Shown here: in pieces, positions 1 through 64,000 of the stretch
How the letters are laid out: each line of letters begins with the position of its first letter
How positions within the stretch are numbered: the stretch's first letter is position 1
Translations under genes and position numbers: made by a program
Notes under the pieces: model-generated
Told to the model about the DNA's origin: nothing
Databases searched by the model: none
The model's input: only the letters and a program-made list of their open reading frames with translations
Assembly (NCBI GenBank): GCA_030998015.1
Contig: JARWMV010000241.1
Coordinates: forward strand, 992,001 to 1,056,000
From: Ceratorhiza oryzae-sativae
Lineage: Eukaryota > Basidiomycota > Agaricomycetes > Cantharellales > Ceratobasidiaceae
Reading direction: 5' to 3'
DNA length: 64,000 bases

Positions 1-1392
1 TGGAATGGATCTCATAAATTTGGGTCGTACGGCCAGCAGGAAGTGTATCGCGAGCGAGCTCCCTGAGCAGCTGGGCATACATCTGGGTCATGCGTGTCGT
101 GGGAAGGAAGACGATCGACTTGGACTTTCCGGGGTTAGAGAGTTGGTCGTGTGCTAGCAAGCGGAGGATATGCGGGAGTTGATCCTCGGCCTTGGGCAAG
201 ATCGTGTGATACTGCGGGATATGGGAGTGTACGGGCGAATCCTCATCCGTGACGGTGTTGATGAATATATGGTTTTTATCCAGGGATCGCCGAGCGACCT
301 GTTGGATTGCACGAGAAACGGTAGCAGAATAGAGCATGGTTTGGCGATTGGGGGACTCGGGTAGGTATGAGATGATGTCTTCAAGATCATCGCGGAAACC
401 CATGTCAAGAGAGTATCGGCCTCGTCGAGGATCAGCTAGATGGCTGTCAGTAAAGTCAAGTGACAGATCGTAGGTGGCACAAACCATCTGGGTATTTTTG
501 AAGCCCTCTGCAACGCCGGGCTCGCTCTGCAAAAGATCGCGGAGGCGCCCAGGTGTGGCGACAACGATGTCACGCCGGCCTTTCATCCAGCCGCGCATTT
601 GCTCTCGTTTGCTGTTCCCGCCAACAAAGAGCCTGACCTCAAAGTCACTGTGATGATAGCTGAGTTTTAATGCCTCGTTTGCGATTTGGGTTGCCAGCTC
701 GCGGGTTGGGCTGATAATGAGAGTGCCAACATCGGTGCGGGTAAATGCGCGAATGGCTCGAGCCTCGTAGGTGCGGTCGCTGGCGAGCCCCGCTTTGTCG
801 AGAGCCTCGTTCTTGGCCCGCTCGATAGCCTTGATGCGAGCCTCGATGGCTGGCACCAAGAATGCGAGTGTTTTGCCAGTCCCCGTCTTGGCCCGAACGA
901 GGAGGTCCCGGGGCGGGAGTTTTCCGTCGACCTGTTCGAGCTCACTATGGTGTGCCGTGAGTTGCGGGAGCAGCGGCAGCACAGCGGCCTGGACAGGGGT
1001 CATATGACTCAGCCTGTGCGGCTTGACGGTGATCGCCTCGTAGGTTTCCTCGGTCACTAATTTTTTGATTTCCGAGAACGGAACGAGTGGTGCAGCTTGC
1101 GCCTTGGCAGCTTTCGGCGAGGTATTTGGAGCATCGGCAGCGGGGCCAGCGCTGTCGCGGGCGGGCTTGGGCTGGGCTTGTGCTGCTTCAGCCGAAAACC
1201 ATGGCCGCGAGATGGCGAATGCGCGGGCTGTGGGGGGGCGGGGGTCAGCAGCGGCGATGGCGGGATGGCAGGACACTCACCCGGCACTGGGGCAAGGGCC
1301 GCACGCTGCGCCAGAGACACACGCCAGGCAGCAAACGGCGTTGTCGACGAGCGCAGCGCCAACCGAGCGGGTGCTATCAGTCGCAGTGCCAT
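1..1392 (-). CDS. MSS116: Mitochondrial DEAD-box RNA helicase, MSS116-like (partial at window edge, frameshifted)
   Basis: ATP-dependent RNA helicase, probably mitochondrial, acting in intron splicing and RNA remodelling as MSS116/CYT-19 do. The start at 1390-1392 opens an Arg/Ala-rich, acid-free N-terminus that looks like a mitochondrial presequence. Introns are 1228-1280 (GTGAGT...CACAG) and 436-484 (GTTTGT...TAG). Visible motifs in order are a Q-motif-like LSHMTPVQ, motif I AKTGTGKT, Ia PTRELA, Ib TPGRL, II DEAD directly after the second intron, III SAT and IV IVFLPTTR; the remaining RecA2 domain lies beyond the edge. After DEADTLL the frame breaks: one base seems missing near position 406, and DMGFRDDL continues in another frame. 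This is either a real frameshift or a sequence error; the rest of the frame is clean, which favours error or a very young lesion. The gene is divergent from the reductase gene, with 95 bp between the start codons. Confidence 0.85.
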
Positions 1393-1487
1393 TGAGCCTA
1401 TCGTCGTTCTGGATGGCTCGAAATTTCCGCGATCCTCATTTCATCACCCGGGTCCGGTCACGTGCACCCACCCATCATCCCACCACC
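1393..1487. promoter_or_regulatory. Short divergent promoter with CACGTG box
   Basis: Only 95 bp separate the start codons of the helicase (minus) and the reductase (plus), so both promoters and 5' leaders share this stretch. It contains a palindromic CACGTG (1459-1464), a binding site class for bHLH factors such as Cbf1. No TATA box is evident. Use of the box is inferred. Confidence 0.45.
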
Positions 1488-2991
1488 ATGTCCGCCAAAG
1501 TCGTCGTGTCTCGCCATCTGGGCGACGAAGCGATGAGCAGGCTTCAACAGTCGACATCGATCAAGGCAATCTATTCGATCATTCATATCCCGCATATACT
1601 CATGCCTGCTTGTGTAGCTTGTCGTCTGGCCACACGATCGAAAGGCGGATAGGGAATGGCTGATAGAACATGCAGAGGGCGCAGTGGGTCTCGTGGTGAC
1701 ATTGTCAGACAAGGTAATATCGTGTATAGAAATCGGACGAACAGTGATGCCGAGTTCCGAACAGGTGGACAAGAGCTTATCGAGGCTGCTGGCCCCCGCT
1801 TGAAGATCGTGTCCACAATGTGAGCATTGGCGATCGCACTATGCAGACACTAACAATGAGCAAAGGTCGGTTGGATATGGTAGGGCACCGTCTGTTTGAG
1901 ATAAATCATGGTCATATCAAACCTTGATCCAGACCATGTCGACGTAAACGAGCTCAAAGTGAGGAATATCAAGCTTGGATTCACACCAGACGTCTTGACA
2001 GACGCCGGTGAGTGTCTCCCTGGCTCCCTTGCTTGTACGAGGCAACTCATAATAAGGCTAGTGGCGGACATTGCCATCATGCTAGCCCTTATGGCGTCCC
2101 GCAACGTCAAGCAGGCGATGGACATTGTCCACAGGGGCCAGGTGTGTCCGGCTCGTTCTATGCTTGCTCATCATACACTGAACACCGCGACCGTAATCCA
2201 CTGAAAACAGTGGCCGGCTACCCCTTGGTCTCCGTTCCTGCTGACAGGGCCACAACTTAGCACGCCTGGCACAACCGTTGGCTTCGTGGGATTTGGCCGT
2301 ATTGCTCAGGCCACTCTGGCCCGCCTCATCCCATTTGGCATATCCCGAGTACTCTACACGCGATCGTCGCCTCCAAGCTCTTCGACCGATCAGGATAGGG
2401 GCCTCTTGGATATGTATCCAAGCTTGAGGGAGGCAAAACACGTAACCACTGAAGAACTTGCCAAGCAAAGTGATTTTGTGTTTGTCCTCGTACCTGGCGG
2501 GGCAGCGTCTCATCATCTCGTTAATCGCGAATTCTTGGGTCGGATGAAGTCAAGTGCCATATTAGTCAACCCAGGGCGAGGTGAGCATCAAGTTCAGGTT
2601 CATAGCCAGATCGTCGAGTGCTAGCTGGGCTCAGGTTCCGTGGTCGACTCGGAGGCGCTGGCGGAAGCATTAAGAACAGGGATAATATGGGGTGCAGGAC
2701 TCGATGTTGTTGATGGAGGTACGAAGAGCCCCTTTTAGGAAACTCCATCTTGCTAACTTTGCCATAGAGCCATATATTTCAGCAGACCACCCTCTCGTCG
2801 TGGAGCCACGGTAAATATGAGGAAAGGACTACGCCGATGGTAAACCTACTAATGTTCTGCAAAGCGCGATTATTCTGCCACATATCGGCTCAGCTACGGT
2901 GCAAACACGGCTCAACATGGCGCTCCTGGCAGCTGACAACATGATCGCTGGCGTTGCAGGGGAGAACATGCCTTCCGAGGCCAGGTTATAG
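1488..2991 (+). CDS. GRHPR: Glyoxylate/hydroxypyruvate reductase (D-2-hydroxyacid dehydrogenase family)
   Basis: NAD(P)H-dependent reductase of glyoxylate or hydroxypyruvate. The start is the ATG at 1488-1490. Introns fit 1714-1764, 1820-1865, 1880-1932, 2008-2061, 2142-2210, 2581-2634, 2719-2767 and 2811-2864; the exon 1866-1879 is only 14 nt. The first intron ends at 1644, but its donor is unclear (possibly a GC donor after 1565). The spliced frame shows the family signature VSTMSVGYDHVDV, the Rossmann glycine motif VGFGRIA, the catalytic Arg in VNPGRG, the Glu after GLDVVDGE and the catalytic His in [11 protein letters not shown] is at 2989-2991. All joins keep phase, so the gene looks functional. 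It converges with LTN1, leaving about 90 bp between the stops. The GRHPR assignment rests on the STMSVGYDHVD block; another 2-hydroxyacid dehydrogenase substrate is possible. Confidence 0.88.
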
Positions 2992-3080
2992 CATTTTTTC
3001 TATTTGCCGTTTCAAGTACATATTGAAAATCAACTGTTTCAATGCATACATGCATTCAAGCGCTGTGAGTTTGGATGCTT

Positions 3081-6000
3081 TCAAAAAATATCCGACCGGC
3101 AAAGAGGACAGGTGGAGGAATGGCTGGTATTGAACCACTATCAGAGTGGACGGTCACTAAAAATCGTCGGAGCAAAGGCTGATGGCTTACTTTGTACAGG
3201 CAACTTGCATGGAATCGGTTCTTGCAAGTTCGACACGGTTTCGTAGGAAGACTACGATCGGTGACGCTAATGAGCCTATTAAATGGAAAGGCAATCAATA
3301 CTTGGTTAAGTATTTCTCGGACGAAAATCTTGAAAAAAACGTACGAATAGCAAATGGCGCACTCTGACTTGCCCTCAAAATGCCCCGCAACGTTCTTCTT
3401 GTACACTGAAAGTGCATCATAAATGAGCCCTTGCTACGCTCAACAGAATATTAGTATCGTCATATCTAACGATGAATCGAACGCACTTGAGCGGTCTGTT
3501 GCACGCCAAACACCCAGGCCCGTCTCCTGTTTTCCATCCCCGATATTCCCCTCACATCTCTAACCTCGGCGGCCTTTAAAGGAAACTCAGGTGGTAAACG
3601 CACAGCAATTTCGATCGTCTGCTCATCTACAGTGTACACTGCACTGATCTCGCTGACGCTCGATGCGACCTTGACCGAAAAGGCATCGTCGCTAAGGGCC
3701 TCTGTGGCAGAAGCTGCGGACGACCGGAACTGTTCCAGCTCTTGTTTGACGAGGACAGGGGAGAAGTAGCTTTTAGTGAATGTGGCCAAAGACAAGGCAA
3801 GTTGTTTGTCTTGGCACTCGGACCACCAGTTGCGGATAAGACCAGGAATAAACTTCAGAGCCTTGTAATATGTGTGCGCGGCCATAACGTTGATGGCTGT
3901 TGGCAGCGAATCATCGTACACTAGCAATCAAGAGCCATTTTAGAAAAGAGTGAGAGAATTGAAGTGTAGCTGTGACTGACAGTTAAAGTAATAATCTTCG
4001 ACATACCACGGTGCTAGAGGAAATGGTTTCACCCCAGCGATTCCGATGTGTAAGAGCTCAAACAAGCAGGGAACCAAAGAAAGTTTAAATAGGTCCAAGC
4101 GCCTGAGTTGCTCCAGGTAGCCTTGTTTAAGCTTTAGCGACTTTTGTGAGGCAATTAGTGATTGTCGTAACAACCTAGAATTTGTCACTCACACTTCCGT
4201 CGAAAAAATCTAGTGCAATCCACCACCACAAGAGCAGCGTACTGTAATTCTGTTATACGAAAGAGTGTTAACTGAATAATATTTTTGATGCTCCTAGCTC
4301 TATTACCTGAGGGGATTGTTGGACTGTGGTTTGTGTTAATTGGGTGATGAGCGACGGGCAATTCTGGATTCCTTGAAAATTCGCTTTGCTCGGCTCGACT
4401 GAGATCACAGCTGCTTCTACCACACGTTGCTCAGTAATTTGTATCACTGTCTTCCGTGCGAGTTCGTATGCCATGGCTTTTATCGTAACGTCCCGGTTCG
4501 CGACCAGAGGGAGAAGCTATAAATGAGTTCAATCAAAGCTATCATATGGACGTAATGGTATGGCACCCACTTGATCGAATAATTCTGATTTCATCGGTGG
4601 ATTCGGTATTGCGCGTATGCACTCTACTAAAGAGAGATGATACTTTTCTCGGATCTCTGGACCTGCCTCTTGATCTGTGAGAGACGTAAGTCTACTGGAT
4701 CGAAAAAATGATGATTTGCTCGCCTGTTGTTGACAGAAACAAGAGAAGAATACTTTCAAAAACACCTTCTGTCCTTGTGCTCCAGGATTCATGAAGAGCT
4801 TTATTGAATAATGAGTATTCGTGGATCGAATAGAGAGCACGAAGTGTCTGCAACAGCAAATACAGGTTTGGAGGGGACTCTCCATCCACCTGGAGTGCGT
4901 TAGTAACGGCCCAGAATGGGCAAATCCGGGTAAAAGCCTACAATTAGATTACTCTCTAAGATGTCAAAAATAAACTCCCAATGTGCCCCAGGCACGGTCT
5001 GAAGGATCGGAATCAGATGACAGGCGGTGGCCGTGATATACGTTTCCAATGAATCATCAAGGTCCTCGTCGCTAGTCATCCATTTCTGCAATGCTTGAAT
5101 CAAATATACTCCACGTTGTTGGGGCAAGAATGCGATCCCTGATTCCGCCGGAGGAGCCAATGAATTGAGCATCCGAAGGAGCGGGATACCAAGCGAGTTA
5201 GCGCCATCGGGAAGAATCCCAGTTATCCTACTCGCGAGCTCATTCCTCCAACGGTCCAATCGTGGGCTTTCTACACCTCTCAGTGCCACTACAGAGCCTA
5301 TGGCAATGGAGAGTAGCGGTTCTGGGAAGACGGCGTCAGCAAGCTTGTGGTCGACAGGATTGGGATGCGTACGTTGGCTCTGAATGCTTTGAGCAAACCC
5401 AGCCCAAGTATCCAGCACAACCGTGCCTGAATCCCTGAGGGCCATCGTAATTACTCGTCGAAATAATCGAGCAGTCCGCAATGGCGCATCGATACGGGAG
5501 GCACGATAGTAAATTTGAGCCAAGACATCTGAAGCCGTCTTGGGGTTACTCGAGTTCTCCATAGGGTTGCTAAGTCGAGCAACAAGTTCCCGATGCCAGT
5601 CGAGCCCTAGATCTGTCAAGAGCGAATTCTCCAGGTACACAATAAGCTGTGAAACGATGGATAACAAACGCTGAACCTCTTCTCGTGAATCCGGTTGAAA
5701 GACGTCGGATGGCCAAGAGGGCGCTAACACATAGTCTGAGCACAGCTGTTGCAGAGCTAGTAGGTGCGGGAAACACCATAACTGCTCTTTTGCCAGCCAA
5801 CGACTTTGTGATAATACGCTAGCAAGCGCGCTGACGATTCGAGCGTACCTGGCTAAACCCTGTGAGTCAAAGTTCACCAGCGCGGGACTGGTCGGGTTGT
5901 GGTCAACCGCCGGAACCAGTGGGTCTAATTCAGCGAGCGTAGAGCTGGGATTATCTGTGAGCTGATTCAGCACCTCGATGAAGGTACTTTGTGGCGGTAA

Positions 6001-9000
6001 GGCGTATGATAGAATATCTCGCTCATCGGCATAGAGCCCCGACCTATGCGCAACATCAATCACGTCTAAAGCACTGAATAGGAGGCTATAAGTATAGAGT
6101 TGTCGACCGGGCGAAAATAATCACCTTATGGTAATATCACAATTATCCAACAGCCGAGCGATCAAAAAGCGACCTTCCTCTTCAGCCTTCGTACAGGTAT
6201 CCGGTGGAATCCCTGTTGGCCATGTTATTCTCATGGCATCGATGAGAGAACATAACGTCCCGAGTTCTGGAGGAAGACAAGGACGGAGTGCTGGTGCCAC
6301 GTATAGTAATGCTCCGAAATGAGCTGAAGAGAGAGTGCTGTGAGATCCAGGAAGATCAAGGTCCATAAATGGGAGTGCTGCGTGCAAGACTTCGGTCAAG
6401 GAAAGTAGTGGTGCCAATTTCGCAGTGCTACCAGTAAAGAAAATCAGCTGTTCTGTTTCCTGTGCAAATAACGCAACCAAGGGCTCGACCAATTCGTTGA
6501 GCTGTGATCTGCTTAGACAGACAGCTAAGGAAGAATTAGCGCATACAACACTGGTATGCACATAGAACTTACACCAGTGCTCTAGCACCAGCCCGAGTAT
6601 CTTTGCGTTTTGGCTGTCTCCCTGTGAAACCCCTCTAGCCCAGGATTCACATATTGTGAAAAACTTTGAGTTCTGGGTCAGCGAAAGAGACGAGAACTTG
6701 ATGCAGTTCAAGACTTCTCCGAGTATGGTAGGTGAGAGTATAGCGGCCTTGCCAAGAAAGTCACACCAGATGCTGGAACGACGGTCGATTGATGCTTGAG
6801 AGGGCAAAAACCCGTTAAGGATAATTTTTAGAACTTGAACTTGGCCGGTGGAAATCAGATGAGCTATAAGTCCACGACTGAGAACTTGTTCGGTAACCTA
6901 TTTCAGCATGTCAGGGGGGCATGCGCAGATCCAGTGGATGATGGCAAACCTCGACCAACCACGTCTCGTCTACCTGCACGAATTCCCAGAGAATTCTTAG
7001 AATTTCACCTTGACGAGACACGTCCGAAGGAACCGCTGCCGCACTGTCATAAGAGCCCATAATCAGGGTGATTGAGTCCTTCACATATCGCCGGTTTATC
7101 ACAGCGTCTTGGACATGGTTGAAAGTCGAAGCTAAAAGTTGGACCGCATTGGTCATTTGGTGGACCTCGTTTCGGCTATCGGCTAGGATGGGGGCCCATG
7201 TGGACGACCACGCTCGCTCCACGGCAACTAACAAGGGGTTGGGGCAAAGTTCTGTTATATGTAATAGCCACTCACCTGTGTCGGTCTGCTCGAGTTTTTC
7301 GACGCACGATCCGAAGAGTGTTCCAACCACTTTGGGAGAGATATTATTCAAGAGGCCGCCTTTTACCGATTCCGTAACCACTCGCCCCATCCAGGTCGCG
7401 ATGATATCGTGCAAAATCACGGAATCGGACGAGACCTCCGCGGTATCTTCAGACGCTATCCTACCCTTCAACCTCCGAAATATCAGGACTGCACACTCCA
7501 GTAATGCTGATAAGAAGGCCTTGAGCATGGGTTCCCTGTCTCTCGGCAGGGCATTGAGGGCACCCCCATCATACGCGGCCCAGAGAGAATTGAACAAACG
7601 TTCCAGGTTGGGATGATCGTACGGCAAGATCTATGGAAAGGAAGTCGACAGATGAGTTCATAGGTTCAATCAGATTACATACATTTGAGGGGATTGTAGA
7701 TAACACAATGGTGACGGCCGGGTACGATTGCACACCAGAACCCAGACATCCGAGTTGCAAGAAGGTTAGGAAGTCTAGATACCCTGCGTGACCAGAGGGT
7801 AAGGCTCGTGCTTCGGATGGTGTCTGATTGGGAGGGACTTCGTCATCCGATTCACTATCGCTGTCACCGTCCTGGTCTTGATCTGTGTAGGAGGTGGGAG
7901 ACGCTATGTTCCAGACTTCGGGGAAGGCTACAGAGAGGGCTCAGATGAGAGAACCAGGTTTTACTACTGGGAACACCCACTGGTTATAAGAGCAAGCAAT
8001 CCTTCCCACATTGAAGCCCTAACGCCAGAGTCAGGCTCCACCCAAGCAGACCGAACAGCAGAGGCCCCCAGAGATGAAAGAAAGACATATTTGAGTTTAT
8101 CGCCGGTTGGCGGAGCTAATTCACTTGGAGCTCGGTTAAAAGTGAATGTTGGTCTTCAACCAGGAAACCTACCGCAAATACTTGATAAACAGTTTGACGA
8201 CGCGCCAACCAGCGGCTCGGACACTCCGCTGACCATAACCCAGAGAAACCTCTGTAACACCTTCTACACTCTGCTCGTTTAAGAACGGAGGTGACTCTTT
8301 TGGGCAGAGTACACTGCTAAATAATGGATTGGAAGAAAGAAGCAGTTGGAGCGCGGAAATCAACTGCGGGAAAACAACTATGGAGGCGTTCTCTAAACCG
8401 ATTTAACATATTGTTAGTTCAGCTCGAATCGGCGTCAGTGACACTCGTACCAAGAATCCAACCAATGGCACTCAGTCCAGATGTTCTAAGTCTGGCATCT
8501 CGATCTTGCGGCTGCTCTTGAGCGTTGAGAGAGTCGGCTTTGTCAGTTCCATCTTGGATAGCTGCAGACAGTGGGGCAAATTGCTGGTAAAGAGCGTTGG
8601 GTTCGATCACGGCTTGCATAATGTATGGGACCAAATCCTGGAGTTGATCCTGGATATCCAGCAAGTCTTCTCTGCCACTATCCTGTCGCCAGTGGATTGT
8701 GGAGATCCAGCAAGACATTAGAGGAGCAGCAACGGATGAAGCAACATCATTTGCACCAAGAATCCAAGCAGCAAGTAAAGCTGCTGCATCGGTGTGGCTC
8801 GGCACTAAGTTTTGAAGTTCGTCCCGGAGGTCCGATCGAGCGATGAGTTGAGCATGCATCGAAGCATTCAGCTCACGTATTCTTCGACTGGGATGGACCG
8901 ACAGCGGTACGAAATGCCATAGCTACTTAGATGAGTATCGTGTCAGTGGATGAATGGTCCAACTCACCCACAAAGGCAGAGCAGCAACCCAAGCTTCGTC

Positions 9001-9375
9001 AACTAGCATTCCACTCAGGTCTTCCAATGCTTTAGTTTTAGTCACCGGGTCCTTCTTTGACAAGCCTCTGAAGCTCAGGACCATATTTGGCGGAAGCAGG
9101 CCTGTCGTGGCGAGCTTGTCGATGGGGTCCTCGACCAGTGGTTTGAATTTGGGTGGAGGGATGTATTGCTTTACTCGTGGCTCCTTGCTTTTCTTTCCCT
9201 TTCCCTTCCCCTGCGATTTCGTCTGGGGTGCAATTGAGATGGATGGATCGAGCGCATTCTGTGATATAGGAATCGTCCCTAGTTGCTGAATATGACTGTG
9301 ACCTCAACATACCGCCTTTCTTTGGTGTTTCTTACGTGTAGCCGAGGTGGCGGACGACTTCCCTTGTTTACCCAT
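3081..9375 (-). CDS. LTN1: Listerin, RING E3 ubiquitin ligase of ribosome quality control
   Basis: Ubiquitinates nascent chains on stalled 60S ribosomes in the RQC complex. I assemble about 18 exons giving roughly 1,750 residues, in the listerin size range. The start at 9373-9375 opens MGKQGKSSATSATRKK, the conserved N-terminus. A long HEAT-like helical middle follows. The C-terminal RWD-like part (exon about 3491-3923, TYYKALKFIPGLIRNWW) leads to a RING finger split over three exons: CAIC (about 3315-3330), CRTCKNRFHASC, then CPLCRSDIF and TGA at 3081-3083. Clear introns include 8378-8450 and 6066-6140, with others near 4942-4890, 4570-4517 and 3206-3140. Two joins are uncertain: the first intron (about 9265-9335) and one near 4737-4776 whose only in-phase donor is a weak GTTTTT. 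It lies 176 bp downstream of the LCB3-type gene on the same strand. Confidence 0.9.
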
Positions 9376-9550
9376 GATGGGATGGGTGGTGGTAGTTGGG
9401 TCAGGGAAATCTCTGAATGTAGTAATCAAATTGTTTGCGTCATCACACGAGATCGATCAATTAGTTCAACACCCTAGGCGATTATTAGCGGTGGCTACAG
9501 CAACATTAATATGGCAACAAGATCCTGCTCAGATATATACTCCCATCAAC

Positions 9551-11538
9551 CTAGTTGACCACACCCCAGGCCAACTTCTCGAATAATATCGGCACCATCC
9601 CACTTGCGATCATGCCAATGCCCATATACACGACGACCTTGGTCAGAACTGGGCGTACGAGGTTAGTCGTTATTATCCCGGAAAGAACTTTCAGACTTGC
9701 CATCAGCGTCATAATGCTTAACCTTTTGTTCACGGACTCCGGCACTACCGGGAATGGGTTGGCGATCCACCATCTGCAGCCCCTTCTTCTCCGACATGCC
9801 TTTCCCTGATCGTTGTTTGGGTTCAGCCCCATCCGCCATTCGGTATATGTGTGTGCGTGGCAACACGCCGGAGCTGACGACGCTAACCTTGCTGGGGAGA
9901 TCAATGACGCTAGGAACCGTGCGCAAGTGTGCGGCGTCGGCAGGAACACTCGAATAATCCGTCGCTGGTGTATACCATCTGCGGGTGGGTAGTGGTCCGA
10001 CTTCGCGAGAGAATATGCGGAAGATGGGTGGGAGGATAGCGAGGCAGACTCGTTTGGCAACGATTCGCCAAACGAAAATGGCAAGGATACCAACAGTCAT
10101 TTTCAGAGCAGCGTAAAGCCCAAACGTGACTACATCGGCTGTGGTAGCCAGAGATGCCCCAGGGGTGCGAGAGACAAAATACTTGGTGTAGTCGGCCGAA
10201 TGCGAGGGATCAAGAATGAACCTGGCAAAATGCCATCGGGCAATCATAGCACCCATCACGACCGACACGAAGGCAATTGCGTCCTCGAAACAGGGGCAAT
10301 CATCAACGGGCTCGGCATGACGATGAACAAGGAGCAACCCAGCAAACAGAACAGCAATTGGAACTATCAAACTATCAGAAGCGGGACTGCATCATTCGGT
10401 GGAAAACGCACCTGTCCAACCGTTTTGAGTGATCCATGCGTCAAGAGCACCACCCCACTGTATATGAGCAGCCCAGATAGCGGTGCCGACAGCAATCCCG
10501 GCCGCACAGTCTGTGAAGCTATGCATTGCGCAGTATAGGCGACCGAAGACGATACTGAAGGCGTATATCACGAGCACAGCTTGAATAATGCGATATGTCA
10601 TCAGTGATATGGCAGCGCTGGCCAACCCTGCCGCAGCAAGGGAGTGAATGTATAGTGCGATGGATACCGAGTTGGTCGAATGGGTTGACGGAAAGCCATA
10701 TTCCAAACTACGGTTGAAGTTAGCGGTCAGCACAGTTACTGCGCAGCCCGACTCACTGATGGGTACCAACAGCTTTTAGGGAAATAAAAAAGATTGTGAG
10801 CTCCGTAGGATTCCCTAGAAAAGCGAACTTACTCAATCGAGTGACTGTGGGTTCAAAAGGCCGTGGCGAGCAGATGAGATCTTTGATTAGCGAAGAGAAG
10901 TACACGCCAGCGGCGAGTACATGCAGCAACCTGTATGACATCACTTAGCGCGCGCGCGCAGAGACCTTGGCTCCATGAGGTGGACATACCCAATGCCGAC
11001 CATTGGGTATCCAAAGAAAAAGAACGTGGGCAAGACGATCATGAAGAACGTATGTGTTCCAAGCGACGATGTGTATACAAAGTACGTGTCGAGAAAAGGG
11101 CGTCGGATTTTGCGCTGTGCGGCAAGGGTGAGCAGGGGAGTCAAAAAACTCGAGCGACAAGGTTACCTGCATGCTACCGATCCACTCCGATTCGCGCCTG
11201 AGATTTTTGACCAACCGCCGACGGATGGCTGCGCGCCAAGGCGCCATTGCAGCGTCGTAGTACTCGTCGGGCAGCGTGCCCGGAGCATCCTCCGCACTGT
11301 CGACCCGGGAGGCGAAGCGAGACGGAGCGTCCGCCTTGTCGTCTGCAAGATTGCCGTTCATGTAGCCGCTGCCCGCTCGGTCGGGCGCAACGCTGTTGTC
11401 GGTGCTGTGTGCCGACGACACCGGCGATGGAATCGGAGAAATCAGAGTAGTGTCGCCCAGATCAAACTGGACGCGTGCCCGACTCGGCGCAAACGGCAAG
11501 GGGATGGGCGAAGACAGCGGCGGGGGCACACGAGACAT
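9551..11538 (-). CDS. LCB3: Long-chain-base-1-phosphate phosphatase (PAP2 superfamily, LCB3/YSR3-like)
   Basis: ER-membrane phosphatase that removes phosphate from (dihydro)sphingosine-1-phosphate. The start at 11538 (MSRVPPPLSS) begins a soluble Ser/Pro-rich N-terminus of about 120 residues; multiple hydrophobic segments follow. The three PAP2 catalytic motifs are present and spread over exons: KDLICSPRP, then YGFPSTHS, then FGRLYCAMHSFTDC. Introns are inferred at about 11116-11165, 10931-10989, around a 16-nt microexon (about 10756-10771) that supplies TVGTHH and restores TRL-TVGTHH-LEYGFPSTHS, at about 10364-10411, and near the 3' end (about 9660-9700). The last segment YMGIGMIASGMVPILF is a membrane helix before TAG at 9551-9553. 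The last intron donor is weak and could differ. Length is about 560 residues. Confidence 0.85.
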
Positions 11539-11599
11539 CTTGGTTGCGCTATTCAGAGCGTCGATACCAATTGCCCACTAAACATAGGACATCGACAGT

Positions 11600-11605
11600 C
11601 ACGTG
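11600..11605. promoter_or_regulatory. CACGTG box upstream of the LCB3-like gene
   Basis: A palindromic CACGTG lies about 60 bp upstream of the LCB3-like start codon, in the same class as the box in the helicase/reductase divergent promoter. Its role is inferred only. Confidence 0.3.
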
Positions 11606-11830
11606 AAACTACGCGGGCGGACCCGGCCCCCGATACTAGAATAACCCAGCACCAATATAGCCGCTCCATCTTAGTTATCACGCGACTTTGGTCTCACTCG
11701 AATTCAATTCCCCAATAGCTTAATACATCCAAAGCATTACCCCGCTCAAATCCCAACGCATCAGTCAGGCTAAGCCTTCTATTGGACCAGTCGAATATTC
11801 TTAGAATGAATCCCGGCCACAAACGAGGTG

Positions 11831-12433
11831 TCAACTTACCCCAAACAAATTGATCGTCCAGATCGCGCCCTTGAATGTCCCGACGCCAATAAAGTACTTG
11901 TTGTTGAGCCAACTGAATTTCTTCGAGTCGGTTTCCAGTTCACTGAGCGATCGACATGAATACGGCCCAGGGGACACTAAATCATCAATAACAACTTACA
12001 TGTAAAGGTCGTCTGAGACGTAGGCGACACCTTGTCCCAATGCGTGCATCCACACATAGCTGCCATCGACAAGTTTCCATGTCATTCGGGTATCCACGTG
12101 CAGAGTACCCTCATTGTCCTGAATACCACTGTCACCCCCCACATTAGGGTAAACGTTGGCAATAAGTGTCCCGTTGGGCAGTGTCCAGTTCCCACTATTC
12201 AATGCCGTCATTTAAGATCTACCCTATAAGAAAAAAGGTTACACTAACCCAAGGTAACCTGCAGCGGTCAAGCGGTGTCCGTAGGGACTAGTGATGAAGG
12301 ATGAGTTTTCCGAAGGGGACGTGATAATGGTCCCCGTCAAAAGGTGTTTGAACTGAGGTGGTGCGACGCCCGCGCCAGCTACAAGGGCGGTGAAGCTCAA
12401 GACAGATACAACAAGCGTAGAAAAAGGGCGCAT
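11831..12433 (-). CDS. Small secreted DUF3237-like protein
   Basis: The start at 12431-12433 is followed by a signal peptide (MRPFSTLVVSVLSFTALVAG, cleavage near residue 20-23). The mature part starts with FKHLLTGTII and has the DUF3237 pattern: SPYGHR, NWTLPNGTL, then a G-x-GGDSGI block with EGTLHVDTRMTW, and the C-terminal NNKYFIGVGTFKGAIW. The introns that keep the frame are about 12188-12241 (exon resumes at GGNWTLPNG) and about 11943-12000. After LFG the reading runs into GTAAGT and TGA at 11831-11833; a further 3' intron with a short last exon (to about 11690) is equally possible, so the end is uncertain. The function of the family is unknown; potential N-glycosylation sites (NSS, NWT) fit export. 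Confidence 0.7.
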
Positions 12434-14372
12434 GGTGAAGACAACGTCCGTGGATGATGAAGTGCAGGATTACCCCCTGCCTATTTATGCTGAGCATAAT
12501 CGGACGCCCAAGTGGATTCCCGACCTTGCTCTACCCAGGAACGAGGCCGTTCGGTCTGTTCAGGCTCGGTCGGCTTGATCCGTTAGTGTGAGAGCTAGTA
12601 ATACGAGTTTCAAAAGCCATTCCGGTTAGGGCCAGAGTGACTCACCGGCGGAGCCGAGGTTCAGGCGGATCACCTAAATGTCTGACTAGTTGTTCTCCTG
12701 GACGAAAGGGGGAGGGCCTTGACTGGAAGGAAAAGGTATGGAGAAGTGATGTTCGCATGCGCGGTAATAGGGATCGCTGTCACTCAGATACAACAAGTGG
12801 AGCACCCCGGTTTATTCGCCAACGTGCCCAGATTCACCAGGTGAAAGGTGTGTAGCTGCATCTCAGTCGATGACCGACGCCGTCGGGTCGGTCAGGTACA
12901 TGCAAGTGAGGTGAATTGGTCGTACAAGAAGAGATATCACCGAAGTTAGGCGACGATCCGGGAAGATGCGGATATGATGGACTAATGGCGTTTCATAGTG
13001 TGGACCGTATTAATGTTACTGTGTATCCCTAGAGAACCGAGTCAGTCATGGCCCGGAATGAGGTGGTTGGGAGCAGTTCAGAAATTAAAAGATGTCATCA
13101 AATGATCAGACATATGCTTGTATATTAAGCATCATAACGATGTGACAAGAGGGAGCTACTGACTCACCACTGACGTAAATTAATCAACACGGTAAACGGA
13201 CCTTGAACAAAATGAGTTAGCGCTAGGTCGATTTCGATTAGCAAGTGAAGGATCAGCGGGTGGTGTGTGAAAGCACAGGGCTCATTCAATAAGTCGCCCA
13301 CTTTCTCTTCGTCTTTTCTAATTCTAACAGGGAAAATGAGGCTGTACCTTGTATTGTCCAATAGAATCTGAAATACACTCGTCAGCGCCCAATTCAATGT
13401 GTCCAGGACTAAAGGGAGAACTCCGTTGGTGATGCATGTTGGAGCGTGGCTCATTGAGTAACTCGCCGGCTCATTTTTATGGATATTCTCTTCATCGTAT
13501 CACGAAAAGGGACCACACTCACCGGTTAAGAGCACAGATCAACGTGGTTGAGTAGATGTGATGTGAATAAATTTCCTGTGCACGTGAGTAAGAGTCAGGT
13601 CCTAGCCAGTACTCAGCAAAGTTTTAATTCCGATCAAAATTTGGCATGTGGGTCCCCACTCCCGTCCACCTAAGTGAGACGTTGGTGATAGGTAAGTACA
13701 TGGCTCGATATGTCTCTACGGGATGATCTCCAACTCAGTTCTGCTTCCGAAAGGTGCTTTGCACCTTGTGGATACCCCTTACCAAAACTCTCATATCTGA
13801 CTTGATTTATACACATATATCGCACGAACAACAACTAATAATATTTATGTAGCCAATCCGATGTTTTTTGAAGTAGTTGGACCCATTACTTAAAAAGGTT
13901 AGTTCTTGCTCTCACTCTAGCAATTACGGACGAAAACGAGTTCATCCATTCGTTGATTTGCCCCGTTCATTGCTCCACTGTTGTCCTCCGCCTCGTGCCT
14001 CAGGGCTGCGGGTTTTCTCGTTTACGTGTTTTACGTGGATGGATTGAGTTCAAGGGTGGAACAACGGGCGGAGGCCTGAAAACATGGCTATTCTGATTTC
14101 CGTCCCATCATGTTATCATTGAATCAAGCTAACCCAACATATCAGTCCAACAGGTTAGGCCGATTAATGGACGCAGGGTTATATGTATAAATTTAGCCGG
14201 CGCATTTTGATATAGTGCAGCCCACTGAAATTCGTGGGCCAAAGGGCCGATTTTCTTCTGTTTTCGCGTGGGAGGTTAGGGTGTTTCCACCATGTTCTGC
14301 TCAGTTGCTATCCTATACAGTATTGCGATAGATCATTCATATCAGATGTTTAGCACATACAAATGATAGGAT
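12434..14372. other. Intergenic region without a recognisable gene
   Basis: No ORF here is longer than about 96 codons and none shows a known motif. CpG frequency is like the flanking gene block, so this looks like ordinary unique intergenic DNA and not dead repeat. The minus-strand ORF at 13164-13454 has no recognisable features and no clear splice extension. Confidence 0.5.
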
Positions 14373-14597
14373 TTACGGCGCGTGAACAACCTTGTGAGTG
14401 GGTGGCGTTGACCTAGTTTTGGCGTAGGAATGTGGCCCAAGAAACCCGCGAATTCCCGCTGCGGGGGCGGTTGCGGGTGATGGGATAGGCCCGAGGGTGC
14501 GGGTAACCCCGGTAACCGGCAAATTGACCGCGGATACCTGCGAGCTCAAAGCAACGAGAATGGCTGCAAAGGTTGGATACATTGAAAAACTTGGCAT
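14373..14597 (-). CDS. Possible small secreted protein (very tentative)
   Basis: A 74-codon reading frame begins MPSFSMYPTFAAILVAL and looks like a signal peptide with a cleavage site after SQVSA, followed by a Pro/Thr/Ser-rich tail ending HKVVHAP. The frame is open further upstream, so the start is a guess. It sits beside a repeat copy and may be chance. No family is recognised. Confidence 0.2.
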   Translation of the reverse strand: MPSFSMYPTFAAILVALSSQVSAVNLPVTGVTRTLGPIPSPATAPAAGIRGFLGPHSYAKTRSTPPTHKVVHAP

Positions 14598-14719
14598 ATG
14601 TATATTTTTCGATGCGGGCAAGCCAGCTGAGTTCAAGGTACTCAGTTTCAAAATGAATGGGTTAGTGCAGCACAAGCTACAGGGGGATTACTATCGGTGC
14701 ACGAGTAGAACATCGCTTA

Positions 14720-14917
14720 CAGTGGGCAACAAATCAAATGGGACATGTGACCATCTGACAGAGAATCAACTGTAAAAGATGAAGGATAGACAATATCAGA
14801 CACATGTGTTGGTGGAATATATAGCTATATGCCATATGATTTCCCTGGCAAAATTTCAGGACAACAGCTTGCACAGGAACTCATGGCCCCGGATTCTCGA
14901 TATTATGTTCACATAAT
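14720..14917 (+). repeat. Interspersed repeat, uninterrupted copy (second copy at 57230-58571 split by a palindrome)
   Basis: This stretch (CAGTGGGCAACAAATC ... CCCGGATTCTCGA) is found again in reverse orientation in two parts at 58421-58571 and 57230-57272. At this locus the two parts are contiguous, with the junction near 14871. It therefore serves as the pre-insertion reference for the palindromic insertion at 57273-58420. Confidence 0.8.
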
Positions 14918-15245
14918 GTGGCATTTTTGAATATAAAAGCTGTTTTCGCAAGCTGCTGTCGGCCGTTGATATAATTTGCCAGCAAATTTCATATCATACC
15001 AACATTTAATGCATAAATACACTTTATATACCTGAATGGCGTCAAATCTAATATACCCTATAAGGGTATATGAGTGGGGCTGTGTTGTCCATCAGCAAAC
15101 TACATGCATTAAGCGCGCCGCGGCTTGAGTTCTTTGACCAGAACATCGCCACTCTACCAGCTTTGATCTTCATCTAGCTACGCCCTTCAAGCCTGTATAC
15201 GTTCATAGCACCAAGCTAACTGCATAAAAACCAACTTACCTAACA

Positions 15246-18200
15246 ATGGAAAGGGACGCTGAACTATCAGCAAGGCGTCAGCATTGGGTAAGTGCCACTT
15301 AATTGTTTGTTAGGCTTGTGGCAATAACCTACTCAACTGTAGTCCCATCATAAAGACCGACCTGATGCCTTCTGCTACTGCTCTAGGTGCGATGGTAAGG
15401 CAATGCAGAAAGCTCGAACCATTGAGGATCACCGAACACGCTACCCACGGCAAGTCCACGCTGATCAAGTAGACCCACAAGGCGACGCGGGGCCAAGCCA
15501 CGAAGTGGATCCTGCTAGCCCATCCAGCCCTTCTAACTCCCAGCTTTCGAGTCTGAATCTAGAGCCACTACATGACGATTTCGAACCTGTGCCGTATGCT
15601 GACGCTGGCATTGAGGACGAAGATCATATGGACATAGATCCGCCTATCCCTCCATTGCCACTCGCGCCTGGTGACAACCTACCCCCGGTACCTCCTGAAG
15701 ATCATCGCAGGCCGGATAGCCCAGTTGGTGCCGCTGTCAATCCGGAAATCCTGGCTATAGCAGAAGAGCTGGGGCGGGAGTACCGCTTTGATATGTTAAT
15801 TGACGAGGGCAATGAGCATTGTCGACAGGGGCGAGGGGACAATGATGGAAACCATGGTCTAGAATTTGGTTTCGGGTTTGAGGACAAATTCAATGATGTT
15901 AACTTTGGCTTACCAGATGACGAACACTGCGAAGTCAGGCCTGCCGACGTAGCATTGCCTAGATTCCAGCTAGCTGATGATCTTGAGCTGGACAATCCTG
16001 AAGACGAGCCCGACGGTGATGATGGCAATGGCAATCTGGATGCTCTCTGCACCGCCTTTCAAGAGCCGGATTTGATTCGCAATATTTACATTGATACTAT
16101 TGTTCAAAAGACGTTGTACGGAGCCACTCACAGGGCGTTGAAGCATCAGCTAAAGACTGCTCGACGAACCATTTCTGCACACCTGGACATCGCAATCAAG
16201 CATGTTGCAAAGATGGCACAGACCATCGCAGCTGTGGAGCGCAGACTAGGCGTCAACACTGACGATATAATCACCACTTTTACGCTGTGCCCAGCTTGTA
16301 AGCGATGGTACTTGCCCAAGTACATCCGTGAAACCGATAATGAGATTTGTCTGAACGACAATTGCGAGGGCATCTTATTTACGATCCGCCCTTTAGCCTC
16401 TGGGGGTTGCCGTCAGGTCTCAAGTCTTGCCTACCCATACGCATCACCAATTGCGTGGCTACGCCATATGCTTAGCCAAGCCGGGATGGCTGAGTTAATG
16501 CAAACCTGGCAGACTGATCACGATCAGGGGATGGCGGCGCCGATGTCAAGTCAAGAATGGATGCACAAGCTGGATCATAACAAGCCACTTGGAGACATAA
16601 TGGATGGATGGGGTTGGCGATCCACCACAGCTGCGCTGCATCGAGTACGGGATCCTGTTACAAGAAACATTGTAGATGAGAGTGAAGTCGATCCGCCCAT
16701 TCGATTCGTGAGCCTTCCGTTTGGTATCTTGTTCTCACTGAATACAGACTGGTGAGTTGTTCAGCCCATCGCTGTTATGTACCACTTACACCCAAATATC
16801 AGGTTTCGAGCTACAAAAGAGGGCAATTACTCCGTTGGGGCGTGCTATCTTGCAATCAGCAATTTGCCTCGACATATGCGATTCCTACAGGAGAATATTT
16901 CACTTGCTATAGTAATGCCTGGCCCCAATGAACCAGGCGACTATGCTCTTAGCCAGATGCTAGATCCACTGATTGACGATTTGTTGAAGCTTAAGCAAGG
17001 TAAGTGGTGTATAGGTTTCATGTAGTTACGGGATAACACAGAATAGGTGTACATATGCTGGTGAACTGAGGGAATCCACCTGTGCTTGAGGAAGAAATAG
17101 TGTATGGAGAGCTTTCCCAGTTGATTGCTGACCTTATGGCTCGCATTAAGATGGGTGGAGGGGCGGGCCTAAAATCAGAGTTGAATTTCTGTCTTTACTG
17201 CCATTCCCAACTATCAAGTCTCTCAGTAGTAGCAGGGTATCACCGCCAAGGTATGTTTGTAATTTTAACTCAAAACAGTTCTTGATGGTTGTGGTGTGCA
17301 TACTCCAGAATTCCAGCCACGAGATACACAAGAGGACCTAAATAATGCATATGAGTGGAAGGCTCTTCAAGACCCACAAGCACAGCAGGAGTTCTTTCAT
17401 GCTACTGGCAATTGCTTTATGGCACTGCACCATCTACCTGGCTGGCATACCTCAACTTCATCCCTGCTTGACACTATGCACTTGCTCTATCTTGGAGCTA
17501 TGAACTGGATTATGAAGCAGGTCTTGGTTGGACCTGGGATGTTTTCTAAGCAGCATCAACACGACCGAGAGCCTCAAGAAATTTTTAATAGTTGTCTTGA
17601 TAGCATGTGGATGCCCAAGAATTTTCAATGATTGCCTCCAAAGGTAAGTAATAGTACACTGAAGCCTAATATGCAAACCAAACCAAGATCTAGATTGGCC
17701 AGACACAAACTAGTACTAAGGCAGACCAGTGGAAGCTGACAGCTCGAGTGCTTTTTGTCCCTTTATATCTTGTGTTTCAGGACAGCAATGTGATACAACC
17801 AGAATTAGTACCACATGGTCATCATGCTTCACCTGGTCTTAAACATCAAGCATATTGGGCTAAGCTATTGCATCAACAACGGTGAAAATGGTATGATTCA
17901 ATTGGCCAACCTGATCAGTGTCCTCCTCTTGCAGACTGCTTCCCATCTTGCAGCTTGCAGTTTCATTATTGTCAAGTTCTTTGTTTCTGCCTAGCTACTA
18001 GTATTTTGGACAAGCAAACTATCAGTGCAGCAGATATTGCTTTTGCTTCAGGGCTTCTAGAGACCTTATGCAAGGATCATGTCACACACAACACACCTCT
18101 TCCACCCAACTTCCACTATATGATGCATCTTGAAGAGTTCTTGCTCAAGACTGCATCCGCTTACAACACACACATCTGGGGCATGGAGTGTGCAAATGGA

Positions 18201-18824
18201 ATAGTATCACGGATTAATCATAATGGAAAAACTAAGGGTGTTTTGGAAGGGACACTTATGCGTGGCTGGTGGAGTCATGTTACACTCCAAAATCTGGCAT
18301 GAGTTTATCTCCTTCTGTGCCATATGCATTCTGACCATCAGATTGACAGATCAAAACCCTCAGGGCATTGCCTAATCATACACCAGCTGATGAGAGTGTG
18401 ATTGACAACCTCATGGAGGCACTTCAAGGTGGCAGTGAGGAAGCGCATCAGCGTGGAACACTGGCAGCATTCATTGTGCAGTGTCAGACTGAGTATACCA
18501 AGAAATATGGGATTCAACGTGAGCACCATCTCAGCATGTTCTATTGGAAGGGCTAAACTGAACTGAGACATGGTAATAACAGAATCAACCAAGTTATCCA
18601 AACAATCTTGCCACATTCACCTTGACCAGCTAGGGCTTTACAATGCAGTGATTCAGTACTGTGTTGCAAAATGGCCTGATGCTGGGATATTTGGGCCAGG
18701 TATGATCCAGAACCACTATTTGGCACCTCATGGGATGGTTCAGAACCATAGCTATGTTGAGTTTAATGGGATCCACTATGGCTCACATGAGCATATGTTA
18801 CGGGTCAGGATATCTAGAGCTTAA
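15246..18824 (+). pseudogene. Decayed TNP2-type (CACTA-like/KDZ-related) transposase
   Basis: The longest open piece is 15403-16755, starting with an acidic low-complexity region, followed by a Cys-rich finger (CPACKRWYLPKY ... CLNDNCEG, about 16288-16370) and then a region typical of basidiomycete Tnp2 transposases (PIAWLRHMLSQAGM, DPPIRFVSLPFGILFSLNTDW). After an intron (about 16753-16801) the frame continues with FRATKEGNYSVGACYLAISN. Later blocks are recognisable but broken: LLDTMHLLYLGAMNW (about 17465-17510), LPPNFHYMMHLEEFL (about 18110), and a C-terminal PDAGIFGPGM ... HSYVEFNGIHYG (about 18680-18790). In-frame stops occur near 17069, 17882 (TGA where CGA would fit), 18300 and 18554. 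An N-terminal exon from ATG 15246 with a donor at about 15282 is possible. Terminal inverted repeats were not found. Confidence 0.8.
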
Positions 18825-18828
18825 GCAA

Positions 18829-19517
18829 ATGTAGATATGTTAGTATACACTAATCGTACTCAATACTTCTTAGACTAGAGTAAGAAGGCTCAAAGTAGTT
18901 GCAATGCGATCAAGTAACACTCAAAGTAGTCTTAATCTTTCACAGTGTAAACTGACTAATTTATAGGTATAAAGAGCAAGACTACTATGGTCAGGTTCCC
19001 TTAGATATCTTAAATGTAGTTCAGCCCTAGTTGCTTGGACTAACTGATACTAATCTTAATACTAGGCTTAAGCGATAGCTTATAGGATAAATGGTGGGCT
19101 GCCTAATGCATGTACTTCCTCAGCTACAGGTACTTAGATTTCCTCTAATAGCCGGTACTTAATGTCACACTCAATCAGGCAATATTGTATCCTTATATAT
19201 CTCTGTATATAAGATACAATGACTCAAACAGTATATAACTAATATGGTACTTTATTCCTCAGTACTAGTTATATAAGAAATCACACACAGACAAGAGAAA
19301 TAGAAAGAGAAAAGAAACCAATAACTGGTCTGGGTTGAGTAGTGAAGGGAAGGTGGTCTGGAAGGGCCTCAGAGGAGGTCCTTTTATACCCTGAGGAGGG
19401 CATTCCAGAGCCAAATAGATACATGCATGCCAGTGCAATCATCAAAAGAGGGTACTGCTATACTTGGGGTACACCCTAGCCCAGTATAGGATAAAAGAGT
19501 AAAGACAGGGTGTGGAT
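18829..19517 (+). repeat. Non-coding 3' part of the TNP2-type element, repeated at 60206-62489
   Basis: About 690 bp following the transposase remnant recurs at 60206-60316 plus 61905-62489, where a Tc1 transposon splits it. The repeated block contains ATATCTGTATATAAG-type promoter-like sequence and AT-rich tracts. It is presumably the 3' non-coding end of the TNP2-type element family. The TA at 18927-18928 is the empty Tc1 target. Confidence 0.75.
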
Positions 19518-20761
19518 CGAAGGCATTGATGCATCAGAGACCTGCTATTGGCTTGTAGATCATATTATCATAGTATATACATGTAATGAACAGAGGCTAC
19601 ATCTCAGTGAGTCATAAAGTGAGTCAGAGAAGCTTCTGGATCAATTTGGGAAGCTCTCCTGACTCACTGGAGTCATTAGATCTTGATTGATGGTCCAGTG
19701 AGATTCTAATGATCTTCGGGCCATTCCGGCGCGAGGATCCGGTGGATCGCGACGATCTTCGGGCAGCAGATACCGCCGAAGATTAGCTATCGATAGAGCA
19801 CAAGATCGCTTTGATAGCGTAAGCGGTTGCCGAGATATGAGCGATGCAATGTTGTAATTGATATCTCCTGATAAGAGGAAATATCGCAACCTCTATATCT
19901 CCCTGAGTTCTTAAGATAAATTCACGATAAAATATGCGTTGGAAAGAGGAGATTTTGTACTATTTAATGGAACACAAATAGTACAATTTCGAACGCATAC
20001 AAATTCATTTAATTTCAAGAAAAACTACAGAGGCATTGCTTGAGGTTGGCAGAGCAGACTAAAATAATAGAAAAATGTTAGTGATCCATAACAGCATAAC
20101 AGTGGAAAAGGTTACTGCTATGTGTATGTGCATGGTGGTCAAGCTGTGTGCATTGAGCAGATCTTAGCTATTGAAATTCCCAACACGGAATTTCAGTGTG
20201 TTTGTGTTTTTGTGTGACAATTTCAGCAGCCACAAATTGATCCACAGTTCCCATGGAATACCTGGTGGGTTCTCTGGATTGATGTTACCTATAAGACCTA
20301 ACTTCTGTGTGCCACTGTTCAGGGCAGAGAACCTGGGAGTATCTAGCTGGGAGTATGGAAATTTAGGAGAGATGATGGCAGTTCCAGTGGATCAACTTTC
20401 TGGAGTTTTTGCACCCTTTGACGTCACCATGACTAATTGGCATTACTGGGTCACAGTTGCATTAGACAGTGTTGGTCAAGAACAGGAGAATGAGGATGAA
20501 ATTGAGTAGATACATGCTACAGTGCTGTAATTTATCAAAATTTACACAGGCAAATCTACTAGATTGGAAGTATGCTGCCAAAAAACAAGGTTACTTACAG
20601 AGGGCCTAAAGAGCGATTGAACACAATGCTGACTGGTGTAGTGCAGCAAACATGCAGGTCAAGATCACAGTGTAGATCATCAAGAAGTCTTGCCAGAAAC
20701 TTGGAATCTTGGCAGCAGGGTGCAGCATTGTCCAACAAAGTAAAGTAAAGGCCTTCATACT
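19518..20761. other. Region without a clear gene; one weak ORF at 20171-20509
   Basis: 19640-19830 is a short CpG-rich island with many GATC words inside otherwise CpG-poor repeat DNA. The plus ORF 20171-20509 (112 codons) shows no known motif and ends in an acidic EQENEDEIE tail; it could be a fragment of a host gene or chance. I see no RNA gene. Confidence 0.3.
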
Positions 20762-22396
20762 GTGTCAAACCACCAAAGCTGCCTACCCAAGGATATTCTC
20801 CAAACAGGACTGCAGCCTGTCTTGATGAACCTGACTGATGCAAAACATCTCTCTGTCCCTGGTCTCAAAGGCGTTGCTTGTTTACTTGAGCTACTGACCA
20901 ACTATTTCAAGGTAGAAATTGGGCATAAGCTCCTCAATCACTTCTGCATTGTAGCTGATGCCAGAATGCTGAGTGACACTGCATACCAACCTCCAGCAGA
21001 TAACAACAAAATCACCAAGCTTGTCAAGCTTGTTAACATTTTCGATCTCCTTCCTCCAGTGGCAAACATGTTCCTGGAAGCTCTTGTCACCTTAGTGGTC
21101 CAGGTTGAGACTCAGCTACACTCTGCTTCCCCAAGTCCATTTACCTCTGCTCTCGCATCCTTCCTTGATCATTTCCCAAGTGATTCACTCAAGTATTTCT
21201 ACTGCAACATAGGCCAGCCATCCATGCTTCAATCTCTATGGAACATCATATCTTCTGGCCTTGCTCCTAATATGAACACTGAGTTCAAGAATAACACAAC
21301 ACTCTTAGTTGATCAATGCTTGAAAGATGAAAGCAGCAGTCTGACACTTCTCAGACTAGTATTGTGCACAGAACTATCAAAGAATCACCCAGGCTGGTTA
21401 TAAGAGCACCCAGAGATCCTTGATGCTCTGCTTCATCTTTGGCACTTGTATTTCTTACATGGCTCAGAGGATAGCTTTGTTCCAGTTGAAAACTTCACTC
21501 AACATGCTTTGCCTCCCTTGAATCTTTTGATTGGTGTTGTTGAGAAAACACCTAGGGTTGATGTAATTTACAATGTAGTTTGCATATACACTCATTGAGT
21601 GCCCCTCAACCTTTCAAAGCTTCAACTTTTTCTTCTCAAGCATGCTGCTATAGGTGCCTCCAGCTGTTGATATCATGGTCCCAGTATTGATCAAGACTGC
21701 TGCTCCTGACAATGGGCCACCATCTTGGGCAAAGTCTGTCTGACATGTGCTAATCAACAAAGGACACAGCATTGGCCAATTGCAGTTCATTTACTGGATC
21801 ATTGTGTGGAACCCCAACTTTTTTATCCCTACCAAGATCTCTTCATTCCCTTGATGATTAGCTCACTGCACAAGTTGGGAACTGTACAAACAGCTACTGC
21901 TGAAAGTTGGACAAATGCTTTGGACACCCTAGAGCTTATACTTGCTTGGGAGCAATGTGCCATTAGGGAAACCCAAGAGCCTGGTGCACTGACAGCTGGG
22001 AAATAGAAATCTGGGTTTTGCTGTTTTCAATGCACAAGACTATTGTCAGTTATCTTGTCTGATTTATCACTATGGCTGGCCTGGAGGCCAACAAGTTGGG
22101 GCTACCTGGATGTGCACTGGGAATCTTGGAAGGTATTTTGTACTTGCTCCACTCCACTCTGGGTCCTGAATACCATATCCACTCAGCCCCCAGCTGAGCA
22201 GCAGTCAATTCCCATTCACTCTGGGACATCCTGCTTGTCTGATTGCTTGCTCTGCACTCAACAAATGTATTGTTTCACTTTTGTTTATCCTCAGGCTCTG
22301 GAGGCTCAATGTTTGCTGCTTATCCTTTTGCCCCTATTCCCTTGTCAATGGTGTTTGTGCCACAAAATATCATCCATGCAACACTGAACCTGGTGT
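20762..22396 (+). pseudogene. TRA1: TRA1-like pseudogene, segment 1 (HEAT region)
   Basis: TRA1/TRRAP is the giant PIKK-family scaffold of SAGA and NuA4. The frame at 20762-21403 reads like its HEAT region: GVACLLELLTNYFKVEIG (about 20870-20925), LVNIFDLLPPVANMFLEAL, then SPFTSALASFLDHFPSDSL. The same frame continues past TAA at 21401-21403 and TGA at about 21596, and reaches DTLELILAWEQCAIRE at about 21930-21975. Stops near 21680 and 22006 also break it. It is cut at 22400 by a Ty3 element. The real gene must be elsewhere, since this copy cannot encode the roughly 3,500-residue protein. Assignment is by recalled family resemblance. Confidence 0.7.
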
Positions 22397-22400
22397 TTAC

Positions 22401-22919
22401 TGTCAGAGCTACAACCTGAACAGTAACGTCAAACACCTAAGTGGCAATGACAAGCCTATGGGCAGTGATGCCAGAGGCTTTACTGACAATGTCTAAGGTA
22501 GGACGCGCAGTGAAGGTGTGATAAGACACAAGGATGTATGAGTAAGTGCACTTGTCCTTAAGAGGACTGGGCAGGGACTATGGACTGGTAGGTCACACAG
22601 GTAGTAGAGGGGATACAACAGGAGGTTGAGTTCTGAGGCTTAAGGCTCTCAGACTCTCCCTTATATATTCATACAATGAGCTATATCAAATACACACATG
22701 GTGCAAGACAACTATTGTACAATGTAAGAATGGTGCCATGTAACAGAATATTCCAGAAGGTACAAACAGAACATAAACAACAACAAGGTCACATGATCAT
22801 GTAAGTAATTCTATGCATATATCTGATTAAACAGGACTTGTCCAAAAATATGAAAAGGAGAGATTTATAAAATATACAAAAATCATAATAAAATCTGCAT
22901 CATGGTCTAGGCCATGACA
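22401..22919 (-). repeat. 3' LTR of chromovirus A
   Basis: 519 bp, TG...CA termini, preceded by TSD TTTAC. It matches the other LTR except at nine sites, eight of which are explained by CpG to TpG or CpA changes. Confidence 0.95.
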
Positions 22920-22930
22920 CTTCCCCCCCA

Positions 22931-25900
22931 TCAAGGTCCAAGTGCATTGGGATGGAGTTGGTGGAATTCTTTGACTTGTTCAGGTGCATTCTTGAGTTCA
23001 GCTTTAGGTAACCATAGGTTTTCTTCTGGTCCATAACCTTTCCACTTGACATAATACTCCAATCTTCTTCCAACCTTTCAAGAGTCCAGGATTTCTTCAA
23101 CTTCAAATTCTTCTTCACCATCAGGAGTAACCACTGGTGGAACAGGTATGGGTTGCCGGTTATAGTCATCTATTGGTTTTGGGAATAGGAGTGAAGTGTG
23201 GAATACTGGATGAACCTTCATGGATTTGGGTAATTCCAGTTTGAAGGTATGTTTCCCAATTTGTTCCAGTACCTTGTATGGTCCAAAACACCTGTTATCC
23301 AATTTCTTAGAAGGGCGTATGGTTTTGATATCTGAGCTGTCTAGGAAGACCTTTGATCCAACTTCAATCTTTGGTGCTTCACAATGCTTTCGATTATAAT
23401 ATTCAGAGTATGTTCGATTGGCAATCATTAGAGCAGCCTTGGCCTCTTCTTGGATTTCCTTGAGGTGTTCAGCACGTTGATCAGTGGCAGGTACCTGGCT
23501 TTCTTTGGTATTACCCACAGTGAAGTCTGGGTTGTAACCATAGCAGGCAAAGAACAGCGTGTGGCTTGATCCTGAGTGCTTCCCATTATTATATGCAAAT
23601 TCCACCATAGGCAATGCTGCTACCCAATCCGTCTGTCTGTGATTTATGTAGTGACAAAGATATATTTCAACAAATTGGTTAAGTCTTTTGCTTTGCCCAT
23701 CAACCTGTGGTCTGTACGCCGTAGAGTAATGTGGTTCAATGTTTAGGCATTTATACAGTTGGCAAAGGAATTTGGCATTGAAGTTAGGGCCTCAGTCAGA
23801 TATGGTTTTTCAGGGTAATCCATGTAGTTTCCAGACAAAGTTTACAAATAAGTTTGCAATGTCTACTGCAGTGGCTCCCAAGTGTGTGGGGATAAAGTGT
23901 ACCATTTTTGATAATTGGTCCACCACTGTGAGTATTGCATTGTATCCTTCTGACGTTGGTAATCCAGTGATCAAGTCATAGGTGATTTCCTCCCAGGGTT
24001 TATTTGGTAAGTCTATGGGTTGTAGGAGACCAGGAGGGGCTTGGTTTGAATGCTTGTTCCAGATACACAAGTTGCATGCCTGAATATAATTGACAACAGA
24101 TTTTTTCATTCCAGACCAATAGTAATCTCAAGATAGGAGATCTAGTGTCCTGAAATGCCCTGGATGCCCTGCTGCAGGATTGTCATGCTGGCTTTCTATG
24201 ACTACTTGTCTGATTTCTGACTTGTTTGGTATGTATATGCAGTTGTGGTAGTACAACAAGTCATCTTCTAGACACCAGCCTTTAACCAGAATGTTTTCCT
24301 CAAGGGACTTTAGAATCTTTGATACAGTCTTATCATCTGGTAATGCATCCCTGATTAAATCATTGAGGGAATGGTCGGTGAGAATTGCCAAAATGAAAAG
24401 CTCAGGGCTGATAAGCGGTGGGGTTTCACCCCCCTCTTTAGCTGCCTCTCTCCAAAGTGATTCTCATCAAGATAGTATATCAGCTTTTCTGTTTTGTGCC
24501 CCTTTTCTGTATTTGATTCTGTAATTGTAGTTGGCCAGGAAGCCCATCCATCTTGCTTGTCTCCGGTTTAAGTCCCTTTTTGTCTGGAAAAACTCTAGAT
24601 TTTTGTGGTCTGAGAGTACCAAGACAGGGATTTCAGATCCTTCAAGCAAGTGATGCCATTCTTTGAATGCTTGTATCATAGCCAGTAATTCTTTATCATG
24701 TATATCATAGTTTCGTTCAGCTGGTGATAGAGTTTTGGAATAGAAGGCTACCAGGTGCAATTTACCATCTCTGCCATACTGGTTAAGGATAGCTCCAGTG
24801 GCAAAGTCAGATGCATCACATTCCAGTACAAATTCCTTTGTGACATCTGGTTGGATTAAGACAGGAGATTCAACTAGTGCTTTTTTCAGAATTTGGCAAG
24901 ATGCTTCCTCATTCTTACCCCATCGCCAATGGACATCTTTATGCAAGAGCTGGTACATAGGCCAAGCTTGTCCTGCAAAGTCCTCTATGAAGCGGCAATA
25001 GTAGTTAAAGAACCCTTGTGCTTCCTGCACTTCCTTTATGGTCCGCAGTGTTTCCCAATTAACTGCTTCTGTGACCTTTTTTGGGTCTGTTTTGACTCCT
25101 TCACCATTGGCAATTACACCTAGGTATTCTACTTCAGAGGCATTGAAGACACATTTTTCCAGGTTGCAGTATAGCTGGTGTTTCCTAAGTTGGGATAACA
25201 CCTCCTGAACATGCTTCATGTGATCCACAGGGTTTTTGGAAAATATAAGTATGTCGTCAAGGTATACTATGACTGACACATCTAGTAAATCCCTAAATAT
25301 CTTGTTCATGAAGTTCTGGAAAGCCGCTGGAGCATTACAAAGACCAAAAGGCATGACCAAGTATTCAAATAGACCATATTTCGTTTTAAATGCTGTTTTC
25401 CATTCATCTCCTTCTTTAATTCTGACCAGATTATAGCCAGATTTAAGGTCCAGAGTTGTGAATACACATGCTCCTCTCAATTTCTCTACCAAGGTGTAAA
25501 TGAGAGGTATGGGATATGCGTTTTGTACTGTGTTGGAATTGAGCAAACAATAATCAACACACATCCTTCTTTTGCCATTCTTTTTAGGAACAAAGATTAC
25601 TGGAGAGCTGTATCATGATTTGGAGGGCCTGATCAACCCTTTGTCCAACTGCTCTTTGAGTATTCTTCTTAATTCCTCATCATCCGAAGGGCAAAGGGGG
25701 TATACCGGTCCTTTTACTGGTGCGTTTTGATCCTTGAGGACTATCTCAAGGTCATATGGACGGTGAGGAGGTAACCCCATCACTTTGTCCTCAGAAAATA
25801 TGTCTGTATAGTCTTGGAGTTCCTCTGGGATGCCTTCAAGTGGTTTTGATACCACGACACCTCCAGGGTCCCTAGGGATGCCTTCAAGAGGTTGGTAAGC

Positions 25901-26461
25901 CTTGACACCTCCTAGGTTTTTGTCAAATGGGTCAACAACACCACCAACATTGCCAAGAACTACATTAGAAGCAGGAACACAGTTTTTTATACAAAAGTTT
26001 GAGTCAAAGGTAACATGTTTATTTGGCCAGTCAATATTTGGATTATGTAATTTGAGCCACGACATTCCTAGTACTAAGGTGTGTCTACCTATGTCTGCTA
26101 CATTACAAACCAATTGTTCCTTATGACTGCCTATTTCTAAAATAAAAACACATTCTGTATCAACAATACCAGAAGAGATTTCACAACCATTGATAACTTT
26201 TAATTTTTTTGGATTTTACTTTTTATAAGTGGGTATTTGATATTGTTTAACTAGGCATGGGTGTATAAAGCATGAGGATGCGCCTGAGTCAATCATGGCC
26301 CAACCATGCATGGCTTGCATATGGTTGATGCTTTTATTTTCTGGAGCGGACAGGGCTTGAGATGCAACAAAATATATATTCAAAGGGGATACGTTGTCTA
26401 CAGCATATATCTCAAAGTCCATACAGGTTTTGCTTGATACATTTGCTCTGTCAATGTTCAA
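22931..26461 (-). pseudogene. Pol of chromovirus A (protease-RT-RNaseH-integrase-chromodomain), nonsense-riddled
   Basis: Protease motif MIDSGASSCF (about 26290), RT with VIVYLDDILIFSKN (about 25250), RNase H with LECDASDFATGAIL and YDIHDKELLAMI, integrase His/Cys finger (HPGHFRTLDLL ... CNLCIW), the catalytic core (YDLITGLPTSEGYNAILTVVD, YSTAYRPQVDGQSKRLNQ) and a C-terminal chromodomain (VEEILDS ... LEYYVKWKGYGPEE). In-frame TGA codons (as TCA on plus) are at 25613-25615, 24467-24469, 24464-24466, 24128-24130, 23810-23812, 23792-23794 and 23078-23080; in each the conserved context suggests Arg (CGA). One TAA lies at 26216-26218. The element cannot move by itself. Confidence 0.9.
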
Positions 26462-27798
26462 GCATCCTTGTTTTCCGACTCATCACCAGAAAGGGAAGCG
26501 GCTTGCCCAGAATAGGGTTTGGAGGGACAAGTGTGAGAATAATGGCCACAACCACCACAAGTGCTGCATATAACAGGTTTTTTTCCTTTCCCAGCTGAAT
26601 CTAGATCCATGGGTCCAGGACCAGACCCTTTGGCCAGGGTAGGAGCCAAGGGAGCAACAATGATCAGATGCGAATCTTTTTGGATTTGCTTGAAGGTAGT
26701 TTCTTCAGATGATCTGTCATTCCATTTGATCGTGGGAATCAACTGTCCTTTGGCATTGCGGTTTATAGCTGAAATTGTTCCTTTGCAAGCCTTGCCATCT
26801 GGACCAAGTGTGTACACCTTTTCCCCAACAGACATCTTTTCCCTGGCCTGGCCTTTGGGAGGAGCTGTTGACAGCAAGGTGGAAGCTTTGGTAGAAGTGC
26901 TAGCCACATTGGAAGAGGAAGATTTGGAGGATGGATTTTGTGCCTGGAACAACTCAATACGCTGGTTGATTCTGAGTGCCTTGTCTGCAAGGGTTTGCAA
27001 GGTGATGTTGGCAGCCATGTGGTTGTAGTCTTGGGCCACAAGGAACTCCTTGATTTTGACTGTGAGACCATTGTAGAAGTGATCACAAAGAGATGCGTTG
27101 TTGTAGCCAAGACCCTGGGAATATGTCTGGAAGTCTTTAAAGTATTCTTGGACCAAATTCTTTTGTTTGAGCAACTTGAATTTTGCCCTGAAATTTTCAG
27201 TCTTGTTGGCGACGTTCCAGCAAGCATTAAATTGGGTCCAGAAATCATTGACATTGTGGAGCCAAGTGACAGGATTGCCATTGATAACGTCATCTTCCAG
27301 GTAGGGTTCCAGCCATTTGTGGGCTTTGCCATCCAGGCAGGAAATGATGTAAGTGATCTGCTCATCAGCAGTTGCAGAGGGATAGGAAGTCTGCAAATAA
27401 TGGGCCACCGCAACCCTGAAGGATACCACTTTGTTTTTATCTGAACCATCAAATTTAGCAGGTGCCAATAACTTGGGTGCTCGAGTACACACAATAGAGG
27501 TGCTTGTGCCAGGTGCTTGGACTGCAGCCTGGAGCACAACTATGTTTGTGTCAAGGTTAGATAGGCTTGTATCATGGTTTTGGAGAGTGGTGTTGATAGT
27601 GGATAGTTCAGCCAACTGTTGATTGATGAATACTGCAAGATTGTTATTTATCACAATCAGCACATCCTTGATTGTGTGGGTGAATGCTAATAGGTCGGCT
27701 GGATCTGTGGGTACTTGAATCTGAGTGGCATTGAACTGAATCCAAGCAGGGGCAGGGTTTGGTGCAGACATAGCTAAAAAAGGAAGTGGGATAGCCAA
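26458..27798 (-). CDS. Gag of chromovirus A
   Basis: Open for up to 446 codons; the second Met at about 27771 (MSAPNPAPAW) is an equally good start. It has the retrotransposon Gag core (WLEPYLEDDV ... WTQFNACWNVANK ... KNLVQEYFKDFQTYSQGLGY) and a C-terminal zinc knuckle CSTCGGCGHYSHTC before DESENKDA and TGA at 26458-26460. The protease frame overlaps the stop by 4 nt in the -1 frame, so pol is expressed either by frameshift or by separate initiation. This is the only intact ORF of the element. Confidence 0.85.
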   Translation of the reverse strand: MAIPLPFLAMSAPNPAPAWIQFNATQIQVPTDPADLLAFTHTIKDVLIVINNNLAVFINQQLAELSTINTTLQNHDTSLSNLDTNIVVLQAAVQAPGTSTSIVCTRAPKLLAPAKFDGSDKNKVVSFRVAVAHYLQTSYPSATADEQITYIISCLDGKAHKWLEPYLEDDVINGNPVTWLHNVNDFWTQFNACWNVANKTENFRAKFKLLKQKNLVQEYFKDFQTYSQGLGYNNASLCDHFYNGLTVKIKEFLVAQDYNHMAANITLQTLADKALRINQRIELFQAQNPSSKSSSSNVASTSTKASTLLSTAPPKGQAREKMSVGEKVYTLGPDGKACKGTISAINRNAKGQLIPTIKWNDRSSEETTFKQIQKDSHLIIVAPLAPTLAKGSGPGPMDLDSAGKGKKPVICSTCGGCGHYSHTCPSKPYSGQAASLSGDESENKDA

Positions 27799-28138
27799 GT
27801 ATGGTGGGTGCTCTTGAAGCTGGGATTTTCACTCTCAAACACTGTGGCTGCTCTGCTACCTAGCGTTGAACAATGACTACAACTAATCAACAAGCCTTTG
27901 ACAGGTGTGATATAGAGTGTCTTTTTTGCAAGCAGGTAGTTTGCTGTCTGCAACATGTGCGGTGATGGACAAGAGTCCTAGGGTTGGGCAATAGGTACTG
28001 TCTGCCTTGTAGACACCTGTTACTGGATAGTCTCTTTCCGCTTTTGATTATTATGCGGTCCAAGCCTTTCTCCGTTTCACAGTAGGCTAGTACAGGGGTA
28101 CGTCTCAATCCCGAGTGATGAGGAAGAACTCAACCTAA

Positions 28139-28657
28139 TGTCAGAGCTACAACCTGAACAGTAACATCAAACACCTAAGTGGTGATGACAAGCCTATGGG
28201 CAGTGATGCCAGAGGCTTTACTGACAATGTCTAAGGTAGGACGTGCAGTGAAGGTGTGATAAGATGCAAGGATGTATGAGTAAGTGCACTTGTCCTTAAG
28301 AGGACTGGGCAGGGACTATGGACTGGTAGGTCACACAGGTAGTAGAGGGGATATGACAGGAGGTTGAGTTCTGAGGCTTAAGGCTCTCAGACTCTCCCTT
28401 ATATATTCATACAATGAGCTATATCAAATACACATATGGTGCAAGACAACTATTGTACAATGTAAGAATGGTGCCATGTAACAGAATATTCCAGAAGGTA
28501 CAAACAGAACATAAACAACAACAAGGTCATGTGATCATGTAAGTAATTCTATGCATATATCCGATTAAACAGGACTTGTCCAAAAATATGAAAAGGAGAG
28601 ATTTATAAAATATACAAAAATCATAATAAAATCTGTGTCATGGTCTAGGCCATGACA
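28139..28657 (-). repeat. 5' LTR of chromovirus A
   Basis: 519 bp, same termini, followed by TSD TTTAC at 28658-28662. On the minus strand the internal region starts TTAGGTTGAG right after it, where a primer-binding site is expected; I cannot assign the tRNA. Confidence 0.95.
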
Positions 28658-28662
28658 TTTAC

Positions 28663-29786
28663 TCTTGTTCAACATTGCCACTCCTCCTCTTCACCTTCTC
28701 TTGGTCACAACACATCACTAGTGTGCATTGCCAGGGTTGGTTCCCTTATGGGCCCAGCTAGATGCACCATCAGTCACACATCACTGGGGACACTATTGCC
28801 TGCCAATGTGGACACCAAATTGACAAGTGTCTTTGTCAGGCCCTCTCTTTGCTCACATCCCTTGGCTTTGTCTTACACTTGATCTGTGCTACAGTCTTAC
28901 ATCATGGACTATCTTGGACAACTCCTCTCTCATTCACCTTTTCTTGTTTCTCACTGTCTTGTCAATGTTGTTTGTTGATCATTTGTCTTACTCATCGCTA
29001 TTTGCCACCTCTTGTGTTGCAGTACCATCACCAGCATCTAGCATCTGGACCTTTGGATCACACTGTTCTTCCTTTTTTCTTCTTTTAGGTCACTCTTATG
29101 TCTATCCTATCTGCTGTTCAACCTTCAACAACACACCTACATACCTGTTATCTTGATCTATTTATTCAGGTGGCTCTTTTCTGAAAGGAGGCTCTCTGGC
29201 GCTCAACCCTGGCACCATGTTAGTTGCAGACCTGAGTCTGAATATGGAATACTTGTGGTACTTGACCCTGACTTAGTGGGAGCTGCAGAACCGAGCAAGG
29301 GGCTTGGATTCAGTGGGAGATTTTATGAGATTTAGTGGGATATTTCTGGTATTCAGTAGGAGGGTGTTGTGCAGGCCAGTGAGATGTATTCTTGCTGCCC
29401 CGAGTGGGAGTGTTGGGCAGCAGAGCTGCCTGATAGGGGTTTCCATCATGTGTGCCAGATGTATTTATAGCTCACATGTATGCATCTGGTTTGGGGGGGT
29501 TCTCCCCCTGACCATCACCGTCTTCTTTCATCACAGTCACACAGTTGCACTCCTGACCTAGCACTTCAGACTTGAATAACCCTAATCATCTGCCCATAAT
29601 CATCAATGCTACAATGTACCTTTGTTAATTGTACTAGCTCAGGACAATGCTTGGCTTCTCTCACATGCAGTGGACCTCCACCTGCTCATTGAAAAAGGCC
29701 TTAGGGGCGACAAGGCAACACTGCACAAGCATCTGCAACCTGTTCTAGAGATGTTGTGCCAGAATTCCTGCATTCTGGCATCAAGG
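28663..29786. other. Region without a clear gene; weak TRA1-like trace at 29622-29760
   Basis: Several plus-strand ORFs of 60-110 codons are rich in Cys, Leu and Ser and look like chance frames. At 29630-29760 the frame reads DNAWLLSHAVDLHLLIEKGL, which resembles the TRA1 region lying between segments 1 and 3, so this may be more of the same pseudogene. The rest gives no recognisable motif. Confidence 0.35.
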
Positions 29787-30570
29787 GTAACTGTCGTGAC
29801 CCTCTGGAGGCTCCCTTGTGGAGCACTTAAGTAGTGGCTGCATTGACGGTTTGGTGCTATGCTGTGTATATTGAGTGTTCTAGTTACAGTGTTTGCTATG
29901 GTCTATGGTGGTTGACGAGATAAAGCAAGCTGAGGCATCCAGTCTTGCTTTATCCTCCTTATATATACCTGTGGCTGCGGTGGCTGCGGACGTATTATCT
30001 AAGCACACTCCGCAGTAGGTGTAGGTTATGTACAGTACTATGGGTTAGGTAATTGTTTGTCTTAAGTTTGTGCGGCTCCGAATCTTATAGAGCCGTGCGA
30101 GGTCCGAGGGTCATGTGACCTTTTTGGACTTAAGCACCCGGCGCTTAATCGCTGAATAAGCGCCGAGGTCACGTGACAACTCGCTCCTCGCTCCAGGTAA
30201 CATGGGAGAGAAACGCTGGAGCGAGTTCAGGGTAACCACCGGCGCTTAATCATTGGTAAGCGCCGAGATCACGTGACAACTCGCTCCTCGCTCCAGGTAA
30301 CATGGGAGAGAAACGCTGGAGCGAGTTCAGGGTAACCACCGGCGCTTAATCGTTAGGTAAGCGCCGAGATCACGTGATCCTGTTTATGGTTTGTTCCGCT
30401 TCGGAAAAAATGCCATAAATCTGTACAAAATTTGGTTGTTAGGTTATGTCTGCTAGGCGGGTCATAACAGTAACTCTATTCTATCAGCTGACCAATCAGC
30501 ACTTCTGAGCTGCTTCTGCAATTGAGTTACCCTTGATGCCAGAATGCAGGAATTCTGGCACAACATCTCT
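29747..30570. repeat. Perfect 45-bp inverted repeat around the solo LTR
   Basis: 29747-29791 is the exact reverse complement of 30526-30570. Without the LTR the arms would be only about 51 bp apart, forming a strong hairpin. The LTR inserted at the inner edge of the left arm; the TSD GTAAC is part of the arm. Confidence 0.85.
29792..30469 (-). repeat. Solo LTR of the large Ty3 family (chromovirus B family)
   Basis: 678 bp, reverse orientation relative to the LTRs at 36782 and 52296, TG...CA ends, flanked by TSD GTAAC (29787-29791, 30470-30474). It holds two ~101-bp tandem units with CACGTG at 30170, 30270 and 30371. No internal sequence remains, so it arose by LTR-LTR recombination. Confidence 0.9.
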
Positions 30571-32595
30571 AACCTGTTCTCAAGTGAATGCTCATGCTCA
30601 TGGGCCCCACCACCACTTGGCCATAAGCCTGACCAAACTCAACTTGCGCCAAGCTTGCTGTTGGTGCTTAAGGACTTCCTCGTTTGACAGTGCAACATCC
30701 CTGAATATAATGTAATGTTGTTCCCCAACCACTGCATTCCTATCTGGCATTGTCTCTACCTCCACCATTGTCCCCTCCCCTTTGCACCCTTTGAACCTCC
30801 CCAACACAATGTAATCCATGCTAGTGTGCCTGTCCTTGGAGGTGTTTGGGATATGGCACTGTACCTTGAACCCAACCCCCTCCAGCCTTTGCTAGGACAA
30901 CAGTCTGACCTGCTCAAGCTCCCTGATTTCAATGATCTACACCCAAAGCTTGATGCTGTCACTCACATCACATCACACTGAGTCCAAACCCGTCTCTGGC
31001 CCCATAGGACACTCCTGTGTAAGTTGCCATTTCTTATATTTGCTTTGACTGGAGTTCAACTGCCAAGAGCCTGGAGTAATTCCATGCTTGAGATGACATG
31101 TGACCCCCACCCCTTGTGAGGTGAATGTACTGTTGGTGATGACCTTTGCAGGGACAATGGGGGAACAGCCATGTCATCAAATACCAGTTCAAGGCTCTTT
31201 GGATGTGTTGAAATCTATGTCTATGTGGCTTATTGCCTTAACTTGTATGCTTATATATTCTTTGTCACCTATAGCCTGTGCCAACATTTGGTTTCAGTGT
31301 CAAGTCCACAACTACATTCAGCCTTGTGTGTGGACTTCCAGTTGTGGCCACTGATCCATTTGGCTCTCACTGCTGCACTTGTTTAGTACAAGTGTAGCTC
31401 ATGGTTCCCTGGCCAGATGTCTTGAGCTTCTGGGGCCTGAGTGATAGGTAGAGCAATCAGACTTGGTCTGTTGCTGTGAGGGACTCAATTTCCCTGGCCA
31501 GATGTCTTGTGCTTCTGGGGATCAAGTCAGGGGATGTGTCTTCAGACATGTCTCTTGCTTTTACAGTTTGATGCACTGTTCACCCTGAGATGGTTGTCCA
31601 CTGTGGGCAACTGTCATGCCAGTTCTTCAAGCTTGCACATTGGTTGTGCACTTGACTTTACTCTTAACAAGTGCCTCTCACTTGGATAGGACACCAGTCA
31701 CAGGTGCATTGTGCCAGCTCCACTCCAACCTCATTATCCTTCACCTGCCAACTCAATGCCAGGCCTCTTGCTTCCTGCCTCTTTGGCTTGTTTGTGCACT
31801 GGCGTCTGGGAGATTCCAACCCTCTCAAGCCTCTGCAACAACCCCATTCTGGCTTGCTCCATCTCCCCAATCCCAGTCATTAATGTCTGGAGCTTGAGCC
31901 TGTCTTACATTTTATATTGAGCCCAAACCAGGTTCTGGTGCCAACATCTGTCAGGGCTACAATGAGCTGAGTGCACAGGGACCCACCAGACTCCCAAATG
32001 GGTCAGCAAACCAGAGCATGTACATATGTCTATTGGCCCGTACTGTCAGTCACACCCACCTAATGTTGTTGTGTCTCTCTTCATTCAGTCACTTGTGACA
32101 GCATGATGGCCCATCAATCACAGTCTCACTGCTGGACATTGTGCTGATACATCTGGAATAGTATCTATTTATTTGTTTTCAAGTTGTATCTACATTCTAC
32201 CTGTGCTTCTATCTGCTGTTATTGCCCTTGGTTGGTTTCTATTGCTTCTGCTGACATGTTATCTTCTTGGGCTGTCTTATATCATTTAATCCAAGTTGTT
32301 CAATCAATCTACCCATAGCTCATAGATCAAGCTTGTGTAAGCCAAGCATGCTTGTTGCATGGTTGGACATTCATGCATTACATAGCACATTTGATAAGCA
32401 AGCATTTTGTTAGTGAATCAACCCTTCTTTTTACCTTCCTTGGCATTTCTTAGCAGGACTGGACACACTGGGGTGGTTCTAAGTAGTGCAGCACTATTGT
32501 TTCTACCATCATGCTACCTGGTGCTACCAAGCACCTTATGGGTGCTACTATCAGTAGGTAGGAACCCTGGTGCTAACTGGCACTAGGGAGCCATC
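30571..32595. other. Two kb without a recognisable gene
   Basis: Only short frames; base composition is CpG-poor like the surrounding dead repeats. 31410-31520 holds a short local duplication (CCTGGCCAGATGTCTTG at two places). It lies between the solo LTR and TRA1-like segment 3, so it may be further degraded TRA1 or older transposon sequence. Confidence 0.4.
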
Positions 32596-33622
32596 ATGAT
32601 TTTGCCAACAAAGGAAAAGGCTAGGATGTTGAAGCATATGATGGCTTTTGAAGGACATGGTGATCCTCAGTTACTTGATGGCTTCCTGAACCCTGTTTAC
32701 AACATCTATACTGAGCCCTTGTTGAAGCACACCAACCTCACAACCTGTCTGGAGTCAGTATTCTTGATGGGTTGCCATGCCAAGGATCCAGTTGTTAGAT
32801 GTAAATTCATCAATCTCTTTGACAGCAGTATCCAACAAACAATCTCAGCTCAACTTCAGTATGCTTTGGGATCTTTAAGCTGGGAGTTCATGGCTGAACA
32901 TTATTGGATCCCCCTTGCGCTTGACCTCTTACTTGGTGCCACCAAGGATGGGTGGACGGACTCTGCCACTCTTCATGAATATGTTCACATCTTAGACTTG
33001 TCCCTTGCTTGAGTTGTTCATTCTGGCTGTGCCCTTGATATCATGAAACCACTACACTGACTGATCCATGCAGATAGCCAGACAGCTCACAAGTTACAGA
33101 TGTCAACTTTTAGTGCTGTATGGTTGACCCTCCCTCGATGTGAGCAGAGTGATGTGGCTCAGTATGTCCTCACTTTAGTAACTAAGGGCTACCACTCGGA
33201 GCAGTGTGATCTCCAACCAAACATTATTAAGTCAATACTTGGTGGCATACAAATGTGCAATCCCCCTCTTGCTCTGCTGCCTTTTGTTGTGAAATACCTT
33301 GGGAAGACTTTCAACACATGGCATATCACACTTGAGATATTGCAATCTAGCTTAGATCCACACCGAGCCAAGGAGCCTCATGAGACCACATACAATGCTC
33401 TTGCAGAGGTGTATGTGGAGCTTTCTGCAGACAACTTGTTCTATGGTCTGTGGCGCCACTGATCCATCTTCAAGGAGACAAATGCTGCACTTGCTTTTGA
33501 GCAGAACAGGCTTTGGATGCAGGCACAACAAATGTACAAGTTGGCTCAGATCAAAGCACAGACTGGTGCTCTGCCATTCAACAAGTCCAAGTATTGTCTA
33601 TGGGAGTATTGGCAGGCTTAAG
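32596..33622 (+). pseudogene. TRA1: TRA1-like pseudogene, segment 3 (end of HEAT region, start of FAT domain)
   Basis: One frame, broken by TGA at about 33010, 33058 and 33460, reads like TRA1: GFLNPVYNIYTEPLLKHTNL, ESVFLMGCHAKDPVVRCKF, FDSSIQQTISAQLQYALGSL, then LALLPFVVKYLGKTFNTWHI (about 33270-33330), VELSADNLFYGLWRH, and the FAT-like NAALAFEQNRLWMQAQQMYK (about 33485-33545). It follows segment 1 in the order expected for TRA1, so both belong to one ancestral copy split by transposons. The reading ends near 33622. Confidence 0.75.
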
Positions 33623-33773
33623 TGTTCTTAATGAGGCTGAGTACAAAACAACAAGCCAAGCATGTGATAGATAAAATGCATTCATCACAGGTAGTCAAAG
33701 CTCATAGCTTGTTACATCATAAGAGGTTGTTACATTGTAAAAGTTGATAAATTGTGAGAGGAACCTTACCTGA

Positions 33774-36389
33774 TCAAGCATTTGGTGTTGTGTCAGCAGA
33801 CCCCGTTGTGGGGGCTTTGGGCTTATTTTTTGAACCCTTGGGACACCCACGTTTCTTTGGCAGCAGTGCTTCTCCTAGGCCAACACTGACAGAAGCAGCC
33901 TGCGTATCAGGCATTGGGGGCAGTGGCATTGGAGGATGAGCATTGGGATACAGAAAAGAAACCAAAGAATCGTCTGCTGGCAAGTCCGATTCCTGGGTCT
34001 GGGATGTGGAGATCTTGTTTGCTTGATGGGCAACAGCACTGACAGAAGGTGCAGATGTGTTTGGGAGTTCTACACATTGCATATTGTCAGATATAGATTT
34101 CTTCATGTTAACACTTACATACCCCAAGTTTCGTCAACAGGCTTTGGGTGGCTTGCTTCAAGAATTTGAGGGTCAATTGGGGTATCAACTAAAGGCAAGA
34201 TTAGTTACAACAGTGCATTGATCATGTGAAAGACTCACTGGGATCAATGCAATCCTTCAGCTCCATCACATTCTGTGTCAAGCAATTACGTTGAGAGTTT
34301 CAATTCTCCTGATAACCAACACTTACATTGAGGCTGCTGCTCAGTGTCTGGTGTCCATACGCCCCATCATATTTGCCACCAGCGTAACTAGGACCTGTTT
34401 CATCCTCAGCCAATGTATTGTGTTCATTAACTATCTCATCCCCAGACTTTGCCTTGAGCTTGTTGTCATTGCCAAGCTCTGTAATCAGCTTTGGGTGCTG
34501 TAGTAGAAAATTGGAAATATCTGGTTTGGTGACAGCTTTCATATCAACAAGATGAGAATAACTGAGAAAATTGACTTGGTGCTGCTCTCTCCAACTCTTC
34601 CCAATAGCAGCAGCAGCAATTCGTACAACAACTCTTGCGCTACCTGCTCCATGGAAGAGCAAAGGGACTGGAAGTTCCGCAAGATGGACCACCTGTGGCA
34701 AGGTAGGACCAGGTTTTGCCTTTGGCTTCTGGGCCTCAGCAGAATCCATACTGCCAAATAAGTTGTTAATCTGTAAGCAATCATCAGTGAGTGAATAGGT
34801 GTGCAAAAGGAAGTAAGAGGCGTACCCAAGCTGCCTGGTATCTTGCACGCTTCACAATAACCCTGTCATCCTCCTCCCATTCATCTGACATGTACCCAGG
34901 ATTGCAGAGGAACGCCCACTGTGGGCCCTGCAAACTGGGAATAACTTTCATATACCCACCACACATCTTAGCTTTCTGTGGATCAAAGCAAGCGTAATTT
35001 AATTACCAAAAACTTCAGCCCAAACGATTCACTCACTCTCTGAGAAATGTAAGTGATGGCCTGTCATAGGCATGCTTCCGTAAGAGCAACCTCCGTCTTC
35101 ATGTTGCCTGACTGCCATGTACTCTGCGCAGTCTTCCATGGGCCATGAAACAAGAGCACTATAATATCTTCCTGAGATAGCAATCTAAGGAACACTGGGA
35201 GCTTGCTGTTGTCTTTTGGGATCAGACCCAAGAAATGTTTGATGTATGTGGGTGCCCAAATGCCCTGTTTCTGTAAGGACTTCGAATAATTTGGGAATGG
35301 TGTACAGTGCCTTGTGACCAGGTCAATGAAGGCCTCTGGGAATACGTCATGGTTTCCATGTTCATCCTCATACCATGCTCGGATCCCCTTTGCAGCAGAT
35401 ATATCCAGCATATGGCACCACGCCTCCTGAGCATGAGCCTGGGTGCATAGTGAGTACCACTGTTAACACAATCAGAAGTGTACATACTTTAACAGCATTA
35501 TCATACGCCCCCAAATCCCTCTTCACAGAATTGGAACCTAATTTAGCAATGATCACAAGGATCTTGTGCATCGGCATGGGGTTTGAGACCTGGCTGCCAT
35601 CCATTGCTGAGAAGTGTTGTTGGGTAATGGGGCTGGCTGCACCAGAGTTGAGCCCCTGTGCAGAAGGGGCATTCAGTGGCATCCAAGAGGCAACAAATTC
35701 CAGCAATCAGGTGAGTTTGTTGTTGGTTTGCTTGTGCTCCACAGCCGCTACCTCTTGATGTTCTTCAATTTTGGCTGTAAGATCATTAACTTGACGCTTG
35801 AGTGAGCGCACTGAGTGCGATTGCGTTGGTAGGGAGGGGGCTTCAAGTTGCTCTATTCAAGGTGCATAAGCACTTGTTTCAATCTATATTTGGCTACTCA
35901 CCTGTGCACACAGCTAAGACGGGCTTCTTCTGGGAATTGGTGTTACTCATGGACTGACAAGGGCCAGGTCCTTTGAGCTTGGACTTCTGAGTGTTGGGTT
36001 CTTCAGGTTCAGACTCCAAAGCTGTGTGTTGGTTGAAGAAGCCAATAAGTAAGGCTATATGCATAGCTAGAGATGATTGACTCACAATTTTCATTTGCCA
36101 AGGGCTGATTATGGCTTGTTAGAGGAGTACCCAGTGCAGAAGGTGTACTTCGTGCTGAAAACAACGCTGCACGTGAGTGTGCACCTAAACTTGCAGATCA
36201 ACCCAACATTGTCTTTGAGTGCTGTAGCTGGAACAGTGCACACCCTGGTTGAGGGGTCAAACTGAGGCAAGGAAGTGTTGGGGCTGCAGAACACAACTTC
36301 TTGACCAACAAGCTGGAATCGGGTGGCTCTGACTTGTGTTCATTGTCAGAATCTTTGTAGCCGCCAGCAACGGCTTTTTGTTTTGACAT
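33774..36389 (-). CDS. Unidentified multi-exon protein with an AT-hook-like tail
   Basis: I do not recognise the family. Open exons with usable splice sites follow on the minus strand: 36389 (MSKQKAVAGGYKDSDNEHKS), about 35894-36094, 35490-35706 (MPMHKILVIIAKLGSNSVKR), 35064-35440 (AKGIRAWYEDEHGNHDVFPE), 34820-34966, 34320-34780 and 33774-34220. One good intron is about 34275-34328 (GTAAGTGTTGG...ACACAG). The C-terminal exon has KKRGCPKGSKNK, close to an AT-hook (KRGRPKGSKNK), which would suggest DNA or chromatin binding. The middle part looks globular. It lies between dead repeats and may be a transposon-associated gene. Exact exon ends are not fixed. Confidence 0.5.
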
Positions 36390-36781
36390 CTTGACGCTGC
36401 AAAGCTCTGGCTATGTTCAAACCGCCACAATATGGGTATATATACCCAGAGGTGTCGCCCTGCCTTCTATCAGAGGTATGCATATATTGTTTTTTGGACT
36501 CATTTGCAGCTCATGATGTAACTGCAATTGTTGTCAATGTGATTTGCTCTAATTTGCGGTCACCAGAGCATGCATACACCTGGCCTTTGCAACCTTGTTT
36601 ACTGCCTGAGTTGTCCTAAGGGTTGAACCAGCCACAAGTGTGTTCGAACCATGGGGCTCATGTGACAGGGCCTTAGTGAGCCCCATACAAACCCACTGGA
36701 TTCAACCTGGTTGGTGAATCTATCTTGCAACTGCCTTATTGCTCATATCACACATCTACACACATGTTTTGATACCTTCCA
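36390..36781. other. Flank of chromovirus B; no gene seen
   Basis: Contains short frames only (for example 36413-36619). The last five bases, TTCCA (36777-36781), are the left target-site duplication of chromovirus B. Confidence 0.5.
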
Positions 36782-37544
36782 TGTTATGACCCGCCTAGCA
36801 GACATAACCTAACAACCAAATATTGTACAGATTTATGGCATTTTTCCCGAAGCGGAACAAACCATAAACAGGATCACGTGATCTTGGCGCTTACCCAACG
36901 ATTAAGCGCCGGTGGTTACCCTGAACTCGCTCCAGCATTTCTCTCCCATGTTACCTGGAGCGAGGAGTGAGTTGTCACGTGACCTCGGCACTTACCCAAC
37001 AATTAAGCGCTGGTGGTTACCCTGAACTCGCTCCAGCATTTCTCTCCCATGTTACTTGGAGTGAGGAGCGAGTTGTCACATGACCTTGGTGCTTACTCAG
37101 CGATCAAGTGCCGGTGGTTACCCTGAACTCACTCCAGCATTTCTCTCCCATGTTACTTGGAGCGAGGAGCAAGTTGTCACGTGACCTTGGCGCTTATCCA
37201 GCGATTAAGCGCCGGGTGCTTAAGTCCAAAAGTCACATGACCCTGGACCTCGCGCGGCTCTATAAGATTCGGAGCCGCACAAACTTAAGACAAACAATTA
37301 CCTAACCCATAGTACTAGAACCATAACTGCTATGACGGCTTAGAATACACCGCAGCACCGCAGCCACAGGTATATAAGGAGGATAAAGCAAGACTGGATG
37401 CCTCAGCTTGCTTTATCTTGTCAACCACCATAGACCATAGCAAACACTGTAACTAGAACACTCAATACATACTGCATAGCACCAAACCGTCAACGCAGCC
37501 ACTACTTAAGTGCTCCACAAGGGAGCCTCCAGAGGGTCACAACA
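36782..37544 (+). repeat. 5' LTR of chromovirus B
   Basis: 763 bp, TGTTATGACC...CACAACA. Three 101-bp tandem units run from 36875 to 37183; each starts at CACGTG (CACATG in one) and contains an ACTCGCTCC/GGAGCGAG inverted pair. A TATATAAG box lies at 37371-37378. Confidence 0.93.
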
Positions 37545-37665
37545 TTATAAAGCAAGCTCTTAACTTAACTAGTGGCGAACATAAGTATACTACACAGATA
37601 CTAAGGGCTGAGTACACGAGAAAACCAGCTAACTCCTGTGATACATAAGAGAACATAAAGAAACT

Positions 37666-39498
37666 ATGTCACAGAGACCACAAACTCGATCTCAAAGCAG
37701 AGTGGCAAATAGTAGGCCACAATCACCCAAACCCATTGCTTCCCCAGAGGCTGAAGGTAACCCAGATGAGACCCTCCAAGGAATGCCAGGGGGGTTGCCA
37801 CAAAACCCACGACCAGTGGCTCAACCCAACCCCACTTGGGCCCCCATCCTGGGAGGGGAAATAGGGGGAATACCACTCCGCAGCCCTCAACCGCCAATTC
37901 ACCTGATAAATCCAGACCCAGAAGATATCTCAAATCCAGAGAGGGATGAGGTAGAAGATATGACCCAAACCATATATGAACAAGGCACGGCCTTGGCGGA
38001 AGAGGCAAGGACACAACCCCAGCCAGGTCCGGGAGCCATAGCCACTGCCAACCCTATTCACACCATTGCCAGCCATCAGGGGGGGCTCAAGGAACTTAGA
38101 GACAATAATCATAGGGAACTAGAAAAGGCAATCACGGGTATAAATCAGTGTCAAATATCACTAACCCGACAAGAAGGAAACGTGGACTGGATGGTAAGGT
38201 CAATGGAAACATCCAACAAAAATGTCCTCTATGTGGCAAAGAACCAGGACGACCTAAAAGCAGAAATGGGGAACCTGATAAAAGAATTAAAGGACATCTC
38301 CATGGAAATAAACCGGGTACTGGGAATGCAAGAGCGAAAGCTCGAAAGCTTAGAGAAGAAAACCAAAAACACAGGGGAGATCCTAATCGCACTAGAACAA
38401 CAGGTAACCGATCTAGGAAATGAGCTCCGGAAAACAACTGAAGCAGGAAGGCCAAGGGAAAGGACAGAAGAAACCAGGGGAAGAACTAGGGTGGTCATAG
38501 GAAGCCCCTCACGATCCCCCTCAGCCTCCCCAGTACGAACACCCTTTCTGGGAAGAACCTTCCAGGCTGAGTCCACAATAAGACCCCAAACAGAACCTCC
38601 ATCCCAAGCAAACCAACCTACCCTTGCTGCAAACCACACTCCTAAGGAGGCAAGACTAGGGAGACCCAGCAAATTTAATGGGAAAAAGGGGAAGGAAGCA
38701 GAGAACTTCATAATCAGCATGGAACTTTTCTTTGCTGACTATGACGAATCAGCCTTTGATGACCGAAAAAAGATATCTGCTGTGCTAATGAACATGGAGG
38801 AAGGGGAAGCAGCAAACTGGGCACAACCTTACCACCGGAAACTACTAGCAGGTGAACACACAGGTATTCTTGCATCCTGGAAAGATTTCAGGAAGGGATT
38901 CCTGGATGCTTTTAATGACCCAGTCATAAAGGAAAAGACCATCCGGAAACTAAGGAAATTAACACAGACCAAGAGTGCATTGGATTATGCTACCCAATTC
39001 CGGATCCTGATCCAAGAGGTAGACTGGAACCAGGAAGCCCTCAAGGACCAATTCAGGGAAGGTTTAAAACCCAAAGTACGACAAGAGATCCTAAGGATTG
39101 AAGTACTGGCAAATGAGGCTGAAGGTCCATCGTATACCTTAGATCAATTAATTGACTTTGCCTGCAAAATGGATGACATGCAGTTTGCAAACCAGAAAAT
39201 GAATACAAGGACCAGCAACTCATCAAATTCAACCTGGGCACCAGCAAAATACAAACAAGGGGGGAACAAGCCTTTAGGGACCAGTGGCAAACAGGGGAAT
39301 ACCCAAACCAACAACATGGTAAGGATACCAAACAGTGAAAAGGACAGGCGAAGGAAAGAAGGACTCTGTATCAAATGCGGTAAATCAGGGCATGTCCTGA
39401 AGGAGTGCCGAGGCCAGTGGACCTACGACAAAGCTAAGGTACAAGGGAAGGCCAGCAGACAAGTTGAGGAAGAAAGCAGCTCTGAGTCGGAAAACTAA
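37666..39498 (+). CDS. Gag of chromovirus B
   Basis: 610 codons, intact. The order is a Pro/Gln/Arg-rich N-terminus, a predicted coiled coil (about residues 165-265, rich in Lys/Glu/Leu heptads), the Gag core from about residue 330 (RPSKFNGKKGKEAENFI ... ASWKDFRKGFLDAFNDP ... LRKLTQTKSALDYATQF) and one zinc knuckle CIKCGKSGHVLKEC near residue 567. An acidic Glu/Ser tail precedes TAA. Pol begins 17 nt later in another frame, so it needs reinitiation or a shift. It encodes the structural protein of the virus-like particle. Confidence 0.92.
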   Translation: MSQRPQTRSQSRVANSRPQSPKPIASPEAEGNPDETLQGMPGGLPQNPRPVAQPNPTWAPILGGEIGGIPLRSPQPPIHLINPDPEDISNPERDEVEDMTQTIYEQGTALAEEARTQPQPGPGAIATANPIHTIASHQGGLKELRDNNHRELEKAITGINQCQISLTRQEGNVDWMVRSMETSNKNVLYVAKNQDDLKAEMGNLIKELKDISMEINRVLGMQERKLESLEKKTKNTGEILIALEQQVTDLGNELRKTTEAGRPRERTEETRGRTRVVIGSPSRSPSASPVRTPFLGRTFQAESTIRPQTEPPSQANQPTLAANHTPKEARLGRPSKFNGKKGKEAENFIISMELFFADYDESAFDDRKKISAVLMNMEEGEAANWAQPYHRKLLAGEHTGILASWKDFRKGFLDAFNDPVIKEKTIRKLRKLTQTKSALDYATQFRILIQEVDWNQEALKDQFREGLKPKVRQEILRIEVLANEAEGPSYTLDQLIDFACKMDDMQFANQKMNTRTSNSSNSTWAPAKYKQGGNKPLGTSGKQGNTQTNNMVRIPNSEKDRRRKEGLCIKCGKSGHVLKECRGQWTYDKAKVQGKASRQVEEESSSESEN

Positions 39499-39515
39499 TT
39501 GGTCCTACCACTTCC

Positions 39516-41432
39516 ATGTTGGAGGACCCCAATATAACCCCTACCGCAGATGTATGTTACCTCAAGAAGTCTAGTAATCAATCAATAATATACACTATGG
39601 TAGAGGGAATCATGGAACCAGCTAAGACGCTGATTGACTCAGGATCTTCAACCAACTTCATCGATAAGGCCTATTCAAGGGAAAAAGGGATTCCAACCAC
39701 TCCCCTCAAACACAAGAAATCAATTGTGGCCATTGATGGAAATGAAATCAAGGATGCCATAGAAGAAAGGGCAGAACTAAACAAAGTGGAAGGGAAGACA
39801 CTAAAATGCTCCCTTTATGTAATGACCCTAGGTGACACAGACATAGTCCTAGGGAAAGAATGGCTTGAAGAAGCAGAACCTATCATAGATTGGAAAGACC
39901 TTACCATCTCATACCCAGACGAAATCAAGGCAAGGGCAGCAAGTGAAAGCCTACAAATCCCAGAAGAATTTAGGGATTTTGAAGACCTATTTGGGGAAGA
40001 AGGTTTCCGAGAACTTCCACCCCACCGAGGTAACCTAGACTTCAAAATGGACCTGATCGAGGGAGCGGAGCTGCCAAAGCCTGCAAAGAGGTACAGTATG
40101 TCGCCAGCAGAAACAAAGGCGCTCAGGGAGTACCTAGAGGAGGAACTAAGAAACGGGAAAATAAGGCCCAGCCAGTCAGTTGTAGCTGCACCCTGTTTCT
40201 ATGTGAACAAAGCAGATGGAGGGCTTAGGTTGGTAGTCGACTACCGTAAGATGAATGACATCACCAAGCCAGACAGGTTTCCACTTCCAATCCAAATAGA
40301 ATTGATTGAGAGACTGAAGGATGCAACCATCTATTCAAAAATGGATGTTCGATGGGGGTTCAACAACATCAGGGTAAAAGAGGGAGACGAATGGAAAACA
40401 GCTTTCAGGACAGGAGAAGGCCAGTTTGAATGCTTGGTCATGCCATTCGGAGTAAAAGAAGGACCAAGAACCTTTACCAGGTTCATGATGGAAAAGTTCC
40501 GTGATATAATAGACGATTATGTGGTAATCTACATGGACGATGTACTAGTGTTTTCCAGAAACAGGGAAGAACACGTACAACATGTCAGGGAAGTGTTAAG
40601 AAGAATGAGGGAAAACCACCTCTTCCTCAAACCACACAAGTGTCAGTTCTTTGTGAAGGAGGTAAGCTTCATTGGAATTGTCATATCCCCAGAAGGGATA
40701 TCGATGGAAAAGGAAAAGGTAAAGGCAGTTCTAGAATGGCCAGAACCTAACACAGTAAAAGAAGTCCAAGCCTTCCTAGGCTTCGTGGGGTTCTATAGAA
40801 GGTGGATAGAGAAGTTTAGTACCTTAGCCAAACCCCTCACAGATCTCACCCAAAAAGATGTCAAATTCCTGTGGGAAAGAAAACAACAGGAAGCATTTGA
40901 AGCTATCAAAGAAGCAGTAGCAAGAGAACCGGTCCTGATCCACCCAAACCCAAACAGGCCATACATACTGGAAACAGACGCCTCAGGAGTGGCCATGGGG
41001 GCGGTACTAAGCCAAAAGGGTGATGACAACCGATTGCATCCAATTGCCTTCCTATCGAAGAGCTTCACCCCACCAGAGAAAAATTATGACACCTACGACA
41101 AGGAGTTGCTTGCAATTGTTAGGTCCTTAGAGCACTGGAGGTTATACTTAGAAGGGACAGAGGAACCTATTGTGATATACACTGACCATAGGAACCTCCA
41201 GTACTGGCAAAATGCCCAGATGTGGAATAGAAGGCATGCCAGATGGTATCTCACTCTGGCACCCTTCAATTTTCAGATTGTGTATAGACCAGGGAAACTC
41301 TCACAGAAGCCAGATGCCCTTTCCAGAAGGAGACCATGGGGATACCCCTATGGAACCACAGATCATGATTCCAGAAGAAAGGTTCATAGGTTTCATGGCA
41401 GAAGTACAGGGGAATTTCTGGGAAGAGCTTAA
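39516..41432 (+). CDS. Pol part 1 of chromovirus B: protease, reverse transcriptase, RNase H
   Basis: 638 codons. Protease motif LIDSGSSTNF near residue 41; RT fingers/palm with VVDYRKMNDITK, LVMPFGVKEGP and the catalytic VIYMDDVLVF near residue 339; RNase H with LETDASGVAMGAVL, YDTYDKELLAIV and IYTDHRNL. RNase H ends at PDALSRR (about 41327), after which this frame drifts into unrelated residues and stops at 41432. The integrase frame takes over from about 41331 in a different register, so one extra base, or a programmed shift, lies there. Catalytic residues look complete. Confidence 0.92.
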   Translation: MLEDPNITPTADVCYLKKSSNQSIIYTMVEGIMEPAKTLIDSGSSTNFIDKAYSREKGIPTTPLKHKKSIVAIDGNEIKDAIEERAELNKVEGKTLKCSLYVMTLGDTDIVLGKEWLEEAEPIIDWKDLTISYPDEIKARAASESLQIPEEFRDFEDLFGEEGFRELPPHRGNLDFKMDLIEGAELPKPAKRYSMSPAETKALREYLEEELRNGKIRPSQSVVAAPCFYVNKADGGLRLVVDYRKMNDITKPDRFPLPIQIELIERLKDATIYSKMDVRWGFNNIRVKEGDEWKTAFRTGEGQFECLVMPFGVKEGPRTFTRFMMEKFRDIIDDYVVIYMDDVLVFSRNREEHVQHVREVLRRMRENHLFLKPHKCQFFVKEVSFIGIVISPEGISMEKEKVKAVLEWPEPNTVKEVQAFLGFVGFYRRWIEKFSTLAKPLTDLTQKDVKFLWERKQQEAFEAIKEAVAREPVLIHPNPNRPYILETDASGVAMGAVLSQKGDDNRLHPIAFLSKSFTPPEKNYDTYDKELLAIVRSLEHWRLYLEGTEEPIVIYTDHRNLQYWQNAQMWNRRHARWYLTLAPFNFQIVYRPGKLSQKPDALSRRRPWGYPYGTTDHDSRRKVHRFHGRSTGEFLGRA

Positions 41433-42924
41433 AGAAGCTCAGGAAGAAGACGAATCTATCAGATCCTTAAGGCTGAGTGTGGCAAATAAAGAACAACTAC
41501 CGCCCTCAGTACAGAAGGAGTTTAGACGGTATGAAATGAAGGAGGGCCTATTAAGGTATGACGATAGGCTCTACATCCCAGATGACAAGGACTTGAGGTT
41601 GAGTCTCCTTGAGGAGTGCCATGACGCCCCAGTGGCAGGTCATCAGGGACAAGCCCGAACACTAGAATTACTATCAAGGGATTACTATTGGCCAGGAATG
41701 AAGGCCCAAGTAAACCGATACGTGGAATCTTGTGAAACATGTCAAAGAAGCAAAGGACACAAACAAGGCACTCCCCTGAAGTCCTTACCAATCCCATGGA
41801 AACCATGGGCAGATGTCGCATATGATTTCATTGTCAAATTACCTGTCTCAAAGGGGTACGATAGTATCTTGACAGTTGTAGATCGCTTCTCCCGGCAGGC
41901 CCATTTTGTACCATGTCTGGAGAGCACCAATGCAGAAGAACTGGCAGAAATATTCATAAGGGAAGTATGGAGACATCACGGGACCCCAGAAACCACTGTC
42001 TCAGACCAAGGGCCAACCTTTAACAGCCAATTCCTAAAAGCCCTATACAAAGGAATTGGGACAAAGCCCAGATTCTCCACTGCTTTCCATCCAGAAACAG
42101 ATGGTCTGTCGGAAAGGACAAATCAATGGGTAGAAGGGTTCTTAAGAACCTTCTGCAATTATAGACAAGATGATTGGGTAAAATGGTTACCCATTGCCGA
42201 ATTCTGCCATAACAACCACGTAAATGCTACAACAGGACAAACCCCATTTGAAACAGTATATGGAAAAAACCCAAGATGGGTTGTCCGAGAGGGAGAAGAA
42301 CCATCTGAGGCACCTGCTGCAGACAACATGCGTAATCAAATGGAAAAGGTATGGGATGAGGCAAGAGCCTCAATGGAATTACACCAACAAATGGAAAAGA
42401 AAGGGAGGGAATTCAAGGTAGGAGACAAGGTTTGGCTGCTCCTAACAAACCTCTCGTCCAAGAGACCCTCCAAGAAACTGGACAACCGAAAAGGGGGGCC
42501 CTTTGAAATCACAGAAAAGATCTCATCCCATGCATATCGCCTGGACCTACCTAAAACCATACGTGTACACAATGTATTCCATGTAAATCTCCTCTCGCCA
42601 TTCACAGAAGATAAAGACTTCCAAAGAAGGCAGGCCAAACCACCACCAATCATAACGGAAAAAGGAGAGGAGGAATACGAGGTGGACCACATTGCAAATT
42701 ATGAATGGCGGAATGGCGAGCTGTTTTACCAAATCAGATGGAAGGGCTACGACCCAATAGAAGACACAATGGAACGTGCCAGCAAGTTTGCTGACATGAA
42801 AGAGGTTCTAAATGACTTGCAAAGGCACTTACCAGACGCACCAATGCCAGTCAAGACAAGTCAGCACTCAGGTGACTTGAAAGGCAGGCCAAAGAGAACC
42901 AAACGAGGATCTGGAAAGCTTTAA
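41331..42924 (+). CDS. Pol part 2 of chromovirus B: integrase with chromodomain
   Basis: The frame is open from 41212, but homologous sequence starts around 41331 (GDHGDTPMEPQ). It has the His/Cys finger (HDAPVAGHQGQARTLELLSR ... CETCQRS, 41620-41745), the catalytic core with D in VAYDFIVKL, D in TVSDQGPTF and E in GLSERTNQW, and a C-terminal chromodomain (about 42675-42840, YEVDHIANYEWRNGELFYQI, then RWKGYDPIEDTMERAS), which targets integration to marked chromatin. It ends with a basic tail RPKRTKRGSGKL at TAA 42922-42924. It has no start of its own, so it is either fused to part 1 by a +1 shift or disabled. Confidence 0.92.
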
Positions 42925-43113
42925 AAGGAGCCATCCAGGATACCCAAGAAAGGCCAGAGTCCACTCTACCACCACACTTGCACCACAACACATAAACCCA
43001 ATTTCACTATGCCTTTCACCACTCGCCCTGCGTTTCCCTCAGGCCACTTTGCGCCCCTGGTTAATAATCAGGTCGCCCACGTCCGGTTGGTGCCCACCAC
43101 AAGACGGCCGGCT

Positions 43114-43415
43114 TGTAGAAATCATATTTGTACATACACGAATATTATACATATAGTTAGTGCTAGAACAATCGTATGCGTGAATGCACCGGAAAGCCAT
43201 GGAACAAGGACGCGCATGCGTTCTATACCATTCTACACTATTTGCACATACAGGCTCTATCGTGTATAAAAGGGGCGCCTTCGGCCTCGTAGCTAGTCAC
43301 CCATTGAATATATACTTTTCACCGGTAAATCACACACACGCCTTCGGCGTCGTCTTAAGCACACTGCGCACCGAGTACATATATTGTATTCGTGGTTATA
43401 TACATAGTTTCTATA
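43114..43415 (+). repeat. 5' LTR of the copia element
   Basis: 302 bp, TGTAGAAATC...TTTCTATA, with a TATAAAA box at 43265-43271. Confidence 0.95.
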
Positions 43416-43579
43416 GGTTATGAGCCCCGAGCTCATCGCTTAAGACCAGAAGTACACCGCGTGATCACCCCAGAGCGAAGCACATAGGCCCCGCAACGAC
43501 AGAGACGTCATACAGTGACCTCAGAGCCCAGAACAAACGAGTAAGACTCACCGCGTGATAGTAAGAGCTCAACACCGAC

Positions 43580-46500
43580 ATGTCTGACATGAACACAAGC
43601 TCCGGCACATCCGTTTATCGGATTACTCCACTGCATGGCACGGAGAACTTTAGCACATGGCGCATACAGATGGAAGATATCCTCACCGACCTAGGCCTAT
43701 TCGAATACGTGAACGGAACGAACCCGTTTCCCCCATACAACGTCAACAAGGTTCCAGACCCGAAAGCAGTAGGTTCAGATGGAAAGCCCAACCCCAACGG
43801 AACGAAAGACGAAGTCAGCACAACAATGAATAAGAACCAGGAGAAATGGATCAAGGAAGATCGGAAGGCACTCTCACAGATAAGATTACGCGTAGATGCT
43901 CATGCACTAACGCATATACAGAGCTGCAACTATAGTAGAGAAGCATGGAGTCTACTAACAAACACTTTCCAGGTACAGGGAACCATAGGCTTAATCGACT
44001 TACGTAGAAAGTTCTTCAGTCATCGCATGACTGACGGAGAAGACGTCGAAGAACATTTGCGCAAAATGCACGATTGGTTTCAACAAATCAACATTATATC
44101 GCCCAATGCAATAACTGAAGTCGATTGGATCACAACATTAGTAGCTAGTTTGCCCGATTCATGGGATTCATTCACACAATCTGTAGATTTTAACTTCGAT
44201 CTTAAGAATATAAACCTACTTAGTGCGAAGGTAGCTAACCTTCGATCCCGCATTTTAGCCGAAGCACACAGAAGAAACACTCGAAGCGATAACGGTAAGA
44301 CCTTCTATAGTAATAACAGACCCAATTTTAGCAGTAGCACTCGGAGTTTCAACCCAACAAAGAACCCCTCACGCACTCCAGACAAATCGCAAACGAAGTG
44401 CAACAATTGCGGAAGAACGGGACATTGGGCAAAGGAATGTCGTCAGCCTGGCGGAGGCGCATACAAGCAGGGAAACAACAAACCACAGTTCAGGAACCCT
44501 GGCAAGAACTCATTCAACCGGTTCATGAGTCCAAACAATAAGCGTAACAATGCACGCGCTCACGCTGCGATCGACACAGAAGAAGCCCCTATTCAGCGAA
44601 ATGACAGCTTCTCCTTCTCAGCCTTCGATGACAAAATCCGATTTTGGAGCCGGCCCGGTAACCAATGGATTGCCGATAGCGGCACAACCACCCATATCGC
44701 ACATGACCAATCACTCTTTGAGGATTATTGAAATGCACAAGGTACAGTCACAGGAGTTAGTGGCAAGAATACAATCATAGGAAGAGGTAACATTACCCTT
44801 TGCTGTAAGAACCCGGCAACAAATGAGTATAAAACAATAACCTTGAAAGATGTTGCACACGTACCTTCATGTCCTACTAATCTAATCAGCTTATCTCTAG
44901 TTACCGATCATGGATTAGGCATTCGGATGAATGCGAAGAACTTACAAATCTTATCCCCGGATGGAAATACCATCGCAGTAGGCGAGAAATCCACAGATCA
45001 AAGCAAGGGGAACCCCTGGCAGTTATTGTGCGATGCCGTGTACCCATCTAAGCGCATACAGTCGGATACCAAGAATAACCAAACTGAGACAGTACTCACC
45101 AAGGTAAGCGGACGTACTTGGTACGATTGGCACAGGATTTTGGGCCATATCGGCGCCCAAGCGCTCCAGAAAATACAGACAATGGGAGCGATAACAGGCA
45201 TGGAAGTATCAGAAGGTAAAGAAGGTTTAGACTTCCAGTGCGAATCATGCATACAAGCGAAGATGTCAGTTAGGCCTTTTCCGAAAGAATCGAAGACTAA
45301 TATCACAAATATAGGCCAATTGATAGTTACTGATGTCTGGGGTCCTGCGTGTATACCTTCTATCGGAAAATACTTGTATTATGTATCTTTTACCGATGTA
45401 TCTACAAGATTTTCTACTGTAGCTTTTCTTAGGCAGAAAGACGAGACTCTGGATGAATACAAAGCATTTGAATCATTTTTACTAACACAGAAGAATGCTA
45501 AGGTTTTGAAGGTTCGATTCGACAACGGAGGAGAATTTGTTAATCAAAGCTGGAAAGCGCATACATCGAAAGCGGGTACCGTCCTGGAAACGACTGCTCC
45601 ATACTCAAGCCAGCAGAATGGAATAGCTGAAAGGCTAAATCGCACGCTTTTGGAACATGCTCGTGCAATGATGTTCGAGAGTGACACACCAAAGTTCCTT
45701 TGGAGCGAAGCGGTCGCATATGCATGCTACCTGAAGAACAGAGTACCTACCCAAGTACATGGAGTCTTTCAACTGACTCCATATGAGCGATTTTGGGGGA
45801 CAAAGCCCGACGTTAGCCTGCTAAGGCCTTGGGGATCGAAATGCTATGTACTGGATCAGGCAGTAAATCGATCTAAACTTGACCCCAAAGCTTTCAAAGC
45901 AGTATTTACAGGAATTTCAGATGTACAAGGCAAGTCCTGGCGATACTACAAGCCCGGCGCAATGAAGATTCTTCACTCGCGCAATGTGGCGTTCCTCCGA
46001 GATGACGATACAATGACGAACGATGGAGACGAAGTGCTCATTCCAATCGCTCCGCCTGCTGAGGGGGAGATTAAGAAAATTTCGGAAGATTCCAGCAAGC
46101 CAGAGCAATTGAAACGACAGCCTGGGACAGGGGGAGAGCTAAAGCCTATAAAAGCGAAGCTCAAAGACGAGACAGAGTCACCAGTGACTCCAATTTTATT
46201 CGATTCAACCAAGTCTACTACTACTGTAACATCTCCCACCGTTTCATCTCTACTTGAACCACTTGCGACTTCATCTACAACGCATACAACCTCCTCTCAA
46301 CCGTCTAAAGCAGTACGTACACTGTTAAAATCGTCTAAGTCCTCCGGCGCTAACTCTGGTGCTAAACCACAAGGACCATCGCAACCTCCAGCAATGTCGA
46401 AACCAGGCGCTACTATTCAGACCCGCTCTGCCCGAGTTGGTCAGCCAATTATGCGACTTGAATCTACTTGTGGCGCACCCAAGATCACTGTCATGGACGA

Positions 46501-48391
46501 TAAAGGTAATCTACCAATTGCTGCGCATACAGGCGAGCAACTGACAGATGATACAGTTGGCGAAGACGCTGAAATGGCCAATGTCTGTGTCGACAACCCC
46601 TACGCCAACATGCCGTCTCTCGAGCCTATCTACAAGATCAAGTATAGACCTGATGTACCACCTCTTGTGCCGATCACAGTGGATCAACTTGCTCGCCCAC
46701 AAGAATCCTACTTGGCGACTCTCAAGGCCAAGGAGAACGCCTTCATGAGCGCGTTCTACGAAGGGTTCATACACCAGTCTTTCATGACTCGCACCGACCC
46801 CGATGGCGACAATCCTTCCTACAAGGATGCGATGAACGGACCCGAACGCAACAGGTGGATCCAGGCGATGCAGGAAGAGTACGATCAACTTGTCCGAATG
46901 AAGACCTTTGAACTTGCCAGTCCGCCCGTCAACAAGAATGTCATTCAGAACAAATGGGTACTCACTTGCAAGCGTGACGAGAACGGCAACATCGCACGCT
47001 ACAAGGCACGGCTCGTGGCGAAGGGATTCACTCAAATCCCTGGTCAAGACTTTTACGACACTTTCGCCCCCATTGCCCACCTTGATTCGTTGCGTATTAT
47101 GTGTTCTCTCGCTAATTGGTATGATCTTGATATTCACCAACTCGATGTCGTTTCAGCTTTCCTTAATGGCGAACTCGACGAAGAACTATACATGCGCCAG
47201 ATCCCTGGCTTCGACGATGGCTTAGGTACTGTGCTACGTTTGAGGCGATCTTTGTATGGACTGAAACAGGCTGGACATGTATGGAATAAATATCTGGATG
47301 CGAAGTTGAAATCTTTAGGCTACACACGACTTTTGACAGATTCTTGTGTCTACCGGCGCATTCGCCATGATCGTGATGGCTATTATCTTTTTTCCTTTTT
47401 AGCAGTACACGTCGACGACTGTATTCTCATGACAACTCCTTCTCACACGTACGATGCGATCAACAAGCTGCGCCAAGAGTTTGATATGCGTGACCTAGGC
47501 GAACTGCAACATTTTATTGGCATACAGTTCACTCGAGATCGAGCCAACCGCACGCTCACGCTCTCTCAATCCGCATACATTCTCAATATCGTCGACAAGG
47601 CTGGCATGCTAGGCGCTTACCTGGCCGACACCCCTGCGTCGACTTCTACACAACTCGAGCACAACACCGGTCCGAAACCCAACTACCCTTATGCCCGAAA
47701 CATCGGCCGTCTCATGTACGCTGCTATCTGTACTCGTGCCGATATTGCTTACATCGTCAATCACCTCGCGTCGTTCACTACGTGCTACAGGCAACCTCAC
47801 ATCACGGCGCTTAAACAAGTTATTCGATACCTCGCTGGTACCGTCAATCACGGACTCGTTTATCAGCAAAACCCTCAAGATCTATTGAGCGATGTAATCG
47901 GCGAAGTTGGCTACTCGGACGCCGATTGGGGATCAAGCCTACTCGATCGCAAATCGATATCCAGCAACTGTTTCCTTTTAGGTGGCACTGCAGTCAGCTG
48001 GTCGTCGAAGAAGCAACACACCGTTGCTCTCTCTACGATGGAAGCTGAGTACATGGCTCTCGCTCATGCCTCTACTCAAGCTCTTTGGATCCGTCAATTC
48101 TTCGACGAGATCAGCATGCCATCGGAATCTCCCACTCTTATTTTGTCCGACAACCTCGCTGCACTTACTCTATCGGTCGAATCCCAGTACCGTGGTCGAT
48201 CGAAACATATCGACATTCGTCACCACTTCATTTGTGACTGCGTCGAAAAGCGTTTGTTATCTCCTATGTATGTTAACACAAAGGATAACTACGCTGACGC
48301 CCTTACCAAGCCACTCCTGGCGAACCAATTTCATACTTTGATGGAAGGGATTATGGGCGAACAGGAAGAACGTGATATTGAAATCATTTGA
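43580..48391 (+). pseudogene. Copia Gag-Pol polyprotein, one in-frame stop
   Basis: A single frame of about 1,600 codons interrupted only by TGA at 44729-44731. Gag (43580 onward) has a UBN2-type core (YSREAWSLLTNTFQVQG) and zinc knuckle CNNCGRTGHWAKEC (about 44401). The protease motif IADSGTTTHIAH (about 44670) lies just before the stop. Then come the integrase finger (HRILGHIGAQ ... CESCIQAKM), the core (TDVWGPA, RFDNGGEF, NGIAERLNRT), RT (KARLVAKGFTQIPGQDF, VVSAFLNGELDEELYMRQ, VHVDDCILM) and RNase H (SDADWGSSLLDRKS, ALSTMEAEYMAL, SKHIDIRHHF). Because the stop cuts the protease, the copy is probably non-autonomous unless it is read through. Confidence 0.93.
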
Positions 48392-48527
48392 GTAGCATAT
48401 ATACAATTTAAATAGCTGTAGTGTCTGAAAACGGAATCGTTATGTTTGTGAATTGTTTTGTAATTCTGTTTTGTCCGAATCTAGTTTGATTTCTTTACTC
48501 TCTTACGAGCATACGATTGAGGGGGAG

Positions 48528-48829
48528 TGTAGAAATCATATTTGTACATACATGAATATTATACATATAGTTAGTGCTAGAACAATCGTATGCGTGAATG
48601 CACCGGAAAGCCATGGAACAAGGACGCGCATGCGTTCTATACCATTCTACACTATTTGCGCATACAGGCTCTATTGTGTATAAAAGGGGCGCCTTCGGCC
48701 TCGTAGCTAGTCACCCATTGAATATATACTTTTCACCGGTAAATCACACACACGCCTTTGGCGTCATCTTAAGCACACTGCGCACCGAGTACATATATTG
48801 TATTCGTGGTTATATACATAGATTCTATA
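48528..48829 (+). repeat. 3' LTR of the copia element
   Basis: 302 bp; six differences from the 5' LTR: five C/T or G/A changes at CpG and one T/A change near the end. Confidence 0.95.
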
Positions 48830-49599
48830 CGGCTCCCTACCCAGGCAAGGAAAACTGCAAGAAGCCAGGCCAGTACACCCCAAGTGTGGAGGAACACCGA
48901 ATGATTGCGGAGAGCTTACTGCCAGGGGCCAACTTGGTGTACATCCCAAAGAAGGATAGGGACGCGAGGAACTGGCTTAACAACAGCCTTTACAAGGACC
49001 CCAAGTTAGGAATACTGCGGTGGCAGGGAGTCCGAAGGCCGACAACCAAGAGCGCAATGTTGCGCACACCAATGTATGTAATCGACAACATAGTGGGGGC
49101 AACGGTGACAGGGGTGGTCTACGCCGCCAAGGAACAGAGGGAGGTGGTGGGCCTCTGGACGACTAATGCAGATTGGGAAGTAGAGCAGCGGGCCAGGGTC
49201 CTGTTGGAGCAGTGGAAGCTGGCACTGGCGGCACCGTATGGGGACTGCTTGAGGCCACTACCACTGATGAAATGTTTACTGCCATCAGGTTGAAGGAAGC
49301 AAACTTGGCCGACTTCCGTAACTGGGTGAAGGTATGCCCAAACCTGCATGGTTACGATACGGATATGTCGAGCCTCACGGCAAGCCTGGAGTCCCTGGTG
49401 GTGAAGGAGGAGGAGCCGAGAGTAACGATAAAGGAACCAACCCCGGACCTGGCCCAAGAGGGAGTCCAAACGGATTGGGCCAAATGGGAGGATGAGCTGG
49501 CGGGTGCCTTGGAGGAAGTGCCCCTGCTGGACACAGAGCCCTTGTGACTATCAGGCCTATCACATGTTTTTTGGAATGTCTTAAGAATAATTTTCACTA

Positions 49600-50171
49600 T
49601 CATATAATAATACATTTCAAAATGTTTTCTATTTTTTCTTGCCCTTGAGGGGCCGGGCATAGGGTTTTTTTTGCCTTCTTATCCTTCCTAGTAGTACGGG
49701 CCGCAGAACCACTGGCCCGGTTCTCAGGCAACAGCCAGGGGGCCTCCCCCCCTGGGAAGTCGGCCATGTAGTTCTGGAAACACCCAGAACCAGACGCTGC
49801 AAAGGGCGAAGCCTCATCAAACAAGGGAGCAGAGCCCTCCTTGAAGAATTTGGCAAGAGCAGCCTGGTGAGACTGCTCCTCAAAGGACTTGTAGTCCTGA
49901 TCAACGAGCGCCCAGACACGCTCAAGGGTGGCCTCATGGGCCCAACCATCAAGGAGGATGCACTCTTCTACAGAACAAGTTAGCTACATGAGAACAACGA
50001 AGAACAAACACATGTACCTGGCACCCCACAGAAGAACCAGTCCCCAACACCCCCATAGAAGTCCTCGAGGGAGGTGTCGCACACGGCATCACAGTAGGCG
50101 CAGTACCCCCCCTCAGGGAGAGACCAGCAGGTGCAGTCAAGGGGATTGTAGTTAAGGGAAATAACACGCAT
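49600..50171 (-). CDS. Cargo ORF 2 of chromovirus B, antisense unknown protein with one intron
   Basis: The start at 50169-50171 opens MRVISLNYNPLDCTCWSLPE, followed by a Cys-rich stretch (CAYCDAVCDTSLEDFYGG). An intron of about 50 nt (about 49970-50019, GTACATG...TGTAG) joins it to ECILLDGWAHEATLERVWAL, DQDYKSFEEQSHQAALAKFF and a C-terminal basic tail (RTTRKDKKAKK), ending at TGA/TAA near 49600. No family is recognised. CWSLPEGGYCAYC could be a metal site. The ORF is convergent with cargo ORF 1 (53 bp apart) and divergent from the Rep gene, an order like that of circular ssDNA viruses with genes on both strands. The correct splice and open frame suggest it was recently functional. Confidence 0.5.
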
Positions 50172-50286
50172 AGTAAAGACGGGATGAGGAAGGAAAACAA
50201 CAAAACCACAAACATTAAAAATCACGGTGCAACACAATAACTTGCACAAACATCAAAACAAGGTCTGGTCAGGTGACACCAACAGA

Positions 50287-50414
50287 CACGTGACCACCTG
50301 CCAGAAAACAAACAACAAAGCACGGGAATCACATGACCTAGCCTAGTCATGTGACCACCTGCCAGAAAACAAACAACAAAGCACAGGAATCACATGACCT
50401 AGCCTAGTCACGTG
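50287..50414. repeat. 61-bp direct repeats in the divergent intergenic region (iteron-like)
   Basis: Two tandem 61-bp units start at CACGTG 50287 and CATGTG 50348, and a third CACGTG at 50409 closes the array. The units differ by two changes, both at CpG. Right behind it a small hairpin can form: CCCCT 50427-50431 and AGGGG 50441-50445 around a 9-nt loop. The array lies between antisense ORF 2 and the Rep gene, the position where circular ssDNA viruses keep iterons and the replication origin. The loop does not match the usual TAATATTAC-type nonanucleotide. Confidence 0.6.
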
Positions 50415-50627
50415 AATATACACTATCCCCTAACTACCGGAGGGGTCAGAGAGGGGGCACCGACTGAAGTGGGGGAGCGGAGGCCCCGAGCGTAGCAAGG
50501 ATCAAGGCCGACGCAGAGGAACGGATGGGAGGGCACCCCTCGGAGATGCGTCATCACTGAAATAAGGTCATGTGATCACAACAAATGCAAGACGGAGTCA
50601 TGTGACAATCAAAACGGACCTTGCGGC

Positions 50628-50635
50628 TTATATAG
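50628..50635 (+). promoter_or_regulatory. TATA-like box before the Rep gene
   Basis: TTATATAG lies about 40 bp before the first possible ATG (50669) and about 80 bp before the ATG of the Rep frame (50712). Two ATCACATG/GTCATGTG-type boxes lie further upstream. Confidence 0.4.
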
Positions 50636-50711
50636 ACAAGCACAAGGCCCAAGATAACCTGCGCTCTCATGCTCTCTTCCCAGTCCCCAAATACCTCTAA
50701 AACTGTAAACG

Positions 50712-51998
50712 ATGCTAAGTGGAAATGGATCGAACGCGGCAACACCCCAGCCAAGCGGATCAAGCGAAGGGCGGAGGTTGGTGTCGCCATTGCCAGTGCC
50801 CTTGGTATCAAGCCAAGCCCCCTCGCCTGCTTCTATGCGGCCTACACTGACGGATCGAGGGTCCGAAGAGCTGACTGAAACCGCGCTGGCCCCTCGGTTC
50901 TGTGTCCAGACCAGGGCAGTGCTGCTGACCTGGTCGAAGCTACGCGATCAGCCCTCAAGTGGGCTCGTCACCCGATACAAGGTGTTCTGCTGCCAACGGC
51001 CAAATCATTGGGCGACTTTGGCGGTGGTGGAACACCACAACCCTGAGGAACCAAACTACAACCTGGCCCGGCCCCTCCATGTCCACGCCCTCTCCATCAG
51101 TCAGGAGCAGAAGGGCGGCTGGAACACCCAGAACACCCAGTTCTGGGACTTCGAGGGGCAACACCCCAACATCCTGCCGAAGGACCTCAAGGACGGACCA
51201 GGAGGCAACCCTGCAAGGGAGGCTTTCAACTACCTCTGGAAGGATGTCGGAGCTAACGGCGAGGAGGTAGAGGAGCTGATGGCGGGGGACCTGACCTTGG
51301 AAAGGTTGGAGGAAATCCTGGTGAAGGGAAAGGGCAGGAAAAGGTCAAGGGCAGATGCGGACCTGGAGGACGGGGCGGAGATTGTTGCCTTGGTGACAAA
51401 AAAAGAGTACTACCAGGCATTCAAGCGCCTGCGCCCCCTCCAGATGGTGACGACATGGAACTCGGTACGAGCATATGCTGAGTACACGTATAAGGAGGAC
51501 CAGGGATGCATGCCTGCAATCCCGGTGGAGTTGGAAGTCCCAGAAGACCAGGCGCACATCGACAGGGCGGACTGATGGTTCGCGGAAGAGGCTGAGAAGA
51601 GAGGGAGGGGCGTGCGCCATCGCATCCTGGTGATCGAAGGCGAAACAGGAACTGGGAAGACAGCGTATGCGCGATCCAAGGGCTCCCATAGCTGGATGTG
51701 CAACGTCTGGAACGTGGGGAATCTGTCGGAGGACGCTGACATCTGGATCCTGGATGACATGGTCCAGTCAAACGGGAAGTACTCGCTCAAAGCCCTGAGC
51801 CAGTACGAGGCAGACTTCACAGGCAGATATGCTCATGTGAAGTCAATGAAGGTATGGCCAACGGTGATCCTGGGGAATAGCCGGTCGGCCATAATGAAGT
51901 GTTGGACAGACATAGAGGGGGAAGAAGGGGACTTATGGGTATCCAAAAACGTAGACTGGGTATACTCAGGAGGGAAGCCATTTTTTGTTTTTCCTTAA
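50712..51998 (+). pseudogene. CRESS-DNA-virus-like Rep (HUH endonuclease plus superfamily 3 helicase), one in-frame stop
   Basis: Replication-initiator-like protein most similar in layout to geminivirus/genomovirus Rep. Counting from ATG 50712: motif I LLTWSKL (71-77), motif II HVH (123-125, metal-binding), an HPNI block as in the geminiviral GRS region (151-154), motif III YLWK (174-177, nicking Tyr), then Walker A GETGTGKT (310-317), Walker B IWILDD (344-349) and motif C VILGN (385-389). A TGA at 51573-51575 separates the nuclease from the helicase half; both halves share one frame, and an intron removing the stop cannot be excluded. The residues before about 60 may not be real; an overlapping frame opens at ATG 50669. 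A likely polyadenylation signal AATAAA is at 52001. It lies inside an LTR retrotransposon, which is highly unusual. Endogenous Rep-like genes are known from fungal genomes in general. Confidence 0.85.
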
Positions 51999-52101
51999 AA
52001 AATAAAAATAAATTATCTTTGTATAAGCTGTTTTATTCACAGACCATGTGTCGAGAAGTAAGCTTAAACAAGGAAATAAGCAAGGAGAAAGTAATCTCAT
52101 G

Positions 52102-52201
52102 TAGCATAGAGGTTAAGGGATCTAGCCTGACTCATCATCTCCTAGCTGAGCAATTACACATCGAACGGAAGGTTGTTGGTTTGAGTCCAGCGCCCTTAAC
52201 C
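52102..52201 (+). ncRNA. tRNA-like / Pol III-type sequence before the 3' LTR
   Basis: An A-box match (TAGCATAGAGG, 52102-52112) and a B-box match (GGTTTGAGTCC, 52178-52188) are spaced as in tRNA genes. The B box forms a perfect T-arm (GTTGG, 7-nt loop, CCAGC). GGTTAAGGG (52111-52119) pairs fully with CCCTTAACC (52193-52201) as a 9-bp stem. The D and anticodon arms do not fold canonically, so it is not a normal tRNA gene; a tRNA-derived SINE piece or structured RNA is more likely. Confidence 0.35.
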
Positions 52202-52295
52202 TCCTTGATATATGAGATACCTTTTAGAAACTTTTAGAACCCAGAAAAGAAACATGCCTCGAGATCCCCCAAGACATGTCCAAAGGGGGGGATAA

Positions 52296-53075
52296 TGTTA
52301 TGACCTGCCTAGCAGACATAACCTAACAACCGAATATTGTACAGATTTATGGCATTTTTCCCAAAGCAGAACAAACCATAAACAGGATCATGTGACCTTG
52401 GCGCTTACCCAACAATTAAGCACTGGTGGTTACCCTGAACTCGCTCCAGCATTTCTCTCCCATGTTACTTGGAGCAAGGAGCAAGTTGTCACGTGACCTT
52501 GGTGCTTACTCAGCAATCAAGCGCCGGTGGTTACCCTGAACTTGCTCCAGCATTTCTCTCCCATGTTACTTGGAGCGAGGAGCGAGTTGTCACGTGACCT
52601 CGGCGCTTACTCAGCGATCAAGCGCCGGTGGTTACCCTGAACTCGCTCCAGCATTTCTCTCCCATGTTACTTGGAGCGAGGAGCAAGTTGTCACGTGACC
52701 TTGGCGCTTATCCAGCAATTAAGCGCCAGGTGCTTAAGTCCAAAAGTCACATGACCCTCGGACCTCGTGCAGCTCTATAAGATTCAGAGCTGCACAAACT
52801 TAGGATAAACAATTACCTAAGACCTAGTACTATATAGAACCTATAACTGCTATAGACGGCGCTTAGGAAAGGGGGGCCACCACAGCAACCACAGTCACAT
52901 GTATATAAGGGGAGTAAAGCAAGACTGAACACCTCAGCTTGCTTTATCTTGTCAACCACCATAGACCATAGCAAACACTGTAACTAGAATGCTCAATACA
53001 TACTGCATAGCACCAAACCGTCAATGCAGCCACTACTTAAGTGCTCCACAAGGGAGCCTCCAGAGGGTCATGACA
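52296..53075 (+). repeat. 3' LTR of chromovirus B
   Basis: 780 bp, same ends; it also has three 101-bp units (CATGTG 52389, CACGTG 52490, 52591, 52692). It differs from the 5' LTR mainly by C/T and G/A changes at CpG sites plus small indels near the TATA region. Confidence 0.93.
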
Positions 53076-53743
53076 TTCCATGGTTATGGTGAATCAGAGC
53101 CCGGTCATGGGTCCCACAGACACATAATAACACGTGTATATGGGTTTGCGGCACCATGAGCTGGTTGGGACAGCCTGGTCTAAATGACTGATCTCAGCCT
53201 ATTTTGGCTAGAGTCCCATCAAACATGACCTTGAGGCCAGAACTATGGCCCCGTCAGTTGCACTTCCATTCCTGATGAGTGCAAGTGATATAGCTTCCTG
53301 ATTACTATTGCTCCCATCAAACATGTCCTTGAGGCTGGAACTACAGCCCTGCAAGCTGCACTTCCATTGCTGATGAGCGCAAGTGGCATATAGCTATGTG
53401 ATTACTATTGTTCGGACCACCCAAACGTGTTTGCTCAGCTACATGATTGCATTACGGGGATCATGTTTGGCTCATTTACATGAATCATGTGACAAACACT
53501 GTGCCACACACCCTCCACCACCAACTACGTCTTCACCTGTTTCATCCTTACCTTATAAAGCCCAAAAGCCGCAATTATGCCAACCCACCAGTCAAAAACG
53601 CCTACCAGAAGATTTGCTCCTTTCAACTTAAAGCAGTCTGTTCATACTGCTGCGCAACAACTTTGCCGATTAAACATTTTTACAGCACATGAAGAGAGGC
53701 AAGTACCACATTACTAGTGCCCATGTTGATCTTTGCACTGAAA
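53076..53743. other. Spacer between chromovirus B and a solo LTR, with a ~97-bp direct duplication
   Basis: Starts with TSD TTCCA. About 53215-53305 and 53311-53405 are diverged direct copies (both contain CATCAAACATG and GCACTTCCATT). No gene is recognised; the frame at 53383-53692 has no motif. Confidence 0.5.
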
Positions 53744-54526
53744 TGTTATGACTCGTCAAACGGACATAACAAAACAACCAAATATTTCTACAGATTTATG
53801 GCATTTTTCCTAAGTGGAACAAGCCATAAACAAGGTCACGTGACCTCGGCGCTTAGCCGGCGCTTACGGTGGTTACCCTGAACTCACTCCAGCATTTCTC
53901 TCCATTGTTACTTGGAGCGAGGAGCGAGTTGTCACATGATCTTGGGCGCTTACGGCAGGATCACATGACCTCAGCGCCTACGGTGGTTACCCTGAACTTG
54001 CTCCAGCATATCTCTCCCTTGTTACTTGGAGTGAGGAGCGAGTTGTCACGTGATCTTGGCGCTTACAGAAGGGTCACGTGACCTCAACACTTACGGTTGT
54101 TACCCTGAACTCGCTCCAGCATTTCTCTCCCATGTTACTTGGAGCAAGGAGCAAGTTGTCACGTGATCTCGGCGCTTACGGCAGGATCACGTGACCTCAG
54201 CGCCTACCCCTCGGACCTCGCACGGCTCTATAAGATTCGGAGCTGCACAAACTTAAGACAAACAATTACCTAACCCGTAGTACTGTACATAACCTACACC
54301 TACTGTGGAGTGTGCTTAGATAATACGTCCGCAGCCACTGCAGCCACAGGTATATATAAGGAGGATAAAGCAAGACTGGACGCCTCAGCTTGCTTTATCT
54401 TGTCAACCACCATAGACCATAGCAAACACTGTAACTAGAACACTCAATACATACCGCATAGCACCAAACCGTCAACACAGCCACTACTTAAGTGCTCCAC
54501 AAGGGAGCCTCCAGAGGGTCACAACA
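53744..54526 (+). repeat. Second solo LTR of the chromovirus B family
   Basis: 783 bp, TGTTATGACT...CACAACA, flanked by TSD TGAAA (53739-53743, 54527-54531). It contains three diverged tandem units with the ACTCGCTCC/GGAGCGAG inverted pair. Same orientation as chromovirus B. Confidence 0.9.
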
Positions 54527-54555
54527 TGAAACAGACTCTCAGACAGCTTAGCATT

Positions 54556-56727
54556 ATGAGCGCACAGTTCTTTGCTACCACGGTTGTCCCCAACGGGATG
54601 CCAACACACCTGCGCCTAACGATCAGTGCAAGTGTAAGAGAAACAAGCCATCCTTATCCTTCCACCCCGGAGCGGCATGCCCTCAAACGGCATAAGTAAT
54701 TTATATGCACTACTCTTCCTACTAACTGTTGCACAGAAACAACCTCCATGCGTGACCGTGTCCCAGAACATGTGCAGCTTGATAATGTTCCTCACCAGGT
54801 ACAACTACCTACACAAATACAAATGACTAATGATTAATATTTGTAGCCCATAAATCGACCACTAGCGCCAACTACAAGCACTCCCTCTATACCACATAAC
54901 TGCACCCCAACAAGGCTACCAACTCCCTTTGGTCTTTCTAGTACCCCTGCTGGCCCACAAATTGACCCAACAAATCCAGATGTGTGGAATCCGTCCAAAC
55001 TTGCCTACAGCGCCATTGGTCCAAGCTCAGGGAAGCTGCTCCAGCAGTCGGGAGCCCTGGGGCCACAAGCATACTTTCTGACTTTGAATTCAGCATCCCA
55101 TTTTGCCCCCACCTCTCCATCATTATCTCCCTTGTTTGATCATTTTCCCAACCCGCATGGTGTCCAATTTCCATCTACACCTCTTGACACACCAAACACC
55201 AACTGTTTTGCACATTGGAGCAACTATAGCACAGTGTCAATAGAGGCTCTACCTGCGCCCCCTCCTGCCAATTTCACCATTGGTGTGGCTGAAGATTCAC
55301 AAGTCACTGACACAGTTCCTAGCTTTTTAGTAGACAAGATTGTTTCCCCCCTTCCCCTGCTTGCTCCCACACACCTGGAGCCCGAGGAGCTTGTGGTTGT
55401 AGAGACAAAGGGCAGTCGGTCAGGGCACCAGTGGGAGAACTGGGAGCATCAATTGCTGTTGCTCAGCCTCCTTGGACCCCAGGCTCAGCTGGGTTTGATT
55501 TAACACTTGGCTCTACCACATGAGAAGCAGGGTGAGATGGCGCAACATGTTTGCTGGCCTGAGGTACGTAGCTGTCTTGTACAATACATAAGTACTAATT
55601 TTACCCAGATATCTCAGAACTTGTTCAAGGGGGCCTGAAGCAGGCTGGCAATCATGAGCCAATGGTACTTGCTTAGGGACGTCTATGTGCTACTGATCCA
55701 GTTTGCAGAATGGGCTGGGGTTGATCTTCACCTGCCAAAGTTTGATGATCCTAAAACGCTTGTTCAGGCGATAGTTGCAGCGTGGAAAGCCCATGTCAAC
55801 CCAACTGACCACTGGGGTACCACAACCATTAAACTCAGGTTTCCTGCAGTTGCCGCTTGGACCCATGATCCGGTAAATGGTTGGCTTGCAATGATCCACT
55901 GATGGTGAGCTACTAATCGGATGGACATTCCGTCTTACTAACATGTGTTATGCAGCCTAATAGAGGCAGGGATCAAGTTCCCTCTGAAAAAGGACTCAGA
56001 ACAGCCCACACTCTCTACTTCGCGCCTTGCCCCTGCGTTTTTGGGCTGGGCTGGACACACTCCGAGTGAGCCTGTCCCCCTTTCTTCTGCCTTCTTGGTC
56101 CCTCAATTCTGCACACAAGTTGTTGCTCCCAGCTTGATCACTACTATCCCGCCTAGCCCAGCCCACCAGATTCCATCTGATCAACTTGGCAACACCTTGT
56201 TCCCCCAACCTGAGGTGATTCAGCTGACACAGGCAACCCAGCCAGCCCAGGGAGCAAAACAAGCTGAAGATCTGACAGACACAAATACTAGCCCAGCGTC
56301 ACCCAACTGTAATTCTTGTGAGTCAAAAATGCTGCGTGACCAGCACACAGTTGTCACATCCTCTGTTTGCTTGGCTGATTCGAAGGCTGATTATATCTGC
56401 AGCCTTGCGCTCCAAATTTGCACAGAGGCCCTGGGTTCTTTAGTGCGACTAGAACGGGAGGAGCGCAAGATGCACCTATGCACAGTGCTGGATATTATTC
56501 AATCGCACAAGCCTGCATCATTAATCCACGTTAGTGCCAAGTCCTGGTTGAAACGAACTTTTCCCCACAGTCATCTGTCAGACAATTCCCTGAGCCTGGT
56601 TAGCAAATGGAAAGCTAAGCTTGATGCAACTCCCACTTGCCTCACTTACAACCCGAGCCTTGAGCAGATGTTCGCCACCCCTCCTCTCCCCTCAGTGGAC
56701 TTGTTGGACATCAACAATCAGGTGTAA
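54556..56727 (+). CDS. Unidentified multi-exon protein, possibly decayed
   Basis: ATG 54556 (MSAQFFATTVVPNGMP) opens a first exon. An acceptor after TTGCACAG (about 54736) and a GTACAACTACC...TTTGTAG intron (about 54797-54846) lead to a Pro/Ser/Thr-rich exon (to 55503), an exon around 55654-55902 (MSQWYLLRDVYVLLIQFAEW), and a last exon 55945-56727 (LIEAGIKFPLKKDSEQ ... ALGSLVRLEREERKMHLCTV ... SLVSKWKAKLDATP). Between 55501 and 55650 the frame has stops, so an intron or decay lies there. No domain is recognised. The pattern (Pro-rich linker, then a helical C-terminus) and location among repeats suggest a transposon-associated or lineage-specific gene. Confidence 0.4.
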
Positions 56728-57229
56728 CACAGTGAGTGCTCTGTTACACAGTACCTTGCACTTGAACTAAGCCCATGCCTCCCATTACAGTTACAGCCCT
56801 GTATCCAGTTGATATTGTGTCCTGTCGAACCTTGTATCTTGCGCCTTGTGTATTCCAATTCTGTGTGTTATGTATCATATATTGTCTCTTCCCCTCCAAC
56901 TTCCACGACACGTGCACAAGCCCCTTGTCCTGTTTTTACATGAATACAATCATTATTTATATCCATTACAGTGTGTACCAGCATGATTGCATACAAGGCA
57001 GTGGTCAACCCAGCAGTAAAACCAATTGCAAATGGGCAAAGCAGTGCCCCAACCAATTAGCCCAATTAGGTGATCTTATTGTTATCTACTTCTTATCTTA
57101 TCTATCGCCCAGGCTTGAAAACAATGTCATAATTGTATATCCCATATTAGTTTAAAATTATATACAGAATATAACGCATAGATACACCCCAAATTTGCTA
57201 TGTTATTTAGGGAGAATAATATGCATATT
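56728..57229. other. No gene recognised
   Basis: The plus frame 56775-57155 has no motif. AT-rich, CpG-poor sequence leads into the repeat copy that flanks the palindrome. Confidence 0.4.
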
Positions 57230-58571
57230 ATGTTCATATAATGTCGAGAATCCGGGGCTATGAGTTCCTGTGTTGACTCTATGGCAAGATAATGATTGGA
57301 GAAATTTTTGGCTGTCCCATTTGATTTGACAATTTGTACCTGGATGCTCATGCTGGGTAAACACCAGCTAGTCTGCTCATTTCCTGGACAATTTATCTAA
57401 AAAAAAATATGCCAGGCATCTTTTAAACACCATAAGAGTATGTTTTCAGAGTTTCAGCAAGTTGGGATGCACTATTAGAAAGTTATAGGCTGTTGAAGAT
57501 GCTAGGTTTGCATGCTCTCCCACCCCTTGTTTCACAGTGATTTAGGCAGTTCATCTAATACAAATGACATTAAGACATTCAATGGTCATTTATAAGCTCT
57601 AAATGCATGACTGAAACCAGCTAAGAGGCACATACAGGAGTGGAAGTAGCTGGGATACATTTCCATGCATACACCCAATGGAATAAACCAGTCATGCTGA
57701 GGGCAGGAGTTCAGCTGGAAGTCTAAAAGCTACATGGATTATAGCACCCCTGGGAGGGAATCTTCAATCTAAGTTTCAAGGGGACAGGGCAAAGACAAGG
57801 AAAGTTACTGACCATGCAGTACAAAAATTGGACTTTTTGATCAGATTTACTATGAGATTGGAGACAATTTGCACTGCATGGTCTGTAACTTTCCTTGTCT
57901 TTGCCCTGTCCCCTTGAAACTTAGATTGAAGATTCCCTCCCAGGGGTGCTATAATCCATGTAGCTTTTAGACTTCCAGCTAAACTCCTGCCCTCAGCATG
58001 ACTGGTTTATTCCATTGGGTGTATGCATGGAAATGTATCCCAGCTACTTCCACTCCTGTATGTGCCTCTTAGCTGGTTTCAGTCATGCATTTAGAGCTTA
58101 TAAATGACCATTGAATGTCTTAATGTCATTTGTATTAGATGAACTGCCTAAATCACTGTGAAACAAGGGGTGGGAGAGCATGCAAACCTAGCATCTTCAA
58201 CAGCCTATAACTTTCTAATAGTGCATCCCAACTTGCTGAAACTCTGAAAACATACTCTTATGGTGTTTAAAAGATGCCTGGCATATTTTTTTTTAGATAA
58301 ATTGTCCAGGAAATGAGCAGACTAGCTGGTGTTTACCCAGCATGAGCATCCAGGTACAAAATGTCAAATCAAATGGGACAGCCAAAAATTTCTCCAATCA
58401 TTATCTTGCCATAGAGTCAAGCTGTTGTCCTGAAATTTTGCCAGGGAAATCATATGGCATATAGCTATATATTCCACCAACACATGTGTCTGATATTGTC
58501 TATCCTTCATCTTTTACAGTTGATTCTCTGTCAGATGGTCACATGTCCCATTTGATTTGTTGCCCACTGTA
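57230..58571 (-). repeat. Split second copy of the 14720-14917 repeat
   Basis: 57230-57272 and 58421-58571 match the two halves of 14720-14917 in reverse orientation. The material in between is the palindrome. Confidence 0.8.
57273..58420. repeat. 1,148-bp near-perfect palindrome (foldback insertion)
   Basis: Arms of 548 bp (57273-57820 and 57873-58420) are reverse complements with only a few substitutions and no indels, since mirror positions stay in register; the spacer is 52 bp. Ends are TTGACTCTATGG and its complement. No ORF is meaningful. It is inserted in a repeat whose uninterrupted version is at 14720-14917. A foldback/MITE-like DNA transposon or a head-to-head duplicated element are the main options. 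Confidence 0.85.
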
Positions 58572-60205
58572 TGTAAGAGCAACAGACACTTCAACTTATT
58601 TTGGTCTGCTTGGTGGTCCTGCCCAGTTGGGTCAGCTGCTTGAGGAGTGTGGGCTGCTGTGATGTTCTCAAGGCACCCAACCCATGTCCAAAGTGATTGC
58701 CCCAAACTGCATATTAGCCAAACAAGATAGGAATTTCAGGTATGTGCACATACTTCTCAGCTTTTGATTGCAATCTATTCCTACATATATCCTCCTACAT
58801 TTCAATCAAATAGTGTTTTAGGAAAGTAATTTCAGATTGAATGTGGAATTACTGACATAATGCTGGTTCTATTTGCAGATACACACACAAAACTGTTTGA
58901 TGGGCTAATTTGAGTAGCTGAGCTCATTATATGCATCAAGTTGCACTACTCAAGTGCATCTGTAGGCACTGATCATGATAGATTAGTCAGATCCATCCTA
59001 TTTAAGGACACATCTCAGCCAAATCAATCCATGATCACAAGTGCCCTGGGAGCTCATGAGCACTATCTATTATCAGGTGTGGTCACAAGGACAATCTCAT
59101 GAGCACTCCTGAAAGCAGGTTGCACTAATAGGTGACATGGTTACTTATGGGTGCTACTCAGCAAAAACCATTGGTGTGGTTACACCAAGGGTATGGTAAT
59201 GATGTAATGACACACAAATGACATGTGGTCACACAGGTGTAATACCAGGTAATAACAATATATTATACCCATTACACCGTTACCATACACCCATTGTAAT
59301 AACACCCTGATTCCATGCAATCACATGCTATGCCAATCACCAGTTTTTGCTGAGCTTGTGACCACAAGCAGATTGTTGCAACAATAGAGATGTGCTGCTT
59401 TGAGCATTTACTACTTGCGCATATTTGTCACAACCTCTGAAAGCAGTTGTCAGACTTTGCTTTACAAGTGGCTGATGCCCTTAATGGTCTGGGCTATGTC
59501 CTGACTACTGCTGATGTGTGGCACATGTTGGCTGTATGCCTTGTGCATGTCTACCAGCTTGTGGCTTGACACTGTAAGCACTTATCTGCTCATGGTTGAT
59601 GGACACCCATTGCTGAGTAAGCAACTGTGGATGGTGGCTAAGTCAGGTGCTTGGGGCTGGGGCTTTCAATGTGGACTTGAATCAAGGCCCTTCTAGCTGT
59701 TACTTAAGCTAATAAGTCAGCTAGGGACTGTTCTTCAAACTGGTTGCCTTTAGAGGGGAATTGATGAGGCAGAGCAAGCTGAGGTAGACCAGCTTGCTCT
59801 CCTTGCTTTTATACTATTCTAACCAAGGGAGTGACTAAGCATACATGCAGGATGAGTAAGAATGAATGGCAGTGATCAGTCAGCCTGTGAATAATAATAG
59901 TATGTCCATGGCTCAGTAAGCAGGTGGAGGTGCCTACCCATGAAGGGAGAGTGTTCAAGCCACAAGACAGGAATTGCATGCAAAAGGAAAAATGATGGTT
60001 AGCCACTAGACCTCTGATCATGGCTCATGACAATATTATCCCAATGTCAATAACCCTCCTCCCTGTTATCCTCAAGAGATTTCAGTCAAAGGCTGCTCAG
60101 TCAGTCCAGGCTGCTGTTGCTTTCTTTGGCAATATTCCTCCCCCCAGTCACCAATTTGGTGACACTCTCTGACTGTTACAGGTCAGGGTACACTTGAATA
60201 TCTAG
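58572..60205. other. CpG-poor repeat-rich region without a gene
   Basis: Only short frames. About 59870-60030 has a diverged inverted counterpart at about 63650-63785. It contains the MITE copy at 59157-59354. Confidence 0.45.
59157..59354. mobile_element. MITE copy 1 (~198 bp)
   Basis: Terminal inverted repeats CTCAGCAAAAAC...GGTG and CACCAGTTTTTGCTGAG. The interior is rich in ATTACACC/GGTGTAAT words and codes for nothing. The second copy starts at 63793. TSDs are not clear. Confidence 0.7.
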
Positions 60206-60316
60206 AGCTTCAGCAAAGGTAGATATGTTAGTATACACTAATTGTACTCAATACTTCTTAGACTCAAGTAATAAGGCTTGAAGTCATTGCAATGCAATCA
60301 AGTAACACTCAAGGTA

Positions 60317-61904
60317 CAGTGCACAGCAAAATGATTGCAGCACATGACAAAAAATCAACTATTCACAATTCTGGCAGCAATTATTCAATATTATGTACAT
60401 ACATTGGTGCAATCTGATAGAACAACAAAATGTGCACACAGTGCAAAAACAACTAGAGAAATCAATAAGTGGGATGGCTAGAAAGAAATGAAACAAAGTT
60501 GGGTTTGCTGCAATCATCTTGCATGATGTAAGCAAGCCTGCCACAACCACCAGAAAAGAAAGACAAAGGCACTCACATTCAAGCAAGTAATTCAATACTT
60601 AGTATGTCCCCCCTTAGCCTTTACCAATGCTACAATATGTTGGGGCATTGACTTATAGAGACCACAAATATATTTAGATGGGATCCTTTTCCATTGCTGC
60701 TCTAGAGCCTCCCAGAGTTCCTGGCAATTTGTGGGCTGGGGGTTCTCAGCATGAACAGCAGCATCAAGATATGACCAAACATGTTCTATCAGGTTCATAT
60801 CTGGGCGATTTGATGGCCAAGGGAGGAGTTGGAGCTGGCAATCAAGAAGCCACTTCTTGGTCACTCAAGCAGTGTGCTTCAGATTGTTGTCTTGCTGAAA
60901 GATAATTGAGGAGGGGCAAGTACAGGATTTGAGCAGGGGGCAGTAGAATTTGTTGGAGAGGATTTCAGTGTATTTGGCTGCTGTCAGTGTGCTGTCTATA
61001 AGGTGTAATCAACCAACACCCTCTGGTGTGATGTACCCCCAAACCATAACATGGCCACCACAGTGTTTGACAAGCTGCTTCACATGCTCAGGTTTCACTG
61101 GGTTGCCAACCTTCTTATAGTAGATATCTGGCCCTCCAACTCCAAAAACAGGGAACTTGGACTCATCAGAAAAATACACCCTGAGCCAGTCAACCTTGTC
61201 CCATGTCAAATGCAACCACCCCCAGTGCAGCTGCCTCCAATGCTTTTTCCAATTAAGGAATGGGACTCTGCATTGATGATAAATGTGGAAGCCAAGCTTG
61301 TGCAACCACTGCCAGAGTGTATCGGTGCTGACATTGGGGAAAAAGTCACACTTAAGTTCAGCTGCAGTCTTGACAATGCCACAAGACATCAACAAAGCAG
61401 CCCAGCAACCCTCAGATTCATCTGTTTTACATGGGCAACCAGTACTTTTTTTTAGTGTAAAAATACTGTTGCCTCTAAGATGGCTGGACCAGATTCAACC
61501 AACAGTAGTGTTGTGTACCCTGCCCAGTCAGTTTGCCACAGCACAGTCAGTCAGGCCTTTCTGTTTCAGGAAAATAATGTTGGCACACTTTGAGGGAGAT
61601 ATTGTGGCCACCATTGTCCCAAAAAGCTAAGTAAAATTGCTGTGGACAAGAAATAGATTGTTGCAGAGAACTGTGGGTGATCTAGCCTGCTTACATCACA
61701 TGAAATGATTGCAGAAACCCAACTTTATTTCTTTTCTTTCTTGCTGTCCCACTTATTAATTTATCTTGTTGTTTTTGTGCTGCATGTGCATTTTGTTGTT
61801 CTATCAGATTGCACCAATGTATGTACATAATATTGAATAATTGCTGCTAGAATTGTGAATAGTTGATTTTTTGTCATGTGCTGCAATCATTTTGCTGTGC
61901 ACTG
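60317..61904 (-). mobile_element. Tc1-type transposon, 1,588 bp
   Basis: TIRs of at least 120 bp start CAGTGCACAGCAAAATG at both ends, flanked by TA (60315-60316 and 61905-61906). The same locus without the insertion is at 18927-18928. The transposase is on the minus strand and broken. TIRs are far longer than the roughly 30 bp of simple Tc1 elements. Confidence 0.93.
60592..61614 (-). pseudogene. Tc1 DD34E transposase, nonsense-mutated
   Basis: The start is ATG 61612-61614 (MVATISPSKCANIIFLKQKG, HTH region). The catalytic triad is visible: D in VYFSDESKFP (about 61170), D in FQQDNNLKH (about 60885) and E in PDMNLIEHVW, with 34 residues between the last two, the Tc1 class. In-frame stops are near 61535 and 61500 and at 61009-61011 and 60865-60867; the last two are TGA where Arg fits. 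It ends at TAA/TAG near 60592. Inactive. Confidence 0.88.
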
Positions 61905-62489
61905 TAGTCTTAATCTTTCACAGTGTAAACTGGCTAATTTATAGGTATAAAGAGCAAGACTACTATGGTCAGGTTCCCTTAGATATCTTAAATGTAGTTC
62001 AGCCCTAGTTGCTTGGACTAACTGATACTAATCTTAATACTAGGCTTAAGTGATAGCTTATAGGATAGATGGTGGGCTGCCTAATGCATGTACTTCCTCA
62101 GCTACAGATACTTAGATTCCTCTATAGCTGGTACTTAATGTCATGCTCAATCAGGCAATATTGTATCCTTATATATCTCTGTATATAAGATACAATGAAT
62201 CAGACAGAATATAATCAATATGGTACTTTAGTCCTCAGTACTAGATATATAAGAAGTTGCACACAGACAAGAGAGAAAGAGAAAAAGAAACCAATAACCA
62301 GTCTGGGTTGGGTTGTAAAGGAGGGTGGTCTGGAAGGGCCTCAGAGGAGGTCCTTTTATACCCTGAGGAGGGCATTCCAGAGCCAAATAGATGCATGCAT
62401 GCCAGTGCAATTGTCACAAGAGGGTACTGTTATACTTGGGATACACCCTAGCCCAGTACAGGTTAAATGAGTAAAGACAGGTTGTGGAT

Positions 62490-63792
62490 CAAGGCTGTCA
62501 GTGGCAACAGGTCAAGTGAGGGTGCAGATGCCTTAGATCACAGGGGCAGAGCCCAAAGACAACTTGGCAACAACAACAAAGACAGTAAGGGTGACAGCAG
62601 CACATCATAAAGTAGGGAGTAAGAAGAGAACACAACTTGTGATTGATGAGGAAGTCAAGTTTGTGAGGAGACCTTGTTGAAGTTGACCTGGTTTATATAC
62701 AAGCTTCAAGCCACATCAAAACAAACACAACTATACTACAAGTCACATCACTAAGCAATAGAAGCTGCTGCAGAGCTGCAGAATTTCACATCAAAGTTGA
62801 AATACATCTCAGTAAGCAGTCTGGAACATTCCATGAGTCACATGACACAGCTGTCCCATAACAGGAAAGTGTGTTTTGAAAATGTTCTTAAAAATTGTAA
62901 TAATGCAAGAAAATATTATGTGATGAATACAGTAGAAGCCCCAATGATGTATAGAGTTGGGGGATTTCTTATTTGGGGTTTATACATGATTGGGGTTGCC
63001 CCTAAATCACTGATGAATTTCATTTATGTACACTCAGGAGAGAATGAGCTAAATACATGATCAATCTAAAACAATGCCAATTGAGTGCTAAGCTCTGAAA
63101 GAAACAATAGATTAGCTTGGAGATGGGGCTCAGTAAATTTGATGGCACTGGCAAGTTCAGTCAAAAGAGCTTGGACACACTGATGGAGACTGTTGATTGT
63201 CATCTGTAGCACAGACATGGACTCTTGTACATCTTCAGCTTTGGACAGAACCAAAAGTGGCAATGGTTTGGACTCCAGACCACAAATCCCTGTGTGCTGC
63301 CAACAGTTTTGAATTGTACAAGAACTAACCTGCACCCATGCATTGCAGATTGTCAACATTGCAGTATGTTGATTGATCTTGTAGATGTCCTCCTTGCCAG
63401 TGTGCTCCTGTTCAAATGCTTGCTGAAGTAGCAGGCATTTACAGTTAGCCTATCAGGAGGGCAGGCATCAATGGTGCACAAATCCTGCCCTCAGCAACCT
63501 TGTGTCTGTATCATAGCCTTAGTAATTGACTGACTCTTATTTGAAATTAGCACCTGGGCATGCCCAGGTGGAATTATTATTCAGGGTCTTTACTTATTTA
63601 CCAGTATACATCATTGGGGTCACAACTGTATATGCATGTGAGGCCTACTATTTGTGTCATAAGCCACAAACAAGGTCTCACAGCTAACCATCATTTTCCT
63701 TCCATTGTTCATCACCTTTGTCTTGTGGCTTGACCACCTTCCTTTTATGAGTAAGCACCTCCACTTGCTTACTGATCACTGCCAGTCACCTT
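62490..63792. other. No gene recognised
   Basis: The longest frame is minus 63066-63359 (97 codons), Leu/Gln-rich and possibly coiled-coil, without a known motif. The whole stretch is almost free of CpG. About 63650-63785 is the inverted counterpart of 59870-60030. Confidence 0.4.
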
Positions 63793-64000
63793 CTCAGCAA
63801 AAACTGTTGGTGCGGTTGCACCAGGGGTGGGTAATGATGTAATAACACACAAATGACATGTGATTACACCATCACATGTGATCACACAGGTGTAATACCA
63901 GGTAATAACAAGATATTATACCCATTACACCATTACCATACCTCCATCGTAATAACACCCTGATTCCATGTAATCACATGCTATGCCACTCACCAGTTTT
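63793..64000. mobile_element. MITE copy 2 (reaches the window end)
   Basis: Starts CTCAGCAAAAACTGTTGGTG and runs to CACCAGTTTT at the edge, matching copy 1 throughout with an extra ~15 bp (ATTACACCATCACATGTG). Confidence 0.7.

What the first reader, a model, noticed from the sequence alone, without database searches (positions are those of the whole stretch)
50712..51998. Rolling-circle Rep of the CRESS-DNA-virus type carried inside a Ty3 retrotransposon
The frame has all Rep hallmarks in the right order (LLTWSKL, HVH, HPNI, YLWK, Walker A, Walker B, motif C), yet lies between the chromodomain-integrase gene and the 3' LTR of an element closed by one TSD pair (TTCCA). Either a retrotransposon captured a DNA-virus replication gene and amplifies it, or a virus genome integrated into a resident retrotransposon. 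Both are unusual, and the first would be a new kind of mobile element. The nuclease and helicase halves are now parted by a TGA.
Basis: partly seen in the sequence, partly recalled or inferred. Interest (0 to 1): 0.93.

Follow-up and report, generated by a model that had tools for sequence, protein, structure and literature searches.

The report
Retrotransposon carrying a virus-like replication gene
In this fungal genome a common copy-and-paste element, which multiplies through RNA, also carries a kept-in-shape gene that resembles the replication gene of small single-stranded DNA viruses, so it may combine two ways of multiplying that are normally separate.

Summary
The Rep-like gene is not a single insertion: it lies between pol and the 3' LTR in 30 of 30 other copies read. 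Of 71 listed pol ends, 65 have a listed LTR junction within 20 kb, none closer than 2.67 kb, so no empty element was seen. Five copies have different TSDs, four exact, one 4 of 5 bases. Rep is one of three genes in a 3.6-kb module: gene 1 (+), gene 2 (minus strand, with an intron) and Rep (+). All show in-frame purifying selection; dN/dS is 0.24 for the nuclease half and 0.07-0.08 for the helicase half, 0.8-1.5 in shifted Rep frames. Rep identity rests on motif order and a sub-threshold geminivirus central-domain match; catalytic-domain profiles, PDB and two poor structure models did not confirm it. Relatives with a named organism are all Ceratobasidium. No NANTATTAC origin was found. Most likely, though inferred, Rep acts on the element's own extrachromosomal DNA. 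The nearest published case seen is Rep in rotifer Terminons, which are Penelope-like.

The parts
36777..36781 (.). 5' target-site duplication TTCCA
   Evidence: read next to LTR start TG at 36782
36782..37544 (+). 5' LTR of the Ty3 element
   Evidence: repeat of the 3' LTR, 701 of 763 aligned bases identical
37642..39498 (+). gag
   Evidence: Pfam Retrotrans_gag 9.2e-13, Ty3_capsid 3.5e-10
39486..41432 (+). pol: protease, reverse transcriptase, RNase H
   Evidence: Pfam RVP_2 3.1e-08, RVT_1 1.1e-33, RT_RNaseH 3.1e-36
41176..42924 (+). pol: integrase and chromodomain
   Evidence: Pfam Integrase_H2C2 2.8e-23; rve 7.5e-07 (below its cut-off); Chromo 1.2e-05
43009..43113 (+). cargo gene 1, part before the nested Copia
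   Evidence: in-frame dN/dS 0.27 v 1.00 and 0.66 in shifted frames
43114..48829 (+). nested Copia element, TSD CGGCT at 43109-43113 and 48830-48834; not part of the cargo
   Evidence: Pfam Retrotran_gag_2 7.3e-29, RVT_2 1.3e-58, rve 2e-10; LTR pair 98% over 300 bases; flanks read; no match to it of 120 bases or more in the 20 copies
48835..49547 (+). cargo gene 1, remainder (frame broken in this copy)
   Evidence: one long open frame in several copies; dN/dS 0.19 and 0.29 in frame
49600..49967 (-). cargo gene 2, exon 2
   Evidence: dN/dS 0.24 (0.16 for its 5' part), shifted frames 1.2-1.5
49968..50017 (-). intron of gene 2, GTA..GCTAAC..CTGTAG
   Evidence: 5' splice site, branch-like site and 3' splice site in 28 of 28 aligned rows, window included; exon frames join
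50018..50171 (-). cargo gene 2, exon 1
   Evidence: dN/dS 0.24 in frame, shifted 0.97 and 1.60
50172..50708 (.). intergenic region between gene 2 and Rep: 61-bp tandem repeat, CAYRTGAYC motifs, hairpin site 50329-50354, TATATA at 50629-50634 before Rep
   Evidence: left half 92-100% alike in the divergent copies shown; no NANTATTAC
50712..51575 (+). Rep-like gene, nuclease half (motif I, HVH, HPNI, YLWK), ends at TGA 51573-51575
51576..51998 (+). Rep-like gene, SF3-helicase-like half (Walker A, B, motif C)
52281..52294 (+). polypurine tract before the 3' LTR
   Evidence: CCAAAGGGGGGGAT in 30 of 30 other copies read, before the LTR start
52296..53075 (+). 3' LTR
   Evidence: ends at the same alignment position, in ACA, in the window and in 29 of 30 other copies (L030 runs out before it), with unlike flanks
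53076..53080 (.). 3' target-site duplication TTCCA

Best explanation
An autonomous Ty3/Gypsy chromovirus family, with over a hundred copies in this fungus, carries as a standing part of its genome a three-gene module between pol and the 3' LTR. One gene is a Rep-like protein: an HUH-type nuclease motif set followed by an SF3-type helicase motif set. Shown: position, copy number, mobility as one unit, selection on all three genes, reshuffling of module blocks between copies, and a minus-strand gene that keeps its intron, as expected if the module passes through the element's plus-strand RNA. Inferred: the module was captured from a geminivirus- or genomovirus-like replicon of a fungus, and Rep acts on the element's own extrachromosomal DNA (unintegrated or circular cDNA), nicking and copying or resolving it, so that copy number rises by a DNA route as well as by reverse transcription. 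My odds: cargo 0.97, real Rep homologue 0.85, this mechanism 0.45.
For: The nuclease half matches 40 scored places in the own genome, the window itself and 39 others at 93-96% identity (172 candidates). 20 of 20 fetched Rep copies show pol-module-LTR. 10 of 10 copies chosen because they lacked the Rep 35-mer nearby still carry the module, main pieces 77-93% identical. Pattern counts: pol end 131, module intergenic 35-mer 143, PPT-LTR junction 153; 65 of 71 listed pol ends have a listed junction within 20 kb, none under 2.67 kb. Distinct TSDs TTCCA, CTCAC, GACAG, ATCAA, and CGCCG/CGCCA with 4 of 5 bases alike. dN/dS Rep 0.24 and 0.07-0.08, gene 1 0.19-0.29, gene 2 0.16-0.24; shifted frames of these genes 0.66-1.64. 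Y175, K178, three P-loop positions, DD and N390 invariant in 9 of 9 selected full-length or nearly full-length relatives, H126 in 8 of 9. Gemini_AL1_M match in 8 of 24 and 6 of 35 members (overlapping sets), best 0.001, over nearly the whole domain and in the expected place. Rep and gene 1 have long uninterrupted frames in several copies; minus-strand gene 2 has an intron.
Against: No curated profile is passed: Gemini_AL1 0.23 in 1 of 24 and in 0 of 35 at E up to 10; Gemini_AL1_M below its cut-off; nSTAND3 scores about as well, 0.0014. PDB profile searches empty or chance. Both structure models poor, pLDDT 39 and 49, so fold searches say nothing. No NANTATTAC in any of 28 aligned module rows; a hairpin site is in 28 of 28 rows but its 9-bp stem is perfect in only 5, so no origin is identified. 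No viral relative was found; whether the viral collection holds CRESS genomes was not established. No transcript or circle data. Only 8 of 30 copies have both Rep halves open. Some listed places do not pair up: 13 of 70 pol ends without a listed module 35-mer, 14 of 80 module 35-mers without a listed LTR junction (lists capped at 100).
Confidence: 0.55

Rival explanations
1. Rep is kept for another task: as a silencer or competitor of ssDNA mycoviruses or of sister elements, or as a host-factor manipulator as geminivirus Reps are, not for copying the element's DNA.
For: Selection keeps all three module genes, two of which match no known family as far as scanned; no origin nonanucleotide.
Against: Residues needed for nicking and ATP hydrolysis are kept; a pure interference role would need only binding.
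Confidence: 0.25
2. The module is itself a former or present DNA replicon (CRESS-like plasmid or virus without recognised capsid) that rides in the retrotransposon and may leave it as a circle; the retrotransposon is its vehicle.
For: Two genes diverging from one intergenic region; blocks of the module exchanged between element lineages while pol stays near uniform; some unnamed metagenome relatives carry an intron-like insert in Rep, which suggests a form not passing through this RNA; 14 of 80 listed module 35-mers have no listed LTR junction downstream, unread.
Against: 57 of 70 listed pol ends on contigs 1-231 have an exact module 35-mer close downstream, and the 30 copies read are inside elements. 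No module outside an element was read, but none was sought by position.
Confidence: 0.15
3. The frame is not a CRESS Rep but an unrelated P-loop NTPase with a chance HxH.
For: No catalytic-domain profile match, no confident fold; nSTAND3 and AAA matches of like weakness.
Against: Seven motifs in the Rep order and spacing, none of 200,000 shuffles (expression written afterwards); central-domain match nearly end to end. The strand-helix order of the poor model fits the HUH order as I recall it, of little weight.
Confidence: 0.13
4. A single viral genome integrated into a resident retrotransposon, an endogenous viral element.
For: Only the window copy taken alone.
Against: 30 of 30 other copies read carry it at the same place.
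Confidence: 0.01

Closest known systems
Terminons (giant Penelope-like retroelements of bdelloid rotifers, PMC6431247, passages read)
   Same: Retroelements that carry rolling-circle Rep proteins among accessory genes; the authors write that this may point at circular intermediates.
   Different: Penelope-like, endonuclease-deficient, attached to telomeric repeats, up to 40 kb; here an LTR/Ty3 chromovirus with integrase, TSDs and a 3.6-kb module in a fungus.
Geminivirus-like transposon of Tuber melanosporum (PMC3198968, passages read)
   Different: That element has 37-bp terminal inverted repeats, transposase frames and no obvious TSD; here the vehicle is an LTR retrotransposon and Rep is under selection.
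LTR retrotransposons of bdelloid rotifers with captured ORF3 (PMC5408684, abstract and outline, term search)
   Same: Extra genes in addition to gag and pol of LTR elements, shared in modular fashion.
   Different: The abstract names env-like, GDSL and DEDDy genes; none of the six Rep or rolling-circle terms searched occurs in the text.
Endogenous CRESS Rep sequences in fungi and other eukaryotes (PMC3198968, passages read)
   Same: Fungal Rep-like proteins there contain the geminivirus-like domain.
   Different: Those are described as integrated genes or fragments, several inside host genes or transposons; here Rep is a fixed part of a high-copy family.

Membership tests
Ty3/Gypsy chromovirus | gag, protease, RT, RNase H, integrase and chromodomain in this order | tested here: met
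   (rve match below its cut-off, Integrase_H2C2 and Chromo above)
Ty3/Gypsy chromovirus | LTRs, polypurine tract, 5-bp TSD | tested here: met
   TSD exact in 4 copies, 4 of 5 bases in L024; the L020 pair does not match
Ty3/Gypsy chromovirus | primer-binding site | not tested
   not looked for
CRESS-DNA Rep | RCR motifs I, II, III in order (motifs recalled) | tested here: met
   LLTWSKL, HVH, YLWK in the window; P0001 among 11 of 31 long relatives by expression, 9-member A3 by residue
CRESS-DNA Rep | SF3 helicase motifs Walker A, B, C (motifs recalled) | tested here: met
   tested residues invariant in the 9 of 9 selected relatives
CRESS-DNA Rep | match to a catalytic-domain profile | tested here: inconclusive
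   Gemini_AL1 0.23 in 1 of 24, 0 of 35, none in the own-genome search, where the controls did not ring either
CRESS-DNA Rep | HUH endonuclease fold | tested here: inconclusive
   pLDDT 39 and 49; no meaningful fold match
Geminivirus-like Rep | Gemini_AL1_M central domain | tested here: inconclusive
   best 0.001, 19.5 bits against cut-off 24
CRESS-DNA replicon | stem-loop with NANTATTAC-type nonanucleotide (PMC6186406, passages) | tested here: not met
   NANTATTAC in 0 of 28 aligned module rows; a looser form TANNRTTAC only outside the intergenic region, in 18 of 28 rows
CRESS-DNA virus | capsid gene | tested here: inconclusive
   genes 1 and 2, whole or in part, match nothing better than E 0.3 in Pfam, NCBIfam or PHROGs
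Terminon | Penelope-like RT and telomeric attachment | tested here: not met
   Ty3-type gag, integrase and LTRs
Helitron | Rep joined to a SF1 (Pif1-type) helicase (recalled) | tested here: not met
   no Helitron or Pif1 model listed in the Pfam scans of 24 and 35 relatives

The most novel reading that the evidence does not exclude
A hybrid mobile element with two replication routes: it copies through RNA and integrates by its integrase, and its own Rep multiplies its circular DNA by rolling circle, from a module with its own genes and intergenic control region captured from a ssDNA replicon and exchanged between element lineages.
Probability: 0.35. Interest if true: 0.95.

Novelty: new variant of a known kind. 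Interest (0 to 1): 0.82.

Why it matters
Rep proteins are held to be the hallmark of ssDNA viruses, plasmids and rolling-circle transposons; LTR retrotransposons are held to multiply through RNA. Selection on a Rep-like gene inside an LTR family says the protein is useful to the element, so the two worlds may exchange working replication modules. It also gives a testable system for what becomes of unintegrated retrotransposon DNA circles, and a route by which ssDNA replicon genes become fixed in eukaryote genomes.

Tried and rejected
Single virus insertion: rejected. Empty copies of the family: sought by taking pol ends without a nearby Rep 35-mer; 10 of 10 read had a diverged module, and the listed junction distances show none. 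The gap between 131 pol ends and 61 Rep 35-mers is therefore, at least in the ten read, divergence and not emptiness. An empty copy whose junction or pol end fell outside the capped lists would have been missed.

Profile and fold proof of Rep: single-sequence Pfam, PHROGs and PDB, PDB profiles with A1, A3, A4, two AlphaFold2 jobs, Foldseek on PDB and viral libraries and VIA-align: no row named as a Rep among those listed, but the models are too poor to count. Family searches of the own genome with PF00799 (nothing, controls silent) and PF08283 (three weak hits, best 0.508); one of these, C242:160346, was read (L062): its open frames show nothing Rep-like to the eye and I take that hit as chance; the other two were not read. 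tblastn on plasmids and phages gave nothing of use. A viral-contig scan with P0012 found no relative; a motif scan returned 23 stretches, on contigs of 8,140 bases or longer, none pursued.

A pol-end row used the wrong frame and is withdrawn; one search has the right frame (0.41).

Copies dropped before counts: searches (stop count; intron, hairpin) used 27 of 30 copies plus the window (L013, L016, L030 left out, having insertions or adjoining copies). Searches used only the listed places (100 per pattern, exact matches) on contigs 1-231 and 1-232. The pairing of 5' and 3' LTRs is by distance; the stretch between was not wholly read.

Full report
WHAT IS THERE. The window lies in a 48.8-Mb assembly of 253 contigs. 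The best protein relatives are from Ceratobasidium species, so the host is probably a fungus of or near that family; the record itself is unnamed. Between TTCCA (36777-36781) and TTCCA (53076-53080) lies one LTR element with gag, protease, reverse transcriptase, RNase H, integrase and chromodomain: a Ty3 chromovirus. Its 3' part holds 3.6 kb between pol and the polypurine tract, interrupted in this copy by a nested Copia element (43114-48829, TSD CGGCT; Pfam Retrotran_gag_2 7.3e-29, RVT_2 1.3e-58). The finding's frame is the last gene of that stretch, in two open halves parted by TGA.

TRUE CARGO. A DNA search of the own genome with the nuclease half gives 40 scored places out of 172 candidates: the window and 39 others at 93-96% identity. 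Twenty of the 39 were fetched with flanks; 20 of 20 have the order pol, module, 3' LTR. As a harder test I took ten pol ends with no Rep 35-mer nearby; 10 of 10 still carry the module, main pieces 77-93% identical. Genome-wide pattern counts with up to three mismatches are pol end 131, Rep P-loop 35-mer 61, module intergenic 35-mer 143, polypurine-LTR junction 153, with reversed-pattern controls at 0. Of 71 listed pol ends, 65 have a listed junction within 20 kb; distances cluster at 3.6-3.9 kb and the smallest is 2,673 bases, so no element without the module is seen among them. The lists are capped at 100 and pairing is not complete: on contigs 1-231, 57 of 70 pol ends have a listed module 35-mer downstream, 66 of 80 module 35-mers a listed junction, and 76 of 93 junctions a listed module or pol end upstream. 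In 29 of 30 other copies the 3' LTR end could be read and falls at the same alignment position, with unlike flanking DNA. TSD pairs read: TTCCA (window), CTCAC (L021), GACAG (L025), ATCAA (L013), and CGCCG/CGCCA (L024, 4 of 5 bases); the pair at L020 does not match. The gene therefore moves with the element, in independent insertions.

THREE GENES UNDER SELECTION. Gene 1 (+) starts just after pol and is one long open frame in several copies. Gene 2 is on the minus strand with an intron of 50 bases in the window; a 5' splice site GTANNT, a branch-like GCTRAC and a 3' splice site are found in 28 of 28 aligned rows. Rep (+) follows, after a 0.5-kb intergenic region with a TATA-like site. Nei-Gojobori ratios over all pairs: gene 1 0.27, 0.19 and 0.29 in three parts; gene 2 0.24 and 0.24; Rep nuclease half 0.24, helicase half 0.065; shifted frames of these genes 0.66-1.64; noncoding stretches 0.62-0.86; pol end 0.41, its shifted frames 0.55 and 0.62 (28 rows). 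With all 30 copies and the window the Rep values are 0.237 and 0.082; for pairs with dS above 0.15 they are 0.211 and 0.072, with dS up to 1.47, and for pairs with dS up to 0.1 they are 0.401 and 0.249. Pairs of copies are not independent, so the ratios describe direction and size, not a test with a p value. Eight of 30 copies have both Rep halves in one open frame; the window's TGA is shared by 3 of 27 other aligned copies, so that small lineage seems to have spread with the stop in place.

INTRON ASYMMETRY. A gene read in the sense of the element's RNA cannot keep a spliced intron through reverse transcription, whereas an antisense gene can; that is the logic of antisense-intron retrotransposition reporters (established knowledge, recalled). 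Rep and gene 1 have long uninterrupted frames and gene 2 keeps its intron: what RNA-mediated transmission predicts. Some unnamed metagenome relatives of Rep (P0027, P0028, P0036, P0047, P0050) carry an intron-like insert at one place; if real, these forms may not travel by RNA. I could not read their DNA.

MOSAICS. In the seven copies shown against L025, identity changes in blocks: pol 92-100%, start of gene 1 85-100%, end of gene 1 55-71% in six of seven (L029 99-100%), left intergenic part 92-100%, second half of Rep 79-93%, 3' untranslated part 64-73%. Copy L029 is near identical up to the first part of Rep and then belongs to the other lineage. Template switching between co-packaged RNAs is the simplest cause (inference). 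Two deep lineages of Rep thus share one pol background, and both keep their coding sense.

IS IT A REP. For: ordered motifs, none of 200,000 shuffles matching (expression written afterwards; it matches 11 of 31 relatives of 350 aa or more); tyrosine, lysine, P-loop, DD and motif-C residues invariant in 9 of 9 selected relatives and the second histidine in 8 of 9; Gemini_AL1_M in 8 of 24 and 6 of 35 members of overlapping sets, best 0.001 over profile positions 11-106 of 107 in P0012. Against: that match is below the curated cut-off; nSTAND3, a P-loop model, scores about as well (0.0014); the catalytic-domain model Gemini_AL1 appears once at 0.23 in 24 members and not in 35; no Rep in the PDB by sequence, no usable fold. 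Relatives in 5.8 billion proteins: 57, 23 and 91 in three searches; those with a named organism are all Ceratobasidium, annotated hypothetical, several with intact lengths of 427-429 aa; the rest are unnamed, mostly metagenomic. So the family is old in that group but its link to viral Reps is remote.

HOW IT MAY WORK. Unintegrated LTR-element DNA often forms circles (recalled). A nuclease-helicase with kept catalytic residues, made from an element that also makes such DNA, most simply acts on it. The expected NANTATTAC origin is absent. A hairpin site TCACATGAC-CTAGCCTA-GTCATGTGA at 50329-50354 is found in 28 of 28 rows, but its stem is perfect in only 5. The motif CAYRTGAYC occurs 50 times in the window against 5.65 expected, six in each LTR of the element and six in the intergenic region, but it is also in other repeats and may bind a host factor. 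Steps shown: presence, mobility, selection. Steps inferred: nicking, substrate, benefit.

WHAT IS KNOWN. Terminons in rotifers carry Rep among accessory genes (PMC6431247, passages); a Tuber transposon with inverted repeats carries a geminivirus-like Rep (PMC3198968, passages); rotifer LTR elements capture other ORF3 types and their text holds none of the six Rep terms searched (PMC5408684, abstract, outline and term search). In ten full-text searches of an open-access library no listed title or abstract start reports an LTR retrotransposon with Rep; subscription papers and preprints were not searched, and the listed papers other than those named (and the outline of PMC6338049) were not read.

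VERDICT. Observation confirmed; cargo reading supported; a new variant of retroelement-Rep association, of high interest, with mechanism open.

Noticed in passing
36782-37544 and 52296-53075: The two LTRs of the window element are only 91.9% identical although its pol is about 97-100% identical to other copies and its ends share a TSD; later gene conversion of one half would explain it, untested.
   Followed up: partly
L029-L038: Pol is far less diverged than the module in the same copies: a recent spread of one pol over old module variants, or constraint.
   Followed up: partly
57273-58420: Near-perfect inverted repeat, arms of 553 bases 99% complementary, 42 bases apart.
   Followed up: no
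22398-28435: Direct repeat pair of 300 bases, 97% identical and 5.7 kb apart, probably the LTRs of another element.
   Followed up: no
whole window: Motif CAYRTGAYC is about ninefold enriched, 50 against 5.65 expected, in LTRs, the intergenic region and some other repeats.
   Followed up: partly
P0027, P0028, P0036, P0047, P0050: Intron-like insert at one place in Rep of metagenome relatives, absent from the retrotransposon copies in that alignment.
   Followed up: no
43114-48829: Copia element nested in cargo gene 1, TSD CGGCT, LTRs about 98% identical over 300 bases.
   Followed up: partly
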